From positions 5,422,501-5,486,500 of the forward strand of contig NZ_CP077093.1 in NCBI RefSeq assembly GCF_014268755.2: a DNA stretch of 64,000 nucleotides, in the 5' to 3' direction. The notes beneath the pieces are model-generated. The model was not told the origin of the DNA, did not search any database, and saw only the letters and a program-made list of their open reading frames with translations. The translations under genes and the position numbers were made by a program. Numbering within the stretch: position 1 is the first letter of the stretch; each line of letters begins with the position of its first letter. Source of the DNA: Pseudomonas vanderleydeniana (lineage in GTDB: Bacteria; Pseudomonadota; Gammaproteobacteria; Pseudomonadales; Pseudomonadaceae). Of this stretch, positions 1-64,000 are shown piece after piece.

Positions 1-492
1 CTGGCGTTCCTGCTGGCGAACCCGCCCTACGGCTATTCGGATGGAGTGATCGGCCTGTTCGGCCTGGCCGGGGCCGTCGGGGCCATGGCCGCCAACCTCG
101 GCGGACGCATGGCGGACCGCGGCAGGGGTGAGTTCGCCACCACCATCGGCCTGCTGGCGCTGCTGCTGTCCTGGCTGCCATTGGGCTTCGCCGGCCATTC
201 GCTGGCCGCGCTGCTGGTCGGCGTGCTGGTCCTCGACTTCGCCGTGCAACTGGTGCACGTGAGCAACCAGAACGCGGTGTTCAAGGTCCGCCCGGCGGCA
301 CGCAACCGCCTGAATGCGGGCTATATCACCTGCTACTTCATCGGCGGCGCACTGGGGTCACTGCTGGGGGCACAGTTGTGGGGGCCTTACGGCTGGAACG
401 GGATCGTCGTCGCCGGCGGGCTGATTTCGGCGCTGGCACTGGGCATCTGGACGCTGGTGCAGCGGCGGATCGGGGCGACGGTGTCGGCCTGA
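1..492 (+). CDS. MFS transporter, C-terminal part (5' end outside window)
   Basis: The reading frame is open from the first base and ends at 490-492, so only about the last 163 residues are present. The protein is strongly hydrophobic, with at least four membrane segments. A basic cytoplasmic loop (GGRMADRGRGE, near residues 33-43 of the visible part) follows a transmembrane helix, as between helices of major facilitator superfamily members. The end (WTLVQRRIG) is a short charged tail. The family resembles the sugar-efflux/arabinose-efflux type MFS permeases, but the substrate cannot be read from this fragment. The next gene is on the opposite strand and converges on it. Confidence 0.75.
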   Translation: MAFLLANPPYGYSDGVIGLFGLAGAVGAMAANLGGRMADRGRGEFATTIGLLALLLSWLPLGFAGHSLAALLVGVLVLDFAVQLVHVSNQNAVFKVRPAARNRLNAGYITCYFIGGALGSLLGAQLWGPYGWNGIVVAGGLISALALGIWTLVQRRIGATVSA

Positions 493-520
493 TCCGCGAA
501 GAGATCACTCCAGCTCTACA

Positions 521-1225
521 TCAGTTCCTGGCCCAATCGATCGCCGGCAAGCCCATCGGCTCCAGGGCGAAGTGCTTGAGCGAGGTCACCACCCGGTCCG
601 CATGATGGTACTTTTCCACCGCCATCGCCGGATCGGGCACCGCCACCGCATACATGCCGGCCGCTTTCGCCGCCGTCACGCCGAACGGTGAATCCTCGAA
701 CACCAGGCAATCCTCGGCGGCCACGCCCAGGCGGCTCGCCGCCAGCAGGAAGATATCCGGCGCCGGCTTGGCCTGGCCCACCTGGGGATCGTCGGCGGTG
801 ACGATGGTGTCGAACAGCGCGAACCACTCCCGATGCAGGGTGGTCTTGAGTTCGAACGAGCCTCGCGACGAACTGGTCCCTACCGCAATGGGAATGTTGT
901 GCGCCGACAGATGCCGCACCAACGCCTCGGCACCGGCCATCGAACCGGCTTGCGGAAAGCGCTCGCGCATCAGGGGTTCGCGCACCGCGAGAAACTCCTC
1001 GGGGCTGATCGGCAACTCCATCGCTTCCACCACATAACGCGCCAGGTCGCCCGCGCCACGGCCAATGATGTTCTGCTTGTGGCTCCAGTCGAAGCGACGG
1101 CCATAACGACCGACGATGATCTGGGTGACCTCCGAGTAGATGCCCTCGGTATCAAGCAACAGTCCGTCCATATCGAAAATCACGGCCTTGATCGGGCCCG
1201 GGGAAGCAAAATCAACAGCAGTCAT
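521..1225 (-). CDS. HAD-superfamily hydrolase (beta-phosphoglucomutase-like phosphatase)
   Basis: This 234-residue protein has all four HAD motifs. Motif I is DMDGLLLDTEG (residues 18-28) with the nucleophile and acid aspartates. Motif II is the Ser/Thr in VGTSSSRGS. Motif III is the lysine of QAKPAPDIF, and motif IV is VFEDSPFGV. The helical cap between motif I and motif II places it in the HAD-IA group with phosphoglycolate phosphatase, beta-phosphoglucomutase and pseudouridine-5'-phosphatase. It probably dephosphorylates a small sugar phosphate or nucleotide in the cytoplasm; the exact substrate is not readable. Start is the ATG at 1225. It is convergent with the MFS gene. Confidence 0.88.
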   Translation of the reverse strand: MTAVDFASPGPIKAVIFDMDGLLLDTEGIYSEVTQIIVGRYGRRFDWSHKQNIIGRGAGDLARYVVEAMELPISPEEFLAVREPLMRERFPQAGSMAGAEALVRHLSAHNIPIAVGTSSSRGSFELKTTLHREWFALFDTIVTADDPQVGQAKPAPDIFLLAASRLGVAAEDCLVFEDSPFGVTAAKAAGMYAVAVPDPAMAVEKYHHADRVVTSLKHFALEPMGLPAIDWARN

Positions 1226-1485
1226 CGCATCCGATCCGTATACAGGAAGTTGAACTCAGGGCGGCTCAGGTGCGGCCAGGAAAGTACAAGCCTCGCAGAG
1301 CTGGCTGATTGTTTCCATCGTTGAATGACGCGGTGATGTCCAGCCGCGGAAAAATCGCCAACGGAGGGTGTCGCTGCAGGGCCAACGCCGCCCGCCAAAT
1401 TTGAGCAGTCATTTTCACCAGGGCGCACTATCATGTCCGCAGTTTTTCAAGGCCCGTGGCCATCGCATCGCACAGAGACGCCAGC

Positions 1486-1785
1486 ATGATCCCCAAAGAA
1501 TCCCGCAGCGAGGTCGCCCTCGCCAAGTTCCTCGACGCCAACCCACACCTGCGCGAAGAGACCCAGGGCCTGAGCCCGACCGAACAGCAGCAGCAATTCC
1601 AGTGGGCCTTCGACGACGAGGCCGAGAACCAGGGCATCGAACCCTGGGAACTGACGCTGCAACTGATCGCCGAAAGCCCGGAGGAACTGCAGGCCATGCG
1701 CCTGGAAGTGCACCGTGAAGTGGCCGAGGCACTGGGCATGGATTGGGACGAGTACTGCTCGTTCAACGATATTTCCGAAGACTGA
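1486..1785 (+). CDS. DUF6388 family small acidic protein
   Basis: This is a 99-residue acidic, cytoplasmic-looking protein with no signal peptide or membrane segment. It has several Gln/Glu-rich helices (for example EQQQQFQWAFDDEAENQ) and ends in FNDISED. I match it from memory to the Pseudomonas family DUF6388, whose function is unknown. The frame is open further upstream, but the ATG at 1486 sits after agagacg and gives the family's usual length of about 100 residues. It is a monocistronic gene between two small hypothetical genes. Confidence 0.7.
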   Translation: MIPKESRSEVALAKFLDANPHLREETQGLSPTEQQQQFQWAFDDEAENQGIEPWELTLQLIAESPEELQAMRLEVHREVAEALGMDWDEYCSFNDISED

Positions 1786-1881
1786 GCCCTCCTTTCCCGG
1801 CCATTCGTCGATTCGCCGGCACCAACACCCCGCTCGCACGGCCCAATATCAGGTAAGGACTCTCGAACAAGGAGACTGACC

Positions 1882-2217
1882 ATGATGTCCTCAAGACTTG
1901 CGACGCTGGTGTTGACCGGCCTGTTGTCATCGGCATCCCTGGCGAGCTTCGCCGCAGAATCGACCACCGGGCCGACCAATCCGGTGGAACAACCCAAGCC
2001 GCCACAGCTTCCCGGCGGTATCAATCCCGACAATGGCAGTGTGATCAAGAACGGCGCCCAGCCTCCCGGCAGCAACGGTATCGACCCACGCAACCAGGGC
2101 AGCGACACCGGTCGCCAGGGTGGCATGAATACCGATGGCAACGGCCCCATCGGTGACGGCAACACCCCGGGCTCCGGCACCAAGGGCCTGGAGTCGGGTG
2201 GAGCCGGTACCCGCTAG
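1882..2217 (+). CDS. Small secreted Gly/Pro/Asn-rich hypothetical protein
   Basis: The 111-residue product starts with a clear Sec signal peptide (MMSSRLATLVLTGLLSSAS, cleavage after ASFAAES near residue 25). The mature part is low-complexity and rich in Gly, Pro, Asn, Asp and Thr (GINPDNGSVIKNG, NGIDPRNQGSDTGRQGG, NTDGNGPIGDGN), with no cysteine and almost no hydrophobic residues, so it is probably disordered in the periplasm or outside the cell. The ATG is preceded by aaggagactgacc, a strong ribosome-binding site. I do not recognise a domain. Confidence 0.7.
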   Translation: MMSSRLATLVLTGLLSSASLASFAAESTTGPTNPVEQPKPPQLPGGINPDNGSVIKNGAQPPGSNGIDPRNQGSDTGRQGGMNTDGNGPIGDGNTPGSGTKGLESGGAGTR

Positions 2218-2282
2218 AAACCTCCACGGTGCCGACGTGCTGCGCCGGCACCCTTGCGACCCTCACAGCAAGGAGTCAGAAG

Positions 2283-2663
2283 ATGCCACGAGCCAGCAAA
2301 GCCAAATACACCGCCGCGCAGAAACGCCAGGCGGCTCGTATCGAATCCAGCTATGAAGAAAGGGGCCTGCCGCCAGCAGAGGCCGAAGCGCGTGCCTGGG
2401 CCACCATCAACAAGCAGTCGGGCGGTGGCGAGCGACCTGGCGGCTCCGGGCGCAACAAGTCGGAAGCAGCCAAGGCCAAGTCGCGTTCGGACTCTTCGAA
2501 ACGTGCAGCCGCCAGCCGCCAGGGTCATCCACGCGACAGCCAGGCCTCGCTGCAGACGCAGAGCAAGGCCAGCCTGCTACAGGAAGCACGGGCCCGGCAC
2601 ATCGTCGGGCGCTACAGGATGCGTAAGCAGGAATTGATCGAGGCGCTGCACAAGACGGCCTGA
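2283..2663 (+). CDS. Small basic protein with C-terminal Rho-N/SAP-like helix pair
   Basis: This 126-residue very basic protein starts at ATG 2283 (site aaggagtcagaag). The N-terminal third (MPRASKAKYTAAQKRQAARIE) is a charged helix followed by a motif (SYEERGLPPAEAEARAWATINKQSGGG) found in proteins annotated as ChaB-like or plasmid-stabilisation proteins. The middle is a Ser/Lys/Arg-rich linker. The last 40 residues (SLLQEARARHIVGRYRMRKQELIEAL) look like the Rho N-terminal helix-extended-helix fold that binds nucleic acid. A DNA- or RNA-binding role is inferred from this only. In annotated Pseudomonas genomes similar proteins carry the name plasmid stabilisation protein, which is not informative here. 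Confidence 0.7.
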   Translation: MPRASKAKYTAAQKRQAARIESSYEERGLPPAEAEARAWATINKQSGGGERPGGSGRNKSEAAKAKSRSDSSKRAAASRQGHPRDSQASLQTQSKASLLQEARARHIVGRYRMRKQELIEALHKTA

Positions 2664-2689
2664 CCCCGACTGAAAGCGTTGGCCGGCGC

Positions 2690-2950
2690 CTAGCCGGCCA
2701 CCCGCGAACTTCGTGTCGTGGGCATCTGGTTGCCCTGCAATTCCCCCCGCAACTCGGCTACCAGGTTGGCAATCGCCCGGGAACTGGTCAGTGTCTGGCT
2801 GGAGATCCCGGTCACCAGCAGGTCCACCCGACCAGTCGGTTCATCGAAAACCTTGACCGTCAGCGACGCGTCGGGCGCCACCGTGCATTGGCAACGCAGG
2901 GGCAGGAATCCGAGCTCGATGATGTTGCGCAGTTCAAGAATTGAAATCAC
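2690..2950 (-). CDS. DUF1652 family protein
   Basis: The 86-residue product is a small alpha/beta protein of the Pseudomonas family DUF1652 (ILELRNIIELGFLPLRCQC near the start, then GRVDLLVTGIS and a helical end). I chose the GTG at 2950 because aaaagga lies 9 bases before it and the product then starts at the conserved MISILELRN; the ATG at 2992 would add 14 residues that do not look like the family. Function is unknown. The neighbouring gene at 3123, divergently transcribed, codes for another 86-residue protein of similar pattern, so the two are probably paralogues. Confidence 0.72.
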   Translation of the reverse strand: MISILELRNIIELGFLPLRCQCTVAPDASLTVKVFDEPTGRVDLLVTGISSQTLTSSRAIANLVAELRGELQGNQMPTTRSSRVAG

Positions 2951-3122
2951 GTCGGTACATCCTTTTGAAGTGACAGGCAAACGGGCACTCATTGCCCGCC
3001 TGTGAGCCTAGCAGCCCTACGTCAGTGCTCAAGCTCATGGCTCAACTAAATTTTCCTGTTCCAAGACACGGCAGACGGCTCTATTCTTTTGAATAGATCA
3101 ATGACGACTTGGAGCATGCACG

Positions 3123-3383
3123 ATGGACACACTGAGCAAATCGGAAATCGAGACCGAACTGGCCTCCCGTTTGCCCAGCTATGAAGTCGAATGCACACTG
3201 CATTCCGACGGCACCCTGTCGGCGATCCTCAGCGGCCCGAATGCCGACCACTTCGCCGTGACCGGCATCGTCAGGGCCGACTACCGCGGGCGTGAATCCC
3301 TGGCCCGACTGGCCAGGGAGATCCTCGAGGAAATGGTCCTGTCGCGCCAGGGCAGCAAGACCAGTCGACTGCAGCGGCTGTGA
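3123..3383 (+). CDS. DUF1652-like small protein
   Basis: This 86-residue protein follows the same plan as its divergent neighbour: an N-terminal helix, the core VECTLHSDGTLSAILSGP, then FAVTGI and a helix LARLAREILEEM. Compare QCTVAPDASLTVKVFDEP, LLVTGIS and IANLVAELRGEL in the neighbour. The match suggests an old duplication. A ggagcatgcacg sequence precedes the ATG. The role is unknown; no membrane segment or catalytic motif is visible. The 3' end abuts the convergent DUF4142 gene with no spacer. Confidence 0.65.
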   Translation: MDTLSKSEIETELASRLPSYEVECTLHSDGTLSAILSGPNADHFAVTGIVRADYRGRESLARLAREILEEMVLSRQGSKTSRLQRL

Positions 3384-3902
3384 TCAGTCGCCCTGGTGAT
3401 GGCTCATCTCCAGCTTCCTGGCCATGTCCAGGTGCATGCGCAACTTGGGCAGGGTCTGTTCGGCGAACGCCTTCAACTCGGCTGACTGCGACTGGCTGGC
3501 CTCGTCCTCGAACAGCTTGATCACTTGTTCATGGGCCTTGATCTGGTTGGCCACGTACGCCACGTCGAACGATTCCCCTTCCTGCACCTGCAGGATCATT
3601 TTCCTGGCCCGATCCATGATCTGTGCGTCGGAGGCCATCGGCAGGTCGTGCTTGCCGGCAATGGCCTTGAGATCACGATTGGCGTCGGTGTGATCCTTGA
3701 TCATCTCCACGGCATAGCTGTTGATGTCCGTGGAAGCCGTCTTCTGGATCGCCAGGCGACTGCTCTCGATCTCGGCGATACCGGCCGCCGAGGCGCTGTC
3801 GATAAACTCGGCCGGGGTTTGCGCCAGCGCCTGGGTGGCCAGGCTGGCGCCCAGCACCAGGCTGAAAAACATCGGGCATCGTCGTGGGGCCTTGCGGCTC
3901 AT
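3384..3902 (-). CDS. DUF4142 periplasmic protein
   Basis: The 172-residue precursor has a signal peptide (basic MSRKAPRRC, hydrophobic FFSLVLGASLATQ, cleavage near ALAQ). The mature part is an all-helical bundle of the DUF4142 (ferritin-like fold) type: ASAAGIAEIESSRLA, then YAVEMIKDHTDANRDLKAIA with the family's typical D-H-x4-N pattern, and the final helices EQTLPKLRMHLDMARKLE. Members of this family are periplasmic and often linked to envelope stress; no enzymatic activity is established. A ggaggac site precedes the ATG at 3902. Confidence 0.85.
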   Translation of the reverse strand: MSRKAPRRCPMFFSLVLGASLATQALAQTPAEFIDSASAAGIAEIESSRLAIQKTASTDINSYAVEMIKDHTDANRDLKAIAGKHDLPMASDAQIMDRARKMILQVQEGESFDVAYVANQIKAHEQVIKLFEDEASQSQSAELKAFAEQTLPKLRMHLDMARKLEMSHHQGD

Positions 3903-4001
3903 GGCTGTCCTCCTGCGGAAAAAACCGTGCTTTACCGAATTGGGAATGCCCTGGACGACAAAGGTTTAGAAAAAACGCCACGGCCGCGACGAACGGCAGG
4001 C

Positions 4002-4027
4002 AAAAAAAAGCCCGCGGGAGGGCGGGC
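4002..4027 (-). terminator. Strong Rho-independent terminator with no gene upstream on its strand
   Basis: On the minus strand the sequence reads gcccgc-ccuccc-gcgggc followed by eight T (plus-strand A-run at 4002-4009). The perfect 6-bp GC stem with a full T tract is a classical terminator. No protein gene lies directly upstream on the minus strand: between 4030 and 4660 there is only the plus-strand gene at 4279. It may end a small RNA made from 4030-4300. The rest of the 3903-4278 interval shows nothing else except the 15-base palindrome tatac-agggt-gtata at 4239-4253. Confidence 0.75.
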
Positions 4028-4278
4028 AAGGGAAGCTTTTGAACGAGCGATCGGACTATATCCGTGGCGTGGCAGCCTCACAGTGAAAGAATTTTCATCT
4101 TCGCCGCGGCTTGCTCCAGGTCATTGCACGAAGGCGCTCGAACAGACATGCCAACCAAAGCAGCAGAGAGTCATTTTCATCAGCTGTTTTTTGAAACAAT
4201 TGCACAATTCTTCATGAGTCTTCCTCAGCGAAATCACCTATACAGGGTGTATATCCAGCAAAATCCCAGACACCGAAC

Positions 4279-4491
4279 ATGACACCGCCGAGCTTCCTCC
4301 TGACCTCTCCCAACGCTCCCAGGCATTTCGTCCTTCTGGACCAGAACGGCATCTGCCTGGCATTCAAGAGCTGCCGGGACCGGCCACAGCACGGTAACTG
4401 GGTGGGTGTCGAGGAAGTCCGCCTGGCCTGGCTCCATCACCCGCTTCCCGCCCATGCCCGCAGGCCCCAGGACGACCAGGAAACACCTTGA
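4279..4491 (+). CDS. Small hypothetical protein
   Basis: The 70-residue frame has codon use typical of its neighbours (GC-rich third positions) and begins MTPPSFLLTSPNAP, followed by HFVLLDQNGICLAFK and WVGVEEVRLAWLHHPLPAHA. A closely similar short Pseudomonas protein pattern is familiar to me (HFVLLD..GICRAF), but I know no function. No good ribosome-binding site precedes the ATG. The 15-base palindrome at 4239-4253 lies 25 bases upstream and may be an operator. No signal peptide. Confidence 0.5.
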   Translation: MTPPSFLLTSPNAPRHFVLLDQNGICLAFKSCRDRPQHGNWVGVEEVRLAWLHHPLPAHARRPQDDQETP

Positions 4492-4663
4492 GCGCAAACC
4501 GGCCAGGTCATCCGATTGGCGTACCTGTCGGCCCAAGCGCTGTCTCTGGGCCACCCCACGACGTACATCGATCAACCCAGTAACATGCGTATGCGACTCT
4601 TTGATCGGGACGCGCCCCCGATCGGTTGGCCGTCCGAGTGGACCTCTCTGGAAAGGAACGCAA

Positions 4664-5158
4664 ATGTTGTGGGTGGTGATGCTCGGTGGAAAACATCCCC
4701 GGGCCAAGATAGAAGTGCATGATGTGGCCTTCGTACAGGCCGACAGCCTGGCGGACAGCTATCGGCAACTACGCCAGGATTGGTTCGGCAGCCCGGCCGG
4801 CCTGCATATCGATGCGTGGATGCAGGTCGATGGCGTCGAGCGCTGGAAAGTCGGTTTCAGCGACCTGGCTCCGGCCCCCGACTCTCCACGACTGTTCTTC
4901 ATCAACCTCGGTGGCTACGAGGCTGGCGTCTATGGCGAGGCCCATCGGTATCTGCTGGTGGTTGCCCAGGACCGCGAACAGGCCAAGGCCAAGGGCAAGC
5001 GACAGATGCTGCGCGAGTGGGACAAGCACCACACCGACGCCCTGCTCGACGTCGACGACTGCCTGCCGATCGACCAGGTCGGCGGGCGTTATGTCGAACT
5101 GCTGGAGGCGCCGCACCGGGGCATCGTGCAGCGTAACGACTACATCATCCTGTCCTGA
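4664..5158 (+). CDS. DUF1543 domain-containing protein
   Basis: This 164-residue cytoplasmic protein begins MLWVVMLGGKHPRAKIEVHD, the characteristic start of DUF1543 (LGG...A.IE.HDV.F). It continues with the second conserved block FFINLGGYEAGVYGEAHRYLLVVA. Family members are small proteins of unknown function, some with one domain and some with two. The ATG at 4664 follows gaaagga. The frame is open upstream, but the family start fits this ATG. It is convergent with the LysR gene, whose stop is adjacent. Confidence 0.85.
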   Translation: MLWVVMLGGKHPRAKIEVHDVAFVQADSLADSYRQLRQDWFGSPAGLHIDAWMQVDGVERWKVGFSDLAPAPDSPRLFFINLGGYEAGVYGEAHRYLLVVAQDREQAKAKGKRQMLREWDKHHTDALLDVDDCLPIDQVGGRYVELLEAPHRGIVQRNDYIILS

Positions 5159-6076
5159 TCAGAGAAACTCGACCCCCGGCAGATCCAGCTGCGGCAGCTC
5201 GCCGCCGAGGAAATCGCGGAAGGCCAGGATCCGCTCCTTGCGCAGGCTGCCCTTGAGCCAGACCAGGTAATAGCTGTCCCCGGTGCCGACGGCGCTCTTG
5301 AACGGCAGGGCCAGCAGCCCTTCCCGCACGTCTTCCAGCACCAGCCCAAGATCGGCGATCGACACCCCATGACCGCGCATCGCCGCGGCAATGCCCTGGT
5401 CGAGGGTCCCGAACACCTTGCCGCGATCGAGCCGGACCTGCTCGTCGCGATCGACACGGCGCAACCAGCGCCGCCAGTCCCGACGATCCGATGACGGATG
5501 GATCAACTCATGCTGTTGCAGGGTGTCGAGGCTCCAGGCTTGCGACCCCAGCGCCTTGCTCGCACAAATGGGAATCAACCATTCGTCGAAGAGCTTGCAG
5601 CATTCGGTCTGCGCACCGAAATGCCCATCCCCGAGCAGGATCGCGCAGTCATAGGGCTCGGCGTAGAAATCCACGCTGTCGATGTCCATCCACACGCTGG
5701 ACAACTGAATCGGCAGCCCGGGATCGGTCTCCTTGAGTTTCTCCAGTACCTGCAACAGCCAGCGCATGGTCAGGCTCGACGGGGCCTTGAGCCGCAGGTG
5801 GCCGGCATTGGCCCGAAACGGCAGGCAGGCGTCCTCGATCAGCTTGAAGCCAGCCTTGAGTTCCTGGGCCAGGCCTTGCCCGGCGTCGGTCAGTTGCAGT
5901 TTCGGGCCCTTTCTCTCGAACAGGTGACAACCGAACAGCTCCTCCAGGTTGCGGATATGCCGGCTGATGGCGCTCTGGGTCAGCGACAGTTCCTCGGCCG
6001 CCCGGGTAAACGAGCAGGAGCGCGCCGCCACTTCGAAGGCACGCAGGGCATAGAGCGGGGGGATACGTTCGGCCAT
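5159..6076 (-). CDS. LysR-family transcriptional regulator (GcvA-like)
   Basis: The protein of about 305 residues has an N-terminal winged helix-turn-helix (PPLYALRAFEVAARSCSFTRAAEEL, then LTQSAISRHIRNLEEL) and a LysR effector domain. The start resembles GcvA/AmpR-type members, which begin with two prolines before the helix. I prefer the ATG at 6076 (MAERIPP); ATGs at 6088 and 6091 are in frame but have no ribosome-binding site. It is divergent from a LysE-type exporter at 6196, and this arrangement usually means the regulator controls the exporter. A 15-base perfect palindrome lies just upstream (6090-6104). Confidence 0.88.
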   Translation of the reverse strand: MAERIPPLYALRAFEVAARSCSFTRAAEELSLTQSAISRHIRNLEELFGCHLFERKGPKLQLTDAGQGLAQELKAGFKLIEDACLPFRANAGHLRLKAPSSLTMRWLLQVLEKLKETDPGLPIQLSSVWMDIDSVDFYAEPYDCAILLGDGHFGAQTECCKLFDEWLIPICASKALGSQAWSLDTLQQHELIHPSSDRRDWRRWLRRVDRDEQVRLDRGKVFGTLDQGIAAAMRGHGVSIADLGLVLEDVREGLLALPFKSAVGTGDSYYLVWLKGSLRKERILAFRDFLGGELPQLDLPGVEFL

Positions 6077-6089
6077 CAGCACGCCCATC

Positions 6090-6104
6090 ATGATTAATAA
6101 TCAT
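6090..6104. promoter_or_regulatory. Perfect palindrome atgatta-a-taatcat between lysR and lysE-type genes
   Basis: Seven-base arms flank a single central base, in the 119-base gap between the divergent LysR and exporter genes. It lies immediately upstream of the preferred LysR start at 6076. Its place and symmetry suggest an operator for autoregulation or for the divergent pair, although classical LysR boxes have an 11-base spacer (T-N11-A). AT-rich sequence around it probably includes the promoters. Confidence 0.4.
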
Positions 6105-6195
6105 AGTTGGTCACAGATTTATCCATTTTTCAAACCGCCTGCATCACCTCAGGCTTGGCCTCCACGAATCCCCGGCTACAGGCGACCTTCCTGCC

Positions 6196-6831
6196 ATGAA
6201 CTTCTCGTTGCTGCTGCTCTACCTGCTCAGTGTTGCCCTGCTGATCGTCACGCCCGGACCGGTGGTCGCGCTGGCCATCAACACCAGCCTGAAGGCCGGC
6301 ACCGGCCGCGCCCTGCTCACGGTGCTCGGCACCAATGGCGCCTCGCTGGTCCTTGCCCTGCTGGCGATCCTGATCCTGGCCGGCAGCCTATCGCTCAACG
6401 AACAGTTGCTGAACCTGGTGAGCTTCGCAGGCTGCCTGTTCATCGGCCACCTGGGTCTCCAGGGGCTCAAGGACGCCCTGCGCACGCCAGTCGACGATCG
6501 CCCGCAACAAGCACTACCCAGTTCACGCAGCGGATTTGTGAAAGGTTTCCTGGTGGGCATCTCCAACCCCAAGGACATCATCTTTTTCGTGTCCTTCTTC
6601 CCGCAGTTCATCCAGATCACCCCGTCGTTCGGCCACAGCGCCCTGCTGCTGACCGTACTTTGGGTACTGGTCGATTTCAGCATCCTGGGCCTGTACATCC
6701 ACCTGGCCAGCCGCATGTTTTCCGCCCGGCACAAGGCCAGGGTGACGTTCGCCTCCAGTCTGGTGCTGCTGTTGGTGGCGATCTTCGGTGCCGGCTATGC
6801 GGCCCGCTCGCTGCTGGTGGCGCTGCATTGA
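6196..6831 (+). CDS. LysE-family amino acid exporter
   Basis: This 211-residue integral membrane protein has five to six hydrophobic segments and the LysE/RhtB start (LLLYLLSVALLIVTPGPVVAL, with the family's TPGP motif near residue 20). It also has GFVKGFLVGISNPKDIIFFVSFFPQFI, the second conserved LysE block with N-P-K. It exports an amino acid or related compound through the inner membrane; the substrate is unknown. Expression is probably controlled by the divergent LysR gene. Confidence 0.9.
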   Translation: MNFSLLLLYLLSVALLIVTPGPVVALAINTSLKAGTGRALLTVLGTNGASLVLALLAILILAGSLSLNEQLLNLVSFAGCLFIGHLGLQGLKDALRTPVDDRPQQALPSSRSGFVKGFLVGISNPKDIIFFVSFFPQFIQITPSFGHSALLLTVLWVLVDFSILGLYIHLASRMFSARHKARVTFASSLVLLLVAIFGAGYAARSLLVALH

Positions 6832-6845
6832 AAGGCGTATTTCAG

Positions 6846-6870
6846 TCATCATTCGATCAATGAATGATGA
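6846..6870. repeat. Inverted repeat tcatcattc-N7-gaatgatga
   Basis: Perfect 9-base arms are separated by 7 bases, starting 15 bases after the stop of the LysE-type gene and 58 bases before the hydrolase gene. It has no T tract, so it is not a classical terminator. The AT-rich symmetric form suggests a regulator site for the downstream hydrolase or an mRNA 3' stabilising hairpin. Confidence 0.4.
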
Positions 6871-6927
6871 TTAGCGCCATCCGGTGTTTCTGCTAGGGTC
6901 GGTGCATTCGAACAGAGAGCTCACGGG

Positions 6928-7875
6928 ATGAACGCACTCGAACAGCACAGCTTGTCCGTCAACGGCATCACGCTGAGCGTGCAGGTGGCGGGCCCCCAGG
7001 AGGGGCGGCCGGTCTGGCTGCTGCACGGGTTCCCCGAGTGCTGGCATTCCTGGCGCAAGCAGGTACCGGCGCTGATAGAGGCCGGTTATCGGGTCTTCGT
7101 CCCGGAAATGCGCGGCTATGGCCGCAGCAGTGCACCGCAGGACAGCGCGGCCTATGCACTGCTGACCCTTTGCGGCGACATCCAGGCGGCCATGCAGGCC
7201 TTCGGTCATGAACAGGTCGCCATGATCGGCCACGACTGGGGGGCACCGGTGGCCTGGCACCTGGCGCTGCTGGAACCCCAGCGGGTCCGCGCGCTGGTCG
7301 CCCTGTCGGTGCCCTTCGCCGGTCGCTCCAAACGCCCGGCGATCGAAAGCATGCGCGAGTTCTTCGCCGACCGGTTCAACTACATCCTCTACTTCCAGAA
7401 GCCGGGCGTCGCCGAACAGGAACTGGATGCGGACATCGATCGCACCCTGCGCACCTTCATGGGCGATACCGAGGTGTTCCTGCAGAGCAAGCCGGCCGAT
7501 GCCAGGCTGTTCGATGGCGTGGCCTGCCCCGCTGCACTGCCGCACTGGTGTAGCGAGGAAGACTTCGAAGCCTATCGCCAGACCTTCGCCGGCAAAGGCT
7601 TCCACGGCGCCCTGAACTGGTACCGCAACTTCGAGCGCAACTGGCAGGAAACCGAATGCCTGGCCGGGGCCCAGGTAGGACAACCGACGCTGTTCATGGT
7701 CGGCGACCGCGATCCGGTCGGTGCCCTGGAAGCGCATACGATCAAGCGCATGCCCAATGTGGTGCCAAACCTGGAACAGCGGGTCCTGAAGGATTGCGGG
7801 CACTGGATCCAGAACGAAAAGCCCGAGGAGGTGAACGCGGCGCTGCTCGATTTTCTTGGGAGGCATTACCCGTAG
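6928..7875 (+). CDS. Alpha/beta-fold hydrolase, epoxide-hydrolase-like
   Basis: The 315-residue protein begins with the alpha/beta hydrolase core. The oxyanion motif HGFPECWHSWRKQ is near residue 35. The nucleophile elbow GHDWGAPVAW (near residue 105) has aspartate in place of serine, typical of epoxide hydrolases and haloalkane dehalogenases. HGFPE and the cap-domain tyrosines (FNYILYFQKPG, LNWYRNFERNW) fit soluble epoxide hydrolases. The catalytic His is in KDCGHWIQNEKPEEV near the end. No signal peptide, so cytoplasmic. The physiological substrate is unknown. An agagagctcacggg site precedes the ATG. Confidence 0.88.
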   Translation: MNALEQHSLSVNGITLSVQVAGPQEGRPVWLLHGFPECWHSWRKQVPALIEAGYRVFVPEMRGYGRSSAPQDSAAYALLTLCGDIQAAMQAFGHEQVAMIGHDWGAPVAWHLALLEPQRVRALVALSVPFAGRSKRPAIESMREFFADRFNYILYFQKPGVAEQELDADIDRTLRTFMGDTEVFLQSKPADARLFDGVACPAALPHWCSEEDFEAYRQTFAGKGFHGALNWYRNFERNWQETECLAGAQVGQPTLFMVGDRDPVGALEAHTIKRMPNVVPNLEQRVLKDCGHWIQNEKPEEVNAALLDFLGRHYP

Positions 7876-8008
7876 GGGAACTCAGGGGCCTGCTGCGAAG
7901 CATCAGCCTGCAGCGCCACTGCTGGACCAAGCTGATCAATACACAGACCGCAGCAACGACCAGGGTAATGCCTTCACGGCCAATCTCATAACCGAAGACC
8001 CTGACCAT
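7742..8008 (-). CDS. Possible small one-helix membrane protein or gene remnant
   Basis: A minus-strand frame starts at ATG 8008 directly after the stop of another minus-strand frame (8009-8011). Its start is MVRVFGYEIGREG, followed by a hydrophobic helix ITLVVAAVCVLISLV and the basic run QQWRCRLMLRSR. The C-terminal half overlaps the 3' end of the hydrolase gene antisense and looks like random sequence. It may be the start of a small membrane protein whose end was lost. Low confidence; see the neighbouring remnant. Confidence 0.25.
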   Translation of the reverse strand: MVRVFGYEIGREGITLVVAAVCVLISLVQQWRCRLMLRSRPLSSPTGNASQENRAAPRSPPRAFRSGSSARNPSGPAVPGLAPHWACA

Positions 8009-8161
8009 TCAGGCAATCGCCAGGGCCTTCATGGCGACGGAGGCAACACTGGCACCTACGGCCCCGGCCAGCCACTCGCCGGCGACAGAGCCTCCTAAAA
8101 GCGCGAGGGGATCGCCTTTCAGAAGAGTGTTGGAGAAGCCAGACAGCAAAAAGCCCCGGAG
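8009..8161 (-). pseudogene. 5'-truncated frame behind tRNA-Ser, glycine-zipper-like end
   Basis: An uninterrupted frame of 50 codons runs from the tRNA terminator to the stop at 8009-8011. It has normal Pseudomonas codon use and an ordered product ending LALLGGSVAGEWLAGAVG then ASVASVAMKALAIA, which looks like the C-terminus of a real small membrane protein with Gly/Ala packing. The 5' part has no ATG or GTG and no ribosome-binding site; it is cut off at the tRNA terminator. I read it as the remnant of a gene brought in by, or damaged by, an element using the tRNA 3' end. I do not recognise the family. Confidence 0.3.
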
Positions 8162-8182
8162 CTATTAACTACCGGGGCTTTG
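8148..8182 (-). terminator. Terminator of tRNA-Ser
   Basis: On the minus strand, aaagccccgg pairs with ccggggctttttg across a loop of about 12 bases, directly after the tRNA 3' end. The stem is GC-rich and is followed by five T. Confidence 0.85.
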
Positions 8183-8188
8183 CGAATT

Positions 8189-8278
8189 TGGCGGTGAAGG
8201 AGAGATTCGAACTCTCGATACAGTTTCCTGTATACACACTTTCCAGGCGTGCTCCTTAAGCCACTCGGACACTTCACC
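8189..8278 (-). tRNA. tRNA-Ser (anticodon GGA)
   Basis: On the minus strand the 90-base gene runs from the acceptor stem ggtgaag (8278-8272) to cttcacc, discriminator g and an encoded CCA (8189-8191). The long variable arm gtgtatacaggaaactgtatc is typical of class II tRNA-Ser. The anticodon loop ctggaaa has GGA at 8244-8242, reading UCC and UCU. The T-arm has gttcgaat. It has its own promoter (8317-8345) and terminator. Confidence 0.96.
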
Positions 8279-8596
8279 GTATCTCGTCAAACCGATTCAG
8301 TCTGTCGAGGCGCGCTAATGTAGTCGAAAGCGTTCCCGATGGCAAAGGTTTTTTTCAGAATTTTCATGCGGTTAAGTCAAATAGTCGATTTTTCGCCAGG
8401 GACGCCCGCCTCGATCAGGGCAAACCCGCCAATCTCCGGCCCCGCCTGCGGCCTGCGGCACCGATGAAGCAGGCGCCTGGCAGCCCCTCGGCGCCCAACC
8501 AGGGGCCAAAGCCTGACTCACCAGTCAGTCACGGCGCTTTACCTGCCCGGTGCGGCTGGGTAACGTCTGCTCCACTTCTATATAAGGAATTGCGTC
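8279..8596. other. Gene-free interval between tRNA-Ser and the crotonase gene
   Basis: The left part holds the tRNA promoter. The rest (8346-8596) is GC-rich sequence with no convincing frame on either strand. The crotonase promoter must lie near its right end; taaggaattgcgtc before ATG 8597 contains the ribosome-binding site. Confidence 0.6.
8317..8345 (-). promoter_or_regulatory. Sigma-70 promoter of tRNA-Ser
   Basis: On the minus strand ttgcca (-35) and tacatt (-10) are exactly 17 bases apart. They are followed by a GC-rich discriminator (agcgcgcc), which is usual for stringently controlled stable-RNA promoters. The predicted start lies about 30 bases before the mature 5' end of the tRNA. 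Confidence 0.7.
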
Positions 8597-9286
8597 ATGA
8601 GTGAATTGATCTCCTACCACCTCGAAGACGGTATCGCGACGCTGACCTTGAGCAATGGCAAGGTCAACGCCATTTCCCCCGACGTGATTACCGCCTTCAA
8701 TGCCGCCCTGGACCAGGCCACCACCGACCGCGCCGTGGTGATCATCACCGGCCAGCCCGGCATCCTGTCCGGCGGCTATGACCTGAAAGTGATGACCGCC
8801 GGGCCCAAGGAAGCCGTCAGCCTGGTGACTGCCGGCTCGACCCTCGCCCGCCGCCTGCTGTCCCACCCGTTCCCGGTGATCGTCGCCTGCCCCGGCCACG
8901 CCGTCGCCAAGGGCGCCTTCCTGCTGTTGTCGGCCGACTACCGCATCGGTGTCGACGGTCCCTTCAGTATCGGCCTGAACGAAGTGCAGATCGGCATGAC
9001 CATGCACCACGCCGGCATCGAGCTGGCCCGCGACCGGTTGCGCCGCTCGGCCTTCCATCGCTCGGTGATCAATGGCGAAATGTTCTCGCCCAAAGATGCC
9101 GTGGATGCCGGTTTCCTCGACAAGTTGGTCGCCCCAGAAGCCCTGTTGGAAACGGCACTGAACGCCGCCCAGCAGTTGAAGAAGATCAACATGAATGCGC
9201 ACAAGAAAACCAAGCTGAAAGTACGCAAGGAATTGCTGGAAACCCTCGACAACGCGATCATCCTCGATCAGGAACACCTGAACTGA
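8597..9286 (+). CDS. Crotonase / enoyl-CoA hydratase family protein
   Basis: This 229-residue protein of the crotonase superfamily has oxyanion-hole regions in GQPGILSGGYDLKVM (near residue 55) and CPGHAVAKGAFLLLSADYRIG (near residue 100). It is shorter than typical FadB-type hydratases (about 260 residues). The usual catalytic glutamates are not obvious at the normal positions: the second site reads GPFSIGLNEVQIGMTM with one Glu. It may act on an atypical acyl-CoA. A ribosome-binding site (taaggaattg) precedes the ATG. It is followed by its own terminator. Confidence 0.88.
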   Translation: MSELISYHLEDGIATLTLSNGKVNAISPDVITAFNAALDQATTDRAVVIITGQPGILSGGYDLKVMTAGPKEAVSLVTAGSTLARRLLSHPFPVIVACPGHAVAKGAFLLLSADYRIGVDGPFSIGLNEVQIGMTMHHAGIELARDRLRRSAFHRSVINGEMFSPKDAVDAGFLDKLVAPEALLETALNAAQQLKKINMNAHKKTKLKVRKELLETLDNAIILDQEHLN

Positions 9287-9307
9287 TCCCCTGACAGGCC
9301 ACATCGC

Positions 9308-9334
9308 AAAGCCCGACCTCGCGTCGGGCTTTTT
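9308..9334 (+). terminator. Terminator after crotonase gene
   Basis: The sequence aaagcccgac-ctcgc-gtcgggcttttt forms a 10-bp stem with a T tract 20 bases after the crotonase stop. Confidence 0.9.
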
Positions 9335-9477
9335 CTTGCCTGTATAGCTCCACATCCAGTCGATCGAAGGGCTAAAACCCATACCCTTGATTGCCGTATC
9401 CGGTCCTCCTGGCATCGATTGCCGAATCCAGTGCACAACCGTACACTGCCTGACCTTTTGCCAGGGAAGCTCGCCAG

Positions 9478-10206
9478 ATGCTGTTCGTATTGCGCATGTC
9501 ATTGATGGGACTGCACTTCATTATTGCCGGGCTTCTCGGCCTGCTGCTCGTGCTCTGCCGCCCCTTCAACCCGGACAACAGCCGGCTCTGCGCGCGCGTC
9601 TATGCCCGCCCGGCCATGCGCATCCTGCGCCTGAAGCTCGACAGCGAAATCGAGTCTCTACGCGATCAATCGCAGAGCTGCGTGCTCATCGCCAATCACC
9701 AGTCCAACTACGACCTGTTCGTGTTCGGCAACGTGGTGCCCCGGCGCACCGTCGCCATCGGCAAGAAAAGCCTCAAGTGGGTGCCGTTCTTCGGCCAGAT
9801 TTTCTGGCTGGCGGGCAATGTACTGATCGATCGCGGCAATGCCTACCAGGCACGGCGGGCGATGCGGACCACCACCGACACCCTGCAACGCAAGGACACG
9901 TCGATCTGGGTGTTTCCCGAGGGCACCCGCAACCAGGGCCAGGAGTTGCTGGCCTTCAAGAAAGGTGCGTTCCAGATGGCGATCGCCGCCGGCGTGCCGA
10001 TCGTGCCAGTGTGTGCCAGCAACTACGTCCGGCATATGCGCCTCAATCGCTGGCGCAGCGGCCAGGTGATGATTCGCTCGCTGCCGGCGATCCCCACTGC
10101 CGGGCTGACCTCGGAAGACGTGCCCAGGCTGATGGCGCAGTGCCGGGAACAGATGCGCGAATGCATCGAGGCGATGGATCGGCAGGTACAGGCCGAGACA
10201 GCCTGA
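9478..10206 (+). CDS. 1-acyl-sn-glycerol-3-phosphate acyltransferase (PlsC type)
   Basis: The 242-residue membrane-anchored protein has an N-terminal hydrophobic helix (LMGLHFIIAGLLGLLLVL). The acyltransferase motif I is NHQSNYDLF (H-x4-D, near residue 78). FPEGTRNQG (motif III, near residue 146) and VPIVPVCASN (motif IV) follow. This is the full set for lysophosphatidic acid acyltransferases, which make phosphatidic acid at the inner membrane. Pseudomonads carry several paralogues, so the symbol plsC is not certain for this copy. An agggaagctcgccag site precedes the ATG. Confidence 0.9.
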   Translation: MLFVLRMSLMGLHFIIAGLLGLLLVLCRPFNPDNSRLCARVYARPAMRILRLKLDSEIESLRDQSQSCVLIANHQSNYDLFVFGNVVPRRTVAIGKKSLKWVPFFGQIFWLAGNVLIDRGNAYQARRAMRTTTDTLQRKDTSIWVFPEGTRNQGQELLAFKKGAFQMAIAAGVPIVPVCASNYVRHMRLNRWRSGQVMIRSLPAIPTAGLTSEDVPRLMAQCREQMRECIEAMDRQVQAETA

Positions 10207-10346
10207 GCGTTGTCGTTGCAGGCATTTATCGTGGGGGACCGCATCGACTAAAAGCCCTGTGCAAGGCATCGCAATCTTCTGGAGAGAGGCCAGGCAGGCT
10301 AAGCTGCACTTGTCTTTCCCCTTCAAAAGAAGAAGCGATCAGCATT

Positions 10347-11318
10347 ATGGGTAGAGTCGTTGCGGCCGCGGTGTACAGCGCCGGCAAGAAAGTCACCAAT
10401 ATCACCCTCGACGAAGGCGCCGCCTGGGCGGCAAAACCGGGACACTTCGTCTGGATCGGCCTGGAAGAACCCAACGCCCAGGAGCTGGCCAACCTGCAGA
10501 AGCAGTTCAACCTGCATGAACTGGCCATCGAGGATGCCCTGGAAAAACACAGCCGGCCGAAACTGGAAACCTTCGGCGATGCGCTGTTCATCGTCACCTA
10601 TTCGCCGATCCGCAACGAGGGCAAGCTGGAGTTCATCGAGACCCACATCTTTGCCGGCAAGGGCTACATCATCACTTGCCGCAACGGGCACTCGAAATCC
10701 TATGCCCATGTCCGTCAACGCTGCGAAGCCCGCCCGCTCCTGCTGGAGCACGGCGAGGACTTCGTACTCTATGCCCTGCTCGACTTCGTCACCGAGAGCT
10801 ACCAGCCGGTCAGCGAAGCCATTCACGCCGAGATCGACGAACTGGAGAGGAACATACTCTGCAGCACGCTGAACGAGGGGGATATCCAGCGCATCCACCA
10901 TCTGCGTCGCGACGTGCTGCGCCTGCGCCGCCATGTGGCGCCGATGGTCGAAATCAGCGAAGAGGTCTCGCGCCTGGCCTTCCCGTTCATCGACAAGAAC
11001 ATGCGTCCGTATTTTCGCGATGTGCAGATCCACGTGACCCGGCAGATGGAAGACCTGGCGACGCTGCGCGACATCGCCAGCCAGACCATCGAGATCGGCG
11101 CACTGCTGGAGTCGACCCGGCAGAGTATCGTGCAACGCAAGTTCGCCGCCTGGGCGGCGATCCTGGCGTTTCCCACGGCGGTCGCCGGGATCTACGGGAT
11201 GAACTTCCAGAACATGCCGGAGCTGAGCTGGCACTACGGCTACTTCACCGTGCTCGGGGCGATTGTCATTGGCTGCACGGCCTTGTGGGCCAGCTTCAAG
11301 CGCTCGGGCTGGCTGTGA
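10347..11318 (+). CDS. CorA-family magnesium/cobalt transporter
   Basis: This 323-residue protein has a large N-terminal cytoplasmic domain and two C-terminal transmembrane helices. The first (AAWAAILAFPTAVAGIYGMN) carries the signature GMN followed by FQNMPEL, which forms the selectivity loop. The second helix runs into the short tail KRSGWL. It is a pentameric Mg2+ (Co2+) channel of the inner membrane. The ATG at 10347 starts MGRVVAAAVYS; the frame is open far upstream, but that part has no homology-like content and overlaps the acyltransferase gene. Several CorA paralogues exist in Pseudomonas, so it is left unnamed. Confidence 0.92.
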   Translation: MGRVVAAAVYSAGKKVTNITLDEGAAWAAKPGHFVWIGLEEPNAQELANLQKQFNLHELAIEDALEKHSRPKLETFGDALFIVTYSPIRNEGKLEFIETHIFAGKGYIITCRNGHSKSYAHVRQRCEARPLLLEHGEDFVLYALLDFVTESYQPVSEAIHAEIDELERNILCSTLNEGDIQRIHHLRRDVLRLRRHVAPMVEISEEVSRLAFPFIDKNMRPYFRDVQIHVTRQMEDLATLRDIASQTIEIGALLESTRQSIVQRKFAAWAAILAFPTAVAGIYGMNFQNMPELSWHYGYFTVLGAIVIGCTALWASFKRSGWL

Positions 11319-11403
11319 ACCCGGCCTGCAGGTGATCCGGGCCTATGGCAAGCCTGCCTCCCCGAGGGAGACATGGCCCTGGACTGGCCCAAAAAACCGG
11401 GAA

Positions 11404-12132
11404 TCAGGCGGACTTGGCTTGCGGCTTGTGCGCGACGAAACGCATCATCCATTCCGCCACCGTCGTGCCGTGATGATCCTGATCGAGGCTGGCGATGCCC
11501 TTGGAGTAGATCGTCTCGCCAAGGTTCTGCTGGCGAATGTCCAGCAGCGCCCGCGAGTAGTCATGGATGAATTCGGGATGGCCCTGGAAGCACAGCACCT
11601 GGTCGTTGATGTGGTACGCCGCGTACGGGCAGAAATCGCTGCTGGCGATGACCGTGGCGTTCTCCGGCAATTCGGTGACCTGGTCCTGATGGCTGATCAG
11701 CAGCGTCAGCTCTTCACGCACCGGGCTCATCCAGGGGGCCTTGGCCGCCATCTTGTACTGGTGGATGCCGACGCCCCAGCCCTGGTGCGCGCGCTCGGTC
11801 TTGCCGCCCAGCAGCAACGCCAGCAACTGGTGGCCGAAGCAGATCCCCAGCAGTTTGTCGCCACGCTCGTAGCGGTTCAGCAGGTAGGTCTTGAGGGTCT
11901 GGATCCACGGGTCGCTGCCGAAGGAGTCGGCCTTGCTGCCCGTCACCAGGTAGGCGTCGAAAGTCAGGTCGTCACTCGGATAATGGCCCTGCATCACGTT
12001 GTAGATACTGAACTCGGCAGTGATTGGCTGGCGGGAGAACAGACGCTCGAACATCTTCCCATAGCCCTGATACTGCTCGACCAGCTCTGGACGCAGGACA
12101 TCGGTTTCCAGAATGCAGATGTGTAACGACAT
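11404..12132 (-). CDS. Class I glutamine amidotransferase-like protein
   Basis: The product has 242 residues. The nucleophile elbow GICFGHQLLALLLGG (Cys near residue 93) and the histidine of QGHPEF define a class I glutamine amidotransferase (GMP-synthase GATase type). There is no attached synthetase domain. Such stand-alone proteins (YfeJ-like) include gamma-glutamyl hydrolases that break down gamma-glutamyl-amines. Start is ATG 12132 (MSLHICILETD). It is followed on the same strand, after a 112-base gap, by no further gene; the fadB-like gene lies upstream on the same strand. Confidence 0.85.
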   Translation of the reverse strand: MSLHICILETDVLRPELVEQYQGYGKMFERLFSRQPITAEFSIYNVMQGHYPSDDLTFDAYLVTGSKADSFGSDPWIQTLKTYLLNRYERGDKLLGICFGHQLLALLLGGKTERAHQGWGVGIHQYKMAAKAPWMSPVREELTLLISHQDQVTELPENATVIASSDFCPYAAYHINDQVLCFQGHPEFIHDYSRALLDIRQQNLGETIYSKGIASLDQDHHGTTVAEWMMRFVAHKPQAKSA

Positions 12133-12243
12133 AAAAGTACCTGACGCGAAAGACCAAGGAGTGAAATCCGAGCCTGCCCTGAAACACGCGTCCAAGGCAA
12201 GCACGGAACACATCGGCGCCAGGCCAGGTTCAGCTCGCGCCCC

Positions 12244-14385
12244 TCAGAACCGCTCGTCCCTGGCGGCCTTGTCCAGCAGCAGCGCTGGCGGCGCGAACCG
12301 CTCGCCATACTGTTCGCTCAAGTAGCGGGCCCGGGCGACGAAATCCGCCAGGCCGTACTGGTTGATGAACTGCAGCGCGCCGCCGCTCCAGGCGGCAAAG
12401 CCGATGCCGAAGATCGAACCGACGTTGGCATCCGCCGTCGACTGCAATACCCCCTCTTCCAGGCAACGCACGGTTTCCAGGGCCTGTACGAAAAGCAGCC
12501 GGTCGCGCACATCGCGTGGTGGGATCTGCCGCTCGGGCTTCTCGAAGTGCAGCTTCAGGTCCGGCCACAGGTGCTTCTGCCCACCCGCCGGGTAATCGTA
12601 GAACCCACCGCCCGCCGCCTTGCCCGGACGCTCGAACGCCAGCAGGCGGTCGATCACCGCAAACGCCGGATGATCCGGCACCGACCGGCCTTCAGCCAGC
12701 AGGTCACGGGCGGTCTGCTGGCGGATATGACTCATCAGGCTCAGCGACACCTCGTCGGAGACCGCCAGCGGCCCTACCGGCATGCCGGCCTTGCGCGCCT
12801 CGTTCTCGATCAGCGCCGCCGTGATGCCCTCGCCGAGCATGGCAATGCCTTCGTTGGTGAAGGTGCCGAATACCCGTGAAGTGAAGAAACCGCGACGGTC
12901 GTTGACCACGATCGGCGTCTTGCGGATCTGCTGGACGAAATCGAAGCCCCGGGCCAGGGTTTCGTCACTGGTCTGCGCGCCCTTGATGATCTCCACCAAT
13001 GGCATCTTCTCCACCGGGCTGAAGAAATGCAGGCCGATGAACTTGTCCGGTCGCGGCACCGCCGTCGCCAGGCCGGTGATGGGCAGGGTCGACGTATTGG
13101 AGGCGATCACCGCCTCGGCATCGACCACCCGTTGCGCGGCCGCCGACACCCGGGCCTTGAGGTCGCGATCCTCGAACACCGCCTCGATGATCAGGTCGCA
13201 GCCAGCCAGGTCGTCATCCGTGGCCGTTGGCTGGATCCGCCCGAGCGTCACCTCACGCTGCTCAGGGCTCAACCGGCCGCGGGCCACCTGCTTGTCCAGC
13301 AACGCCGCCGAGCGGGCCTTGCCCTGCTCGGCGACCGCCAGGCTGACGTCCTTGAGCACCACCTCGATGCCGGCCACGGCGCTGACATGGGCAATACCCG
13401 CGCCCATCATCCCGGCCCCGAGCACGCCGACCTTGCGGGTGACATGGGGCTCGATCCCCCTGGGACGCGAACCGCCGGCGTTGATCTCGTTCAACTGGAA
13501 CCAGAAGGTGCCGATCATGTTCTTCGCCACCTGGCCGGTGGCGAGCTCGGTGAAATAGCGGGTCTCGATCAGGTGCGCGGTGTCGAAATCGACCTGGGCG
13601 CCCTCCACCGCCGCGCAGAGGATTTTCTCCGGGGCCGGGAAACAGCCGTAGGTCTTGCAGCGCAGGATCGACGGCGCAATGGCGAGCATCTGCGCGACCT
13701 TGGGGTCGCTCGGCATGCCACCCGGCAGTCGATACCCCGGCAGGTCCCAGGGCTGACGAGCCTGGGGATGTTCGATGATCCACGCGCGGGCCTTGGCCAA
13801 CATGTCGTCGACGTCGCTCGCCAGTTCACCGAGCAGGCCGGCCTGCAGCGCCTGCCGAGCCGAGAGCTTCTTGCCTTCGAGCAGGTACGGCAGGGCCTTC
13901 TCCAGGCCCAGCAGGCGCACCATGCGCACCACCCCGCCCCCGCCGGGCAGCAGGCCCAGGGTGACTTCCGGCAAGCCCAGTTGCACGGCCTTGTCGTCCA
14001 GGGCGATGCGGTGCTGGCAGGCCAGGCAGATCTCCCAGCCACCCCCCAGGGCGGCACCGTTGATCGCGGCCACCACCGGCCGCTGCAGGGTTTCCAGCGC
14101 CCGTAACTGCGCCTTCAGCTCGAGTACGCCGTCATGGAAGGCTTGCGCGTGCGCTGGCGTGACCTTGATCAACTCGTTGAGATCACCACCGGCAAAGAAG
14201 GTCGGCTTCGCCGAAGTGATGATCACCCCGGCCAGCTCCTCGCGCTCGGCGGTCAGGCGTGCCACGCAGCCGGCCATCGCCTCGCGGTAGGCGGCATTCA
14301 TGGTGTTGGCCGTCTGGCCGGGCATGTCCAGGGTCAGGACAACGATCCGGTCGGCACCCTTTTCGTAGCGAATGGCATCAGTCAT
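12244..14385 (-). CDS. Fatty-acid oxidation multifunctional enzyme: enoyl-CoA hydratase plus 3-hydroxyacyl-CoA dehydrogenase (FadB/FadJ-like)
   Basis: This 713-residue fusion has an N-terminal crotonase domain (FAGGDLNELI near residue 70; NGAALGGGWEICLACQHRI near 110; GLLPGGGGVVRMVRL near 145). It has an NAD-binding 3-hydroxyacyl-CoA dehydrogenase domain (KVGVLGAGMMGAGIAHVSA near 320; SNTSTLPI; GLHFFSPVEKMPLVEII with catalytic His) and a C-terminal 3HCDH helical domain (VNDRRGFFTSRVF, GNxxFAAW-like IGFAAWSGG). It catalyses hydration and oxidation in beta-oxidation and partners the thiolase encoded 20 bases upstream. It is not the classical fadB gene by sequence; it is a paralogue. Start is ATG 14385 after gggaaacctgcc. 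Confidence 0.93.
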   Translation of the reverse strand: MTDAIRYEKGADRIVVLTLDMPGQTANTMNAAYREAMAGCVARLTAEREELAGVIITSAKPTFFAGGDLNELIKVTPAHAQAFHDGVLELKAQLRALETLQRPVVAAINGAALGGGWEICLACQHRIALDDKAVQLGLPEVTLGLLPGGGGVVRMVRLLGLEKALPYLLEGKKLSARQALQAGLLGELASDVDDMLAKARAWIIEHPQARQPWDLPGYRLPGGMPSDPKVAQMLAIAPSILRCKTYGCFPAPEKILCAAVEGAQVDFDTAHLIETRYFTELATGQVAKNMIGTFWFQLNEINAGGSRPRGIEPHVTRKVGVLGAGMMGAGIAHVSAVAGIEVVLKDVSLAVAEQGKARSAALLDKQVARGRLSPEQREVTLGRIQPTATDDDLAGCDLIIEAVFEDRDLKARVSAAAQRVVDAEAVIASNTSTLPITGLATAVPRPDKFIGLHFFSPVEKMPLVEIIKGAQTSDETLARGFDFVQQIRKTPIVVNDRRGFFTSRVFGTFTNEGIAMLGEGITAALIENEARKAGMPVGPLAVSDEVSLSLMSHIRQQTARDLLAEGRSVPDHPAFAVIDRLLAFERPGKAAGGGFYDYPAGGQKHLWPDLKLHFEKPERQIPPRDVRDRLLFVQALETVRCLEEGVLQSTADANVGSIFGIGFAAWSGGALQFINQYGLADFVARARYLSEQYGERFAPPALLLDKAARDERF

Positions 14386-14404
14386 GGCAGGTTTCCCGAT
14401 CGGT

Positions 14405-15610
14405 TCAGAGACGTTCGATGATGGTGGCAATGCCCATGCCGCCACCGACGCAAAGCGTGGCCAGGCCGTAGCGCAACTGCCGCTGCTCGAGCTCGTCGAG
14501 CAGCGTGCCGAGAATCGCGCACCCGGTGGCGCCCAGTGGATGGCCCAGGGCTATCGAGCCGCCGTTGACGTTGACCTTGTGCGGGTCGACCGCCATGTCC
14601 CGGATGAACTTGAGCACCACCGAGGCAAAGGCCTCGTTGACCTCGAACAGGTCGATATCGCCAATCTGCAGGCCAGCCTTGGCCAGGGCCTTGCGGGTGG
14701 CTGGCGCGGGCCCGGTGAGCATGATGGTCGGGTCGGTCGCGGTGACCGCGCTCGCGACGATCCGCGCCCGCGGCCGCAGGCCCAGCTCACGGCCCTTGTC
14801 CGCCGAGCCGATGAGCATCAGTGCGGCACCGTCGACGATTCCGGAACTGTTGCCCGGGGTGTGTACATGCCGGATACGCTCGACATGGCTGTAGACCCGC
14901 AGGGCCGTCGCATCGAAGCCCATCTGCCCGATCATTTCGAAACTCGGCTTGAGTTGCCCCAGGCCCTCGAGGGTCGAGTCGGCCCGAATGAACTCGTCAT
15001 GGTCGAGCAGCACGATGCCGTTCTGGTCGAGCACAGGCACCAGGGACTTGCGGAACGCCCCGGCCGCCCGCGCCCGCGCGGCCTTCTGCTGCGACTGCAG
15101 GGCGAAGCCATCGACATCCTGGCGACTGAAGCCTTCCAGCGTGGCGATCAGGTCCGCGCCGATGCCCTGGGGCGTGAAGTGGCAGTGCAGGTTGGTCTGC
15201 GGGTCGAGCACCCAGGCGCCGCCGTCGCTGCCCATCGGCACCCGTGACATGGACTCGACGCCACCGACCACCACCAGGTCCTCGAAACCCGAACGGACCT
15301 TCATCGCGCCCAGGTTCACCGCCTCCAGGCCCGAGGCACAGAAGCGGTTGACCTGCACCCCGGCGACACTGACATCCCAATCCGCCACCAACGCCGCCGT
15401 CCTGGCGATATCGGCACCCTGGTCGCCCACCGGCGTCACGCAACCGAGAACGATGTCATCCACTTCACGTGTATCGAGCCCGGTGCGCTGTTGCAATGCC
15501 GTCAACAGGCCAGCCAACAGGTTGACCGGCTTGACGCTGTACAAGGCGCCACCGGCCTTGCCCTTGCCCCGGGGCGTACGCACCGCATCGAATATCAGAG
15601 CCTCTGTCAT
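14405..15610 (-). CDS. Acetyl-CoA C-acyltransferase (thiolase)
   Basis: This 401-residue thiolase has nucleophile Cys in [14 protein letters not shown] (near residue 92), the His of [14 protein letters not shown], and the second Cys in LCVGGGMG near the end. It cleaves 3-ketoacyl-CoA to acyl-CoA and acetyl-CoA. It is the first gene of a two-gene operon with the multifunctional enzyme at 12244, separated by 19 bases, so the pair forms one beta-oxidation unit. Start is ATG 15610 ([18 protein letters not shown]). Confidence 0.94.
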
Positions 15611-15974
15611 GACGTCCTCGAACCGTTCAGGTGGGGAGAAAAGCCGCGTTCCCACCTTAGGCCCGACCCGCCAGGATTCAATGACCGAACCGCTCATCGG
15701 CCTTGACCCTCACGCTCGGACGAACGGTAGCCTGCTAAGGGCCTGATCGTTCGGGTGCCTGCAAGTGTCTAGCAAAAGGCCCGCTAGCCAGCTGGCTATC
15801 TGCCTCATGCCTTTTTAGAAGCTTAATCAACTAAATACATGGCAAAGAGTTCTAAACCAAGTGTGACGCGGGCCCTAAGGTTATTCCTGTGGAGTGGCCG
15901 CCGGGTTTTGCCGGGGCACCAACACCGATTGATCGAGTCGTATCTCAGGAATAACAAAAAGAAGGCAGTCAGCC
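15611..15974. other. Gene-free interval upstream of the thiolase operon and a 31-residue ORF
   Basis: No convincing protein gene lies here. A spaced inverted element cgaacg (15721-15726) and cgttcg (15748-15753) sits about 110-140 bases upstream of the thiolase start and could be a regulator site of the operon. The AT-rich stretch around 15815-15860 probably contains the promoter of the small frame at 15975. Confidence 0.45.
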
Positions 15975-16070
15975 ATGTTCAAGCACTCGAAAGTCCGCCA
16001 GGCCGGTTTGATCGTATTCGCCACCACCCTGCTGCTCATCCTGCCGAACCTCACCAAAGTGGCCGGCTAG
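15975..16070 (+). CDS. 31-residue single-helix membrane peptide
   Basis: ATG 15975 is preceded by aaaagaaggcagtcagcc, a usable ribosome-binding site. It opens a 31-codon frame with a basic start (MFKHSKVRQ), one hydrophobic helix (AGLIVFATTLLLILP) and a short end NLTKVAG. A terminator-like hairpin follows at 16091-16133, so the peptide has its own transcription unit. The pattern (basic N-terminus, one helix) fits small membrane peptides that modulate larger partners. Function unknown. Confidence 0.55.
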   Translation: MFKHSKVRQAGLIVFATTLLLILPNLTKVAG

Positions 16071-16090
16071 AGGCTGTGGAGCTTCTTCAA

Positions 16091-16133
16091 AAAACCGAAT
16101 TATCGCCCCGGTCAACTACCGGGGTACGGTTTT
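16091..16133 (+). terminator. Terminator after the 31-residue ORF
   Basis: The inner stem ccccggt-caact-accgggg (16106-16124) is enclosed by aaaaccg/cggtttt arms, ending in four T. It lies 20 bases after the small frame's stop and 40 bases before the rhodanese gene. Confidence 0.65.
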
Positions 16134-16173
16134 GTGTGCCAATCTTGAGCCATGACTGGATGGAGACAGGTTC

Positions 16174-16650
16174 ATGCGCCATTGGATCGCCGCTACCCTG
16201 ACAGCAGCGGCACTACTCGGCAGCCTCCCGGCCCAGGCGGGGATCATCGATGTAAACCGCGCGGTCGACGAAATCCGCGACGGTGCGCTGATCCTTGACC
16301 TGCGCAACAACAGTGATTTCGCCGCCGGCAACATCCACAACTCGCTGCAGGTCGACCTGACCCTGGAAGACGGCACCGGCATCAGCGCCGAAGGCCTGGC
16401 CTACCAGTTGCGCCTGGTGGTCCTCGACCCGAACGCCACCGTGGTGATCTACAGCGATACCAACCAGCACGCCCTGGAAGCCGAGGACACGCTGATCCGC
16501 CGCGGTTACTTCGGCATCGTCAACGGCGGCAACTACAATGAGCTGCGCGACGCGCTGTTCGACCATGTCGAGGACACCCCGACCTGGGTCTTCGACAATG
16601 ACGACGACATCGCCGACCAATCCACCCCCACCACTGCACCGATCGAATAA
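16174..16650 (+). CDS. Exported rhodanese-like domain protein lacking the catalytic cysteine
   Basis: The 158-residue precursor has a signal peptide (MRHWIAATLTAAALLGSLPAQA) and one rhodanese-like domain. GALILDLRNNSDFAAGNIHNS matches the usual D-R...F..GHIpgA block. At the active-site loop, where active enzymes have a Cys in a C-x4-R loop, it reads VVIYSDTNQHALEAE with no cysteine anywhere in the protein. Sulfur-transfer activity is therefore unlikely; a binding role is more plausible. The C-terminus is acidic (DNDDDIADQ). It lies 9 bases upstream of the cytochrome c gene, and the two probably form an operon. Confidence 0.85.
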   Translation: MRHWIAATLTAAALLGSLPAQAGIIDVNRAVDEIRDGALILDLRNNSDFAAGNIHNSLQVDLTLEDGTGISAEGLAYQLRLVVLDPNATVVIYSDTNQHALEAEDTLIRRGYFGIVNGGNYNELRDALFDHVEDTPTWVFDNDDDIADQSTPTTAPIE

Positions 16651-16659
16651 GTACAACGA

Positions 16660-17469
16660 ATGAAACGCCTGATCCTGCTGACGACCGCCCTGCTCTGTAG
16701 CCACCTGCACGCCGCCCAACTGACCCTCGACCTCGGCTCCGGCAGCCGAACCTGGGAGACCGAGGCGCTGCTGGCCCACCCCAGGGCGCAAACCATCACC
16801 ATCGACAACGATGTCTCCTATAAACGCCAGATGACCTATCGTGCCGTGCCGGTCGCCGCCCTGCTGGACGGCATCAAGCCTGACGATCACCTGCAGGCCG
16901 TGGCACTGGACGGGTTCGCCGCCGAAATGAACGCCGCGCCCCTGCTCGGCAAGACCGGGGCCCAGGCCTGGCTGGCGGTGGAAGACCCGGCCAAGCCATG
17001 GCCGCCGCTCGCCGAAGGCAAGCCGGGAGCGGGGCCGTTCTACCTGGTATGGACGCATCCGGAAGCCGGGCATATCGGCCCCGAGCAATGGCCTTTCCAG
17101 GTCGCCAGCATCAAGCGCCTGACCTCGGTGGCGGAGCGATTCCCGGCGTTGCTGCCGGATCCGAAGCTCAAGGCCGGCGATCCGGTGAACCAGGGCTTCG
17201 CGCTGTTCCAGAAGAACTGCCTGGCCTGCCATACGCTCAACGGCGCGGGAGATGCACAGGTGGGACCGGACCTGAACATCCCGCACAACCCGACCGAATA
17301 CTTTGCCGCGGGTTACCTCAAGCGCTATATCCGCGACCCGCAGAGCCTGCGCCACTGGCCGCAGGCGAAGATGCCGGCGTTCACCCCCGCCGTGCTGCCG
17401 GACAGCGACCTGGAGCTGCTGGTCGGTTATCTCAAGCACATGGCCAAGCGCAAGGTGCCTGTCCAGTAA
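16660..17469 (+). CDS. Periplasmic c-type cytochrome with N-terminal oxidoreductase-like domain
   Basis: This 269-residue precursor has a signal peptide (MKRLILLTTALLCSHLHA). Residues 20-170 resemble a molybdopterin-oxidoreductase/SUOX-like fold without visible cofactor ligands (SYKRQMTYRAVPVAALLDGI; GPFYLVWTHPEAGHIGPEQWPFQV). The C-terminal third is a cytochrome c domain with the heme motif NCLACHTLNGAG and a distal Met in QAKMPAFTPAVLP. It probably passes electrons in the periplasm; the partner is unknown. It is second in a likely operon with the rhodanese-like gene. Confidence 0.85.
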   Translation: MKRLILLTTALLCSHLHAAQLTLDLGSGSRTWETEALLAHPRAQTITIDNDVSYKRQMTYRAVPVAALLDGIKPDDHLQAVALDGFAAEMNAAPLLGKTGAQAWLAVEDPAKPWPPLAEGKPGAGPFYLVWTHPEAGHIGPEQWPFQVASIKRLTSVAERFPALLPDPKLKAGDPVNQGFALFQKNCLACHTLNGAGDAQVGPDLNIPHNPTEYFAAGYLKRYIRDPQSLRHWPQAKMPAFTPAVLPDSDLELLVGYLKHMAKRKVPVQ

Positions 17470-17614
17470 GCCCTTTGGCTATCAGCCAGATAGCCATAGT
17501 TCATTTCCGCCAGCCAAAGCGCCGACAGATAATGAGCCCATCACGCCAACCCAGGCACCCAGGCTTTCAATGTGGACCGACCGAAAACTCGTCCACGCCA
17601 CGCACTTCCCATTC

Positions 17615-17642
17615 GGCCACCCTCTGCGGTGGCCTTTTTTTT
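17615..17642 (+). terminator. Terminator, plus strand
   Basis: The sequence ggccacc-ctctgc-ggtggcc is followed by eight T. It ends the rhodanese/cytochrome transcription unit. Confidence 0.85.
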
Positions 17643-17664
17643 GCGCGAACCAGGCTGCACGAAC

Positions 17665-17692
17665 AAAAACGGCCGGCCCAAGGGCCAGCCGT
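17665..17692 (-). terminator. Terminator of the rraB-like gene
   Basis: On the minus strand ggctggccc-tt-gggccggcc is followed by g and five T, 25 bases after the stop of the gene at 17717. Confidence 0.8.
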
Positions 17693-17716
17693 CACGATAG
17701 GGAGAGTCGGATACGT

Positions 17717-18055
17717 TCAGTTGAGCGCACGGATCGGGTGCTTGACACCCCACCCTTCGATTACACCCCCCAGCGGTTCGACCACCGCCCCGAAATCGTG
17801 TTCGAAGTCATCGATACCACCGTAGGTGGCGTACATCACCTTGCTCAGTTCCAGATACCAGGCCCCGTCATCCCTGGGACTGACCTGGGCATTCAGGGAT
17901 TCACCACGAAACTGACCTGCCGCCCTGCGCGCCCGCTCCTCGTCCGGGAAAACGGCGTAGAACTCGATCGGATGGATACGTGCGAAATCAAAACCGCCTT
18001 CTTTCATGCGGCGCAGCACCTGGCTGCTGATGTCTTCTTGATAGGCTGTGCTCAT
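17717..18055 (-). CDS. RraB-family regulator of ribonuclease E (ribonuclease-inhibitor domain)
   Basis: This 112-residue protein has the RraB fold. Typical features are IEFYAVFPDEERARRAAGQF (beta strand and helix, as in the family's h-Fxxxxxxxxhhh pattern) and the C-terminal block YGGIDDFEHDFGAVVEPLGG then VIEGWGV, which is strongly conserved in RraB and DUF695-like proteins. Members bind RNase E or related nucleases; a direct role here is inferred. A gaggacgtttc site precedes the ATG. Confidence 0.85.
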   Translation of the reverse strand: MSTAYQEDISSQVLRRMKEGGFDFARIHPIEFYAVFPDEERARRAAGQFRGESLNAQVSPRDDGAWYLELSKVMYATYGGIDDFEHDFGAVVEPLGGVIEGWGVKHPIRALN

Positions 18056-18266
18056 GAAACGTCCTCCTCAGCAAGCGTTGGATAGACTTTCGCAATCCCG
18101 AACCAGGCACCCACGGTGCTGGCGGCGCGACGGAGGCCCGTCGCCGGGAAACAAGCATGTAGCTGACAAGATCAGACCACCTTAGCGAATCTCTCGCTGA
18201 TCTCGATTGCAGAGTAGCGCGATGCCAGCAGCTCTGCCAGAGGGTCTGGAGGGGAAAAACCGACTT

Positions 18267-18503
18267 TCACGAAGCCGGTGCGATATGCAGGATCTGGATG
18301 CTGTTCTGCTCCCTGAGACTCTTGAGCGTCGGCTCGTCCATACGCCCGTCGAGATCGTTCAGATCCAGTTCGGCCGGAACCGGCAACAACCTGGCGCGAA
18401 CCCATTGCGCCGCCTGTTCCATGCTGGGTTGGTGCTCGTAGTCGAAGTGCTCGACGCTTTGAACACCATGATCATCCACGAAAGTGACTGCCCACATCTT
18501 CAT
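18267..18503 (-). CDS. Small hypothetical protein (78 residues)
   Basis: ATG 18503 follows gaggagacaccg, a good ribosome-binding site. The product is soluble and acidic: it begins MKMWAVTFVDDHGVQSVEHFDYE, has a helix QAAQWVRARLLP, and ends REQNSIQILHIAPAS. I recognise no family. The frame extends upstream to 18722, but that part covers a REP element and is not credible. No gene follows closely on the same strand. Confidence 0.65.
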   Translation of the reverse strand: MKMWAVTFVDDHGVQSVEHFDYEHQPSMEQAAQWVRARLLPVPAELDLNDLDGRMDEPTLKSLREQNSIQILHIAPAS

Positions 18504-18598
18504 CGGTGTCTCCTCGCTCAAGCCCATCGCGGGCCCACATGCATGTGGACCCTGAAGCCGCGAGGATCGTTCAAGGGGTTTGCAGGCGAACAGAACCT

Positions 18599-18689
18599 GT
18601 AGGAGCGTGGCTTGCCCGCGAAGGCGGCAAGTCAGGCAGCCGCGATGTCGACTGGTGCACCGTCTTCGCGGGCAAGCCACGCTCCTACA
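18599..18689. repeat. REP pair (REPIN), gtaggagcgtggcttgcccgcg type
   Basis: The left copy tgtaggagcgtggcttgcccg...aaggcgg (18599-18628) and the right copy in inverse orientation (18664-18689) share 20 or more bases. They enclose a 35-base spacer. This is the typical extragenic palindromic doublet of Pseudomonas, mobilised by a RAYT transposase elsewhere. Confidence 0.9.
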
Positions 18690-18731
18690 AGGGAGTCGGC
18701 GGTCCAGGGCAAAGACCGCCAAACCGGTCGA

Positions 18732-19337
18732 TCACTTCTCGGCGCGTTCCTTGAGGGCCTGCAGGGTGTTGAACGGCGCCTCGACCACGAACTTGTTCGC
18801 CAGCCACGAAGGCACGCTGCCGCCAGGCTCGGTGTGGACCTGGTAGGTTACTTCGGTGAGGTTGTCACCCTTGGGCACCAGCTTCCAGAAACCATCGACC
18901 TGGGCCACGCGTACATAGCCCTTTTCTTCCGGCTTGTAGGTCGGCACGCCCTGAAGCTTGCGGGTCAGGCTGCCGTCGGCATTCTGGATGGTGGTGATAT
19001 GCATGTAGGAATCGCGATCGGTGACCGGAAACGGCGCCTTGAACTGGGTGTAGGTCCAGCTCTCGTCACCCTTCTTGTCCACCAGCTTCTGCGACTTGCA
19101 CTCGTGGATCCAGGCGCAGGCACCGACCACGTCCTCCTGCAGGGCACGGATCTTGGCGACCGAGGCCTTGATCGTCGTCACGCCCTGGTAGGCCTTGTAC
19201 TTGGAACCGGTCACTTCGGCGAGCGACACCTTGATCCCATTCTCATCCTTGGCCGTCTCCCAGGTCTCCGCGTACGCAGTACCGGTCAACAGCAAGCCCA
19301 AACCACAAACCACAGCCATTCGATGCAGCGAACCCAT
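18732..19337 (-). CDS. Exported START-domain (lipid-binding) protein
   Basis: The 201-residue precursor begins with a signal peptide (MGSLHRMAVVCGLGLLLTGTAYAE). The mature protein has the StAR-related lipid-transfer (START) fold. Visible blocks are WETAKDENGIKVSLAEV, YKAYQGVTTIKAS, CAWIHECKSQKLV, FKAPFPVTDRDSYMH and PGGSVPSWLANKF, the family's last helix. Bacterial START proteins are periplasmic and probably bind hydrophobic ligands; the ligand is unknown. ATG 19337 follows aaggaataagaaa. Confidence 0.88.
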   Translation of the reverse strand: MGSLHRMAVVCGLGLLLTGTAYAETWETAKDENGIKVSLAEVTGSKYKAYQGVTTIKASVAKIRALQEDVVGACAWIHECKSQKLVDKKGDESWTYTQFKAPFPVTDRDSYMHITTIQNADGSLTRKLQGVPTYKPEEKGYVRVAQVDGFWKLVPKGDNLTEVTYQVHTEPGGSVPSWLANKFVVEAPFNTLQALKERAEK

Positions 19338-19371
19338 TTTCTTATTCCTTATTGTTGAAGGAGAACACACC

Positions 19372-19626
19372 TCAAGCCGCCGTCATTTGCTCCCACCAGC
19401 CAATCAGGCGGATGGCCTCTTCACGGCTACCGCCACACACGTCCGGGTCTGCCTTGAAGCCGCCACAGACCGCTGGCCGCTCTGGCTTGCCAAACAGCTC
19501 GCAGAGGTTTTCGACCGACAGATGCACGCAACGTTCTCCGGCAGGCTTTCCATCAGGCATGCCGGGCAGCGGCGAGCTGATGGAGGGAGCGATACAGCAG
19601 GCGCCACAACCTTCACGGCAGTTCAT
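19372..19626 (-). CDS. YkgJ-family cysteine-cluster protein
   Basis: The 84-residue protein has eight cysteines in the YkgJ/UPF0153 arrangement: CREGCGACC at the N-terminus, RCVHL, LCELFGKPERPAVC and DVCGG. These are expected to bind zinc or an iron-sulfur cluster. Function unknown. It lies just upstream of the START gene on the same strand with a 34-base gap, so the two may be co-transcribed. Confidence 0.88.
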   Translation of the reverse strand: MNCREGCGACCIAPSISSPLPGMPDGKPAGERCVHLSVENLCELFGKPERPAVCGGFKADPDVCGGSREEAIRLIGWWEQMTAA

Positions 19627-19776
19627 GGCAACACGCTCCCTGCAACGGAACCGGGGGTGTGGAAGACAGAGTAACCGCTAAAACGGCTGTTTAAAATTGG
19701 TCGCACAATTGTTTTTCAATAACTGGGTAGATGACTGCTCAGTCACCGACGAAGCGTCATGACTGGACGGAGGATT

Positions 19777-20310
19777 CTACTGCTTGAACTCGAAATCCAG
19801 CGCCGCGCCTTCGATTTCCCGACGGCTGTCGTTGCGCAGTTGCAGCTCCATTTCGTTGCTCAGCAGACGGCCGTTGAGTTGAAAAGGCGTCTGGGAAGCC
19901 GGCTTTTCAACGAACAACTGCGGCAACAGCGGCCGGCTCTTGGACAGCGGCACCTTGCCGACCGGCTGCATCTTGTTGACCAGCTCCTGGGGCAGGCTCA
20001 GGTCCAGCCTGGGTGGTGGCAGATGCGTCTTCACCACCTCATTATCGACCTTGCGGGGCTTGCCCGTGGCGGCCTTCCTTGCAGGAACGGTCTTTTTCGG
20101 TTGGGCTTTTTTCTGAGTAGCTGCTTTCTGGGGAGCGATGGCCTTGTTCGTCGCAGCGCTGGTTTTCTTCGTAGCGGCGGCCTTGGGTTTCTGCGTCGCA
20201 CTGCTGGCGACCGGCGTTTTTTCCTGGGCCTGCGCCATGGCCGCAGTACCGGCACCCAGGCCGGTCAGCAAGGCAAGCAATAGCAGGCGTACAGCGAAAG
20301 TCGCGTTCAT
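19777..20310 (-). CDS. Exported Lys/Ala/Pro-rich hypothetical protein
   Basis: This 177-residue precursor has signal peptide MNATFAVRLLLLALLTG with cleavage near AMAQAQ. Residues 30-85 are a basic low-complexity stretch (ATQKPKAAATKKTS, TQKKAQPKKTVPARKAATGK) resembling histone H1-like repeats. The ordered C-terminal part has PRLDLSLPQELVNKMQP and FQLNGRLLSNEMELQLRNDS. Annotation pipelines sometimes call such genes translation initiation factor 2, which this is not. I recognise no domain. It lies upstream of the YkgJ gene on the same strand with a 150-base gap. Confidence 0.7.
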   Translation of the reverse strand: MNATFAVRLLLLALLTGLGAGTAAMAQAQEKTPVASSATQKPKAAATKKTSAATNKAIAPQKAATQKKAQPKKTVPARKAATGKPRKVDNEVVKTHLPPPRLDLSLPQELVNKMQPVGKVPLSKSRPLLPQLFVEKPASQTPFQLNGRLLSNEMELQLRNDSRREIEGAALDFEFKQ

Positions 20311-20440
20311 GAGCTCTACGGCATCGACAACAGAGTCCTCTATGCTCGCTCGTTGGGCTGACGATGACAAGTAACGCGATCGGGAATCGTCCCCAGATGC
20401 CACCGCCGGGAGCGCCTGCCGGCGTCTCCCGACGGCCGTT

Positions 20441-21883
20441 TCAGAACAGCCCGGCCGCAGTTTCCTGGCACAGCTGGTTGGCCAGCATGCCGAGGGTCAT
20501 CAAGGCCCGTTCGGCCTCGCGATTCCAAGGGATCCCGCAGTTGAGCCGGATGCAGTGGTTGAACTGCTCGGTGTTGCTGAAGATCAGCCCCGGCGCGATG
20601 CTGATGCCCTGTTGCAGGGCCCGGACATGCAATTCCTGGGTATTGACCCGTCCCGGCAGGCTGACCCAGAGAATGAAACCACCGGTCGGCCGGGTCATCT
20701 GCGTGCCTTCGGGGAAATACTGCTGCACCGCCAGCTGGAAGGCGCTGAGGTTCTTGCGGTACTCCTGGCGGATATAGCGCAGGTGCCGGTCATAACCGCC
20801 GTTCTCCAGGTAGGCCGCCACGCCCATCTGCGTCACGCTGCAGGCCGAATGGGTACTGAATGTCTGCAAGCGCTGGATTTCCTGCTGGAACTTGCCGGCG
20901 ATCATCCAGCCGATCCGTACCCCCGGCGAGAGGGTCTTGGAGAAACTCGAGCAGTAGATCACCCGGTCCAGCCGGTCATAGGCCTTGAGGGCCTTGGTCC
21001 GACCGACCTCGAACATCAGTTCGCCGTAGATATCGTCCTCGACGACCTGGATATCGAAGTCCGACGCCAGGCGCAGCAGCTGTTTCTGCCGCTCCTCGGG
21101 CATGGTCCCGCCCAGCGGGTTGCTCAGGCGCGTGGTCAGCACCAGGGCCTTGATCGACCACTGGTTGGCCGCCAGTTGCAAGGCCTCCAGGCTCATGCCG
21201 GTGGACGGATCGCTGGGAATCTCGATGACCTTCAGGCCCAGCAGATCGGCCAGCTGCAGCAGGCCATAGTAGGTCGGCGACTCGGCGGCGATCAGGTCGC
21301 CGGGCCGGGTCAGCACCCGCAGGGACATCTGCAGCGCGTCCACGCAGCCGTGGGTGATCACCACCTCGGAGGGATCGACCACCACGCCGGCGTCACGCAT
21401 GCGAATCGCCACCTGGCGCCGCAACGGCTCGAAACCGGGGCTGAACATGTAGCTGAAGGCCCGTGGGCTGTGAAACCGGGTGACCTTGGCCAACTGCTGG
21501 TGCAGTGCCCGCACCGGCAGGTAGTCGACCGACGGCACTGCCGCGCCGAACGGGAACACCCCCTCGCGACGGGACTCGACCAACACCTGATGAATGATGC
21601 TGCTGCGGGTGACCAGGCCCGGCCGCTCGACCCGGGCGATATCCGGGGTCGGCGCGGTCAGCGCGGGAGTCTGGTGCACGTAGTAGCCCGACTGCGGGCG
21701 GGCGCGGATCAGCCCCTGGTCTTCCAGGTTGGCATAGGCCTGCAACACGGTCGCATGGCTGACGTTGAGCTGCGAGCTCATCTTGCGCACCGAAGGCACG
21801 CGCTCGCCTGGCTGGTAGACACCACGCCGGATGTCGTCGGCCAGTTGCTGCGCAATACGTTGGTAGAGCAATAGGTTGGTCAT
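20441..21883 (-). CDS. MocR-type regulator (GntR helix-turn-helix fused to PLP aminotransferase domain)
   Basis: This 480-residue protein has an N-terminal GntR winged helix-turn-helix (LADDIRRGVYQPGERVPSVRKM, then NVSHATVLQAYANLEDQGLI). A class I aminotransferase domain follows with the PLP lysine in YCSSFSKTLSPGVRIGWM (near residue 316) and the aspartate in VVEDDIYGEL. MocR proteins are transcription factors that use PLP for sensing (for example PdxR, GabR). The target is probably its own gene or a divergent one, but only a gene-free REP interval lies upstream. Confidence 0.92.
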   Translation of the reverse strand: MTNLLLYQRIAQQLADDIRRGVYQPGERVPSVRKMSSQLNVSHATVLQAYANLEDQGLIRARPQSGYYVHQTPALTAPTPDIARVERPGLVTRSSIIHQVLVESRREGVFPFGAAVPSVDYLPVRALHQQLAKVTRFHSPRAFSYMFSPGFEPLRRQVAIRMRDAGVVVDPSEVVITHGCVDALQMSLRVLTRPGDLIAAESPTYYGLLQLADLLGLKVIEIPSDPSTGMSLEALQLAANQWSIKALVLTTRLSNPLGGTMPEERQKQLLRLASDFDIQVVEDDIYGELMFEVGRTKALKAYDRLDRVIYCSSFSKTLSPGVRIGWMIAGKFQQEIQRLQTFSTHSACSVTQMGVAAYLENGGYDRHLRYIRQEYRKNLSAFQLAVQQYFPEGTQMTRPTGGFILWVSLPGRVNTQELHVRALQQGISIAPGLIFSNTEQFNHCIRLNCGIPWNREAERALMTLGMLANQLCQETAAGLF

Positions 21884-22246
21884 GAAGCGGCACTCGGTTT
21901 CAACGGCGTTTTTATTCTTGGCGGCAACGATACCGGAACAGTTTCAAAGTGTACTGGCACAGTTCCTACAATAGTCGACAATACAGTGAAGAGCGAAGCA
22001 AAACTGTATAGGCACACTTATCCCTGGAATGGCTGGGTCTTGTGGCGAGCGGGCTTGCCCGCGCTGGGGTGCGAAGCGCCCCTGAACCTGGGCCACTTGC
22101 AGTACCAGGCAGACCCGGTCGCAGGGTTTGGGACCGCTTTGCGGTCCAGCGCGGGCAAGCCCGCTCGCCACCACTGACTGGTGTTCCACCACTGGCCCGT
22201 ATCCAGGAGTTGACCCGCATTCCAATTGTCAAAGGTGACCGGGCAT
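21884..22246. other. Gene-free interval with a REP pair
   Basis: No coding frame of good quality. It contains the MocR promoter on the right of its start codon (AT-rich 21955-22015) and the REP pair described separately. Confidence 0.6.
22041..22173. repeat. REP pair, gtggcgagcgggcttgcccgcgc type
   Basis: The left copy tgtggcgagcgggc... (22041-22069) has an inverse copy at 22147-22173, with 19 or more shared bases. The spacer contains a second nested inverted element around ggtgcgaagcgcc and ggaccgctttgcggtcc. The core differs from the gtaggagcg type found elsewhere in the window. Confidence 0.88.
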
Positions 22247-22278
22247 GAAAAAACCCGGCACCTTGCGGATACCGGGTC
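22247..22278 (-). terminator. Terminator of the OmpA-lipoprotein operon
   Basis: On the minus strand acccggtatccgcaaggtgccgggt forms a stem followed by six T, 22 bases after the stop of the OmpA gene. Confidence 0.85.
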
Positions 22279-22299
22279 TGTTCGTGAAACGCCTGGGCC

Positions 22300-23112
22300 T
22301 CAGCGGGCGGCGCCCAAACGGCCCTTTTCGTCGGAGAAGACCACTTCCACCCGACGGTTCTGCGCCCTGCCACGCTCGGTGGCATTCACGTCGATCGGGT
22401 ACTCGTCGCCATAGCCGACCACCTCGATGCGCTTTTCATCGATGCCCAGGTCAACCAGCATGTCCGCCACGGACTGGGCCCGATCACGGGACAACTGCAG
22501 GTTGCTCTCCTTCTCGCCGGTGCTGTCGGTATAGCCTTCGATGCGCACGATGCGTTTCGGGTTGAGCTGGAGGAACTGCACCAGCTTGAGGATCGCCCGG
22601 TTGGCGGAACTCTGCAGTTCCGCCTCGCCGGTGTCGAACAACACGTCACCCAGGGTCATCACCAGGCCGCGGTCGGTCTGGGTACTGGCCTGGCTGATCT
22701 GCTCCTCGACCCACTTGCCCTGCTGCTGCACGCTGATCAGCTTGGATTCACGCAGCGCCAGTTGCAGGCGCTGGCGCTCCAGCTCCAGCTTGGCGGCACG
22801 CTCCTGGTTCAGCGCCTGCTCGGTATGCTGGCGGGCGATGTCCGAGTAGCGCTCGCTCAGGTAGGCGTAGTGCTCCACATCCGCGCCGCTGCCCCAATAG
22901 CTGGACAAGCGATCGGCACGCGCCAGCGACTCGCCCGCACGGATCACGTCCTTGGGTGCATAGCGCAGCACGTTGCTGTCCTCCTTGACCTTCTGGAAGC
23001 TGGCCGAAGCCTGCTGCAAGGCCGCCTCGCTGGACTGCTGGCCAGCGCAACCGTAGAGGCTGACACAACCCAGCGCCAGCAGGACGCTGACCATTCGGCT
23101 CGGATAGATCAT
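22300..23112 (-). CDS. OmpA-family lipoprotein with N-terminal DUF4398
   Basis: The 270-residue protein starts with a lipoprotein signal (LLALGCVSLYGCAGQQ; lipobox ending LYGC). A DUF4398 helical segment follows (residues 30-120: ASASFQKVKEDSN, LSERYSDIARQHTEQAL, coiled helices ERAAKLELERQRLQLALRE). The C-terminal OmpA/MotB peptidoglycan-binding domain has GDVLFDTGEAELQ, RIEGYTDSTGEKESNLQLS and VVGYGDEYPI. It should be anchored in the outer membrane and bind peptidoglycan. Its start overlaps the stop of the upstream DUF4398 lipoprotein gene by 4 bases. Confidence 0.92.
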   Translation of the reverse strand: MIYPSRMVSVLLALGCVSLYGCAGQQSSEAALQQASASFQKVKEDSNVLRYAPKDVIRAGESLARADRLSSYWGSGADVEHYAYLSERYSDIARQHTEQALNQERAAKLELERQRLQLALRESKLISVQQQGKWVEEQISQASTQTDRGLVMTLGDVLFDTGEAELQSSANRAILKLVQFLQLNPKRIVRIEGYTDSTGEKESNLQLSRDRAQSVADMLVDLGIDEKRIEVVGYGDEYPIDVNATERGRAQNRRVEVVFSDEKGRLGAAR

Positions 23113-23471
23113 TGGGCGTCCCCCAACTGCTTGCGCAGGCGCGTGATGCGGGTATTGAGCAGCTTCAGCTCCTCCTGGCTCTTTTCGGTCAGCACCTGGG
23201 CTTCGGCCAGGCGCGCATCCAGTTCGGCCTGCTCGGCCCGCATGCGGGCTTTCTTGAAGGACTGGTCGGCCATGGCGGACTTGGCGCGTTCGAACTTGCC
23301 CTCGGCCAGCTTCAGTTCAGCCACATCATCGGCCTTGGCACCGACGGCCCGGGCCTGTTCGAGCGCTCGCTCGGTGAGACGCATTTGTTCATTCGGCGCC
23401 GGATCGGTCGCGCAGCCCGCCAGGGCCACGACGGCCAGGGCAGCGAATAAGGGTCGGATACTCAAAAGCAA
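23109..23471 (-). CDS. DUF4398 lipoprotein
   Basis: This 120-residue lipoprotein (signal LLSIRPLFAALAVVALAGCAT with lipobox LAGC) has a mature part that is almost entirely charged coiled-coil helix (RLTERALEQARAVGAKADDV, ELDARLAEAQVLTEKSQEEL, LNTRITRLRKQLG). The same DUF4398 module is fused to an OmpA domain in the next gene, so the two probably act together at the envelope. Translation is coupled to the next gene by an ATGA overlap. Confidence 0.9.
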   Translation of the reverse strand: MLLSIRPLFAALAVVALAGCATDPAPNEQMRLTERALEQARAVGAKADDVAELKLAEGKFERAKSAMADQSFKKARMRAEQAELDARLAEAQVLTEKSQEELKLLNTRITRLRKQLGDAQ

Positions 23472-23475
23472 ATTC

Positions 23476-24288
23476 CTACTGTTTTGGGGCGCCAGCCGGT
23501 TGCAGTTGCGCCTTCCAACGCTCCAGGTTGCGCTGCAACACAGCCTCGGTCAGGCCGGAAGCCGGCAATTCTGTCATTTTTTTTGCCAGCTGTCCGCGCA
23601 ACCAGGCGTCATTGCAGGCCGAGTTGTGGGACACCGCCAGGAACAGCCCCGGCTGGTCGACCGGCTGTGCACGCGGAGCGATGTCCCTCGCCATGCCCAG
23701 GCTTTGGGCGGTCACCATGCCAGCATAACGTCCGGCCAGCACATACTCGACCTCGCCCAGCAGCAGTTTCTGGAACGCCTGGGGCAACGCCTGGGTGTAT
23801 TGCAGGGTCAATTGCTGCTTGCTGAACGCCACGAACGGCTGGGTCATCCGGGCCTTCTGCGAGACAGCGCCGGTGTGCCCGTGCAGGTCGCTGGCGGCGT
23901 TGTAGACCAGGTTCGAATCGTTGCGGGTCCAGACCAGGAAGTCGTTCTGCACCAGCGCCGGGTGGATGTAGTCCAGCGAATCGAGCTCGTTCACGGTGAT
24001 CGGCGCATCCACCAGCAGGTCCATGCGCCCGCTGCGCACCTCCTCCTGGGCGTCGGAGCGCTTGCCGCCATAGAGCACCTCGACCTTGAGCCCCAGCTCG
24101 CCGCCGACCTGGCGCAACAGGTCGGCGCTGGCGCCGATCAGGTGTACCGGGTCCTCGGGGTCGCGCCACAGGTAGGGCGGTGCATCCGGGCTGCCGGTGA
24201 CGATCAGCCGCTCGCATTTACCGACGGCGAATGCCTGCATGGGCAGGCCGAACAGCAGCGACAATGCGGCGACGCGAAGCACGTCCAT
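23476..24288 (-). CDS. Periplasmic solute-binding protein (family 3-like)
   Basis: This precursor of about 270 residues has signal peptide MDVLRVAALSLLFGLPMQAFA. It has the type 2 periplasmic binding fold: VTGSPDAPPYLWRDPED, IGASADLLRQVGGELGLKVEV, RSGRMDLLVDAPITVNE. Only binding residues are seen, no catalytic site. Its place directly upstream of the two DUF4398 lipoprotein genes (4-base gap) suggests a sensing role tied to the envelope rather than an ABC importer; no permease is nearby. Start ATG 24288 follows ggagagagttgtc. Confidence 0.85.
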   Translation of the reverse strand: MDVLRVAALSLLFGLPMQAFAVGKCERLIVTGSPDAPPYLWRDPEDPVHLIGASADLLRQVGGELGLKVEVLYGGKRSDAQEEVRSGRMDLLVDAPITVNELDSLDYIHPALVQNDFLVWTRNDSNLVYNAASDLHGHTGAVSQKARMTQPFVAFSKQQLTLQYTQALPQAFQKLLLGEVEYVLAGRYAGMVTAQSLGMARDIAPRAQPVDQPGLFLAVSHNSACNDAWLRGQLAKKMTELPASGLTEAVLQRNLERWKAQLQPAGAPKQ

Positions 24289-24318
24289 GACAACTCTCTC
24301 CAATCCACACCGTCCCCT

Positions 24319-24409
24319 GTAGGAGCGCGGCTTGCCCGCGAAAGCGTCAGGTCAGTCAACCTATTGGCTGGCTGAACCGACGCTTTCGCGGGCAAGCCCT
24401 GCTCCTACA
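24319..24409. repeat. REP pair (REPIN), gtaggagcgcggcttgcccgcgaaagcg type
   Basis: Two inverse copies (24319-24349 and 24379-24409) match over almost the whole 30 bases with a 29-base spacer. It lies between the solute-binding protein gene and etfA. Confidence 0.92.
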
Positions 24410-24451
24410 GCAGGCAGTGTCGCCATAACGCGGTATAGACAGTGATTCGGT

Positions 24452-24485
24452 AAAAAAAAACCCGGTCACGGGACCGGGTTCTTTT
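24452..24485 (-). terminator. Terminator of etfBA
   Basis: On the minus strand aacccggtc-ccg-tgaccgggtt is followed by a T tract (plus-strand A-run 24452-24460). The other side also has gttctttt, so it may work in both directions. Confidence 0.88.
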
Positions 24486-24503
24486 ATAAGTGAAGCAGCT
24501 GGA

Positions 24504-25433
24504 TCAGACCAGCTTTTCCAGCTCTGGGACGGCTTCGAACAGGTCCGCGACCAGGCCGTAGTCGGCCACCTGGAAGATCGGTGCCTCTTCGTCCTTGTTG
24601 ATCGCGACGATCACCTTGGAGTCCTTCATGCCGGCCAGGTGCTGGATCGCGCCGGAGATACCAACGGCGATGTACAGCTGTGGCGCAACGATCTTGCCGG
24701 TCTGGCCGACCTGCATGTCGTTCGGTACGAAGCCTGCGTCGACCGCGGCGCGGGAAGCGCCGACCGCCGCGCCCAGCTTGTCGGCCAGGGCGTACAGGTG
24801 CTTGAAGTTGTCGCCGTTCTGCATGCCACGGCCGCCGGAAACGACGATCTTGGCAGCGGTCAGCTCTGGACGGTCGGACTTGGCCAGCTCTTCGCCGACG
24901 AACGACGATTTGCCTGCATCGTGGGCAGCAGCGACCGCTTCAACGGCAGCCGAACCACCCTCGGCGGCAACCGGGTCGAAGCCGGTGGCACGCACGGTGA
25001 TGACCTTGACCGCAGCGCTCGATTGCACGGTGGCAATGGCGTTACCGGCATAGATCGGGCGCTTGAAGGTATCGGCGCTTTCCACCGAGATGATCTCGGA
25101 GATCTGGTCGACGTCCAGCTGGGCGGCTACGCGCGGCAGGATGTTCTTGCCGTTGGAGGTGGCGGCAGCCAGGACGTGACTGTAGCCCTTGCCCAGCTCG
25201 GCTACCAGGGGCGCGACGTTTTCCGGCAACTGATGGGTGTAGGCGGCGTTGTCGGCCACCAGCACCTTCGACACACCCGCGATTTTCGCGGCGGCTTCGG
25301 CAACGGCGCCAACGCCCTGGCCTGCGACCAGCACGTGGATGTCACCACCGATCTTCGCGGCGGCGGCAACGGTGTTCAGGGTAGCCGGAGCGACGGCCTT
25401 GTTGTCGTGTTCGGCGATTACCAGGATAGTCAT
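24504..25433 (-). CDS. etfA: Electron transfer flavoprotein, alpha subunit
   Basis: This 309-residue FixB/EtfA protein starts [20 protein letters not shown]. The C-terminal FAD-binding signature is visible as [20 protein letters not shown], then [27 protein letters not shown] and [22 protein letters not shown]. With EtfB it takes electrons from acyl-CoA and other dehydrogenases and passes them to Etf-QO. It begins 2 bases after the etfB stop, so the two are one operon. Confidence 0.97.
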
Positions 25434-25435
25434 AG

Positions 25436-26185
25436 TCAGATCACCTTCGCTTCGTTTTTCAGTTTCTCGACCAGTTCTGCAACCGACTTGACCTTGATGC
25501 CCGCGCTGCGTGCAGCCGGTGCTTCAACTTTCAGGGTCTTGTTGGTGGAAGCGGTGGAAACGCCCAAAGCATCCGGAGTCAGCGTCTCGAGCGGCTTCTT
25601 CTTGGCTTTCATGATGTTCGGCAGGGACGCGTAGCGCGGCTCGTTCAAACGCAGGTCGGTGGTGACGATAGCCGGCAGGCTCAGCGAAACGGTCTGCAGG
25701 CCGCCGTCGATTTCGCGGGTCACGGCAACCTTGTCGCCCGACACTTCGACTTTCGAGGCAAAGGTGCCTTGGGCGTAGCCGCTCAGGGCAGCCAGCATCT
25801 GGCCAGTCTGGTTGTTGTCGCTGTCGATCGCCTGCTTGCCAAGGATCACCAGCTGAGGCTGTTCCTTGTCGACCACGGCCTTGAGCAGCTTGGCCACGGC
25901 CAGGGAGTTCAGCTCGTCGGCGGACTCGACCAGCACGGCGCGGTCGGCACCCAGTGCCAGCGCGGTACGCAGTTGTTCCTGGGCGGTGGATGGGCCGATG
26001 GTGACGACGACGATTTCAGTGGCCACGCCTTTTTCTTTCAGACGTACCGCTTCTTCCACTGCGATTTCGCAGAATGGGTTCATCGACATCTTGACGTTGG
26101 CGAGGTCGACGCCGGAATTGTCCGCCTTGACGCGAACCTTGACGTTGTAATCGACAACGCGTTTGACAGCTACAAGAACCTTCAT
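25436..26185 (-). CDS. etfB: Electron transfer flavoprotein, beta subunit
   Basis: The product has 249 residues: [20 protein letters not shown] at the start, AMP-binding region [15 protein letters not shown], and the EtfB signature [26 protein letters not shown] block followed by [16 protein letters not shown]. It is the partner of EtfA. Start is ATG 26185; the longer frame upstream has no ribosome-binding site. It is divergent from etfQO, with a 560-base gap that holds two operator-like palindromes. Confidence 0.97.
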
Positions 26186-26339
26186 GGATTCCTCACTCTC
26201 CGGTGAAAAGAAAGTCGCCCAGGCGTACCTGGCGGTTGGATGCTCAGCGGCGCACACACGAAGCTCAAGGGCACCTCCAAAAACGCCGACATCTACGCGA
26301 AAGCCTGGATCTTCTGCAGTTCATGACCGCCCATCGGTT

Positions 26340-26355
26340 GTGACTGTACAGTCAC
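26340..26355. promoter_or_regulatory. 16-base perfect palindrome between etfB and etfQO
   Basis: gtgactgtacagtcac is its own reverse complement. It lies about 155 bases upstream of etfB in the divergent region. A shorter inverted repeat catgcc-agaatc-ggcatg follows at 26379-26396. I cannot name a regulator; the site has the form of a dimeric repressor operator. Apart from these sites and the etfQO promoter, the 26186-26745 interval holds no gene. Confidence 0.5.
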
Positions 26356-26574
26356 GGAGCCGGTGGACGTGTAAACTCCATGCCAGAATCGGCATGCCAC
26401 GACACTTTCGCTGCCTTCGTCCTGTCTTTAGACGTGCTCTTGCAGGCTACGTTTAGCCTACGGCAAGCGCAAAACCGCTCGTATCTTGACCGGAACGCCT
26501 ATTCCGGTCAATACGGCAAAATGGCCAGTCATAAGCCGCGCTACTTTGATTTACCTGGCTTCCAGCGAATTCAA

Positions 26575-26616
26575 ACAAACGTTTGTATTGGACGCTGGTA
26601 GTGGTGTAGATATAAT
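26575..26616 (+). promoter_or_regulatory. etfQO sigma-70 promoter with PsrA-like operator
   Basis: ttggac (26588-26593) and tataat (26611-26616) are 17 bases apart, a near-consensus sigma-70 promoter. Just upstream, acaaacgtttgt (26575-26586) is a 12-base perfect palindrome. It matches the known binding pattern of PsrA (C/GAAAC-N2-4-GTTTG/C-like), the fatty-acid-responsive TetR regulator of beta-oxidation in Pseudomonas. The position overlapping the -35 side fits repression relieved by long-chain fatty acids. The PsrA assignment is inferred from the motif. Confidence 0.6.
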
Positions 26617-26745
26617 GGCGCCACCTAGAGAGAAAGATGTCTCCCCCACCTTTCTCCTGCCTGCAGTGGCAGGGGAATGCCGGTGCGAGGCACCAAACCT
26701 CCAATCAGAAGAAAACTGTTGAGCCTTGAGAGTAGGAGAGAGTCT

Positions 26746-28410
26746 GTGGAACGCGAATACATGGAATTCGACGTGGTCATCGTCGGTGCCGGCCCCGCAG
26801 GCCTGTCCGCCGCTTGCCGGCTGAAACAGAAAGCGGCCGAAGCGGGTCAGGAAATCAGCGTCTGCGTCGTGGAGAAAGGCTCCGAGGTCGGTGCCCACAT
26901 CCTTTCCGGCGCAGTGTTCGAGCCACGGGCCCTGAACGAGCTGTTCCCGGACTGGAAGGAACTCGGTGCGCCGCTGAACACCCCGGTCAAGCGCGACGAC
27001 ATCTATGTCCTGCGCAACGGCGAGACCGCGACCAAGGTTCCGGACTTCTTCGTGCCCAAGACCATGCACAACGAAGGCAACTACATCATCTCCCTGGGCA
27101 ACCTGTGCCGCTGGCTGGCCCAGCAGGCCGAGAACCTGGGCGTGGAGATCTACCCGGGCTTCGCCGCCCAGGAAGCGCTGTTCGACGAGAACGGCGTGGT
27201 CCGCGGGATCATCACCGGTGACCTGGGTGTCGACCGTGAAGGCCACCCGAAGGACGGCCTGTACACCCCCGGCATGGAACTGCGCGGCAAGTACACGCTG
27301 TTCGCCGAAGGTTGCCGTGGCCACATTGGCAAGCAACTGATTTCGCGCTTCAAGCTCGACAGCGAAGCCGACGCCCAGCACTACGGTATCGGCCTGAAGG
27401 AAATCTGGGAAATCGACCCGGCCAAGCACCAACCGGGCCTGGTGGTCCACACCGCCGGCTGGCCGCTGGACATCATGGGCACCGAGAACACCGGCGGCTC
27501 GTTCCTCTATCACCTGGAGAACAACCAGGTGGTGGTCGGGCTGATCGTCGACCTGTCCTACAGCAACACCTATCTGTCGCCGTTCGATGAATTCCAGCGT
27601 CTCAAGCACCACCCGGTGCTCAAGCAGTACCTCGAAGGCGGCAAGCGCATCAGCTATGGCGCCCGCGCCATTTGCAAAGGTGGCCTGAACTCGCTGCCGA
27701 AGATGGTCTTCAACGGCGGCGCGTTGATCGGCTGCGACCTGGGCACCCTGAACTTCGCCAAGATCAAGGGCAGCCACACCGCGATGAAATCCGGCATGCT
27801 CGCCGCCGAAGCGGTGGCCGAGAAGCTGCTGGCCGGTGCCGAGGGTGGCGACCAGTTGGACAACTATGTCACCTCGTTCAAGGCCAGCTGGCTGTACGAG
27901 GAGCTGTTCGCCAGCCGCAACTTCGGCGCGGCCATCCACAAGTACGGCCCGATCATCGGTGGCGGCTTCAACTGGGTCGAGCAGAACCTGTTCGGCGGCA
28001 AGCTGCCGATCACCCTGCACGACAACAAGCCGGACTACGCCTGCCTGAAGCTGGCCAAGGACTCGGTGAAAATCGACTATCCGAAGCCGGACGGCAAGAT
28101 CAGCTTCGACAAGCTGAGCTCGGTGTTCCTCTCCAGCACCAACCATGAAGAAGAACAGCCTTGCCACCTCAAGCTCAAGGACGCGAGCATCCCGCTGAGC
28201 AAGAACCTGCCGCTGTACGACGAACCGGCGCAGCGCTACTGCCCGGCGGGCGTATATGAAGTGATCACCCAGGAAGATGGCGAGAAGCGCTTCCAGATCA
28301 ACGCCCAGAACTGCGTGCACTGCAAGACCTGCGACATCAAGGATCCTTCGCAGAACATCACCTGGGTCGCACCGGAAGGTGCTGGCGGCCCGACCTATCC
28401 GAACATGTGA
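26746..28410 (+). CDS. etfQO: Electron transfer flavoprotein-ubiquinone oxidoreductase
   Basis: This 554-residue protein has FAD-binding motif DVVIVGAGPAGLSAACRL near residue 8 and the ubiquinone-binding region with EGCRGHIGKQL. It has membrane-associated blocks (SYNNTYLSPF-like and GGLNSLPKMVFNGGALIGCD) and a C-terminal 4Fe-4S ferredoxin domain (AQNCVHCKTCDIKDPSQNITW). It passes electrons from EtfAB to ubiquinone at the inner membrane. I chose the GTG at 26746 (MEREYMEFDVV) because taggagag lies 7-13 bases before it and other Etf-QO proteins start there; ATG 26761 is a weaker alternative. Confidence 0.97.
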   Translation: MEREYMEFDVVIVGAGPAGLSAACRLKQKAAEAGQEISVCVVEKGSEVGAHILSGAVFEPRALNELFPDWKELGAPLNTPVKRDDIYVLRNGETATKVPDFFVPKTMHNEGNYIISLGNLCRWLAQQAENLGVEIYPGFAAQEALFDENGVVRGIITGDLGVDREGHPKDGLYTPGMELRGKYTLFAEGCRGHIGKQLISRFKLDSEADAQHYGIGLKEIWEIDPAKHQPGLVVHTAGWPLDIMGTENTGGSFLYHLENNQVVVGLIVDLSYSNTYLSPFDEFQRLKHHPVLKQYLEGGKRISYGARAICKGGLNSLPKMVFNGGALIGCDLGTLNFAKIKGSHTAMKSGMLAAEAVAEKLLAGAEGGDQLDNYVTSFKASWLYEELFASRNFGAAIHKYGPIIGGGFNWVEQNLFGGKLPITLHDNKPDYACLKLAKDSVKIDYPKPDGKISFDKLSSVFLSSTNHEEEQPCHLKLKDASIPLSKNLPLYDEPAQRYCPAGVYEVITQEDGEKRFQINAQNCVHCKTCDIKDPSQNITWVAPEGAGGPTYPNM

Positions 28411-28432
28411 TTCGGTCGATGCCATAAAAGAA

Positions 28433-28454
28433 AGGCTCCTTCGGGGGCCTTTTT
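28433..28454 (+). terminator. Terminator of etfQO
   Basis: aggctcc-ttcg-ggggcct is followed by three more T. The UUCG tetraloop closes a 7-bp stem 22 bases after the stop. Confidence 0.85.
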
Positions 28455-28495
28455 GCTGGGTGGGAAACCGGGAGGTTTGGGGTGGAGTCTTGTAG

Positions 28496-28591
28496 CTTCT
28501 TCGCGGGCAAGCCACGCTCCTACAGATTGGTGTCGCACATCAATTCCATGAACGACACGCCCCTGTAGGCGCGTGGCTTGCCCGCGAAGAG
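28496..28591. repeat. REP pair in opposite (outward) arrangement
   Basis: cttcttcgcgggcaagccac... (28496-28524) is followed by its inverse tgtaggcgcgtggcttg... (28564-28591). Here the gtagg ends face each other across the spacer, the reverse of the pairs at 18599 and 24319. Confidence 0.88.
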
Positions 28592-28626
28592 GCCGTCCGG
28601 GACACCAAAAACCCCGGATCAACCCG

Positions 28627-29532
28627 CTACGCCGACTGTCCCGCCAACATCCCCTCCTCTCCCGGCGTGCGCTCGAAGTAGCGCTTGTACTCCCGACTGA
28701 ACTGCGACGTGCTCTGGTAGCCCACCCGATGCGCCACCTGGGCCACGCCCAACCCGTCCCCGGCCAGCAATCTCTGGGCCTTGAGCAGGCGCAGGCGCTT
28801 GAGATACTGCACCGGCGACAGCAGCGTGCTGCGCTTGAAATGCTCATGAAAGGTCGACGGGCTCATGTTCGCGTAGCGCGCCAGGGTGTCGACGTTCAGC
28901 GGCTCGGCAAAATGCTCGTGCAGGTGGCTGAGCGACGCCGCCAACCGGGCGAACTGCCCCTGCTGCTCGACCAGCGCCCGCAACACGTCGGCCTGGGGCC
29001 CGCGCAGAGCGGTGAACAGTACCTCGCGCAAACGCGCCTGGCCCATCACCCGGCACTCCAGCGGATCATGCAGGCAGCGCAACAGCTGCTCGACGCTATG
29101 GCGCATGGCATCGTCGAGCGCCACCGAGGTCATCGACTCGGGCGTTTGCGCCGATGCCCCGGGCTCGCCCACCAGGCCCATCGCACGTACCAGCTCACTC
29201 AACAGCGCCCGGTCGATGCCGATCGACACTCCGAGCAGGGGCTCCTGCGCGGTGGCAAAGGTCTCGTATTCGAACGGCACCGGCAACGCCTGGATCAGGT
29301 AGTGCCCGGCACCGTACTCCAGGGTCCGTGGCCCCAGGTAGGCCAGCTTGCTGCCCTGGGCGATCACCATCAGGCTCGGTTCGTAGATCTGCGGGCAGCG
29401 CGCGACATTGTCGGACGCCGAGACGATCTGCACCTCGGGCAACAGGGTCGGCAAGAACCCCGGGCGGGTCGCCAGCGGCTGGAGCAATTCGACCAGCCTG
29501 GCATTGGCGTCGAGATGACGGGTCAACTGCAT
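28627..29532 (-). CDS. AraC-family transcriptional regulator
   Basis: The 301-residue protein has an N-terminal AraC_N cupin-like domain (YEPSLMVIAQGSKLAYLG; YLIQALPVPFEYET). The C-terminal has two helix-turn-helix motifs (LNVDTLARYANMSPSTFHEHF and GVAQVAHRVGYQSTSQFSREYKRYF). This subtype often controls an adjacent alcohol or aldehyde dehydrogenase. The divergent neighbour at 29715 is a zinc alcohol dehydrogenase, so a regulator-target pair is likely. Confidence 0.9.
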   Translation of the reverse strand: MQLTRHLDANARLVELLQPLATRPGFLPTLLPEVQIVSASDNVARCPQIYEPSLMVIAQGSKLAYLGPRTLEYGAGHYLIQALPVPFEYETFATAQEPLLGVSIGIDRALLSELVRAMGLVGEPGASAQTPESMTSVALDDAMRHSVEQLLRCLHDPLECRVMGQARLREVLFTALRGPQADVLRALVEQQGQFARLAASLSHLHEHFAEPLNVDTLARYANMSPSTFHEHFKRSTLLSPVQYLKRLRLLKAQRLLAGDGLGVAQVAHRVGYQSTSQFSREYKRYFERTPGEEGMLAGQSA

Positions 29533-29714
29533 GGCAAAAACTTCACGGAAAAAGGGATGTGAACATCATCGCAGGTCTGGCGCCACAGGAAAGTGCCCGC
29601 GCGCCGATCCCGGAGGATTAGGCATGACACCCGGAGGAATCGTCATGGCCGCCACCCGGGGCGATCACGAGAATGGCCCGCCTCATCCGTTACCGCCTTT
29701 GCAAGGTTTGCCCC

Positions 29715-30767
29715 ATGTATACCGCCATCGGTTATGCCGCCCAGTCCGCCACCACGCCCCTCGCTCCGATCACTTTCCAGCGCCGAGCGCCACGGCCGGA
29801 CGACGTGGCCATCGAGATTCTCTACTGTGGCGTCTGCCACTCCGATATCCACCAGGCCCGCAATGAATGGGGCATCGCCGTCTACCCGCTGATGCCGGGG
29901 CATGAAATCGTCGGCAAGGTCACCGCCGTCGGCAGCCAGGTCACCCGGCACAAGGTCGGCGACCTGGTCGGCGTCGGCTGCATGGTCGATTCCTGCCGTG
30001 ATTGCGCCGCCTGCCAGGCCAATCTGGAACAATACTGCGAAAATGATCCGACCATGACCTACGCCAGCCCGGATCGGATCGACGGCAGCAACACCATGGG
30101 CGGTTACTCCGACCGTATCGTGGTCAGCGAGCACTTCGTCGTGCGCATCCCGGAAAAACTCGACCTGGCCAGCGCCGCCCCGCTGCTCTGTGCCGGCATC
30201 ACCACCTACTCGCCGCTCAAGCACTACGGCGTCAAGCCTGGCGACAGGGTCGGGATTCTCGGCATGGGTGGCCTGGGCCACATGGGTATCAAGTTCGCCA
30301 AGGCACTGGGCGCCGAAGTCACCCTGTTCACCCGCTCGGCGAGCAAGGCCGAGGAAGCCCGCCGCCAGGGTGCCGACCATGTGATCGTGTCCACCGACGA
30401 GGCGCAGATGCAGGCCGCTGCCGGGCGTTTCGACTTCCTGCTCGATACCATTCCGGTACAGCACGATCTCAACCCCTATCTGGATACCCTGACCTTCGAC
30501 GGCGTGCACATCCTCGTCGGCCTGATCGAACCGGTCGACCCGGCGCTGCATGCCGGCAAGCTGGTGATGAAGCGCCGGGTACTGGCCGGTTCGCTGATCG
30601 GTGGCATTGCCGAGACCCAGGAAGTGCTGGACTTCTGCGCCGAGCATGGCATCAGCTGCGATATCGAGATGCTCGACATCCGCCACATCAACGAAGCCTA
30701 CAGCCGGATGATCGCCGGTGACGTGAAGTACCGCTTCGTGATCGACATGGCGACGCTGAAGCTCTGA
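29715..30767 (+). CDS. Zinc-dependent NAD(P) alcohol/aldehyde dehydrogenase (YahK/CAD-like)
   Basis: The product has 350 residues. Catalytic zinc ligands are in YCGVCHSDIH and PGHEIVG. The four structural-zinc cysteines are in SCRDCAACQANLEQYC. The nucleotide-binding motif is GMGGLGHMGIKFAK (near residue 180). The sequence is of the cinnamyl-alcohol-dehydrogenase/YahK group, which reduces aldehydes with NADPH. Start is ATG 29715 (MYTAIGYAAQ). It is divergent from the AraC regulator. Confidence 0.93.
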   Translation: MYTAIGYAAQSATTPLAPITFQRRAPRPDDVAIEILYCGVCHSDIHQARNEWGIAVYPLMPGHEIVGKVTAVGSQVTRHKVGDLVGVGCMVDSCRDCAACQANLEQYCENDPTMTYASPDRIDGSNTMGGYSDRIVVSEHFVVRIPEKLDLASAAPLLCAGITTYSPLKHYGVKPGDRVGILGMGGLGHMGIKFAKALGAEVTLFTRSASKAEEARRQGADHVIVSTDEAQMQAAAGRFDFLLDTIPVQHDLNPYLDTLTFDGVHILVGLIEPVDPALHAGKLVMKRRVLAGSLIGGIAETQEVLDFCAEHGISCDIEMLDIRHINEAYSRMIAGDVKYRFVIDMATLKL

Positions 30768-30794
30768 CGGTACGGATTGTGACCAACCCGCTCG

Positions 30795-30850
30795 TGTGGT
30801 GAACCGGCTTAATTTGGTGAACTGGCTTATGTGGCGAGCGGGCTTGTCGG
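30795..30850. repeat. Three degenerate tandem copies ending in a REP-like core
   Basis: gtggtgaaccggctta, ttggtgaactggctta and tgtggcgagcgggcttg follow one another. The last unit matches the REP core seen at 22041. The first two look like decayed copies in the same direction. Confidence 0.4.
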
Positions 30851-30911
30851 GACGCCACAATGAACCCGTTCAACACAATGGGCCCGGCAAGTGGCGCCAC
30901 ACCGGCGTGGT

Positions 30912-31619
30912 ATGATGGATGCCGAATCAACTCTGTCGAAGGACCGCCAGACGGTGACCAGGAAAACCGGCGTCCGCGCCCAGCAAGCCGACCAGACCCG
31001 CGCCCGCATCCTCAAGGCCGCAATCAAGATATTCGCCCGCGATGGTTATTCCGGTGGACGTGTGGAGAGCATCTCCCAGGAAGCCGAATCCAACGACCGC
31101 ATGCTCTACTACTATTTCGGCAGCAAGGAGCGCCTGTTCCTCTGCGTGCTGGAACACATCTACGAGCAGTTCAACCAGGCCGAAGGCAAGCTGCGCCTGG
31201 ACCTGGAACACCCCCGGCAAGCCCTGCGCGAGCTGGTGGCCTTCGTCTGGAACTACTACGTGCGCCACCCGGAATTCGTCGCCATCCTGAGCATCGAGAA
31301 CCTGCACAAGGGCAAGCACGCCCAACAGTCCGGGGAGCTGCGGCGGCTATCGGGAGAAGCGGTCGGCGTGTTGCGCCCGATCATCGAGGCCGGCCAGGCC
31401 CAGGGCCTGTTCCGCCTGGACCTGGACATCAAGCACGTGTACCTGATGATTGCCTCGCTCTGCTACTTCTACAACTCCAACCAGCACACCCTGAGCTCGT
31501 TCCTCGGCGAACCGCTGGCGGACAAGCATCAACGGCAGGATTGGCTGGCCTTCATCAGCGACCTGGTGATCCGGGGCGTCCTGCAGCAACCGGCTGCAGC
31601 GCAGCCCACCCCTGATTAA
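30912..31619 (+). CDS. TetR-family transcriptional regulator
   Basis: This protein of about 235 residues has an N-terminal helix-turn-helix (TRARILKAAIKIFARDGYSGG, then RVESISQEAESNDRMLYYYFGSKERLF) and a C-terminal TetR_C ligand domain. Two adjacent ATG codons (30912, 30915) could start it; ggcgtggt precedes them. The exported nucleoside hydrolase 90 bases downstream on the same strand may be co-transcribed or controlled. Confidence 0.88.
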   Translation: MMDAESTLSKDRQTVTRKTGVRAQQADQTRARILKAAIKIFARDGYSGGRVESISQEAESNDRMLYYYFGSKERLFLCVLEHIYEQFNQAEGKLRLDLEHPRQALRELVAFVWNYYVRHPEFVAILSIENLHKGKHAQQSGELRRLSGEAVGVLRPIIEAGQAQGLFRLDLDIKHVYLMIASLCYFYNSNQHTLSSFLGEPLADKHQRQDWLAFISDLVIRGVLQQPAAAQPTPD

Positions 31620-31709
31620 GTAACCACTTACCTTGCGATAGCGTTTGCGCGCGGCGCCAGGCATGCTGGGCCAGCGCAATACAACAATAACTCATTGGGG
31701 CAAATCACC

Positions 31710-32789
31710 ATGCAAGGCTTTCTCAAGGGCTGCGCGCTGGCGCTGGCCGTCGGCTGCTCGGCCGGCTCGCTGCACGCGGCGGAAAAGGTCATTCTCGACA
31801 CCGATTTCAACGTGCTCAACGATGATGGCCAGGCCTTCATCATGCTCGCGCAGTTGCATGCACAGAAGAAGATCGACCTGCTCGGCATGACCCTGGTCAG
31901 CGGCAACGCCTGGGTCGACCAGGAACAGGTCGACGCGCTGAAGGCAGTCGAGCGCATGGGCGTGGAAAAGGAAATCGGCGTCTATTCCGGCGCAGCCTAT
32001 CCGTTGCTGCATGACTTCGCCACCTACCCTCAGGAACAGGCGCTGTTCGGCTCCGGCTGGCCCGGCGCGTTCAAGAACCCGCGGCCGACTTCGGCGACGC
32101 AACTGGTGGCCCCGCCGGACGGCATGGCGACCCATACCCGGCTACGCAGCGAAACCGCTCCCCAGTTCATCATCGACAGCGTGCGCAAGAACCCTCACGA
32201 GGTGACCCTGCTGGCGATCGGACCGCTGACCAACCTGGCCCTGGCGATCCGCCAGGCGCCGGATATCGTGCCGCTGATCAAGCGCATCGTGTACATGGGC
32301 GGCGCCATCGAGATCCCGGGCAACACCACTCCGGCCGCCGAATTCAACTGGTGGTTCGACCCGGAGGCGGCGCGGATCGTCCTGCGCTCACCGATCGAGC
32401 ACGTGATCTTCCCCAACGATGTCTGCGAGAAGGTCATCTTCGATGCTTCGGTCTACAAGCGAGTGATCGCCGCCAAGGGTGCGGTGCCGGAACTGTACAA
32501 GAGCGTGTTCGGACCGGAGTTCGCCAAGGACCCGGGCTACCACAGTTTCACCTGGGACAGCCTGCCGGCGTTGTTCCTGACCGAGCCAGGCATCGTCACC
32601 GAATCACGCGAGATGTGGATCGACGTCGACACCCACTTCGGTCCGGACTACGGCCGGGCGCTGGGTTACAGCAAAGGTGCACCGGTCGGTACGCAGAAGG
32701 CCAGGGTGGTGTTCGCCGTCGACCAGAAGAAGTTCTGGAACGATTATGTGTCGCTGGTGACCTTGCCAACGCCGGTGAAAAAGCCCTGA
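31710..32789 (+). CDS. Exported inosine/uridine-preferring nucleoside hydrolase
   Basis: This 359-residue precursor has a signal peptide (MQGFLKGCALALAVGCSAGSLHAAE). The calcium-binding signature reads ILDTDFNVLNDDGQAFIML in place of the usual DTDPGxDDA, keeping the first Asp and the later N-D-D. LLAIGPLTNLALAIR and YMGGAIEIPGNTTPAAEFNWWFDPEAA match nucleoside hydrolases. Its export suggests that it splits nucleosides in the periplasm to a free base and ribose. A ggggcaaatcacc site precedes the ATG. Confidence 0.88.
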   Translation: MQGFLKGCALALAVGCSAGSLHAAEKVILDTDFNVLNDDGQAFIMLAQLHAQKKIDLLGMTLVSGNAWVDQEQVDALKAVERMGVEKEIGVYSGAAYPLLHDFATYPQEQALFGSGWPGAFKNPRPTSATQLVAPPDGMATHTRLRSETAPQFIIDSVRKNPHEVTLLAIGPLTNLALAIRQAPDIVPLIKRIVYMGGAIEIPGNTTPAAEFNWWFDPEAARIVLRSPIEHVIFPNDVCEKVIFDASVYKRVIAAKGAVPELYKSVFGPEFAKDPGYHSFTWDSLPALFLTEPGIVTESREMWIDVDTHFGPDYGRALGYSKGAPVGTQKARVVFAVDQKKFWNDYVSLVTLPTPVKKP

Positions 32790-32835
32790 CGGGTGCACGG
32801 TCCGTGTCTCCGACACCGACCGTGACCACACGGTT

Positions 32836-33378
32836 TCAGAAGCTCACATCCGCCGCCTTCATCACCTGCACGAAAGCCCCGTTCAGGGTCGCATTGTGAT
32901 GCTCGACGATCGCCCGGGCCGACAGCCCGGGCGTGTCCATGCAGGTATGCGCATCACCTACCAGCACCGCCTCGAAGCCCAGGTCGCGAGCCAGCCGGCA
33001 GGTGCTGTCGACACAGTACTGGGTCTTCATGCCGACGATGACCAGCCGTTTCACCCCGGCGTCGTCCAGTTGCTCGGCCAACCCGGTTTCGAAGAAACAA
33101 CTGGGACGGGTCTTGTCGAGCAGATGATCCACCGCCGGGTCCAGTCCCAGCTCCGGCAAGACCTGCCTGGTGGCACGGCCCGCCTCGATCGGCGAACCCT
33201 GCGGCCCGGTGTGCCGCAGGGCGAAGATCGGTGCGCGGGCCTTGCGCGCCTGCCCGACCAGCGCGGTGATACGCGCCAGCACCTGCTCCCCTTGCCATGG
33301 CTGTTCCGGGCCCTGAAACAGGCCAACCTGCATGTCGATGATCAATAGCGCCGAGCGCCGGGGGCTGTGAGCCTGCAT
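32836..33378 (-). CDS. Cysteine hydrolase, isochorismatase family
   Basis: The product has 180 residues. The catalytic triad is visible: Asp in ALLIIDMQVGLF (near residue 18), Lys in LDKTRPSCFFETGL, and nucleophile Cys in GMKTQYCVDSTCRLARDLGF. The family includes nicotinamidases, isochorismatases and N-carbamoyl amidohydrolases; the substrate is not readable. Start is ATG 33378 (aaggagaaacacc before it, strong). A threonine-rich leader peptide and a terminator lie between promoter and gene (33421-33563), which suggests attenuation control. Confidence 0.88.
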   Translation of the reverse strand: MQAHSPRRSALLIIDMQVGLFQGPEQPWQGEQVLARITALVGQARKARAPIFALRHTGPQGSPIEAGRATRQVLPELGLDPAVDHLLDKTRPSCFFETGLAEQLDDAGVKRLVIVGMKTQYCVDSTCRLARDLGFEAVLVGDAHTCMDTPGLSARAIVEHHNATLNGAFVQVMKAADVSF

Positions 33379-33420
33379 GGTGTTTCTCCTTCCTGGTGAT
33401 GTCAGCAAGGGCACGGAAAC

Positions 33421-33452
33421 CAAAAGGCCCCGTCCATTGCTGGCGGGGCCTT
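33421..33452 (-). terminator. Candidate attenuator terminator upstream of the cysteine hydrolase gene
   Basis: On the minus strand aaggcccc-gccagcaatggac-ggggcctt is followed by TT, giving an 8-bp stem. It lies 22 bases after the leader-peptide stop and 43 bases before the hydrolase start. A smaller hairpin (ccgcc-cag-ggcgg) lies inside the end of the leader frame. Confidence 0.6.
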
Positions 33453-33473
33453 GGTTCACTGCGCGTCAATCAC

Positions 33474-33563
33474 TCACACGGCAACCTCGCACCCGCCCTG
33501 GGCGGTCGCGGTGGTAGTGGTGGTGGTCAGGTGCAGCGAGATCATGTTCATGGAATCGATCAT
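33474..33563 (-). CDS. Threonine-rich leader peptide
   Basis: The frame encodes a 29-residue peptide: MIDSMNMISLHL, then six consecutive Thr codons (acc acc acc act acc acc), Ala, another Thr, and AQGGCEVAV. In-frame ATGs at 33563, 33551 and 33545 are possible starts; none has a strong ribosome-binding site. A run of codons for one amino acid followed by a terminator is the architecture of a transcription attenuator (compare the E. coli thrL leader). It would couple expression of the downstream cysteine hydrolase to charged tRNA-Thr. Confidence 0.6.
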   Translation of the reverse strand: MIDSMNMISLHLTTTTTTATAQGGCEVAV

Positions 33564-33677
33564 GCTACAGCGACCCGTAACGTGACAACCCCGTCCCGGT
33601 CGACATTCCACGCTTGAACTGGCACGCCTCATACCGATAGTGTGCTGAACACTTTCAATCCTGCGCACGGATGCCCC

Positions 33678-33926
33678 ATGCCTCAATCCGAACAGCTCTG
33701 CATTGTCTTCGTCCCCGCACTGGTGGTTATCCTGACGGCCGCCGAACAGAAGAAAGGCGCGCCGCTATCAGAAGCCGAAGTCCTGGAAATCCGGGACAAC
33801 GCCGCCTGCATCAGCCTGCCGGTGGAGGTCGCGCAAGCCATGGACGACAGCAGGGACTACCCGGACATTTCGGCTGAAAACTGCTGGCATGAGTGGCAGC
33901 AGCTACGGGCCGAGGTCCAGCCATGA
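33678..33926 (+). CDS. Hypothetical protein (82 residues)
   Basis: A small soluble acidic protein with a hydrophobic strand near the start (QLCIVFVPALVVILTAAEQKKG), a helix LSEAEVLEIRDNAACISLP, and the end ENCWHEWQQLRAEVQP. Similar short proteins with LEIRDNA...ENCW exist in other proteobacteria, without known function as far as I recall. The stop overlaps the start of the next gene (ATGA, 33923-33926), so the two are translationally coupled. Confidence 0.7.
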   Translation: MPQSEQLCIVFVPALVVILTAAEQKKGAPLSEAEVLEIRDNAACISLPVEVAQAMDDSRDYPDISAENCWHEWQQLRAEVQP

Positions 33927-34390
33927 AGATATTCAACATCGTTGCGCATGAAGGTATCGGCCCCGCCAGGCTGGGCGCATCACGGGAGAACACCCGGCTG
34001 GCGATGGCGGCCGACGGTTTCACGCTCGCGCACGACACCGAGACACAGGACTACTTCGATCTGCCAGAACTGGGGATTCAGGTCGAGTACAGCGCGGGCC
34101 AAGCCTCGTTCATCGGGGTGTCCTGCTACGCTGCATGCCAGGTCATGTATGACGGCGTGAACGTCTTCGATACCGAGGCCGAGGAGCTGTTCGAGCGAAT
34201 GGCGCGGGCCGATGGTTCAGGCGAACATTCGTTCAATACCCATGAGCACCTGTTTCCCAGGCAGATCCTCACGCTGTGGGATGCCGACGAGCAGTACGAT
34301 CGCATGGGCGGTGAAGAGCGGCGGGTCTGGGCGCAGGTGGGTTTGGGCGACGCCGATTATCTCGCAGCCATCAGCAAGTACACGCACTAG
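33923..34390 (+). CDS. Hypothetical protein, second of a coupled pair (155 residues)
   Basis: The product starts MKIFNIVAHEGIGPARLGAS and continues FDLPELGIQVEYS, SFIGVSCYAACQVMYDGVNVFD and a C-terminal helix VGLGDADYLAAISKY. The GIGPARLG start resembles small proteins found with contact-dependent or Rhs toxins as immunity proteins, but no toxin gene is adjacent, so this is only a suggestion. It overlaps the upstream gene by 4 bases; the two are clearly one operon. Confidence 0.72.
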   Translation: MKIFNIVAHEGIGPARLGASRENTRLAMAADGFTLAHDTETQDYFDLPELGIQVEYSAGQASFIGVSCYAACQVMYDGVNVFDTEAEELFERMARADGSGEHSFNTHEHLFPRQILTLWDADEQYDRMGGEERRVWAQVGLGDADYLAAISKYTH

Positions 34391-34932
34391 AACCGCAGAC
34401 GCCAGTGCCCGTTCCTACGCAGATCGACCACCGACAGCGGCTCGATATCGATGGCGTTGAACGAGGCCGGCCCGGCCTGCAACGCGTGGAGAATCGCCGC
34501 GCGAATCACGAAGGGGTGCGTGACGACGACGAAGTGCCCGTCCTCCTGGAAACTGTCGAGCCAGGCTGCCACCCGGGCACACAGTGCGATCACCGACTCG
34601 CCCGCCGGCGGGGCGATCTCCGGCTGGCTGACCCAGGCCGCCAGTGCCTCGGGCGCGTTCTCCTGCAGGTCGTTCAGGCTCAGGCCCTGCCACTCGCCAA
34701 AATCGTAGTCCCCCAGCTCCGGCACGATCTCGATCTCGCTGCCCAGCGCCTCGGCGGTCTGCCAGGCACGGGTCTCCGGTGCACTGAGGACACGGACCGG
34801 CTTTTTCAGCCGGCTGGCCAATTCGGCAGCCTTGGCCAGTCCCTTGGGTTCGACCGGCTCATCCAGCGGGAAGCGCCCCAGACGCTGAGCCTCGGTGCGG
34901 GCATGGCAAACAACGCTGAGCCGGATCGCCAT
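34387..34932 (-). CDS. Histidine phosphatase family protein
   Basis: This 181-residue protein of the phosphoglycerate-mutase-like branch has CHARTEAQRLGRFPLDEPV at the N-terminus. This is a variant of the RHGxT motif in which Arg is replaced (C-H-A-R-T-E). LSAPETRAWQTAEALG, the acid region DYDFGEWQGLSL, and the second His in VVVTHPFVIRAAIL follow. The first catalytic Arg seems displaced, so activity is uncertain. Divergent to it lies a cobalamin riboswitch; CobC-type alpha-ribazole phosphatases belong to this family, so a B12 link is possible but not shown. Start is ATG 34932; ATG 34989 would run into the riboswitch. Confidence 0.82.
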   Translation of the reverse strand: MAIRLSVVCHARTEAQRLGRFPLDEPVEPKGLAKAAELASRLKKPVRVLSAPETRAWQTAEALGSEIEIVPELGDYDFGEWQGLSLNDLQENAPEALAAWVSQPEIAPPAGESVIALCARVAAWLDSFQEDGHFVVVTHPFVIRAAILHALQAGPASFNAIDIEPLSVVDLRRNGHWRLRF

Positions 34933-34943
34933 ATGGACATTTC

Positions 34944-35080
34944 TCCCGTTCTGCCCCGGTGCGGAAATACACCGCACAAGCACGTGCATCTCTTATAAGA
35001 ATAGAAGCCGGTGAGAACCCGGCACGATTGCGCCACTGTAGTCGCATTCTAGATGCCGAACGCCAGTCCTTTCCACGCAC
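34944..35080 (+). ncRNA. Cobalamin (B12) riboswitch
   Basis: The plus strand holds the conserved core aatagaagccggtgagaa (from 35000), then cccggc and the cgccactgt block ending at 35039. These match the gaa-ccGGTGagAA-CCggc and GCcACTGT elements of cobalamin riboswitches. Upstream is the hairpin gtgcgg-aaataca-ccgcac (34960-34978). A B12-box-like end gaacgccagtcc occurs near 35058-35069. The nearest plus-strand gene is copC at 35290, more than 200 bases away. Edges are approximate. Confidence 0.75.
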
Positions 35081-35159
35081 TGTCATTTCTCGGACCTGAC
35101 GCACAACCCCTGGAGAATTTTCAGAGGGGCGACACTACAACATCGGACACCTGCGATAC

Positions 35160-35187
35160 AAAAAAAGGAGCCGGTACTCCCGACTCC
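35160..35187 (-). terminator. Minus-strand terminator in the copC leader
   Basis: On the minus strand ggagtcgg-gagta-ccggctcc is followed by seven T (plus-strand A-run 35160-35166). The hairpin is framed by cacctgc and gcaggtg (about 35148-35206). It either stops a small antisense RNA or acts as part of the riboswitch expression platform. Confidence 0.6.
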
Positions 35188-35289
35188 CCTCTTGTCTTGC
35201 AGGTGCCAAACGCTTCCATAGCGGCTATTGTGGGCCTCCCTGCCACCGTGCAACATCCTCACCCGTTCCCTTCATCAAGGTACTGATCG

Positions 35290-35664
35290 ATGTCATCTTC
35301 CCGCATGAAAAAACTCCTCGGCGCCGTTGTTCTGCTCGGTGGTTTCGCCGCGACCGGTTCCGCGTTCGCCCACGCCCACCTCAAGAGTGCAACCCCGGCA
35401 GCGGACAGCACCGTCAGTGCCCCGAGCGAATTGCGTCTGGTGTTCAGCGAAGGTGTCGAGGCCGCACTGACCAAGGTCGAGCTGACCAACGACGGCAGCA
35501 AGGTCGAGCTGAAAGGCATTGCCACCGACCCGGCCGACAAGAAGATCCTGGTCGTGACCCCGGCCGCCGTACTGAAGGCCGGCGACTACAAGGTCAACTG
35601 GCATGCGGTCTCGGTCGACACCCACAAGAGCGAAGGCAACTACGGCTTCAAGGTAGGCAACTGA
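35290..35664 (+). CDS. copC: Periplasmic copper-binding protein CopC-like (YobA/CopC)
   Basis: The 124-residue precursor has a signal peptide (basic MSSSRMKK, then LLGAVVLLGGFAATGSAFAHA). The mature protein starts HAHLKSATPAADS, placing the N-terminal His used for Cu(II). SVDTHKSEGNYGFKVGN supplies the second Asp/His site. It is the short CopC type that binds Cu(II). It is followed 4 bases later by copD. The upstream cobalamin riboswitch makes cobalt an alternative ligand to consider. Confidence 0.92.
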   Translation: MSSSRMKKLLGAVVLLGGFAATGSAFAHAHLKSATPAADSTVSAPSELRLVFSEGVEAALTKVELTNDGSKVELKGIATDPADKKILVVTPAAVLKAGDYKVNWHAVSVDTHKSEGNYGFKVGN

Positions 35665-35668
35665 GTTC

Positions 35669-36520
35669 ATGCAAGAGGCCATGGTCCTGTGTCGCTTCCT
35701 GCATTTCACCATGGTTCTGTCGCTGTTCGGGGCCTGCCTGTTCCGGCCCCTGCTGATCGGTCCGACGCCTTGCATCGTGCTCGACTCGCGGTTGCGCACG
35801 GCGCGCCGCTGGATGGCCGGCCTGGCGCTGCTCAGTGCGATGGCCTGGCTGCTGCTGACCACCGTCGGCATGACCGATGACTGGGGCGATGCCATTCGGC
35901 TGCCCACCCTGCAACTGGTATTGGGCAGCACGTTCTTCGGCCAGGTCTGGACCTGGCACCTGGGCTTGAGCCTGCTGCTGTTGATCGCCCTTGGCGCCAA
36001 CGCACCGCCCATGATCAGCCTGCTGCTGGCCTTCCTGCATCTGGCGACCCTGGCACCGGTGGGTCATGGCGCCATGCTCGACGGACTGGGTGGACAGTTG
36101 CTGATGTTCAATCAACTGCTGCACCTGAGCGGGGTCGGCGCCTGGATCGGCGGCCTGATGCTGCTCGTGCTGGTGCTGGGGCGGCCGGCCGGGCACGACA
36201 TCGAGCGCATCCTGCGGCGCTTCAGCAGCCTGGGCTACCTGATGGTCGCGGCGATCATCGCCACCGGCCTGATCAATGTCCGCGTGCTCACCGGCGCCCT
36301 CTGGCCGACCCCACTGTTCCAGGGTTTTGCGCTGATCCTGATGGTCAAGGTGCTGATGGTCCTGCTGATGCTCGGACTGGCCCTGTTCAACCTGGTGATG
36401 AGTCGTCGCGGGCAGTTCACGATGCTGCGGCGCAGCGTCACCCTCGAATGGCTGCTGGGCCTCGGTGCGATTCTCGCCGTCTCGCTGCTGGGCACGCTGC
36501 CGCCCGTGCTGATGAACTGA
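35669..36520 (+). CDS. copD: Copper resistance/uptake inner-membrane protein CopD
   Basis: This 283-residue protein has about eight transmembrane helices. CRFLHFTMVLSLFGACLFRPLL at the start, FNQLLHLSGVGAWIGGLMLL in the middle (His-rich helix) and the final hydrophobic block are as in CopD/YebZ. It works with CopC to move copper across the inner membrane. Four bases separate it from copC. Confidence 0.9.
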   Translation: MQEAMVLCRFLHFTMVLSLFGACLFRPLLIGPTPCIVLDSRLRTARRWMAGLALLSAMAWLLLTTVGMTDDWGDAIRLPTLQLVLGSTFFGQVWTWHLGLSLLLLIALGANAPPMISLLLAFLHLATLAPVGHGAMLDGLGGQLLMFNQLLHLSGVGAWIGGLMLLVLVLGRPAGHDIERILRRFSSLGYLMVAAIIATGLINVRVLTGALWPTPLFQGFALILMVKVLMVLLMLGLALFNLVMSRRGQFTMLRRSVTLEWLLGLGAILAVSLLGTLPPVLMN

Positions 36521-36539
36521 CCGGCGCACACCCCAACCC

Positions 36540-36680
36540 TGTAGGAGCAAGGCTTGCCTGCGAAGCCGTTGGCGCACTTGAGGGCCTCTTCGCTGGCAAG
36601 CCAGGCTCCTACAAGATCCGTATCGAACTTCATGACCCCGCCCTGCCACAACCTGTAGGAGCAAGGCTTGCCTGCGAAGC
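36540..36680. repeat. Three REP copies (gtaggagcaaggcttgcctgcgaag type)
   Basis: Copies at 36540-36565 (forward), 36586-36613 (inverse) and 36654-36680 (forward) share gtaggagcaaggcttgcc-like cores. This is a triplet rather than the usual pair. Confidence 0.88.
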
Positions 36681-36813
36681 TGGCAGCGGCCAGGCCACTC
36701 ATCGTCCATTCGGGCGCAATGGACAAAAAAACCAACTCAGATAGTCATCTATATGAATCCTTCAGGTATATTCTTCGGATACCGTAACAAGATATTACAA
36801 GAAGAGGTTTCCG

Positions 36814-38184
36814 TTGGATCTTTCACATGCTGCGTGGCTCGCCCACGACACCCGCCTGATCGTCTGCTGCCTGGCTGCCATTGCCACCATCATCGTGCTG
36901 ATCAGCCTGACCAAACTGCCGCCTTTCCTGTCGATCCTGATCGGCACCTTCGTGGCCGGGCTCGGTGCGGCGCTGCCGCCGGAAGAAGTCGCCAAGGCCT
37001 TCAGCAAGGGCGCCGGCAGCCTGCTCGGCGAGGCCGGGATCATCATTGCCCTGGGTGCGATGCTCGGCGCATTGATGGCTGAGTCGGGCGCGGCCGACCG
37101 AATCGCCTCGACCCTGCTGCGACATGCCAAAGGCAAGGCCCTGCCCTGGGTCATGGCATTCGTGGCGATGGTCATCGGCCTGCCGTTGTTCTTCGAAGTC
37201 GGGTTGGTGCTGATGGTGCCGGTGATCTTCGTCATCGCCCGGCAGTCCGGCCAGCCATTGCTCAAGGTGGCGATCCCGGCCCTGGCCGGCATGACCACGC
37301 TGCACGCCCTGATGCCCCCGCACCCGGGGCCGCTGATCGCCGTCAGCGCGCTGCACGCCGACCTCGGCACGACCATGCTGCTGGGCCTGTGCATCGCCGT
37401 ACCGGCGGTGATTCTTGCCGGTCCCCTGTATGGCATCTGGCTGTCGAAGCGACTGGATGTCCAGGAACCTGCCGAACTCGGCGCGCTGTTCACCGCCAAG
37501 ATCGAAACCCGCCGCAAGCCGAGCTTCGCCGTGTCCCTGCTGATCATCCTGCTGCCGGTGCTGCTGATGCTCGGCAGCACACTGGCCAAGGTCGCGATGG
37601 CACCGCAAGGCAGCCTGGCGATTACCCTGAAATTTCTCGGTGAACCGCTGATCGCCCTGGGCATCGCGGTGATTGCCGCGGTGATCTGCCTGGGCTGGTC
37701 GATCGGCATGGCCCGCGACCAGGTTGGCGGCGTGCTGCGCAAGAGCCTCGCGCCGATTGCCGTATTGCTGCTGACCATCGGGGCCGGTGGCGGCCTGAAG
37801 CAGACGCTGCTCGAAGCCGGCATCAGCGACACCATCAGCAAGGTCGCCAGCGGCGCACACCTGTCCTATGTGCTGCTGGCCTGGCTGATCGCCGTGGCCC
37901 TGCGCCAGGCAACGGGCTCGGCTACCGTGGCGACCACCACCACCGCCGGCATCCTCGCGCCGCTGATGGCGGGCCTGGCGACGACCCAAAGCTCACTGGT
38001 GGCCCTGGCCATCGGCGCCGGCTCGGTGTTCTTCTGCCACGTCAACGATGCCGGGTTCTGGATGGTGCGCGAGTACTTCGGCCTGCAGCTCAAGCAGACG
38101 ATCTGGGTCTGGTCGGTGCTGCAGACGATCGTCTCGGTGGTTGGTCTGGTCGGAACCCTGCTGCTGTGGCAGTGGTTCCAGTAG
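36814..38184 (+). CDS. GntP-family gluconate:H+ symporter (permease)
   Basis: This 456-residue permease has about 12-14 hydrophobic segments. ALGAMLGALMAESGAADRIA and GLPLFFEVGLVLMVPVIF (the GntP signature G-P-L-F-F-E-V) mark the family, as does HALMPPHPGPLIAVSAL. The substrate is probably gluconate or a related sugar acid (glycerate, D-serine are others). It starts with TTG 36814 after agaggtttccg. No gluconate catabolic gene is adjacent. Confidence 0.9.
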   Translation: MDLSHAAWLAHDTRLIVCCLAAIATIIVLISLTKLPPFLSILIGTFVAGLGAALPPEEVAKAFSKGAGSLLGEAGIIIALGAMLGALMAESGAADRIASTLLRHAKGKALPWVMAFVAMVIGLPLFFEVGLVLMVPVIFVIARQSGQPLLKVAIPALAGMTTLHALMPPHPGPLIAVSALHADLGTTMLLGLCIAVPAVILAGPLYGIWLSKRLDVQEPAELGALFTAKIETRRKPSFAVSLLIILLPVLLMLGSTLAKVAMAPQGSLAITLKFLGEPLIALGIAVIAAVICLGWSIGMARDQVGGVLRKSLAPIAVLLLTIGAGGGLKQTLLEAGISDTISKVASGAHLSYVLLAWLIAVALRQATGSATVATTTTAGILAPLMAGLATTQSSLVALAIGAGSVFFCHVNDAGFWMVREYFGLQLKQTIWVWSVLQTIVSVVGLVGTLLLWQWFQ

Positions 38185-38206
38185 GTCAGCAGCGCCTGGG
38201 CTGGCG

Positions 38207-38301
38207 CCTTCGCGGATAAATCCTGCTCCCACAGTGATCACACCAGGCGCACACCTTGTGCCCCCCCCTACCTGTAGGAGCAGGATTTATCCGCGAACAG
38301 G
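38207..38301. repeat. REP pair with cgcggataaatcctgctcc core
   Basis: ccttcgcggataaatcctgctccc... (38207-38233) and its inverse tgtaggagcaggatttatcc... (38273-38301) match over about 25 bases. The core is a third REP class in this window. Confidence 0.88.
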
Positions 38302-38315
38302 GCCTGGAGGCTGAC

Positions 38316-38801
38316 TCAGTCCTCCGAATAGGCGAAGTTTCTCAGCACTTCGCCATCCATGCGGTAGCGCACCCACTCACTCTGCGGTTGCGCACCGATG
38401 GACTCGTAGAAACGGATCGCCGGCTCGTTCCAGTCCAGCACGCTCCACTCCAGACGGCCACAGTCATTGGCGCAGGCAATCTTCGCCAGGTGTCGCAGCA
38501 ACTTCTTGCCCGCTCCCGCGCCGCGCTGCTGTGGCGAGACATACAAGTCTTCCAGGTACAGGCCATTGCGGCCGAGCCAGGTCGAATAGCTGAAGAAAAA
38601 CACCGCAAAACCGACCGGCTCGCCATCACGCAGGCAGATCAGGCCGTGGGCCGTGGCACCTTCGCCGAACAGGCTGCGCTCGATGTCCACGACACTGGCG
38701 ATCACCTCGTGGCGGGCGCGTTCGTAGTCGGCCAGCTCGGTGATAAAGGCCAGGATCTGCGGCGCATCACTGGGCCGGGCTTCGCGTATTTCGAGGGACA
38801 T
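38316..38801 (-). CDS. GNAT-family N-acetyltransferase (diamine-acetyltransferase-like)
   Basis: The 161-residue protein begins MSLEIREARPSDAPQILAFI. The acetyl-CoA site is VSPQQRGAGAGKKLLRHLAK (Q/R-x-x-G-x-G/A), and the motif B region is EWSVLDWNEPAIRFYESIGA. This pattern is that of spermidine/spermine N-acetyltransferase-type GNATs. The substrate (polyamine or thialysine) is not provable from sequence. Confidence 0.92.
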   Translation of the reverse strand: MSLEIREARPSDAPQILAFITELADYERARHEVIASVVDIERSLFGEGATAHGLICLRDGEPVGFAVFFFSYSTWLGRNGLYLEDLYVSPQQRGAGAGKKLLRHLAKIACANDCGRLEWSVLDWNEPAIRFYESIGAQPQSEWVRYRMDGEVLRNFAYSED

Positions 38802-38864
38802 GGGCGCTTCCAGAATCGATGAAGTCGCCCATGCTATTCGGATTGTGTTGCCACTTGAATCATT

Positions 38865-39008
38865 TCAGCGAAAATTCACTGGCAACAGCAGGCAAGCCAA
38901 CAGCGTCAGGCCCAGGATCAGCAGCGCGGCCACCGCCAATCCCTGTAGATGAGCCAGCAGCATCCGCATGGCGGCGGGCTGCTCCGGGCACGGCTCATGA
39001 GCGCTCAT
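38865..39008 (-). CDS. 47-residue single-helix membrane protein
   Basis: The frame starts at ATG 39008 inside the last codons of the DUF4865 gene (overlap 14 bases) and encodes MSAHEPCPEQPAAMRMLLAH, then the helix LAVAALLILGLTLLACLLLP and a short end. The overlap points to translational coupling with the DUF4865 gene. Length and composition are those of small membrane proteins. Function unknown. Confidence 0.5.
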   Translation of the reverse strand: MSAHEPCPEQPAAMRMLLAHLQGLAVAALLILGLTLLACLLLPVNFR

Positions 39009-39573
39009 GGCGCAGGCTCTCGAGATCGGACTGCGCCAGGTAGAGCACTTCGTAGACCTGCCCACCCCGGCTGCGATCGGGTGCGGCCGACGACAGCGTG
39101 ATGCGCACCAGACGCCAGTTGGCAGCATCCAGTGCCAGGAACGACGCCAAGGTGTCCGCCTGGCGCAGGATCGCCTGGCCCCGCTCTCTCTCGGCCGCCA
39201 GCAGGCCGATACGATCGGTCTCCGGCTCGATCGCCCATTCCTCCCGGTACAGCGCCTTCGCCTCTCGCGCCGGGCCGAACTCGAGCGCCAACGGCAGCCA
39301 GGCCTCGACCTGGGGGCGACCGAACGAATCGATGACCACCTGGAAACGCTCGTCCAGCAGGAAGTTGGCGGCGCCCTGCGGGTCGGACCACAGGTAGACC
39401 GACGAGTAGAGATTGTCCGTGGCGGCGAATACTCCCCGCTCGCGGGCAATGAACGCCTTGAACACCAGGCCCGGGGTTCCGTCCCAACGCGGCCCCAGCT
39501 CGCTGGCTCGGCGGCGGATCAGTCCCATGTCGTAGTGGGCGGGCAAGCGGTGTGAATACTGTTTGGCAAACAT
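38995..39573 (-). CDS. DUF4865 family protein
   Basis: This 192-residue protein matches the family DUF4865. MFAKQYSHRLPAHYDMGLIR at the start and RASELGPRWDGTPGLVFKAF, then LYSSVYLWSDPQGAANFL, are conserved features, and the fold is related to mono-oxygenase-like ferredoxin folds. Function unknown. It is divergent from a LysR regulator at 39683 with a T-N11-A box between them; LysR-DUF4865 pairs are common in proteobacteria. Confidence 0.85.
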   Translation of the reverse strand: MFAKQYSHRLPAHYDMGLIRRRASELGPRWDGTPGLVFKAFIARERGVFAATDNLYSSVYLWSDPQGAANFLLDERFQVVIDSFGRPQVEAWLPLALEFGPAREAKALYREEWAIEPETDRIGLLAAERERGQAILRQADTLASFLALDAANWRLVRITLSSAAPDRSRGGQVYEVLYLAQSDLESLRHERS

Positions 39574-39649
39574 GACTGCGCTCCTTCGGCAATGACCGGA
39601 TGTGGATAACCCGGAGCCAGCTTGCGTAACACCGATAATTACAACAAGA

Positions 39650-39672
39650 TATCACTCAATATATGTGTGATA
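39650..39672. promoter_or_regulatory. LysR-type operator tatcac-N11-gtgata
   Basis: Six-base inverted arms with an 11-base AT-rich spacer fit the classical T-N11-A LysR box. It lies 10 bases before the LysR start at 39683 and 77 bases before the divergent DUF4865 gene. Confidence 0.6.
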
Positions 39673-39682
39673 AGAATTGAAT

Positions 39683-40549
39683 ATGATAGACATCGGCAGA
39701 CCACTCGATCTCGATACTGTCCAGGCCTTTGTGCTGATCGCCGACTTCGCCAGCTTCACCCGCGCGGCCCAGGCCCTGGACACCTCACAGGCGGCGATCA
39801 GCCTGAAACTCAAGCGCCTGGAAGAGCGCCTGGGTTATCGCCTGCTGGAGCGCACGCCACGCCACGTGCAACTGACGCCCCGTGGCGAGCAGTTCATCCA
39901 GGCCGCCCGCAGCCTGCTCCTGGCCCATGAGCGGGCCTTGGGAGACATGAGCGTGCCCGAGAGCCGTCGGCTGGTCATCGGTATCAGCGACCATGTCGCC
40001 GGCCCGGACCTGCCGCAGTTGCTCAGCCGCCTGGCGCAATATGACCCACTGCTGATCATCGAGGTGCGCATCGGCTCGTCGCGGGACTTGAGTGCAGCCT
40101 TCGACCGCGGAGAGCTGGATGCGGCCATCGTCCGCAGCGAAGGCGAGCAACATGGCGGTGAGGTACTGGTGGTGGAACGCTTCGGCTGGTTCGCCGCGCC
40201 CACCTGGCAGCACTCCCCGGGCAGCGTCCTGCGCCTGGCGACCATGGCTTCGCCCTGCGGCGTACGGCAGCTGGCGGTGCGGGTACTGGACGAGGCGGCG
40301 ATCGCATGGACCGAAGTGTTTGTCGGCGGCGGCGTGATGGCCGTGGGCGCGGCGGTCAGTGCCGGCCTCGGCGTAGCCGCCCTGGCCAGGCGGGTGGCAC
40401 CTGCCGGCGCAGTCGAAGTCGGCGAGCAACTGGGGCTGCCATCACTGCCGATGACGGAAATCATACTGCATGCACGCCCAACGGACGCCCGCTCCCAGGA
40501 GACACTGCGCGTATTGAGCGCAGCATTTCGTGGCGTGCAGGAGCGTTGA
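39683..40549 (+). CDS. LysR-family transcriptional regulator
   Basis: The 288-residue protein has an N-terminal helix-turn-helix (DTVQAFVLIADFASFTRAAQAL, then TSQAAISLKLKRLEERLGYRLLERT) and a LysR substrate-binding domain (ISDHVAGPDLPQLLSRL, LDAAIVRSEGEQ). The end DARSQETLRVLSAAF is usual. It probably controls the divergent DUF4865 operon and itself through the box at 39650. ATG 39683 was chosen over TTG 39677. Confidence 0.9.
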   Translation: MIDIGRPLDLDTVQAFVLIADFASFTRAAQALDTSQAAISLKLKRLEERLGYRLLERTPRHVQLTPRGEQFIQAARSLLLAHERALGDMSVPESRRLVIGISDHVAGPDLPQLLSRLAQYDPLLIIEVRIGSSRDLSAAFDRGELDAAIVRSEGEQHGGEVLVVERFGWFAAPTWQHSPGSVLRLATMASPCGVRQLAVRVLDEAAIAWTEVFVGGGVMAVGAAVSAGLGVAALARRVAPAGAVEVGEQLGLPSLPMTEIILHARPTDARSQETLRVLSAAFRGVQER

Positions 40550-40565
40550 GCGCAGAGTTGCCACT

Positions 40566-40602
40566 AAAGAAAACGGCCGGACTCCACATGGAATCCGGCC
40601 GT
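40566..40602 (-). terminator. Terminator of lpxO
   Basis: On the minus strand acggccggattcc-atgt-ggagtccggccgt is followed by tttctttag. It has a 13-bp stem with one mismatch, 26 bases after the lpxO stop. Confidence 0.8.
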
Positions 40603-40628
40603 CTCATCGGAGGCCTTGAGTCACCGCA

Positions 40629-41528
40629 CTAGATCAGCAGGAACAACGCCAGCAGGCCACCGAAGATCGCCCACTTTTCCAGGTAGTAACGCGTGCGGTT
40701 GGTCTTCTTCAGCGCCTTGCCGCGCTGGCGGATGCCGTACAGCTTGGTGAAGGCCTTGTTGATGCCGCCGGTCTTGTCGCCGTCGCCGTTCGGCGCGGCG
40801 GCAGCTGCCATCACGTTGCGGCTGAACCAGCGGTTGAATGCCGCCGCCCAGCGATACTTCATTGGCCGCTCGACATCGCAGAACAGGATGACCCGGTCCT
40901 TGTCGGTGGTGTTTTCCGCGTAGTGGATGAAGGTCTCGTCGAACATCACCGGCTCGCCATCGCGCCAGTGGTAGTTCTGGCCGTCGACGTTGATATAGCA
41001 GCCCTCATCGTTCGGCGTTTCCAACCCCAGGTGGTAACGCAGGGAACCGGCGTAGGGATCACGGTGACGGACCAGGCGCGAGCCCGGCGGCAGTTCGGCG
41101 AACATCGCCGCCTTGACCGTGCCGATGCTGTTGAGCAGTTCGGTGGTACGCGGGCAAAGCTCCAGCGCGGAGGGGTGGTTGTCGCCGTACCACTTCAGGT
41201 AGAAGCGTTTCCAGCCGGTCTTGAAGAAGGAGTTGAATCCGACGTCGTCTGGACGCTCGGACTTCTTGATTTCGCCGGCCCGCAGCAGGGCCAGGGCCTC
41301 TTCGCGGATTTCCTGCCAGTTGTCCTGCAACGGCTTGAGTTCCGGGAAGTCCTTGACCTCCAGGTACGGACGGCTCGGAATCTTCGAGAACAGGTAGAGG
41401 AAGCAGTTGATCGGGGCCAGGAAGCTGGAATGGTCGCTCAGTTGGCGGCCCAGCTTGTGCCGGACTTGGCCGCGCAGGTGTACATACGCGATGGACAGTA
41501 CGTAAACAGCAATGATGATGAGTTTCAC
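40629..41528 (-). CDS. lpxO: Lipid A 2-hydroxylase LpxO-like (aspartyl/asparaginyl beta-hydroxylase domain)
   Basis: This protein of about 299 residues has an N-terminal anchor (KLIIIAVYVLSIAYVHLRG) and the hydroxylase domain: HRDPYAGSLRYHLGL supplies His and Asp, and EPVMFDETFIHYAENTTDKDRV supplies the second His, the Fe(II) ligands. The oxoglutarate Arg is in DKDRVILFC. A C-terminal hydrophobic helix follows. It matches the Salmonella/Pseudomonas LpxO type that hydroxylates the secondary acyl chain of lipid A at the inner membrane. Start GTG 41528 gives the family N-terminus; GTG 41540 is also in frame. Confidence 0.85.
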   Translation of the reverse strand: MKLIIIAVYVLSIAYVHLRGQVRHKLGRQLSDHSSFLAPINCFLYLFSKIPSRPYLEVKDFPELKPLQDNWQEIREEALALLRAGEIKKSERPDDVGFNSFFKTGWKRFYLKWYGDNHPSALELCPRTTELLNSIGTVKAAMFAELPPGSRLVRHRDPYAGSLRYHLGLETPNDEGCYINVDGQNYHWRDGEPVMFDETFIHYAENTTDKDRVILFCDVERPMKYRWAAAFNRWFSRNVMAAAAAPNGDGDKTGGINKAFTKLYGIRQRGKALKKTNRTRYYLEKWAIFGGLLALFLLI

Positions 41529-41724
41529 AGGCGTCGTCACAAGAGTCGGGGAGAACGCTGCCCTTCATGCACGCTGGTGGCCCGGGGCAGAAACCGGAAT
41601 CCAGGTGTCGGAAAAGGGAAGCCAACGCGGTAGGGTAGAACAGCCACTACGCTGGTTTCCAGTCTTTCCTGATCAACCCGGCAAGGAAAACGCCGGTTCA
41701 TGGACTCCAGTCAATTTTTTGCGG

Positions 41725-42663
41725 TCAGCTTCGTGCCAGCAAGGCCTCGACTTCCGCAGTCCCCGGCGCCGTCGCCGGCCCCCAGCGGGTGACCGCAATA
41801 GCCGCTGCGGCATTGGCCCGTCGGGCCGCCTCGCCAGCCGTCAGGCCATTGGCCAGCGCAGCCAGAAAGACCCCGGCGTGGGCATCGCCGGCACCGTTGC
41901 TGTCCACCGCCTGCACCTTGAAGCCCGGGACCTGTTCGAGCTGCCCTGCCCGACTGATCCAGCAGCCCTGCGGGCCATCGCGCACCAGCAGCAGGGCCTG
42001 CTCCGGCAGCAGTCGCTGCAGCCCTTGCAGCGCCTTGCCGATCGCCACTGTCCCGGTAAAGCGCTGGGCCTCGACAGCATTGCTGGTCCAGATGTCGATC
42101 CGTGGCAGCAGGGCGGCCATTGGCGCGGCAGCCGGGGAGTCGACCAACGGCCCCGGATCGAACACCACGGCCACCTCGCGTGGCAACGCCAGCAGCCAGT
42201 CCAGCAGCGGCTGGACCTTGTTCGGCTGCAGCAGGCTGTAGCCACTGACATAGACATAGTCGTCGCCACTGACCTCGACCCGGGCCAGGTCCTCGGCCGA
42301 CAAGCCGCCCTCAGCCCCGATATGGGAAATGAAGGTACGTTCGGCGCTGGCATCGGTCACGGCCACGCACAGTCCGGTATCACTCCGGACATCGGGTTCG
42401 AGCGCCATCCGGATGCCTTCGGCCGTCATCGCCTGGCGCGCCAGGTCGCCGAAGCGGCCCGTGCCATGGCGTCCCAGGTAGGTCACCGGCAAGCCGTTGC
42501 GTTGCGCCGCGGCCATGACGTTGAAGCCACCACCGGTCTCGAAGACGGCAGAATGGGCCAATGTGTCGCCACCGCTGCGCGGCAGTTGGTCGACAGCCAT
42601 GACCAGGTCGACGATGACCTGGCCGGTGTGCAGCAATCGAGTGTTGCGTAAGCCCTCAACCAT
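41725..42663 (-). CDS. PfkB-family carbohydrate/nucleoside kinase
   Basis: The product has 312 residues. PfkB signature 1 region is ETGGGFNVMAAAQRNGLPV, and signature 2 is VDSNGAGDAHAGVFLAAL with the catalytic Asp. The internal GFNVM replaces the ribokinase GGKGANQA. It phosphorylates a sugar or nucleoside. It overlaps the permease gene by 8 bases and is the last gene of the operon. Confidence 0.9.
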   Translation of the reverse strand: MVEGLRNTRLLHTGQVIVDLVMAVDQLPRSGGDTLAHSAVFETGGGFNVMAAAQRNGLPVTYLGRHGTGRFGDLARQAMTAEGIRMALEPDVRSDTGLCVAVTDASAERTFISHIGAEGGLSAEDLARVEVSGDDYVYVSGYSLLQPNKVQPLLDWLLALPREVAVVFDPGPLVDSPAAAPMAALLPRIDIWTSNAVEAQRFTGTVAIGKALQGLQRLLPEQALLLVRDGPQGCWISRAGQLEQVPGFKVQAVDSNGAGDAHAGVFLAALANGLTAGEAARRANAAAAIAVTRWGPATAPGTAEVEALLARS

Positions 42664-44122
42664 TGGCATTTTCCACGAAGGCCGCGCGCCGGTCGGCCGC
42701 GCCGCCGAGCAGGCCGTAGAGACCGCCTGCGACCAGGAAGGTGACGATCCAGCCGAGGCCGTTGTGGCCCAGCCAGGAATCGGACAGGAAACCACGGAAC
42801 CAGACGTTTTGCGCCGTGGTGCCGATGGTGGTGAAACTGAAACCGAGCACGATGGCCAGCGCCCAGGCACCGAAGGCACGCCACTCGACACCACCGCGAT
42901 ACCAGTAGGCGCTCCCCGGTCCGACGTTCATCAGGTCCTTGGCGCTGTAGTACTGGCGATGCAGCAGGTCGACCACGAAAATCCCGACCCAGGCGGTGAT
43001 CGGTACCGCCAGCAACGAGATGAAGGTGATGAACGGACCGTAGAAGCTGTCGGCGATCAGCATGAAGTAGATGGAGCCGGCGAAGATCGCGACGATATCG
43101 ACGATCACCGCATGCACCCGCTTGACCTTCAGCCCGAGGGTCAGGGTGGTCAGGCCGGCGGAATACACCGACAGGTTGTTCGACAGCAACAGGCCGCCAA
43201 AGGCGGTGATCAGGTACGGCACCGCCATCCAGGTCGGCAGCATGTCACGGATCGCGATGATCGGGTCGTTGGCCTGGGCCAGGTCATGATTGCCCACCGA
43301 GAGCAGCCCGCCGAGGGTGATCAGCAGCACCAGCGGGATACCCGCGCCGAAAGCAGCTGACGCCACCAGGCGAGTGGCCTTGACGCTCTTGTGCTGGTAG
43401 CGCGACATGTCCGCACCGGCATTGGCCCAGCCGATCCCGGTGCCGGCGGCCATGGTGCCGATACCGATGATCATCGCGCTCAGCGGCGCCGGCGTGGCAT
43501 TGAACACCGCGCTCCAGTCGATGGTGGCGCAGAGGAAGCCGCCGACCAGGATGTTCAAGGCACCGAACACGTAGGTCGCCCACTTCTGGATCACCAGCAG
43601 GGTCGCATGACCCAGGCCCGAGACGGACAGGGTCAACAATACGAAAATGGCGATGAACAGCAGTGTCAGCAGCGGTGCGCTCTTGGCCTCGACCGGGGAG
43701 TGGAACAGGATCGAGCACAGCGACAGCAGGACGAAGGCCGCCGTGGTGGTGTTGACCGTTTCCCAGCCCAGGCGCGACATCAGCGAAACAAGGGTTGGGC
43801 CGATGTTGCCACGCACGCCGAAGATCGCCCGGGACAACGTCAGGCTCGGTGCCCGGCCACGACGGCCGGCGATGGAGATGACCCCGACCACCGCGAAGGA
43901 GCCGGCCGCACCGATGATCGCGACGATGATCGCCTGCCAGATCGCCAGGCCGCGGAAGGCCACCAGGGTCGCCCCCAGCGGCAGGCCGAGAATGCTGATG
44001 TTGGCGGCGAACCAGACCCAGAACAGTTGCAGGGGATGGCCATTGCACTCGGCTTCGGGAGCCGGCTCGATACCACGGGTTTCCAGTTGCCCGGCCGCTT
44101 GTCCGGCGTTTGATGAGGTCAT
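42656..44122 (-). CDS. NCS1-family permease (purine/cytosine/allantoin transporter)
   Basis: This 488-residue protein has 12 hydrophobic segments. WVWFAANISILGLPLGA at the first helix, LSRAIFGVRGNIGPTLVS and GAGIPLVLLITLGGLL follow the cytosine-permease subfamily. It should import a nucleobase or nucleoside by Na+/H+ symport. The gene lies between the ADP-ribosylglycohydrolase (109 bases upstream) and the PfkB kinase (overlapping), so the imported molecule is probably split and phosphorylated by its neighbours. Confidence 0.92.
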   Translation of the reverse strand: MTSSNAGQAAGQLETRGIEPAPEAECNGHPLQLFWVWFAANISILGLPLGATLVAFRGLAIWQAIIVAIIGAAGSFAVVGVISIAGRRGRAPSLTLSRAIFGVRGNIGPTLVSLMSRLGWETVNTTTAAFVLLSLCSILFHSPVEAKSAPLLTLLFIAIFVLLTLSVSGLGHATLLVIQKWATYVFGALNILVGGFLCATIDWSAVFNATPAPLSAMIIGIGTMAAGTGIGWANAGADMSRYQHKSVKATRLVASAAFGAGIPLVLLITLGGLLSVGNHDLAQANDPIIAIRDMLPTWMAVPYLITAFGGLLLSNNLSVYSAGLTTLTLGLKVKRVHAVIVDIVAIFAGSIYFMLIADSFYGPFITFISLLAVPITAWVGIFVVDLLHRQYYSAKDLMNVGPGSAYWYRGGVEWRAFGAWALAIVLGFSFTTIGTTAQNVWFRGFLSDSWLGHNGLGWIVTFLVAGGLYGLLGGAADRRAAFVENANG

Positions 44123-44231
44123 GCTGTTCAGCTCCTGATGCCATTGTTGTGGTTGTGGGCAATGCACAAGGCACGATGCGGCCTGGGCCGCACCAGCCTC
44201 GACGGTTTGCAGTCCATTGCAGGTTGTTACG

Positions 44232-45236
44232 TCAGGCAGTACGCAGGGCGACCAGGCCCTGGACCAGGGGGGCCAGTTCCAGGCCGTTGACTTCGATGAT
44301 CTGTGCGATGAGCTCGGCCGGCCAGCACTCGAGGCCGTCGCAGGCACCGAGCATGGCGCCGAGGATCCCGGCGATGGTGTCGGTGTCGCCACCGATGCTG
44401 GCGGCCAGGCAGACCGCATCGAAAGTGCCCAACTGCCCGCGTGCCACCCGCTGGGCCAGGGCAAAGGCAACCACCACCGACTCCTGGCTGGCGACGGAAG
44501 TACCGACCACGTCGTAGAGCAGCTCCGGCAGTTCCGATTCGGCGCAACTGGCAGCCAGTTGTCGCGCCCAGCGCAGGCGCGGGCCGATACGCCCGCCAGC
44601 GACCCAATGCCCATGCTGCTCGGCAGCGAACGCCATCTCGGTCCCGGCCTCCAGGGCATGCACCAGGCCCTTGCCATTGATCCCGCTGGAAATCACTGCG
44701 GCCACGGCAGCAGCACTGGCGATTCCCAGGGTGGTGTTGTGAGTCACCTGGCAGGCCTGCACCACGGCGTCGATAAAGCGCTGGGGCTGGGCGATATCGG
44801 CGGCGATTCCCACTGGGGTGATGCGCATCGCCGCACCGTTGGTGGTGCCGTAGCGCCCGGCCTCTTCAGGGCTGTGGCCAGCGAGGATCATCTCGATCGC
44901 CCGCTTGGTCGACGGGCCCAGCAGGTCCTGCGAGCCCTTGGCCTTCATCACCGCTTCCCAGGCGATCAGCCGCTCGGCGAGCACGGCGGGCTTGATGTGG
45001 CCCTGGCCGTCGACCAGCAACTGGCCGACCAGGATCGCCTGCTCGGTGTCATCGGTGATCGATCCGGCCGGCATGTTTGGCGCGATCGGCTGGTCGGGCC
45101 CTGCGTCCACCAGGCCACGGATGCTGCCGAATCGCGCCTGGATCTGGGCGCGGCTCAGGGACTGGGTCGGCATGCCGAGGGCGTCGCCCAGGGCCAGCCC
45201 GTAGAATGCGCCGAGGGCACGGCTGGTCGGGGTCAT
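44232..45236 (-). CDS. ADP-ribosylglycohydrolase family protein
   Basis: The 334-residue protein has the signature of dinitrogenase-reductase-activating/ARH glycohydrolases: GLALGDALGMPTQ near the start, GSITDDTEQAILV (magnesium-binding T-D-D) and IGGDTDTIAGILGAMLGA near the end. Family members cut N-glycosidic bonds of ADP-ribose adducts, and some metabolic operons use them on nucleosides. Here the operon context (base permease and PfkB kinase) favours a nucleoside-type N-ribosyl hydrolase. It overlaps the GntR gene by 4 bases. Confidence 0.9.
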   Translation of the reverse strand: MTPTSRALGAFYGLALGDALGMPTQSLSRAQIQARFGSIRGLVDAGPDQPIAPNMPAGSITDDTEQAILVGQLLVDGQGHIKPAVLAERLIAWEAVMKAKGSQDLLGPSTKRAIEMILAGHSPEEAGRYGTTNGAAMRITPVGIAADIAQPQRFIDAVVQACQVTHNTTLGIASAAAVAAVISSGINGKGLVHALEAGTEMAFAAEQHGHWVAGGRIGPRLRWARQLAASCAESELPELLYDVVGTSVASQESVVVAFALAQRVARGQLGTFDAVCLAASIGGDTDTIAGILGAMLGACDGLECWPAELIAQIIEVNGLELAPLVQGLVALRTA

Positions 45237-45946
45237 GTCGGGTTTCCAAACGCCAGGTGCAGGCGGAAATGCTGGGGATCGAGCAGGCTCTGCACCTGCT
45301 CCATGAAACGACCCTGGCGGTCATAGGTGGTGCGCAGGGCCTTGAGAAAGACGGTACCGACCGGACGCCCGAGCTGTTCGGCCTCGACCTCGCCGAGGGG
45401 TTCAGCGCCGATCCACTGGTCGCCGTGCTGGCCGATGAAGCCATGGGCGGCCAGGGTAATGGTCAGGGAATGGTCGATCAGGCCGGTTTCAGGCAAGCGC
45501 TCCAGGCCGCCGCTGGCCGGCAGCAGCGAGTATTCGAGCGATACCACGACGCCTTCGGCGTTGCGCCGGCGCCGGTCGAGCGCAATGAACTGCCCGGTCC
45601 CGTAGCGGCTGAGCAGGTCCGGTCGCTGCACGGCTTCGAAACGCAGGATCTCGGTGCTGATCTGCGCACCGGAGTCGGCCAGGGCCTGGGCCCAGCCAGC
45701 GCTCTGGTCGAGGGTCATGCCGTCGTAGGTCACGATCGAGCCGACGCCGCTCTGGGTCGCGATGTAGTTGCGCCGCTTGAGCTCGGCCAGGGCCTCGCGC
45801 AGGGTGCCACGGCTCACCGAGAACTCTTCGGCCAACTGATGCTCGCCCGGAAGCAGAAAGCCGTCGCCGAGGAGACCGCTTTCGATGCGCCGGATCAGCT
45901 CATCGACCACCCGTTTTTTCTTGTCAAATCGAACATGTCTAATCAT
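45233..45946 (-). CDS. GntR-family regulator with UTRA domain (HutC subfamily)
   Basis: A protein of about 237 residues. The N-terminal winged helix is VVDELIRRIESGLLGDGFLLPGEH, then LAEEFSVSRGTLREALAELKRRNYI. A UTRA ligand domain follows (SLEYSLLPASGGLERLPE, ALRTTYDRQGRFMEQVQSLLD). It probably represses its own operon until a base or nucleoside binds. The start is ATG 45946 or the TTG two codons earlier. A TGT-N10-ACA element (45936-45951) overlaps the start and could be the operator. Confidence 0.9.
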   Translation of the reverse strand: MIRHVRFDKKKRVVDELIRRIESGLLGDGFLLPGEHQLAEEFSVSRGTLREALAELKRRNYIATQSGVGSIVTYDGMTLDQSAGWAQALADSGAQISTEILRFEAVQRPDLLSRYGTGQFIALDRRRRNAEGVVVSLEYSLLPASGGLERLPETGLIDHSLTITLAAHGFIGQHGDQWIGAEPLGEVEAEQLGRPVGTVFLKALRTTYDRQGRFMEQVQSLLDPQHFRLHLAFGNPT

Positions 45947-46030
45947 GTACAATTTGATAACCGAAACAGGCCTGTGACTGCAAGGGGTTTGTGTTTCAGG
46001 AAGATGAATGGTGGGGCCTGTAGCGCAGCC

Positions 46031-46594
46031 TCAGGGTTCCAGGCCGATCGGGAAGAACTCGCCAGCGCTCCACACGCCCAGCCAGGATTGGCCATCGATC
46101 TGCCGCGTCACCGCCAGGTCGACCAGCTGGTAGAACACGTTGCGGTGGATCAGCGCCTCGAGGTTGCTGCGCACGTGGATATAGGGCGCCGGCTCTTCGC
46201 TCAGGGGATCGATCGACACCCGGATCGGGTGCTCGCCGCCAGCCGTCACCTGCTCTTCGACCTGGGTGGTGAAGCGCAGTTGTTGCGCCTCGCCCTGCCC
46301 TTCGACTGCGAGGGTCACGGCGACGAAGGGCGCATCGTCGACCTTGATGCCGACCTTTTCCACCGGAGTGACCAGGAAATAGTCGTCACCATCCCGACGC
46401 AGGATGGTCGAGAACAGCTTGACCATGGGTTTGCGCCCGATGGGCGTGCCCAGGTAGTACCAGGTGCCGTCACGGGCGATTCGCATGTCGATATCGCCGC
46501 AGAAGTCCGGGTTCCACAGGTGAACCGGCGGCAGCCCCTTTTCCGTCCCGGGGATCTGCGCCAACAGGTCGTTGGCCTTGCCTGATTCACTCAT
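46031..46594 (-). CDS. DUF1285 family protein
   Basis: The 187-residue protein matches DUF1285. [22 protein letters not shown] at the start, [19 protein letters not shown] and [14 protein letters not shown] follow the family. Function unknown; the fold is a two-domain beta-rich protein. ATG 46594 after ggagtggac was chosen over GTG 46600. It is 17 bases after the DUF4823 lipoprotein gene on the same strand. Confidence 0.88.
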
Positions 46595-46611
46595 GTCCAC
46601 TCCCGAATGAC

Positions 46612-47217
46612 TTACTGATCGCTCAAGCCCAGCAGGCTACGGGCATATTGTGCCAGCGGCTTGGCGATCAGGTCTTGCGGTTTGTTGTCATGGAACGTCA
46701 GTAAACCGCCACGACTCTTGATCCGCGCGGTGTCGATCAGGTATTGGGTGCTGGTCTCGATCAGCATGATCTGCAGCACACTGGTGTCGACGCCCAGCCG
46801 GTCGACGGCTTCCTGGTCGGCCCACTCGTCGTAGTTGCCGATGCGGTCGTCGGCCTTGGCGAAACGGGTGTACAGCAGATAGTGGGCACCGGCGGAGCGG
46901 GCTTCGGCCATGGCCTGGTCGAGGCCAACCGGCCCACGGGCACGACGCACCATCGGGAAGTATTCGACGAAGCCGTTGAAGGCTTCTTCCGCCACCACGT
47001 TGGGCCGCGGGTAGGCTCCACCGGGTGGAGCAAACGGCCCCTGGGCGATGTAGATGAAGGAATCCGGCTGGATGCGGAACGAGTGGGTACGGCGCGTATC
47101 GCTATGATCGAGCAACCCCGCGTCGCTCATCTGATAACGCGCCCCTTCTTCCAGGTCGCTGACTTTCATGCAGCCGCCCAGCGCCAACAGCGCCAGCAGC
47201 ATAACCAGGCTACGCAT
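46612..47217 (-). CDS. DUF4823 lipoprotein
   Basis: The product has 201 residues. Lipoprotein signal [16 protein letters not shown] has lipobox LGGC at residues 13-16. The mature part is of the DUF4823 family ([51 protein letters not shown]). It is probably an envelope protein of unknown role. A likely operon with the DUF1285 gene. Confidence 0.9.
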
Positions 47218-47342
47218 CCTAATCCTCCAGAGGCCGGTGACGGAAAACCGGCGAATAGCCGCAAGATGCAGCTTCCGCGCCAGATCGCTTGAGAGTGGAG
47301 GCTCCTGGAGGGCGAACGGGGGTCACACCAATGCCCAGGCGA

Positions 47343-48311
47343 TCACCCGCCGATGATCTTCATCACCGTGGCGCCGCCGGAGAAGGCCACCGGCTGCTTG
47401 TCGCCCAACGCCTTGACCAGCAGGCGCTGCAACGCTGGCAGGGCCTCGTGGCGCGGCTTGTCCAGCAGGTCGCCGACATAATGCCGGTTGCTCGATGACA
47501 GGCAGCCATGCAGCCAGCCCGTGGAAGACAGTCGTAGCCGCGAGCAGGTCCGACAGAACGGCACGCTTTCGTTGGCGATCACCCCGAAGTAGCCACGCCC
47601 GGGGATCTCGTAGCGCACGGCCGTGGCGTCGACTGGCGCATTGGCCTGCAGGTAGGCATAACGTTCACCGATCAGTTCCAGCAACTGCTGGAGGCTGACG
47701 AATTGCTGGAGAAAGGCATTGCTGTCGCTGGCCAGGTGGCCCATGCGCATCAGCTCAATGAAACGCAGCTCGTAGCCGCGCTCCAGGCAATAGTCGAGCA
47801 GCGGCATCACCTGGTCCAGGTTCTGTCCACGCAGCGGCACCATGTTGACCTTGATCTTCAAGCCAGCCGCCCGCGCCCGCTCCATGCCGTCGAGCACGCT
47901 GGCCAGGTCGCCGCCCCGGGCGATACCGCGAAAGGCGTCCGGATCGAGGGTGTCGAGGGATACGTTGATTCGCCGGATCCCGGCCTCCAGCAGCAGCGGC
48001 AGCTTGCGTGCCAGCAACTGACCATTGGTCGTCAGGCTGATGTCATCCAGACCCAGTTTGCCAACTGCGCCCATGAAGGCTTCCAGCTTGGGGCTGACCA
48101 GCGGTTCACCGCCGGTGATGCGCAGCCGCTCGATGCCCGCCGCCTCGATCAGGTAGGCGACCCCGCGCGCCATGGCCTCGGCCGACAACTCGTCCTGGGC
48201 CGCCACCAGCCGCTTGCCGTTGGGCACGCAGTAGGTGCAGGCATAGTTGCAGGCGGACGTCAGGCTGATTCGCAGATTGCGAAAGCGCCTGCCTTGACGG
48301 TCAACGATCAT
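47343..48311 (-). CDS. moaA: GTP 3',8-cyclase MoaA (molybdenum cofactor synthesis)
   Basis: This 322-residue radical-SAM enzyme has the first cluster CNYACTYC (near residue 22) and the second in FCRTCSRLRLSSTGWLHGC (near residue 265). It ends in ...VMKIIGG with the GlyGly needed for MoaA activity. It turns GTP into the cyclic precursor handled by MoaC. A GEPLVSPKLEAF loop marks SAM binding. No moaC or moaBDE lies nearby. A REP pair lies 36 bases upstream of the start. Confidence 0.95.
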   Translation of the reverse strand: MIVDRQGRRFRNLRISLTSACNYACTYCVPNGKRLVAAQDELSAEAMARGVAYLIEAAGIERLRITGGEPLVSPKLEAFMGAVGKLGLDDISLTTNGQLLARKLPLLLEAGIRRINVSLDTLDPDAFRGIARGGDLASVLDGMERARAAGLKIKVNMVPLRGQNLDQVMPLLDYCLERGYELRFIELMRMGHLASDSNAFLQQFVSLQQLLELIGERYAYLQANAPVDATAVRYEIPGRGYFGVIANESVPFCRTCSRLRLSSTGWLHGCLSSSNRHYVGDLLDKPRHEALPALQRLLVKALGDKQPVAFSGGATVMKIIGG

Positions 48312-48346
48312 GGGATACTCCGACGCAGAACTTGGAAACTCGAACC

Positions 48347-48435
48347 TGTAGGAGCCGGCTGACGGGCGATAGCGGACTGCCAGTAACCAATATACCGGCT
48401 GGAACACCACGATCGCCAGCAAGCTGGCTCCTACA
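48347..48435. repeat. REP pair with divergent core (ggagccggctgacgggcgatagcg)
   Basis: tgtaggagccggctgacgggcgata... (48347-48374) and the inverse cgatcgccagcaagctggctcctaca (48410-48435) share the outer gtaggagc arm and part of the core. It lies between the TetR gene and moaA, close to the moaA start. Confidence 0.85.
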
Positions 48436-48539
48436 GGAGCAGTGCGATACCAAAACGCCGCACCCACCAAAAGCTGACTCCAAAATCAGGTTTTGGCAAG
48501 TCCTTTCTCGCAAGTCCCTTGCTGTGACAAGTATAGAAC

Positions 48540-49178
48540 TCAGGCCGGCGGATGATCGGTGTCGCGCTTGCGCTTGTTGCCCATGCGCACGCCGATATCC
48601 ATCAGGAACTGGAAGAAGCCTTCCTGGTCTTCCAGCACATTGCTCCAGAACGGCGAGTGGTACAGCGCGACTGCGCCGTGTACCAGCGCCCAGGCGGCAC
48701 AGTAGTGGAAATAGGGCGGCACGTCTTCCAGCTTGCCTTCGCTGATACGACCCTTGATCAGCAGGGTCAGGCGTTCGAAGTTGGAGGCGCGGATCTTGTG
48801 CAGCTCCTCGACCATCTCCGGGACCTGGTGCCCCTTGACCACCTTCTCTTCCAGGCGGTCGAACAGCCGGTAGCGCTGAGGGTCGCGCATGCGGAATTCG
48901 AAGTAGGCGCGAGACAGTGCTTCCTTGTCCTTGTCGACGTCGGCCGAGTGCAGCAGCTCGTTCAAGTCGCGCTCGTAGTCGAGCATCAGGCGCAGGTAGA
49001 TCTCCGCCTTGGACTTGAAGTGCTTGTAAATGGTGCCTTTGCCGATACCGACGGCATCCGCGATCATCTCGACGGTGACACTGTCTTCACCCTGTTCGAG
49101 GAACAGCTTTAGCGCGGTATCGAGAATTTCCTGCTCACGGCGGCGAAACTCACGGACCTTACGGGGTTCTTTGTGCAT
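48540..49178 (-). CDS. TetR-family transcriptional regulator
   Basis: This 212-residue protein has a helix-turn-helix (REQEILDTALKLFLEQGEDS, then VTVEMIADAVGIGKGTIYKHFKSKAEIY) and a TetR_C domain. It begins MHKEPRKVREFRRRE; the ATG at 49178 fits this start. The position next to rgsA and tatD fits the P. aeruginosa regulator gene PA2957 by synteny. Target unknown. Confidence 0.9.
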   Translation of the reverse strand: MHKEPRKVREFRRREQEILDTALKLFLEQGEDSVTVEMIADAVGIGKGTIYKHFKSKAEIYLRLMLDYERDLNELLHSADVDKDKEALSRAYFEFRMRDPQRYRLFDRLEEKVVKGHQVPEMVEELHKIRASNFERLTLLIKGRISEGKLEDVPPYFHYCAAWALVHGAVALYHSPFWSNVLEDQEGFFQFLMDIGVRMGNKRKRDTDHPPA

Positions 49179-49452
49179 AAGAAAAGGTCTGTAGGGGCAA
49201 AATCGAAGCGAAGTATTATGCCTGAGCCGCGCCAAATTGCACGAATCATCAGTGGCTTTTCGTTTTCACTATCGACGAATCAGTCTTCGCCGGTCAAAAA
49301 ATCTTCGTTCGGGTCACGCTGCGTCGCTCTACGACAAGGGCCGCACCCGGGTGGACGAGTGAGAACTCAAGGGAAGCGGGTGTATTCCAAATCTGTTTAA
49401 AAAATGAGCAGACCCGACTGGACGTGACGCAATACTGGCCAATACTTCAAAT

Positions 49453-49569
49453 GTCGGCGGGCATATCCCCCAAGTGCCACGTCGATAAAGGTGCCAAGGG
49501 ACCGCGCGCCTTTGTTTTACTCCTAATGGTCTTAACCCGGATTCACCCCCCAGAACCCGGGTTTTTTTT
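49453..49569 (+). ncRNA. rgsA: RgsA small regulatory RNA
   Basis: A plus-strand transcript is predicted between the TetR and tatD genes, exactly where Pseudomonas RgsA lies. The 3' end is the terminator aacccgg-N17-ccgggtttttttt (49533-49569). The sequence before it (gccaagggaccgcg...tttgttttactcc) has the form I remember for RgsA. Upstream caatact (49440-49446) resembles the RpoS -10 element ctatact, and RgsA is RpoS-dependent. The 5' edge is estimated. The remaining part of 49179-49452 shows no gene. Confidence 0.75.
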
Positions 49570-49635
49570 GCCTGCGATTCAAGGTCCCTTTTCGCGGATG
49601 GGCTGGGGATATCAGCTCCTGCTGCGGTGTAGCTG

Positions 49636-49671
49636 TTCGCGGATGAACCGGGGCGCCGGTTCATCCGCGAA
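49636..49671. repeat. Perfect inverted repeat ttcgcggatgaaccgg-N4
   Basis: Arms of 16 bases (ttcgcggatgaaccgg / ccggttcatccgcgaa) are separated by ggcg, just after tatD. The ttcgcggat core resembles the REP class at 38207. It can also act as the 3' hairpin of tatD, but it has no T tract. Confidence 0.8.
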
Positions 49672-49680
49672 AGAGCCTGC

Positions 49681-50463
49681 TCAGGCCACATGCGCCATTG
49701 GAAACAACCGCTTGAAGTTCTCGGTGGTCTGCTCGGCAAACTGCTCGTAAGGCACACCCCGTAGCATCGCCAGGTACTCCGCCACTTCCCGCACATACTG
49801 CGGCAGGTTCGGCTTGCCCCGATGGGGAATCGGCGCCAGGTACGGCGAATCGGTCTCGACCAGCAGGCGGTCGGCCGGCACTTGGCGGGCCACATCGCGC
49901 AGGGCGTCGGCATTGCGGAAGGTGACGATGCCCGACAATGAGATATAGAAGCCCAGATCCAGCGCCGCCCTGGCCATGTCCCAGTCTTCCGTGAAGCAAT
50001 GCAGCACACCGGCCTGGGGCAATTGAGCTTCGCGCAGCAGTTGCAGGGTATCGGCCCGGGCGCCGCGGGTATGCACGATCACCGGTTTGCCGGTCTTCTG
50101 CGCCGCCTCCAGGTGCAGGCGGAAGGACGCCTGCTGCACCTCGGCCGCTTCCGGTTCGTAGTGATAGTCCAGGCCGGTTTCACCGATCGCCACCACCCGC
50201 GGATGATCGAGTTCGCGCAACAGCCAGTCGAGCGCCGGCGTCGCATCGGGCTTGACGTCCAGAGGGTGGACGCCGACCGAACAGTCGACATCGGCATAAC
50301 GCTCGGCCAGCGCCTTCACTTCGGCCGCATTGTCGGCGCTGACGCCGATGCACAGGAAGTGGCCGACACCGCGCTGGCGCGCAGCCTCCAGGGCCGCATC
50401 GAGGGAACCGTCGTGCGCGGTGAGGTCGAGGCGGTCGAGATGGCAATGGGAATCTACAAGCAT
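49681..50463 (-). CDS. tatD: TatD-family metal-dependent hydrolase (3'-5' DNase)
   Basis: The product has 260 residues. Metal ligands are in DSHCHLDRL (near residue 4), the Glu of IGETGLDYHY, VIVHTRGARAD, and the Asp of VETDSPYLAPIPHRGKPN, which is the C-terminal TatD signature. It is an exonuclease/deoxyribonuclease family protein, cytoplasmic. The gene belongs to the holB-pilZ-tatD run. It is the YcfH-type paralogue by position. Confidence 0.93.
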   Translation of the reverse strand: MLVDSHCHLDRLDLTAHDGSLDAALEAARQRGVGHFLCIGVSADNAAEVKALAERYADVDCSVGVHPLDVKPDATPALDWLLRELDHPRVVAIGETGLDYHYEPEAAEVQQASFRLHLEAAQKTGKPVIVHTRGARADTLQLLREAQLPQAGVLHCFTEDWDMARAALDLGFYISLSGIVTFRNADALRDVARQVPADRLLVETDSPYLAPIPHRGKPNLPQYVREVAEYLAMLRGVPYEQFAEQTTENFKRLFPMAHVA

Positions 50464-50477
50464 AGGAAAAGTGACAA

Positions 50478-50834
50478 CTACATCGTATGAGTGGGACGGT
50501 CGGACTTCAGGGCACCGGCCAGATGGGTTTCGATCTTGCTGCGGGCGGTATTGTCGCCATCATTGAACTGCACGCCGATACCGGCCGCGCGATTGCCCTG
50601 GGCCCCCTTGGGGGTGATCCAGGTGACCTTGCCGGCGACCGGAATCTTCTCCGGTTCGTCCATGAGGTTGAGCAGCATGAACACCTCGTCGCCCAACTTG
50701 TAGCTCTTGTTGGTGGGGATGAACAGGCCGCCATTCTTGATAAAGGGCATATAGGCCGCGTACAGCACCGACTTGTCCTTGATGGTCAGTGACAGGATGC
50801 CGTTGCGCGGGCCAGGACCAATAGGTTCGTTCAT
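50478..50834 (-). CDS. pilZ: PilZ-domain protein, type IV pilus assembly
   Basis: This 118-residue single PilZ domain starts MNEPIGPGPRNGILSLTIKD, and the loops around KNGGLFIPTNKSYKLGDEVFML are typical. As in P. aeruginosa PilZ, the c-di-GMP-binding RxxxR-D/NxSxxG motifs are not present, so it acts by protein contact (PilB/FimX) in pilus assembly. Lies directly after holB, the usual order. Confidence 0.93.
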   Translation of the reverse strand: MNEPIGPGPRNGILSLTIKDKSVLYAAYMPFIKNGGLFIPTNKSYKLGDEVFMLLNLMDEPEKIPVAGKVTWITPKGAQGNRAAGIGVQFNDGDNTARSKIETHLAGALKSDRPTHTM

Positions 50835-50878
50835 GCGGACTCCCTGAATGCGGATAACCCGATTCTAGGCCTTTGGCC

Positions 50879-51865
50879 TCAGTTTTGGGTAGGCAAAGCT
50901 GCCCACTGCACCAGCAGGGCCTCGAGCAGCAGCACCCGGTTGAGGTTGGCCTTGCTCAACACCTTCTGGCGTTGGGCAAGAATCCAGTCCTGGATATTCA
51001 GTACCTTCTCCCGGGACGCCTTCTGCGCCAGGTACTGCACCACCTTGCGCATATCCGCCAGGCCGAGGCCGTCCTCGTCCTGGGTCAGCTGATAACGCAG
51101 GATCAGGTTCGACCAGTCACAGAACCAGTCGAACAGCAGCAACAGCGAGATGGCGTTCCAACCTTCGGCCAGTTGGGTCGCCGACATCTGTTGCTTGAGC
51201 AGTTTCTTCACCCCGTCAACCACCTGGGCCCTTTGCTCGCGCACGCCCTGGCTCTGCAGGTTGGCCGCCATCAGCGGCGAACCTGCCGCCAGGGTCAGCA
51301 GTTCCACCCGTTCCTCTTCGCTGCAGTCAGGCAAGGCAGCGGTCAGCCACTGCAGGCTCATCGCCTCGCTCGGCAACGGACAGGCCTGCTGCACGCAGCG
51401 GCTGCGCACGGTCGGCAGCAGGCGGCTGGACTGGTGGCTGACCAGCAGCAGCACGGTGTCGCCGGACGGCTCCTCCAGGCTCTTGAGCAGGGCGTTGGCA
51501 GCGTTGATGTTCATCGACTCCACCGGCTCGATCAGCACCACCTTGCGCCCGCCCAACTGCGCAGTCTGGGCGACGAAGCCGACCAGGTCGCGTACCTGGT
51601 CGACCTTGATCGCCTTGTCGGCTTCCTCGGGTTCCAGGATGTAGTTGTCCGGGTGACTGCCAGCCGCCAGCAGCAGGCATGACTTGCACTGCCCGCACGC
51701 CTCCAGGCCTGCCGGGCTCTTGCACAGCAGCAGTGCCATCAGCCGCTCGGCCAGCGCCCGCTTGCCGATCCCCGCCGGGCCATGCAGCAGGTAGGCATGG
51801 GCATGCTGGGTACGACCGGCCAGTTGCTGCCAGAGGCTGCCCTGCCAGGGATAGGCTTCAGCCAT
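50879..51865 (-). CDS. holB: DNA polymerase III subunit delta'
   Basis: The product has 328 residues. AAA+ features: AYLLHGPAGIGKRALAERLM (Walker A-like GPAGIGK), the four Cys of the zinc site (ACGQCKSCLL and nearby), and SRCVQQACPL. HolB is part of the clamp loader. Start is ATG 51865 (MAEAYPWQGSL). In other pseudomonads tmk lies directly upstream of this gene; here there is none (see findings). Confidence 0.95.
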   Translation of the reverse strand: MAEAYPWQGSLWQQLAGRTQHAHAYLLHGPAGIGKRALAERLMALLLCKSPAGLEACGQCKSCLLLAAGSHPDNYILEPEEADKAIKVDQVRDLVGFVAQTAQLGGRKVVLIEPVESMNINAANALLKSLEEPSGDTVLLLVSHQSSRLLPTVRSRCVQQACPLPSEAMSLQWLTAALPDCSEEERVELLTLAAGSPLMAANLQSQGVREQRAQVVDGVKKLLKQQMSATQLAEGWNAISLLLLFDWFCDWSNLILRYQLTQDEDGLGLADMRKVVQYLAQKASREKVLNIQDWILAQRQKVLSKANLNRVLLLEALLVQWAALPTQN

Positions 51866-52021
51866 GCTGCAACCCCGTCGCGAGCGCACGACAGCACGCG
51901 CCAGCCTGTTGTTTTATCTTGATAAAAAATCTAAACACAGCAGTATGGGTATCCTTTCGACAACCGGTAAACAGGGAGGCCTCTTGCATCGGCCACTCTG
52001 GCAAGGCTCCAGGAGCACAGT

Positions 52022-52840
52022 TTGAGAACCATCATCGGGCTAGCCGCACTCGCCAGGTCCGGCAAAGACACGGTAGCGTCAATGCTGCTCGCACAAGCGG
52101 AGATCGCCGCATTCGCCCTGGCCGATCCACTCAAGGTCGGCTGCCAGGCCCTGTTCGGCCTGAGCGATGAACAAACCTGGGACGATACATTAAAAGAGCA
52201 GAAGATTGATCTGTGGAACCGTTCCCCGCGCGAGTTCTTCCAGCAAGTCGGCACGGAATGGATGCGCAATCATAACCCAGACCACTGGTTGCAGCGGGCG
52301 GATCGCGAGATCAATCCGCCGCAGGACGACAGTGCCTGGTCGGGCACGCCGGACCTGGCGGCCGCCGACGCGCCCTTTCGCCTGGCGGCCCAGGCGTTCT
52401 TCGACTTTTCGGATGCGCAGATCTGGGACACGGGACATTACTCGCAGGTCGATCCGAGCTGGAACATTTCCCCACGGGAGGCCGTGGCCCTGATCGAACG
52501 GCACGCCCTGGCCTTCGACCCCGACTACGCGGCAAAACGCGCCCGGCTGCCGCTGATGCCGCTCAAGCGCCGTCCGCCGCTGCCGGCCAGCGCCTCGACG
52601 ATCATCATCAAGGACATCCGCTTCGAGAACGAAGCCAGGTACCTGCGCGAGCACCATGGCGTGATCTGGCACATCACCCGCCCCAATCTGCAACGGGTCA
52701 ATGCGCACTCCTCGGAACTGGGCGTCGCACGTCAGCCCGAGGATGTATTGATCGTCAATGACGGCAGCCTGGAGCATTTGCAGACAGCAGTGATGCAGGC
52801 ATGGCAGCAGCACAGAACCATCACCCGGGCAACCCCCTGA
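52022..52840 (+). CDS. Deoxynucleoside-monophosphate-kinase-like P-loop protein with internal duplication
   Basis: The product has 272 residues. It starts at TTG 52022 (aggagcacag just before it). The P-loop is GLAALARSGKDT (residues 6-17). LADPLKVGCQALFGLSDEQTW, then SPREFFQQVGTEWMRNHNPDHW, and DIRFENEARYLREHHGVIW with the conserved D-x-R-F-x-N-E match phage-type (T4 gp1-like) dNMP kinases. A second copy of the helical block (AAQAFFDFSDAQIWDTG, SPREAVALIERHAL) is inserted at residues 120-165, which normal dNMP kinases lack. The gene is alone on its strand in the place of tmk. Role in dTMP phosphorylation is inferred. Confidence 0.75.
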   Translation: MRTIIGLAALARSGKDTVASMLLAQAEIAAFALADPLKVGCQALFGLSDEQTWDDTLKEQKIDLWNRSPREFFQQVGTEWMRNHNPDHWLQRADREINPPQDDSAWSGTPDLAAADAPFRLAAQAFFDFSDAQIWDTGHYSQVDPSWNISPREAVALIERHALAFDPDYAAKRARLPLMPLKRRPPLPASASTIIIKDIRFENEARYLREHHGVIWHITRPNLQRVNAHSSELGVARQPEDVLIVNDGSLEHLQTAVMQAWQQHRTITRATP

Positions 52841-52862
52841 AACCTGGCCGCCTTCACGCCCC

Positions 52863-52894
52863 CTGCAGGAGCCTGGCTTGCCAGCGAAATGGCG
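52863..52894 (+). repeat. Single REP-like copy
   Basis: ctgcaggagcctggcttgccagcg... is a single half of a REP element between the kinase-like gene and prfH. No inverse partner lies within 100 bases. Confidence 0.6.
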
Positions 52895-52959
52895 CTCAAG
52901 CCCTCCTCCGCACTCGCTGTCGGGCTGGCGCGTGCAGCCACCCGCCCGACGGCGCGATG

Positions 52960-53577
52960 TCAGTGCAGCGGTTCGAACCGCTCGCCGACGAACACCCGGC
53001 CAGGATTACCGCGCTCCACCTGATGGTGCAGCAGGCGCCGCGCCGCACGTGCGCCGGCCGCATCGCACTCCGCCAACGCCTCCAGCTTCAGCGCGATAAG
53101 GCCCAGCGCCAACCGCTTGTTCGCGTGCTGGCTACGCTCCGACTGCACCTTGACGCTGATGCCGCTGGCCAGGTGGGTAGCCCGCACCGCCGATTCGGTG
53201 CGGTTGACGTGCTGGCCACCAGGTCCTGACGCGCGCAGGGTCTCGAAGCGGATTTCCCCCGCCAGGCCAGCGGCCGGCTCCGGGCAACGCGCTACGCCGA
53301 TGAACCAGTTCTTGCGCTGGTGGCGCGGCCGGTAGGGACTGGTCGCCTGCCACTGCAGCGTGCCGATCCATTGCGCCGCCAGCACTTCGGCAGTCGCTCC
53401 CTCCAGACTCAGCAGCGCCGAGCGCAGTGTGCCCGGCCGCGGACCGTCCTCCTGCTCCAGCAGCGTCATCCGTACAGTTTGCGCCTCGGCCTCCACCTGC
53501 AAGCGCTTCAGCGCCTTGGCCACGGCCAGGCAGCATTCCTCCGGCCCCTGGGCGGCGGAAAATTGCAGCAGAACCAT
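52960..53577 (-). CDS. prfH: Peptide chain release factor H (PrfH)
   Basis: This 205-residue protein is a class I release factor reduced to the catalytic domain. The GGQ motif lies in [20 protein letters not shown] (near residue 120). There is no codon-recognition domain of the RF1/RF2 type. PrfH acts with RtcB2 on ribosomes damaged in the 16S decoding centre, releasing the stalled peptide so that RtcB can re-ligate the RNA. Start ATG 53577 overlaps the rtcB stop (TGATG), so the two are translationally coupled. Confidence 0.9.
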
Positions 53578-54713
53578 CAGCAGCACTCCCCGCGGGTTTT
53601 ATAGGTCAGCACCGGCGCCAACCGCGCCAATGGCCGCACCAGGCCAGCCCGGACCAGGGTATCGACGATGCTGTCCACCGGTTTGTAGGCCTCCGGCGCC
53701 TCCTCGTAGATCAGCTGCCGATCCTCGCAGATCACATGGCCGCCCAGGCGGGTGCGCCCCAGTTGTGCCGGACTGAAGCGCCGCGACAACCGATCCTTGC
53801 ACTCACTGCGCATCCACTTGCGCCCGGCGCCATGCGCCAGCGACAACAGGCTCAGCTCGCTGGGCAGAGGCTCCACCAGATAGGTGAAATCCCCGCGCGA
53901 ACCGGGAATCGCCACCAGTCCGGCATCCGCCGGTGTCGCGCCCTTGCGGTGCAACCAGCCGTCGACGCCGCGGATGCGGGCCGGCGATACCAGGTTGTGG
54001 TTGACGTCCAGCAGCAGCTCGCCCTCGGCACGCAGCCGCTCCAGCATGCGCTGCGCAATCAACAGCCGGTTGGCCTCGGCAAAGCGCAGGCCCTCGTTGT
54101 GACGGGCCAGGTAGGCGGCGCAATCCGCGCTGCCCTCCAACAAGCCGGCGTGGCCGTGCTGGTCTACCTGCTCGCGCAGAATGGCCTGGCCCAGGCCACG
54201 CGAACCACTGTGCACCAACAGCAGCAGCCGCTTGGAATCCAACGCCAGTTCGGCGCTGCGTTCGACGTCGTAGATCTGGTCCACGCGTTGCAGCTCGGCG
54301 AAATGATTGCCGCCGCCGATAGTGCCCAGCGCGCCTTCGAAGCCGCTCGCCGGCAGCGCCAGCGCCGCCACCCGCTCTTGCCAGTCTTCGTCCAGCGGGC
54401 GATCCAGGTTGCCCAGCCGCTTGTCCAGTTTGTCTGCGCTCAGTTTGCCCACGGCGAGGTCCGTGCGCCACAGCGCCATGCCGCAGCCGATGTCGCCGCC
54501 GATCAAGGCCGGGTACAAGCGCCCCACGGAAAAGAAGGCCGCGCCCACGGGATAGCCGCGACCGGGGTGCAGGTCCGGCATACCGGCCACGCGGGCCATG
54601 CCCGGCAGCGCAGCGGTGGTGTGAAGTTGCTGGATCGCGGAGCCCTCGATCCAGGTGTCGTCCGAGGCCAGCAAAGTGACGGTCTCGGACAGGGTTTGCA
54701 TGCAATTGCCCAT
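53577..54713 (-). CDS. rtcB: RNA-splicing ligase RtcB-type (RtcB2, PrfH-associated)
   Basis: The product has 378 residues. Metal and guanylate sites: [13 protein letters not shown] (near residue 45), [10 protein letters not shown] with the Cys ligand, [19 protein letters not shown] and the nucleophile His in [12 protein letters not shown]. RtcB joins 2',3'-cyclic phosphate to 5'-OH RNA ends using GTP and Mn2+. At about 380 residues it is the short PrfH-linked form, rather than the house-keeping RtcB of about 480. Start ATG 54713 (MGNCMQTL) follows ggatgggattattc; ATG 54701 is also possible. Confidence 0.92.
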
Positions 54714-55249
54714 GAATAATCCCATCCATCCGGCAAGACGCGACGGCCCGGCGCGACGGATGCGCAGGCACGATACGGTCCCGAACCGGACGGTTCAGTA
54801 AAACGAAATCAGGAAATGTTGGCTAGGACAGAGCCGGGGCCGAAGGCCATTCGACGTGCGCGGCAGCAGTGCCGGGCACGGGGGAATTCAAGCTTGGGCG
54901 CGCTCTGCCAGGGAAAATGCGATGTTTTGCATGATGGTCTCCTTGGCTGCGTGATGGAAGAAAGGCCAGCATGCTAGCGCAGATGCGGCAGTGATACAAC
55001 AGGCTGCCGGGCGCAGACATGCACAAGCCTACTGATCCGGTACATACCTGAGTATCTTGCAAACTATCAGAAACCAACTTTTTACTTGCCAGCCATTTCG
55101 TCAACAATTGGAACCATCGTTCCGCTTAACTGGTTCGTCCCGCTATGCAAAGACTCCCTCGAAAGCCGCAGTTTTCTTGACCTGCATTAGAAATGCCCGG
55201 ACAATTCAGCACTGTTTCAACTATTTACTCAGGATGAGTAAGCAACTTC
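54714..55249. other. Interval upstream of rtcB, with a 14-codon frame
   Basis: Between rtcB and the divergent LysR gene there is no long frame. The minus strand contains a well-spaced small frame at 54888-54932 (listed separately). The region 55020-55200 is more AT-rich than the rest of the window and probably contains the promoters of both genes. I looked for a sigma-54 -24/-12 pair, common before rtcB operons, and found none that fits. Confidence 0.5.
54888..54932 (-). CDS. 14-residue peptide upstream of rtcB
   Basis: ATG 54932 follows caaggagaccatc, one of the best ribosome-binding sites in the window, and opens MQNIAFSLAERAQA (stop at 54888-54890). It lies about 175 bases upstream of rtcB in the same direction. 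It may be a leader peptide whose translation reports on ribosome state, or the start of a lost gene. No other evidence. Confidence 0.35.
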   Translation of the reverse strand: MQNIAFSLAERAQA

Positions 55250-56176
55250 ATGGAAGACCTGGTTAGAAAGCTGGATCTGGTTTCATTGCGCCTGTTTGCC
55301 GCCGTATGCCAGGAAGGCAGTATTTCCCGTGCTGCAGAACGTGAGTTCATTACGGCATCAGCTGTAAGTCGCCGAATCTCGGAAATCGAAGCGCTGGTCG
55401 GACTGCCACTGATCCATCGTCATGCGCGTGGCATCAACGTGACACCCGCTGGAAATGCCGTCTGGCAAAGTGCTCTGAGCGTTGCCGACAGCATCCAGGA
55501 ACTGGGGGCCGAGCTCCTGCAATTCAGGTCCGGAAGCAAGGGCACCGTCCGCGTCGTCGCCAACCCCTCCACCGTCATGCAGTTCCTGACCCAGGACATT
55601 GCCGCTTTCGCCCGACTGTTCCCGGACATCGACGTCGAACTTGAGGAACAGCCCAGTCCGCAAGCCGTGCGGACCATTGCCGGACATGGTGCGGACTTCG
55701 CCATCTGCAACGAGATCTGCGGCCTTGATGATTTTGACGCGGTGCCCTATCGGCAGGACCAACTTTGCGTCCTGCTGCCAAAACGGCACCGACTTGCTGT
55801 CGCCGACTCATTGCAACTGGCAGAGTTAACCGCAGAGAAAGTGATCGGCCTGAAGCTCGACACCTCGTTGATGCAACTGCTCAAGCGCGAATACGCGACA
55901 TTGGGGGCCCTGTTCATCACCAGCAGCCGGGCCGCCAGCCTCGAGGCAATGTGCCGCATGGTGCACGCCGGATTGGGCATCGCCATCGTGCCCAAGCTCG
56001 TTGGTGAAATGTATGTCGACATGCTGGACGTCGCGCTACGCCCCCTGCTTGCGCCCTGGGCAATCCGCCAATCCTTTCTGATCTGCAATGGCCGTCATGG
56101 CTTGAGCGCCACGGCCAATGCGCTGGCCAGCTTCCTGACCGAAGGCAAGCATTTCTTCCGCTCGAACATTCATTGA
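55250..56176 (+). CDS. LysR-family transcriptional regulator
   Basis: The 308-residue protein has an N-terminal helix-turn-helix (DLVSLRLFAAVCQEGSISRAAE, then TASAVSRRISEIEALVGLPLI) and a LysR effector domain (VRVVANPSTVMQFLTQDIAAF, GLGIAIVPKLVGEMY). It converges on the cysteine desulfurase operon (48 bases between stop codons) instead of being divergent from it. Its sequence near TNVTPAGNAVW-like GINVTPAGNAVW is typical of this family. Codon use is slightly more AT-rich than in the flanking core genes. Confidence 0.88.
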   Translation: MEDLVRKLDLVSLRLFAAVCQEGSISRAAEREFITASAVSRRISEIEALVGLPLIHRHARGINVTPAGNAVWQSALSVADSIQELGAELLQFRSGSKGTVRVVANPSTVMQFLTQDIAAFARLFPDIDVELEEQPSPQAVRTIAGHGADFAICNEICGLDDFDAVPYRQDQLCVLLPKRHRLAVADSLQLAELTAEKVIGLKLDTSLMQLLKREYATLGALFITSSRAASLEAMCRMVHAGLGIAIVPKLVGEMYVDMLDVALRPLLAPWAIRQSFLICNGRHGLSATANALASFLTEGKHFFRSNIH

Positions 56177-56224
56177 ACCAGGGCGACGCGTAAACATCGC
56201 CCCCGTTCGGCAGGATGATCGATA

Positions 56225-57379
56225 TCAGCCCGAGACGACCTTGGCCTCGACTGAAAGGATCGACCTGATTGCCTCGCAAAACGCCAGCACTTCCTCCGGC
56301 CGAGACAGCGGGCTGAACGATACCCTCAGTGTGGAACCCATTTCGGCGGGGGTGAGTTTCATGGCGCTCAGGACCCGGGAAGGTACGGGTGAAACACTGC
56401 TGCAAGCCGAGCCCTTCGACACACAGATATTGCGTTGTGCAAGAAGCTTCATGGCCTTGCTAGCATCCAGCCCGGCAAAGCGCAGGGAAAACACATAGCC
56501 GGAGGTATCACCGTCCTGCGTATTGAGCGAAAAGGCAACGTGCAGGCGTGCAAGCGTCTCTAGCAGCAGAGTGCCCAATTGCCGCACATGACTCTGGAAC
56601 CCATCGGCATTCCTTTCATGATGCCGCAGCGCCCGATACAACGACTCGATCCCGTAGAGGTTCTCCGTGCCCGGACGGATACCGGATTCCTGCTCTCCGC
56701 CAAGCTGGAGCGGAAACAGCCTGAGGCGATGACTCAGGAAGAAGAAACCGATCCCCTTGGCGGCTCCCAACTTGTGTCCCGAACCAATAATGGCATCCAC
56801 ACACGCCAGGTCAGGCGCCGCCACCTTGGTCAACATCTGCACACCATCGCAAATGACCGGAATCTGCGCGTCGAGCATCTTCACCCGCCGGGCGATCTCA
56901 TCCACCGGCTGACACGCTCCAGTTTCATTGTTGACCCCCATGACCAGCACCATGGCAGTACGCTCACTGAGGGCGTCATACAGATAGGAAGTTTCGATAA
57001 TGCCGCAGCGATCGACCGGCACCACGTCGATGCCGAAGCCAAGCTGTTGCATATGCTTGACCGTATTGAATATCGCCGGGTGCTCGATTGCGCTGACAAT
57101 GATCTGGTTGCGCGGCGATTGCGTCGCCTTCAAGAACTGGCAGTGGCCCTGGATGATGAGGTTGGCCGCCTCCGTGGCGCCAGAACAGAAGTAGTACTCA
57201 CCGGGCCGACCACCGAACAGCGCGCTCAACTGGTCTCGGGTCCTATCCAATATCGCCTTGGCCGCATGCCCTGCCGGATGATCGCTGGACGGATTACCCG
57301 GCGCGACCTGAAAATTGACGGCATCGCCGAATGGCAGTGCGGAAGCGGCATTGTCGAGATAGATCATCGAGGCAGTCAT
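56225..57379 (-). CDS. Cysteine desulfurase (class V aminotransferase fold)
   Basis: The 384-residue protein has NifS/IscS features: YLDNAASALPFGDAV at the start, CSGATEAANLIIQG, the PLP lysine in GSGHKLGAAKGIGFF (near residue 200) and a catalytic loop cysteine in SKGSACSSVSPVPS (near residue 330), followed by LRVSFSPLSRPEEV. It would take sulfur from cysteine as a persulfide and release alanine. It is not next to iscU, sufE or tRNA-modification genes, so the acceptor is unknown. It follows the unknown gene with no gap (TGA then ATG). Confidence 0.9.
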   Translation of the reverse strand: MTASMIYLDNAASALPFGDAVNFQVAPGNPSSDHPAGHAAKAILDRTRDQLSALFGGRPGEYYFCSGATEAANLIIQGHCQFLKATQSPRNQIIVSAIEHPAIFNTVKHMQQLGFGIDVVPVDRCGIIETSYLYDALSERTAMVLVMGVNNETGACQPVDEIARRVKMLDAQIPVICDGVQMLTKVAAPDLACVDAIIGSGHKLGAAKGIGFFFLSHRLRLFPLQLGGEQESGIRPGTENLYGIESLYRALRHHERNADGFQSHVRQLGTLLLETLARLHVAFSLNTQDGDTSGYVFSLRFAGLDASKAMKLLAQRNICVSKGSACSSVSPVPSRVLSAMKLTPAEMGSTLRVSFSPLSRPEEVLAFCEAIRSILSVEAKVVSG

Positions 57380-58378
57380 TCAAACGAGCTCCATGTTGTT
57401 GCCCTGCAGCACATCCTGCACTTGCGCAATGAAGGCCCCGCTGTCGAGACTTCTGCTGCCCACCACATCCTTGCCAATGAAGGAGTACTCAATCTGTTCA
57501 TCCTGATTGACGATGATCTGGGCGCAGTTCCTAGAAAACTTTTCGATCAGTACATTGGCGGCGACAATGCCACGAGCGACCTTTTCACCGATGAACTCAT
57601 CGTCACCCCTGGCATAGACGGCAATGTGATCGGTGGCATTGTCGAACTGGCACAACAGCCCACCGTAAGTTGCTGGACACAGCACTCGCCCCCCGGTTTC
57701 GTAGAGATTGATCACCGGATTCTTCTTCAACCGCACCAGCGGACAATGCTCCAGATCACGCTGATTGATCGAGCCATAATCTTTCCACCAGGTCCCGCCG
57801 AAATAACTGTCTTCAACCCGAGTATCATAAAGATAGGGTGTGGTCAGCGAAAACAGCCCCTGATTTTCCGTAGACAGGAAAAGCGCATTGGTCTGCTGGA
57901 ATGTTTCGTGAAGATAGTCCGGATTGACCGCCTTGAGCTGCTCAATGCCTGAACGCGTACGTCGCAGGACTTTCTTGAACAGGTCATTGCCCCGGGACTG
58001 GAGGATAACCTTCACCCGCTCGAGCGGTACGCCATGCTTTTCGAGAATCCCTCTATAGGCCACAGGGATATAATCGGCTTTTTGCTCGCCTTGCAGATCC
58101 TGAGCAATTTTCCGACGCTCGTCATTGCCGCCCTTGATACCCAACAGGTCAGACAGACAGAGGTTGAGCAAAATTTTTCGGTCCGTGTGTTGTAACGCTG
58201 CAAACAGTTCGACACCCAACTTGAAGGTCAGCAGTTCGCTCGCACTGGGCGCTCCCTGTACCCCGAAGCGATATCCCTGGTCAGAGGAAAAGATCGTGGT
58301 ATGCCCACAGTCGATGACAATGTTCTCCCGGAATTCCTTTTGTAAGGTGATTGCTTGAACGATCGACTTGATATCCAT
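57380..58378 (-). CDS. Protein of unknown family, middle gene of the cysteine-desulfurase operon
   Basis: The product has about 332 residues, soluble, and no family recognised. Visible elements: IVIDCGHTTIFSSDQGYRFG near the start, then ALQHTDRKILLNLCLSDLLG, a charged central region, a Cys-containing block EHCPLVRLKKNPVINLYETG, LCPATYGGLLCQFDNATDHI and the end QDVLQGNNMELV. Several cysteines are scattered without a metal-cluster spacing. ATG 58378 (gag 8 bases before it) was chosen over GTG 58387. It lies between the AlaE-like gene (12 bases) and the desulfurase gene (0 bases), so it is certainly in the operon. Confidence 0.8.
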   Translation of the reverse strand: MDIKSIVQAITLQKEFRENIVIDCGHTTIFSSDQGYRFGVQGAPSASELLTFKLGVELFAALQHTDRKILLNLCLSDLLGIKGGNDERRKIAQDLQGEQKADYIPVAYRGILEKHGVPLERVKVILQSRGNDLFKKVLRRTRSGIEQLKAVNPDYLHETFQQTNALFLSTENQGLFSLTTPYLYDTRVEDSYFGGTWWKDYGSINQRDLEHCPLVRLKKNPVINLYETGGRVLCPATYGGLLCQFDNATDHIAVYARGDDEFIGEKVARGIVAANVLIEKFSRNCAQIIVNQDEQIEYSFIGKDVVGSRSLDSGAFIAQVQDVLQGNNMELV

Positions 58379-58390
58379 ATACCGCACTCA

Positions 58391-58852
58391 TCAGTCCAGA
58401 TTGAATAGTTTTCTTCTTATATAGGCCCTGTAGAGGCCATAGGGCCTGCCAACAACACCTGCAATGACACAGAATATCAACGCAGCCTTCAACGCCTGCA
58501 CCAGCGAGGCACCGCTGATACTCATGTTGATCATATAAAGGGGAAGTTCGAAGGAGAGATAGGCCAAGGTATCGACGATATAAGGCTTTAGTCCGGTATC
58601 GCTGGCCGACAGTTTCATTCTCCGAAACACGAAATCGCGCCAGATCCCGAACGGACGAGCGGTCCCGGTGATAATGAATAAGCCGATGAACCGTGCCATC
58701 AGGTGAGTCGTAAAACTCATCTGGGCAAAGCCGAGTTCAATAGGGATAGAAATGAAATAACAGAACGTATTGAGCGCGAATGTATCAGCCCAGAAATTCT
58801 TCAAGCGCTGACTACCGGACGCAACTTCCAGATTATTATTTAGCGACGACAT
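58391..58852 (-). CDS. AlaE-like L-alanine exporter
   Basis: This 153-residue protein has four hydrophobic segments and the AlaE pattern: WADTFALNTFCYFISIPIE, SFTTHLMARFIGLFIITGTA followed by RPFGIWRDFVFRR, YIVDTLAYLSFELPLYMIN and GVVGRPYGLYRAYIRRKL. E. coli AlaE has the same layout (ADTFA..., YGMYRD, D-LAY-TFQ-P-Y, GAVYGYFLDYCRR). It is the first gene of the operon with the unknown gene and the cysteine desulfurase, which produces alanine. Divergence from E. coli AlaE is large, so the substrate needs proof. Confidence 0.7.
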   Translation of the reverse strand: MSSLNNNLEVASGSQRLKNFWADTFALNTFCYFISIPIELGFAQMSFTTHLMARFIGLFIITGTARPFGIWRDFVFRRMKLSASDTGLKPYIVDTLAYLSFELPLYMINMSISGASLVQALKAALIFCVIAGVVGRPYGLYRAYIRRKLFNLD

Positions 58853-58879
58853 GAGGGAGCGAAAACTCTTACCAGGTTG

Positions 58880-58899
58880 ATTGCAACATTATTTGCAAT
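58880..58899. promoter_or_regulatory. Inverted repeat attgcaa-N6-ttgcaat upstream of the alaE-like gene
   Basis: Perfect 7-base arms with a 6-base spacer lie 28 bases before the start codon at 58852. The sequence is a good candidate for the operator or activator site of the three-gene operon. Confidence 0.5.
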
Positions 58900-59121
58900 A
58901 ATCCCGGGATGATACGAGATTTCCGGGAGTGCCCCTATCTCGTTTGCAGACGACAGCTGTTCCGGTTCGAGATGGCTCTCCACCCAGGCTGACTACGCAC
59001 CTGCACGACCCTGCGATCCCTACCAGGTTACTGGAGCGCTCTATCTGTCATGGCAGGATTCAACGAAACCCTGCCGACCAGCCACCACGGACCTGACAGA
59101 GCCGGAAATAGGTTCCCCATG

Positions 59122-59130
59122 GCCGGTCAC
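59122..59130 (-). pseudogene. Vestigial tmk start codons after mltG
   Basis: On the minus strand gtgaccggc overlaps the mltG stop (cag-tga) exactly as the tmk start does in other pseudomonads, where the protein begins (V/M)TGLF. After these three codons the sequence departs from tmk and the frame stops at 59041. No other tmk-like sequence is present between holB and mltG. Confidence 0.5.
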
Positions 59131-60290
59131 TGAGCGTCTTTCGTCTCAGGCTCGGAGACAGGCGGCACTTGTGCCGGCTCGCCGGGTTCCTGGGCTGGCA
59201 CGACAGGCTTGGCCTCGGCGCCCGGCGCAGGACTCGCCGCGCCCCCCGGAGCCTGAGCGGGCGCCGGGCTCGAGCGATAGTCTGCCCGTCGCTTGAGCTG
59301 GAATTCACGCACCGCATTGTTGTGCGAGTCCAGGTCATCGGAGAAGACATGGCTGCCATCGCCACGGGCGACGAAGTACAGGCTCTTGCCCTCCACCGGA
59401 TTCAGCGCGGCATGGATCGCCTCACGACCGACCATCGCAATCGGGGTCGGCGGCAGGCCGACGTTGAGGTAGGTGTTGTAGGGGTTGGCTTCGCGCAGGT
59501 GGGCCCGGGTCAACTTGCCGGTGTAGCGCTCGCCCAGGCCATAGATCACCGTCGGGTCGGTCTGCAGCAACATGCCGAGCTGCATGCGGCGCACGAACAC
59601 ACCAGCGATCTGCCCGCGCTCCTGGGGTACGCCGGTTTCCTTCTCCACCAGCGAGGCCATGATCAGCGCCTGGTAGGGTTCGGTATACGGCGCGTCGGCC
59701 GAACGCTTCTCCCACTCCTGGGCCAGGACGTTCTGCAGGCGGTCGTAGGCTTTTTCCAGCAGTTCGGCATCGGTCATCCCACGCACGAATCGATAGGTAT
59801 CCGGGAAGAAACGCCCTTCCGGAAATACATCCTTGTGGCCGAGCCTGGTCATGACTTCGCTATCACTGAGGCCGGCCAGGGTCTGCTGGAGTTTTTCCTG
59901 CTTGGCGAGCGCATTGCGCACTTGGTGGAAGTTCCAGCCCTCGACCAGGGTCAGGCTGTACTGCACCACTTCACCCCGCTGCCAGAGACCGAACAACGTA
60001 CGCACGGTCATGCCCGGCGTGAGGCGATATTCGCCGCTGTGCAACTGCACCCCGGACAGGTTGAAGCGCCAGTACAACCGCAGCCAGAAGGCATCATGCA
60101 GGGTGCCCTCGGCCTCCATGCGGTTGAAGGTACCGGTAGGTGTCGCACCGGCCGGCACGTCGAGCAATTGCTCCTGCGTCACATCGAGGGTCTGCTCCAG
60201 CGCAGAATGGATCTTCCAGGCCGAAACGCCCAGCAGCAATCCCGCCAGCACCAGACCAGTCTGCAGCAGCAACAAGAATTTACGTATCAA
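59127..60290 (-). CDS. mltG: Endolytic murein transglycosylase MltG (YceG)
   Basis: The product has 387 residues. An N-terminal membrane anchor (LLLLQTGLVLAGLLLGVSAW), a LysM-like part and the catalytic YceG domain with the Glu of ALIMASLVEKETGVPQERGQ, then DPTVIYGLGERYTGKLTRAHL and NPYNTYLNVGLPPTPI are visible. The C-terminal tail of about 60 residues is Pro/Ala/Glu-rich (PAPAQAPGGAASPAPGAEAK). It cuts nascent glycan strands. I prefer TTG 60290 (ggaag 6 bases upstream). The next gene upstream in most pseudomonads (tmk) is missing here. Confidence 0.93.
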   Translation of the reverse strand: MIRKFLLLLQTGLVLAGLLLGVSAWKIHSALEQTLDVTQEQLLDVPAGATPTGTFNRMEAEGTLHDAFWLRLYWRFNLSGVQLHSGEYRLTPGMTVRTLFGLWQRGEVVQYSLTLVEGWNFHQVRNALAKQEKLQQTLAGLSDSEVMTRLGHKDVFPEGRFFPDTYRFVRGMTDAELLEKAYDRLQNVLAQEWEKRSADAPYTEPYQALIMASLVEKETGVPQERGQIAGVFVRRMQLGMLLQTDPTVIYGLGERYTGKLTRAHLREANPYNTYLNVGLPPTPIAMVGREAIHAALNPVEGKSLYFVARGDGSHVFSDDLDSHNNAVREFQLKRRADYRSSPAPAQAPGGAASPAPGAEAKPVVPAQEPGEPAQVPPVSEPETKDAQ

Positions 60291-60291
60291 T

Positions 60292-61107
60292 TCAAACTTC
60301 CAATAACGCGCGGGCAATGCCTTGCAGTTTACGGGTGAGCGGCCCCACCGACCAGCTCAGATCGGCAAATGCACGAACTGGCCAGACACCATAAACGCTG
60401 TTACAGAGAAAGACTTCGTCAGCCTGCTGGAATTGCTCCAGGCTGATGTCAGAGATATCCACAGGCACGCCCAAGGCGCGCGCCTGGTCCAGCAACTCGG
60501 CGCGCATCACCCCGGCCACGCCGCAACGGCTCAGGTCCGCGGTACGCAACACGCCCTCACTGACGAGAAACAGGTTACTGAATACACCCTCGATGACTCG
60601 CCCGGCGGCGTCGAGCATCAACCCTTCGGCATGCTCGCCATCGTGCCACTCATTGCGGGCGATGACCTGCTCCAGCCGGTTGAGGTGCTTGAGACCGGCC
60701 AGCAGTGGCTGTTCGGATAAACGGGTGGTGCAAGGAAAAAGGCGGATACCCAGGTTCTGCAGGGCCGGTGGATAACTCGGCAAGGGACTGCCTTGCAGGA
60801 TACGCCGCGGCTGCGCATCAGCCGCCGCCGCGTAGCCACGCAGGCTGTCGCCACGAGTGAGGATCAGCTTGAGCACGCCCTCGCCCATCGCGGCGCTATA
60901 GACCAGCAACTCGCTGCGAATCAACGGCTGATTCGCAGCGAGGCCCAGCCGGCGACAGCCTTCGGCCAGGCGCTGCAGGTGCCGCTCGAGCAACACCGGG
61001 CGCCCGCCCTTGACGGCGATGGTCTCGAACAAACCGTCGCCATAGGCCAGGCCACGGTCCTTGAGCGGCAGGGAATCAGCCGGCTGACCGTCGACCCAGC
61101 TCTGCAT
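60292..61107 (-). CDS. pabC: Aminodeoxychorismate lyase
   Basis: This 271-residue class IV PLP enzyme starts [20 protein letters not shown]. The PLP lysine is in TRLSEQPLLAGLKHLNRLEQV, and the class IV signature is EGVFSNLFLVSEGVL. It releases p-aminobenzoate and pyruvate from aminodeoxychorismate for folate synthesis. The ATG at 61107 overlaps the fabF stop (TGATG). This order fabF-pabC-mltG is normal. Confidence 0.95.
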   Translation of the reverse strand: MQSWVDGQPADSLPLKDRGLAYGDGLFETIAVKGGRPVLLERHLQRLAEGCRRLGLAANQPLIRSELLVYSAAMGEGVLKLILTRGDSLRGYAAAADAQPRRILQGSPLPSYPPALQNLGIRLFPCTTRLSEQPLLAGLKHLNRLEQVIARNEWHDGEHAEGLMLDAAGRVIEGVFSNLFLVSEGVLRTADLSRCGVAGVMRAELLDQARALGVPVDISDISLEQFQQADEVFLCNSVYGVWPVRAFADLSWSVGPLTRKLQGIARALLEV

Positions 61108-62351
61108 CACTCGGCGAACCGGCGGAACACCAGCGAACCGTTGGTGCCACCAAACCCGAAGGAGTTGGAGAGCACCACGTCGATCGGCATGTGCCGCGCT
61201 TCGTGTGGCACGAAGTCGAGATCGCAGCCTTCGTCCGGCTCGTCGAGGTTGATGGTCGGCGGCGCCACCTGGTCAGTGATCGCCAGGACACTGAAGATCG
61301 CCTCGATCGCGCCGGCGGCACCCAACAGGTGACCGGTCATCGACTTGGTCGAGCTGACCGCCAGCTTGTGGGCGTGCTCGCCGAAAACGGTCTTGATCGC
61401 CTCGACTTCGGCAATGTCGCCAGCCGGGGTCGAAGTACCGTGGGCGTTGATGTACTGCACCTGGTCGGGAGTGATCCCGGCATCGCGCAGGGCATTGGCG
61501 ATGCAGCGCGCCGCACCGGCACCGTCGGCGGGTGGCGAGGTCATGTGGTAGGCGTCGCCGCTCATGCCGAAGCCGATCAGCTCGGCGTAGATGGTGGCAC
61601 CACGCGCCTTGGCGTGTTCCAGCTCCTCGAGCACCAGGGCGCCGGCACCGTCGGACAGCACGAAGCCGTCGCGGCCCTTGTCCCACGGACGGCTGGCACG
61701 CGTTGGCTCATCGTTGCGGGTCGACAGTGCGCGCGAGGCGCCAAAGCCGCCCATGCCCAGGCCGCAGGCGGCCATTTCCGCACCGCCGGCGATCATCACG
61801 TCGGCTTCGCCGTAGGCGATGTTGCGCGCGGCCATGCCGATACAATGGGTACCGGTGGTGCACGCCGTGGAGATGGCGTAGTTCGGTCCCTGTGCCCCCA
61901 GGTGGATGGACAGGAAGCCGGAAATCATGTTGATGATCGAGCCAGGCACGAAGAACGGCGAAATGCGCCGGGGCCCGGAATCATGCAGGGTGCGGCTGGT
62001 TTCCTCGATATTGGTCAGACCGCCAATACCCGAACCCATGGCCACGCCGATACGTTCACGGTTGGCGTCGGTGACTTCCAGGCCCGCGTCGCGGATTGCC
62101 TGAAAACCGGCTGCCAGGCCGTATTGAATGAACAAGTCGAGCTTGCGGGCTTCCTTGGCCGACAAGTATTCCTCGACATTGAAGCCTTTTACCGAGCCAC
62201 CAAAACGGGTGGTATAGGCAGAAAGGTCTGTGTGTTCGATCAGACCAATGCCACTGCGGCCAGCCAGAATGCCCTGCCAGGTACTCGGAACATCCGTACC
62301 CAATGGCGACAACATCCCCATACCGGTGACTACGACGCGTCTACGCGACAC
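61107..62351 (-). CDS. fabF: Beta-ketoacyl-ACP synthase II
   Basis: The product has 414 residues. Active Cys in [18 protein letters not shown] (near residue 165), His of [16 protein letters not shown] and His of [18 protein letters not shown] make the Cys-His-His triad. It elongates acyl-ACP in type II fatty acid synthesis. There is a strong terminator-like hairpin in the gap to acpP. Confidence 0.97.
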
Positions 62352-62394
62352 AGCACTCTCCTCTTTCCTGTTGACCAGTTTGCCTACACCTAAA

Positions 62395-62430
62395 GAAAAA
62401 ACCGCACGCCATGATGGCAGTGCGGTTTTT
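62395..62430 (-). terminator. Terminator between acpP and fabF
   Basis: On the minus strand aaaaaccgcac-N12-gtgcggttttttc is a 11-bp stem with a T tract. It lies 30 bases after the acpP stop. It ends most acpP transcripts, so that the abundant ACP is made in excess over FabF, which needs readthrough or its own promoter. Confidence 0.85.
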
Positions 62431-62459
62431 CCATGACAGCAGGCAACGATTACAAACTA

Positions 62460-62696
62460 TTACGCCTGGTTGGCGTTGATGTAATCGATAGCAGCTTGTA
62501 CGGTGGTGATTTTTTCAGCTTCTTCGTCAGGGATTTCGGTCTCGAATTCCTCTTCCAGAGCCATCACCAGCTCAACGGTGTCAAGGGAGTCGGCACCCAG
62601 GTCTTCAACGAAGGAAGATTCGTTTTTGACTTCTTCTTCCTTCACACCCAGTTGCTCGGCAACGATTTTCTTGACGCGTTCTTCGATGGTGCTCAT
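62460..62696 (-). CDS. acpP: Acyl carrier protein
   Basis: The 78-residue acidic protein has the phosphopantetheine-attachment serine in [19 protein letters not shown] (Ser 37). It starts [17 protein letters not shown] and is the carrier of fatty acid synthesis. Ribosome-binding site attaggagtgaaaac. Upstream (62697-62893) AT-rich sequence probably contains its own strong promoter. Confidence 0.98.
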
Positions 62697-62893
62697 ACCT
62701 TGTTTTCACTCCTAATGGAAAAATTCAGGCAGCTGGCCGGTGGGTAAGTGTATAGAAAGGCTTTTCAGCTTTTCAACCGAAAGCTTTCGCCTTCACCCCG
62801 CCGTGTCCCTCTGCCCGTCAATAAGTTGCAGCTTTATAACGGATTTTAGACAGCTGGTATGACATTTTTTTGAAGCAATCCGTCACATTTGAA

Positions 62894-63634
62894 TTACATG
62901 TACATCCCGCCGTTCACCGGAATTGTAGCTCCGGTCACGTATGCCGCACCCTCTGATGCCAGGAAAGCGACCACTTGCGCGATCTCCTGGGCCTGGCCCA
63001 GACGGCCCAGCGGAATCTGCGTCAGCAAGGCTTCACGCTGTGCTTCCGGCAGTTCGCGGGTCATGTCGGTGTCGATGAAGCCTGGCGCCACCGAGTTTAC
63101 CGTAATCGACCGCGAGCCGACCTCACGCGCGAGTGCGCGACTGAAACCTTCGAGGCCTGCCTTGGCTGCCGCATAGTTTACTTGGCCTGCGTTGCCCATG
63201 GCACCCACTACCGAGCCGATATTGATAATTCGGCCCCAGCGCGTCTTGGTCATGCCGCGCAGAACGCCCTTGGACAGGCGATACAGGCTGTTGAGGTTGG
63301 TATCGACCACGTCGTACCACTCATCGTCCTTCATGCGCATCATCAGGTTGTCGCGGGTGATACCGGCGTTGTTGACCAGTACGGCAGGGGCACCGAACTG
63401 CTCGGTGATGCTGGCCAGTACGGCAGCAACCGACTCGTCGCTGGTCACGTTGAGTTCCAGGCCAGTGCCCTGGATACCGTGCTCCTTGAGGGTCGCGGCA
63501 ATGCGCTCGGCACCCGAGGCGGATGTCGCGGTGCCGATCACCACGGCGCCCATGCGGCCCAGCTCGAGGGCGATGGCTTGGCCGATACCACGGCTGGCGC
63601 CGGTAACCAGTGCAACTTTACCTTGCAGACTCAT
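62894..63634 (-). CDS. fabG: 3-oxoacyl-ACP reductase
   Basis: The product has 246 residues. Short-chain dehydrogenase motifs: NAD(P) site VTGASRGIGQAIALEL, NNAGITRDNLMMRM, and the catalytic Ser-Tyr-Lys in NIGSVVGAMGNAGQVNYAAAKAG. It ends NGGMYM. The ATG at 63634 follows attaggagaagcctgc. It is followed by acpP in the fab operon. Confidence 0.97.
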   Translation of the reverse strand: MSLQGKVALVTGASRGIGQAIALELGRMGAVVIGTATSASGAERIAATLKEHGIQGTGLELNVTSDESVAAVLASITEQFGAPAVLVNNAGITRDNLMMRMKDDEWYDVVDTNLNSLYRLSKGVLRGMTKTRWGRIINIGSVVGAMGNAGQVNYAAAKAGLEGFSRALAREVGSRSITVNSVAPGFIDTDMTRELPEAQREALLTQIPLGRLGQAQEIAQVVAFLASEGAAYVTGATIPVNGGMYM

Positions 63635-63650
63635 GCAGGCTTCTCCTAAT

Positions 63651-64000
63651 TCAGGCCTGCGCCGCGCGCGTGGCGGCGAAGGCATCCGGGGTATTCAGGT
63701 TGGACGTGTTGACGCCATCGGCGCAACGCTTGTTCAGGCCGGCCAGGACCTTGCCAGGACCGCACTCGACCAGTTCGGTCGCGCCCTGGGCTGCCAGGTA
63801 TTGCACGCACTCGACCCAGCGGACCGGCTTGTACAGTTGCTCCAGCAGGTCGCGCTTGAGGCTGTCGAGGTCGGCGGCAACGCTGGCGCTGACGTTTTGT
63901 ACCAGCGGGATCTGCGGCGCCTGCCAGTCGATGGCGGCAACGGCTTCGGCGAAACGCTCGGCAGCCGGACGCATCAGTTCGCAGTGCGACGGCACGCTCA
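63651..64000 (-). CDS. fabD: Malonyl-CoA:ACP transacylase, C-terminal part (5' end outside window)
   Basis: Only the last 116 residues are seen, in frame to the window edge. SVPSHCELMRPAAERF contains the His used in catalysis of FabD (S-H in PSH-x-x-L/M), and LVQNVSASV, PVRWVECVQYL and ELVECGPGKVLAGLNKR are conserved FabD blocks. It lies 16 bases before fabG. Confidence 0.95.
   Translation of the reverse strand, partial: SVPSHCELMRPAAERFAEAVAAIDWQAPQIPLVQNVSASVAADLDSLKRDLLEQLYKPVRWVECVQYLAAQGATELVECGPGKVLAGLNKRCADGVNTSNLNTPDAFAATRAAQA

What the first reader, a model, noticed from the sequence alone, without database searches (positions are those of the whole stretch)
51866..59130. tmk is missing between holB and mltG and replaced by about 7 kb of accessory genes
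The sequence shows holB (start 51865) and mltG (stop 59127-59129) on the same strand with no thymidylate kinase between them. After the mltG stop only gtgaccggc remains, which fits the first three codons of a typical Pseudomonas tmk (VTGLF...), then the frame changes and stops at 59041. Knowledge: in other pseudomonads the order is mltG-tmk-holB and tmk is essential. Inference: an element or a recombination event removed tmk and left unrelated cargo in its place. dTMP kinase activity must come from another tmk copy or from the kinase-like gene at 52022.
Basis: partly seen in the sequence, partly recalled or inferred. Interest (0 to 1): 0.8.

Follow-up and report, generated by a model that had tools for sequence, protein, structure and literature searches.

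The report
Phage-type kinase replaces essential tmk
This Pseudomonas genome has no thymidylate kinase gene (tmk), which bacteria need to make DNA, and in its place stands a virus-type kinase gene, likely left by a mobile DNA island that landed in tmk, which is predicted to do the job; the same swap has been shown by experiment in Pseudomonas putida.

The parts
50879..51865 (-). holB (DNA polymerase III delta'), the gene that normally overlaps the tmk stop
   Evidence: PF13177 E 6.4e-44, PF09115 E 7.6e-9; most homologues align from about the codon at 51865
51866..52021 (.). holB-kinase intergenic region; 51909-51972 resembles the right end of tmk islands (TTGTTTT ... TAAAC ... GTAAAC with the same 36-base spacing); no tmk coding sequence left
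   Evidence: HMM of 18 island ends: its only window hit with E<=10 is at this site, but the score is weak (E 9.6; 0.1 in P. fuscovaginae SE-1, 3.9 in IRRI 6609; none in L065, L138, L139); near-identical in four asplenii-group genomes
52022..52840 (+). T4-type deoxynucleotide monophosphate kinase (DNMK), predicted sole dTMP kinase
52960..53586 (-). PrfH release factor (cargo)
   Evidence: TIGR03072 301 bits, cut-off 167
53577..54725 (-). RtcB2 RNA ligase (cargo; overlaps prfH)
   Evidence: TIGR03073 587 bits, cut-off 272; in pieces in P. fuscovaginae SE-1, whole in IRRI 6609
55250..56176 (+). LysR-family regulator (cargo)
   Evidence: PF03466, PF00126
56225..57379 (-). cysteine desulfurase-like class-V aminotransferase of the DndA/SspA/NifS kind (cargo)
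   Evidence: PF00266; PADLOC SspA 269 bits, DndA 255; below all NCBIfam cut-offs
57380..58387 (-). unnamed 335-aa protein, predicted class-I aminoacyl-tRNA-synthetase-like fold (cargo)
58391..58852 (-). AlaE-type L-alanine exporter (cargo)
   Evidence: PF06610 E 6.2e-28
59127..60317 (-). mltG, the gene that normally precedes tmk
   Evidence: PF02618 E 1.1e-81

Best explanation
The genome has no tmk, and the phage T4-type deoxynucleotide monophosphate kinase at 52022-52840 is predicted to supply the essential dTMP-to-dTDP step in its place, having likely arrived on a genomic island that inserted inside tmk. Shown by sequence: absence of any Thymidylate_kin gene over threshold; a full, conserved kinase beside holB, divergent from it as in the island loci read; relatives in which tmk is cut at one fixed site by an island whose holB-side end carries this kinase. 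Inferred: an ancestor of the P. asplenii/fuscovaginae group took such an island; the kinase made tmk dispensable; both tmk halves and the recombinases were then deleted while the kinase was kept; the space between kinase and mltG now gains and loses other genes (PrfH-RtcB2, then the LysR to AlaE block here). Untested: catalysis by this particular protein.
For: No PF02223 in the genome. In 298 genus genomes 9 have a long DNMK (frames 284-383 aa) and 9 of 9 lack an intact tmk, while 14 of 14 with the short DNMK keep a strong match; Fisher p 2.5e-16, not corrected for kinship. Over all long-DNMK genomes tested for PF02223, an intact tmk was found in 0 of 26 distinct genomes and both halves in 15. 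The 13 left and 18 right junctions read lie at the codons for DRFT|DSTYAYQ. Kinase tree: the window and three sister strains (100/99) lie in a 14-row group (99/97) whose other rows are seven split-tmk islands, one with a decayed half, and two tmk-less relatives (82/99 for the smaller set). HolB tree: the window and two P. fuscovaginae strains (100) lie in a group (97) with seven intact-tmk relatives. Kinase dN/dS 0.156 at dS 0.36, close to the dS of holB 0.31 and tatD 0.43, so held vertically and under constraint. 22 of 31 KT2440 dNMPK pocket and ATP residues are identical if the numbering is taken as equal (list). KT2440 dNMPK is essential, replaceable by E. coli tmk, and rescues a tmk-deficient E. 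coli (PMC10653934).
Against: No island recombinase, tmk half or left island end was found in the window. The island-end likeness upstream of the kinase is weak by score (E 9.6). No split-tmk intermediate was found inside the asplenii group. The nearest island-borne kinases are only about 63-64% identical, so the donor island was not seen. Exclusion is not absolute in print: PMC10653934 reports P. parafulva NS96 with an intact tmk and an unannotated dNMPK-like sequence at 44% identity. Four of the 26 genomes are metagenome bins (G323, G325, G326, G332), where absence is less sure. The kinase is less constrained than holB (dN/dS 0.053) or tatD (0.024). No enzyme assay.
Confidence: 0.85

Rival explanations
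1. The kinase gene replaced tmk directly, by a recombination event from a phage or another bacterium, without a tmk-splitting island.
For: No mobility genes, tmk halves or left end were found in the window, and no asplenii-group strain with a split tmk was seen.
Against: Same position and divergent orientation as island kinases; kinase in a 99/97 group made mostly of island copies; island-end-like sequence upstream (weak); in other lineages intermediates exist: P. bohemica G085 with a decayed half, G163 with a short tmk stretch fused to an island end.
Confidence: 0.1
2. The standalone kinase is the old state and islands later picked it up (the alternative left open by Wirth et al. 2023).
For: Standalone copies exist in distant hosts (their text; here a Methyloprofundus bin, L138).
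Against: In Pseudomonas the tmk-less rows fall in three separate places on the kinase tree, all three forced by well-supported branches, and the window clade sits inside hosts with intact tmk.
Confidence: 0.04
3. Another unrecognised enzyme makes dTDP and the DNMK gene is incidental.
For: Activity of this protein has not been measured; a weak full-length Tmk-like match exists in some relatives (IRRI 6609).
Against: The window genome has no such weak full-length match; PP_3363 of KT2440, a poorly Tmk-like gene, could be deleted (that the weak matches are of its kind is my inference); the kinase is under purifying selection.
Confidence: 0.03

Closest known systems
P. putida KT2440 tmk genomic island with dNMPK PP_1964 (Wirth et al. 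2023, PMC10653934)
   Same: T4-type dNMPK next to holB in place of a working tmk; 22 of 31 listed residues identical if numbering is taken as equal
   Different: Here no tmk half and no recombinase gene is left, and about 6 kb of cargo without mobility genes separates the kinase from mltG. The authors' engineered strain SEM11, island removed and kinase kept, resembles the natural state of G815.
Standalone dNMPK beside holB in Alcaligenes, Parapusillimonas, Methylomicrobium (same paper)
   Same: kinase in place of tmk, no mobility genes nearby, no tmk detected in the genome
   Different: This one is in Pseudomonas, where relatives with the split and with the intact gene are at hand, so the direction can be read; it also carries cargo
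Phage T4 dNMP kinase (PDB 1DEK)
   Same: fold, P-loop and several dNMP-site residues
   Different: 24% identity over 176 aligned residues; predicted cellular essential role
SE / GInt / Tn554-type integrative elements (PMC10214605, PMC5385486; passages and search listing seen)
   Same: islands of relatives carry tyrosine recombinase genes with partners, a fixed target and apparently a 6-base footprint
   Different: membership not tested by sequence; 'tmk' does not occur in either main text; the window itself keeps no such module

Membership tests
Pfam PF21448 DNMK | score over the curated cut-off | tested here: met
   72.7 bits against 27.1
T4-type dNMP kinase | fold of 1DEK with P-loop and dNMP-site residues | tested here: met
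   [not shown]
T4-type dNMP kinase | phosphorylates dTMP | not testable with these tools
   needs an assay or complementation
dNMPK standing in for tmk | no intact tmk in the genome | tested here: met
dNMPK standing in for tmk | kinase flanked by holB and mltG | tested here: met
   with cargo on the mltG side
KT2440-type tmk island | tmk split in two halves | tested here: not met
   no half in the window or genome
KT2440-type tmk island | four conserved genes after the kinase, two of them recombinases | tested here: not met
   kinase is followed by prfH-rtcB2
KT2440-type tmk island | conserved island end next to the kinase | tested here: inconclusive
   only HMM hit in the window falls at the right place and spacing, but E 9.6
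SE element (for the islands of relatives) | homology of the module to IntA, Tfp, IntB, Srap | not tested
   no SE protein sequence was fetched; two of the four L136 module proteins match Phage_integrase, one of them below the curated cut-off

The most novel reading that the evidence does not exclude
Pseudomonas is repeatedly invaded by one-way, site-specific islands that destroy the essential gene tmk at one codon and pay for it with a phage kinase; because the cell then lives on the island's kinase, the swap cannot be undone, and after the recombinases decay the locus stays on as a permanent cargo hotspot. The window's lineage has run this course to the end, one of at least three independent completions in the genus.
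Probability: 0.55. Interest if true: 0.7.

Novelty: new member of a known kind. Interest (0 to 1): 0.5.

Why it matters
It indicates that a textbook essential gene can be lost for good after a mobile element brings a substitute, and lines up the stages across relatives: intact tmk, split tmk with island, decaying half, short junction scrap, nothing. For Pseudomonas it argues for a direction that the 2023 paper left open, and it warns that tmk is not a safe universal marker or drug target in this genus.

Tried and rejected
Second tmk copy in the genome: rejected. tmk remnant after mltG: rejected. Left island end near mltG: an HMM of 13 left ends gave no hit at E<=10 in the window or in four other tmk-less loci. 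Plasmid or phage origin of the 7 kb: no near match of 50879-60317 in plasmids; kinase matches in plasmids (4 records) cover at most 35% of the query; phage matches are 30-43% identical in the 20 of 254 records listed, all 254 under 60%. A search of viral contigs with the 335-aa family gave no relative, of plasmids none.

Rows set aside: G139 and G179 have tmk pieces at contig ends, G075 and G240 are 87% and 77% complete, so these four were left out of the Fisher count; counting them as lacking gives p 4.4e-14. The test ignores shared ancestry. That the remaining 284 have an intact tmk is read from their strong best E, not from each gene. In one search the HolB row for IRRI 6609 was out of frame (my coordinates) and is dropped. 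L138 (Methyloprofundus bin, 2.1 Mb) is incomplete; it was in the trees (where the tmk-less label needs four changes, three forced) and was left out. L140 was not held for the tmk search. In one search the two rows named as outgroup did not form one side of a branch; one search has a prophage outgroup. In a phylum sample of 398 genomes, 1 matched at E<=1e-30, the window's own, so rarity outside Pseudomonas is a sample statement. SE kinship of the islands: a plasmid search with one island recombinase found 9 records with integrases or a hypothetical protein at 22.6-27.3% identity, the 358-aa protein found nothing, so it stays an analogy. PADLOC gave only the lone SspA/DndA-like desulfurase among five cargo proteins. 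That the short DNMKs are prophage genes is my guess; it was not tested.
Full report
OBSERVATION. The window is bases 5,422,501-5,486,500 of a one-contig, 7,026,924-base genome whose nearest named kin are Pseudomonas. holB (50879-51889 minus; most homologues start near the ATG at 51865) and mltG (59127-60317 minus) are 7.3 kb apart and no tmk lies between them. The Thymidylate_kin family PF02223 has no match in the genome at E<=1e-3; at E<=10 the best is 0.016 over 27 profile positions. In the genus sample 294 of 298 genomes match at 1e-3, some only weakly, and the control rings in 13 of 14 well-known genomes.

It consists of mltG's last G and stop TGA plus CCGGC. In tmk-bearing relatives G044, G169 and G037 the mltG stop and the tmk GTG are about 19 bases apart, and two P. 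fuscovaginae strains have other sequence after a TAA stop.

RELATIVES. PF21448 occurs in 23 of 298 genus genomes: 14 with short frames (190-240 aa, one 115) and 9 with long frames (284-383 aa). All 14 short-type genomes keep a strong tmk match (E 3.6e-45 or better). All 9 long-type genomes lack an intact one. Five of the nine (G096, G172, G252, G262, G287) have two tmk halves, one beside mltG and one between the kinase and holB. Of the 289 others, one lacks tmk at its site (G108, below), two have tmk pieces at contig ends and two are incomplete. Four of the 26 are metagenome bins. The distance between halves on one contig runs from 12.6 kb (P. protegens FD6) to 114 kb (G262). A larger genus sample has the long kinase in 15 of 398, a phylum sample in 1 of 398, the window's own. 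Against strict exclusion, PMC10653934 names P. parafulva NS96 with intact tmk and a dNMPK-like sequence of 44% identity.

In the junctions read the cut lies between the codons for DRFT and DSTYAYQ: 13 left junctions and 18 right ones, of which one adjoins a decayed half (G085) and two only a short tmk scrap (G163, UBA4617). The left side shows six variable bases after ACC and then a conserved element end, the right side keeps the host's own bases, as expected of a six-base footprint (my reading). The kinase is the first gene at the holB side. In 12 of 18 loci it is followed by genes of about 735, 720, 340 and 440 aa in three families, the first two in one; FD6 has three such genes; three loci end too soon or are incomplete there; G163 and UBA4617 have other genes. 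Of the four in P. psychrophila two match Phage_integrase, one of them below the cut-off. These are probably the four conserved genes of PMC10653934, two of which that paper calls recombinases. The layout recalls SE, GInt and Tn554-type elements; PMC10214605 says that an SE generates no empty site (passages read). I did not test membership.

THE WINDOW'S LINEAGE. Nearest kinases are P. fuscovaginae SE-1 (90%), IRRI 6609 (89%) and G815 (91%); NCBI files P. fuscovaginae under P. asplenii. In SE-1 the kinase is followed by pieces of prfH and rtcB2 and then mltG, about 1 kb in all; in IRRI 6609 by prfH, rtcB2 and a set with a haem-containing dehydratase, amidase and nitrile hydratase, about 10 kb; in G815 by 0.4 kb and mltG; in the window by 6.3 kb. 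SE-1 and G815 have no PF02223 match, IRRI 6609 a weak one (8.9e-7). The seven nearest genomes by MltG in the genus sample (84-89% identity) all have mltG-tmk-holB with a full-length tmk. The HolB tree puts the window and the two P. fuscovaginae strains together (100) inside a group (97) with those seven. So the loss is derived and older than the split of the window from P. fuscovaginae (inference). Between window and SE-1 the kinase has dN/dS 0.156 at dS 0.36, against holB 0.053 at 0.31 and tatD 0.024 at 0.43: kept vertically, under constraint, though less than these neighbours.

The kinase tree with a prophage-type outgroup places the window and P. fuscovaginae (100/100) in a 12-row group (82/99) with six split-tmk islands. 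With G815 and two more islands added and the incomplete Methyloprofundus row removed, the window quartet (100/99) is in a 14-row group (99/97), as sister to ten rows that are mostly islands, and the tmk-less label needs three changes, all three forced by well-supported branches. The other tmk-less pairs, G163 with UBA4617 and G003 with P. cremoricolorata, group with island-borne copies at 100/97 and 100/99. The island kinases of P. rubra and P. protegens FD6 differ at dS 0.16 while holB differs at 0.98 and tatD at 1.21, so the islands have moved between these species rather recently.

Steps between, seen in different lineages: P. bohemica (G085) has a decayed C-terminal tmk half (54%); G163 keeps a few tmk codons joined to an island end; the window clade keeps, at 51909-51972, a stretch with the island end's motifs at the same 36-base spacing. 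An HMM from 18 island ends has its only hits (E<=10) in the six sequences searched at this place in the three clade members, but scores are weak (E 0.1, 3.9, 9.6), and G003, P. cremoricolorata and L138 give none. No left end was found.

MECHANISM. Likely course: an island entered tmk in an asplenii-group ancestor, its kinase took over dTMP phosphorylation, tmk halves and recombinases were lost, and the slot between kinase and mltG kept exchanging cargo. Shown: absence, presence, position, constraint, grouping with island copies. Inferred: entry by island, order of loss, catalysis. The catalytic claim rests on homology with KT2440 dNMPK. In that work the whole island could be removed if the kinase or E. 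coli tmk was kept, stop codons could be put into the kinase gene in all tested colonies with E. coli tmk in trans and in none without, and the kinase rescued a tmk-deficient E. coli. Of that paper I read the abstract, most of the introduction, the result sections on the knock-outs, island replacement, base editing and complementation, phylogeny and structure, and the discussion; not the expression-tuning section, the methods or the supplement.

KNOWN OR NEW. The kind is known: that paper reports islands with dNMPK in tmk in Pseudomonas, Halomonas, Acinetobacter and Psychrobacter and standalone dNMPK flanked by mltG and holB with no tmk. Eight library searches were made; by the titles listed, that is the only paper on this subject among them. 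New here, as far as those searches show: this lineage, the counts of exclusion, the fixed cut site over many islands, and the tree evidence that standalone copies in Pseudomonas arose from islands at least three times.

Noticed in passing
[not shown]
   Followed up: partly
L129 (G108) near 4689-4800 and L130 3720-4421: Another Pseudomonas has mltG close to holB with neither tmk between them nor any DNMK match; a divergent 233-aa Tmk-family gene elsewhere may be the substitute, possibly a second way to lose tmk. Its holB also matches in two pieces.
   Followed up: partly
L213 (P. fuscovaginae IRRI 6609) 4854-12831: The same slot holds an AraC regulator, a haem-containing dehydratase, amidase, nitrile hydratase and CobW-type genes, so the kinase-mltG gap looks like a cargo hotspot.
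   Followed up: partly
L067 (G163) 1958-9247 and L148: Two tmk-less relatives carry a catabolic set (dihydroxy-acid dehydratase type, aldehyde dehydrogenase, MFS, LysR in G163; related frames in L148) between kinase and mltG.
   Followed up: partly
L131 7744-8661: prfH and rtcB2 are in pieces in P. fuscovaginae SE-1 but whole in the window and IRRI 6609.
   Followed up: no
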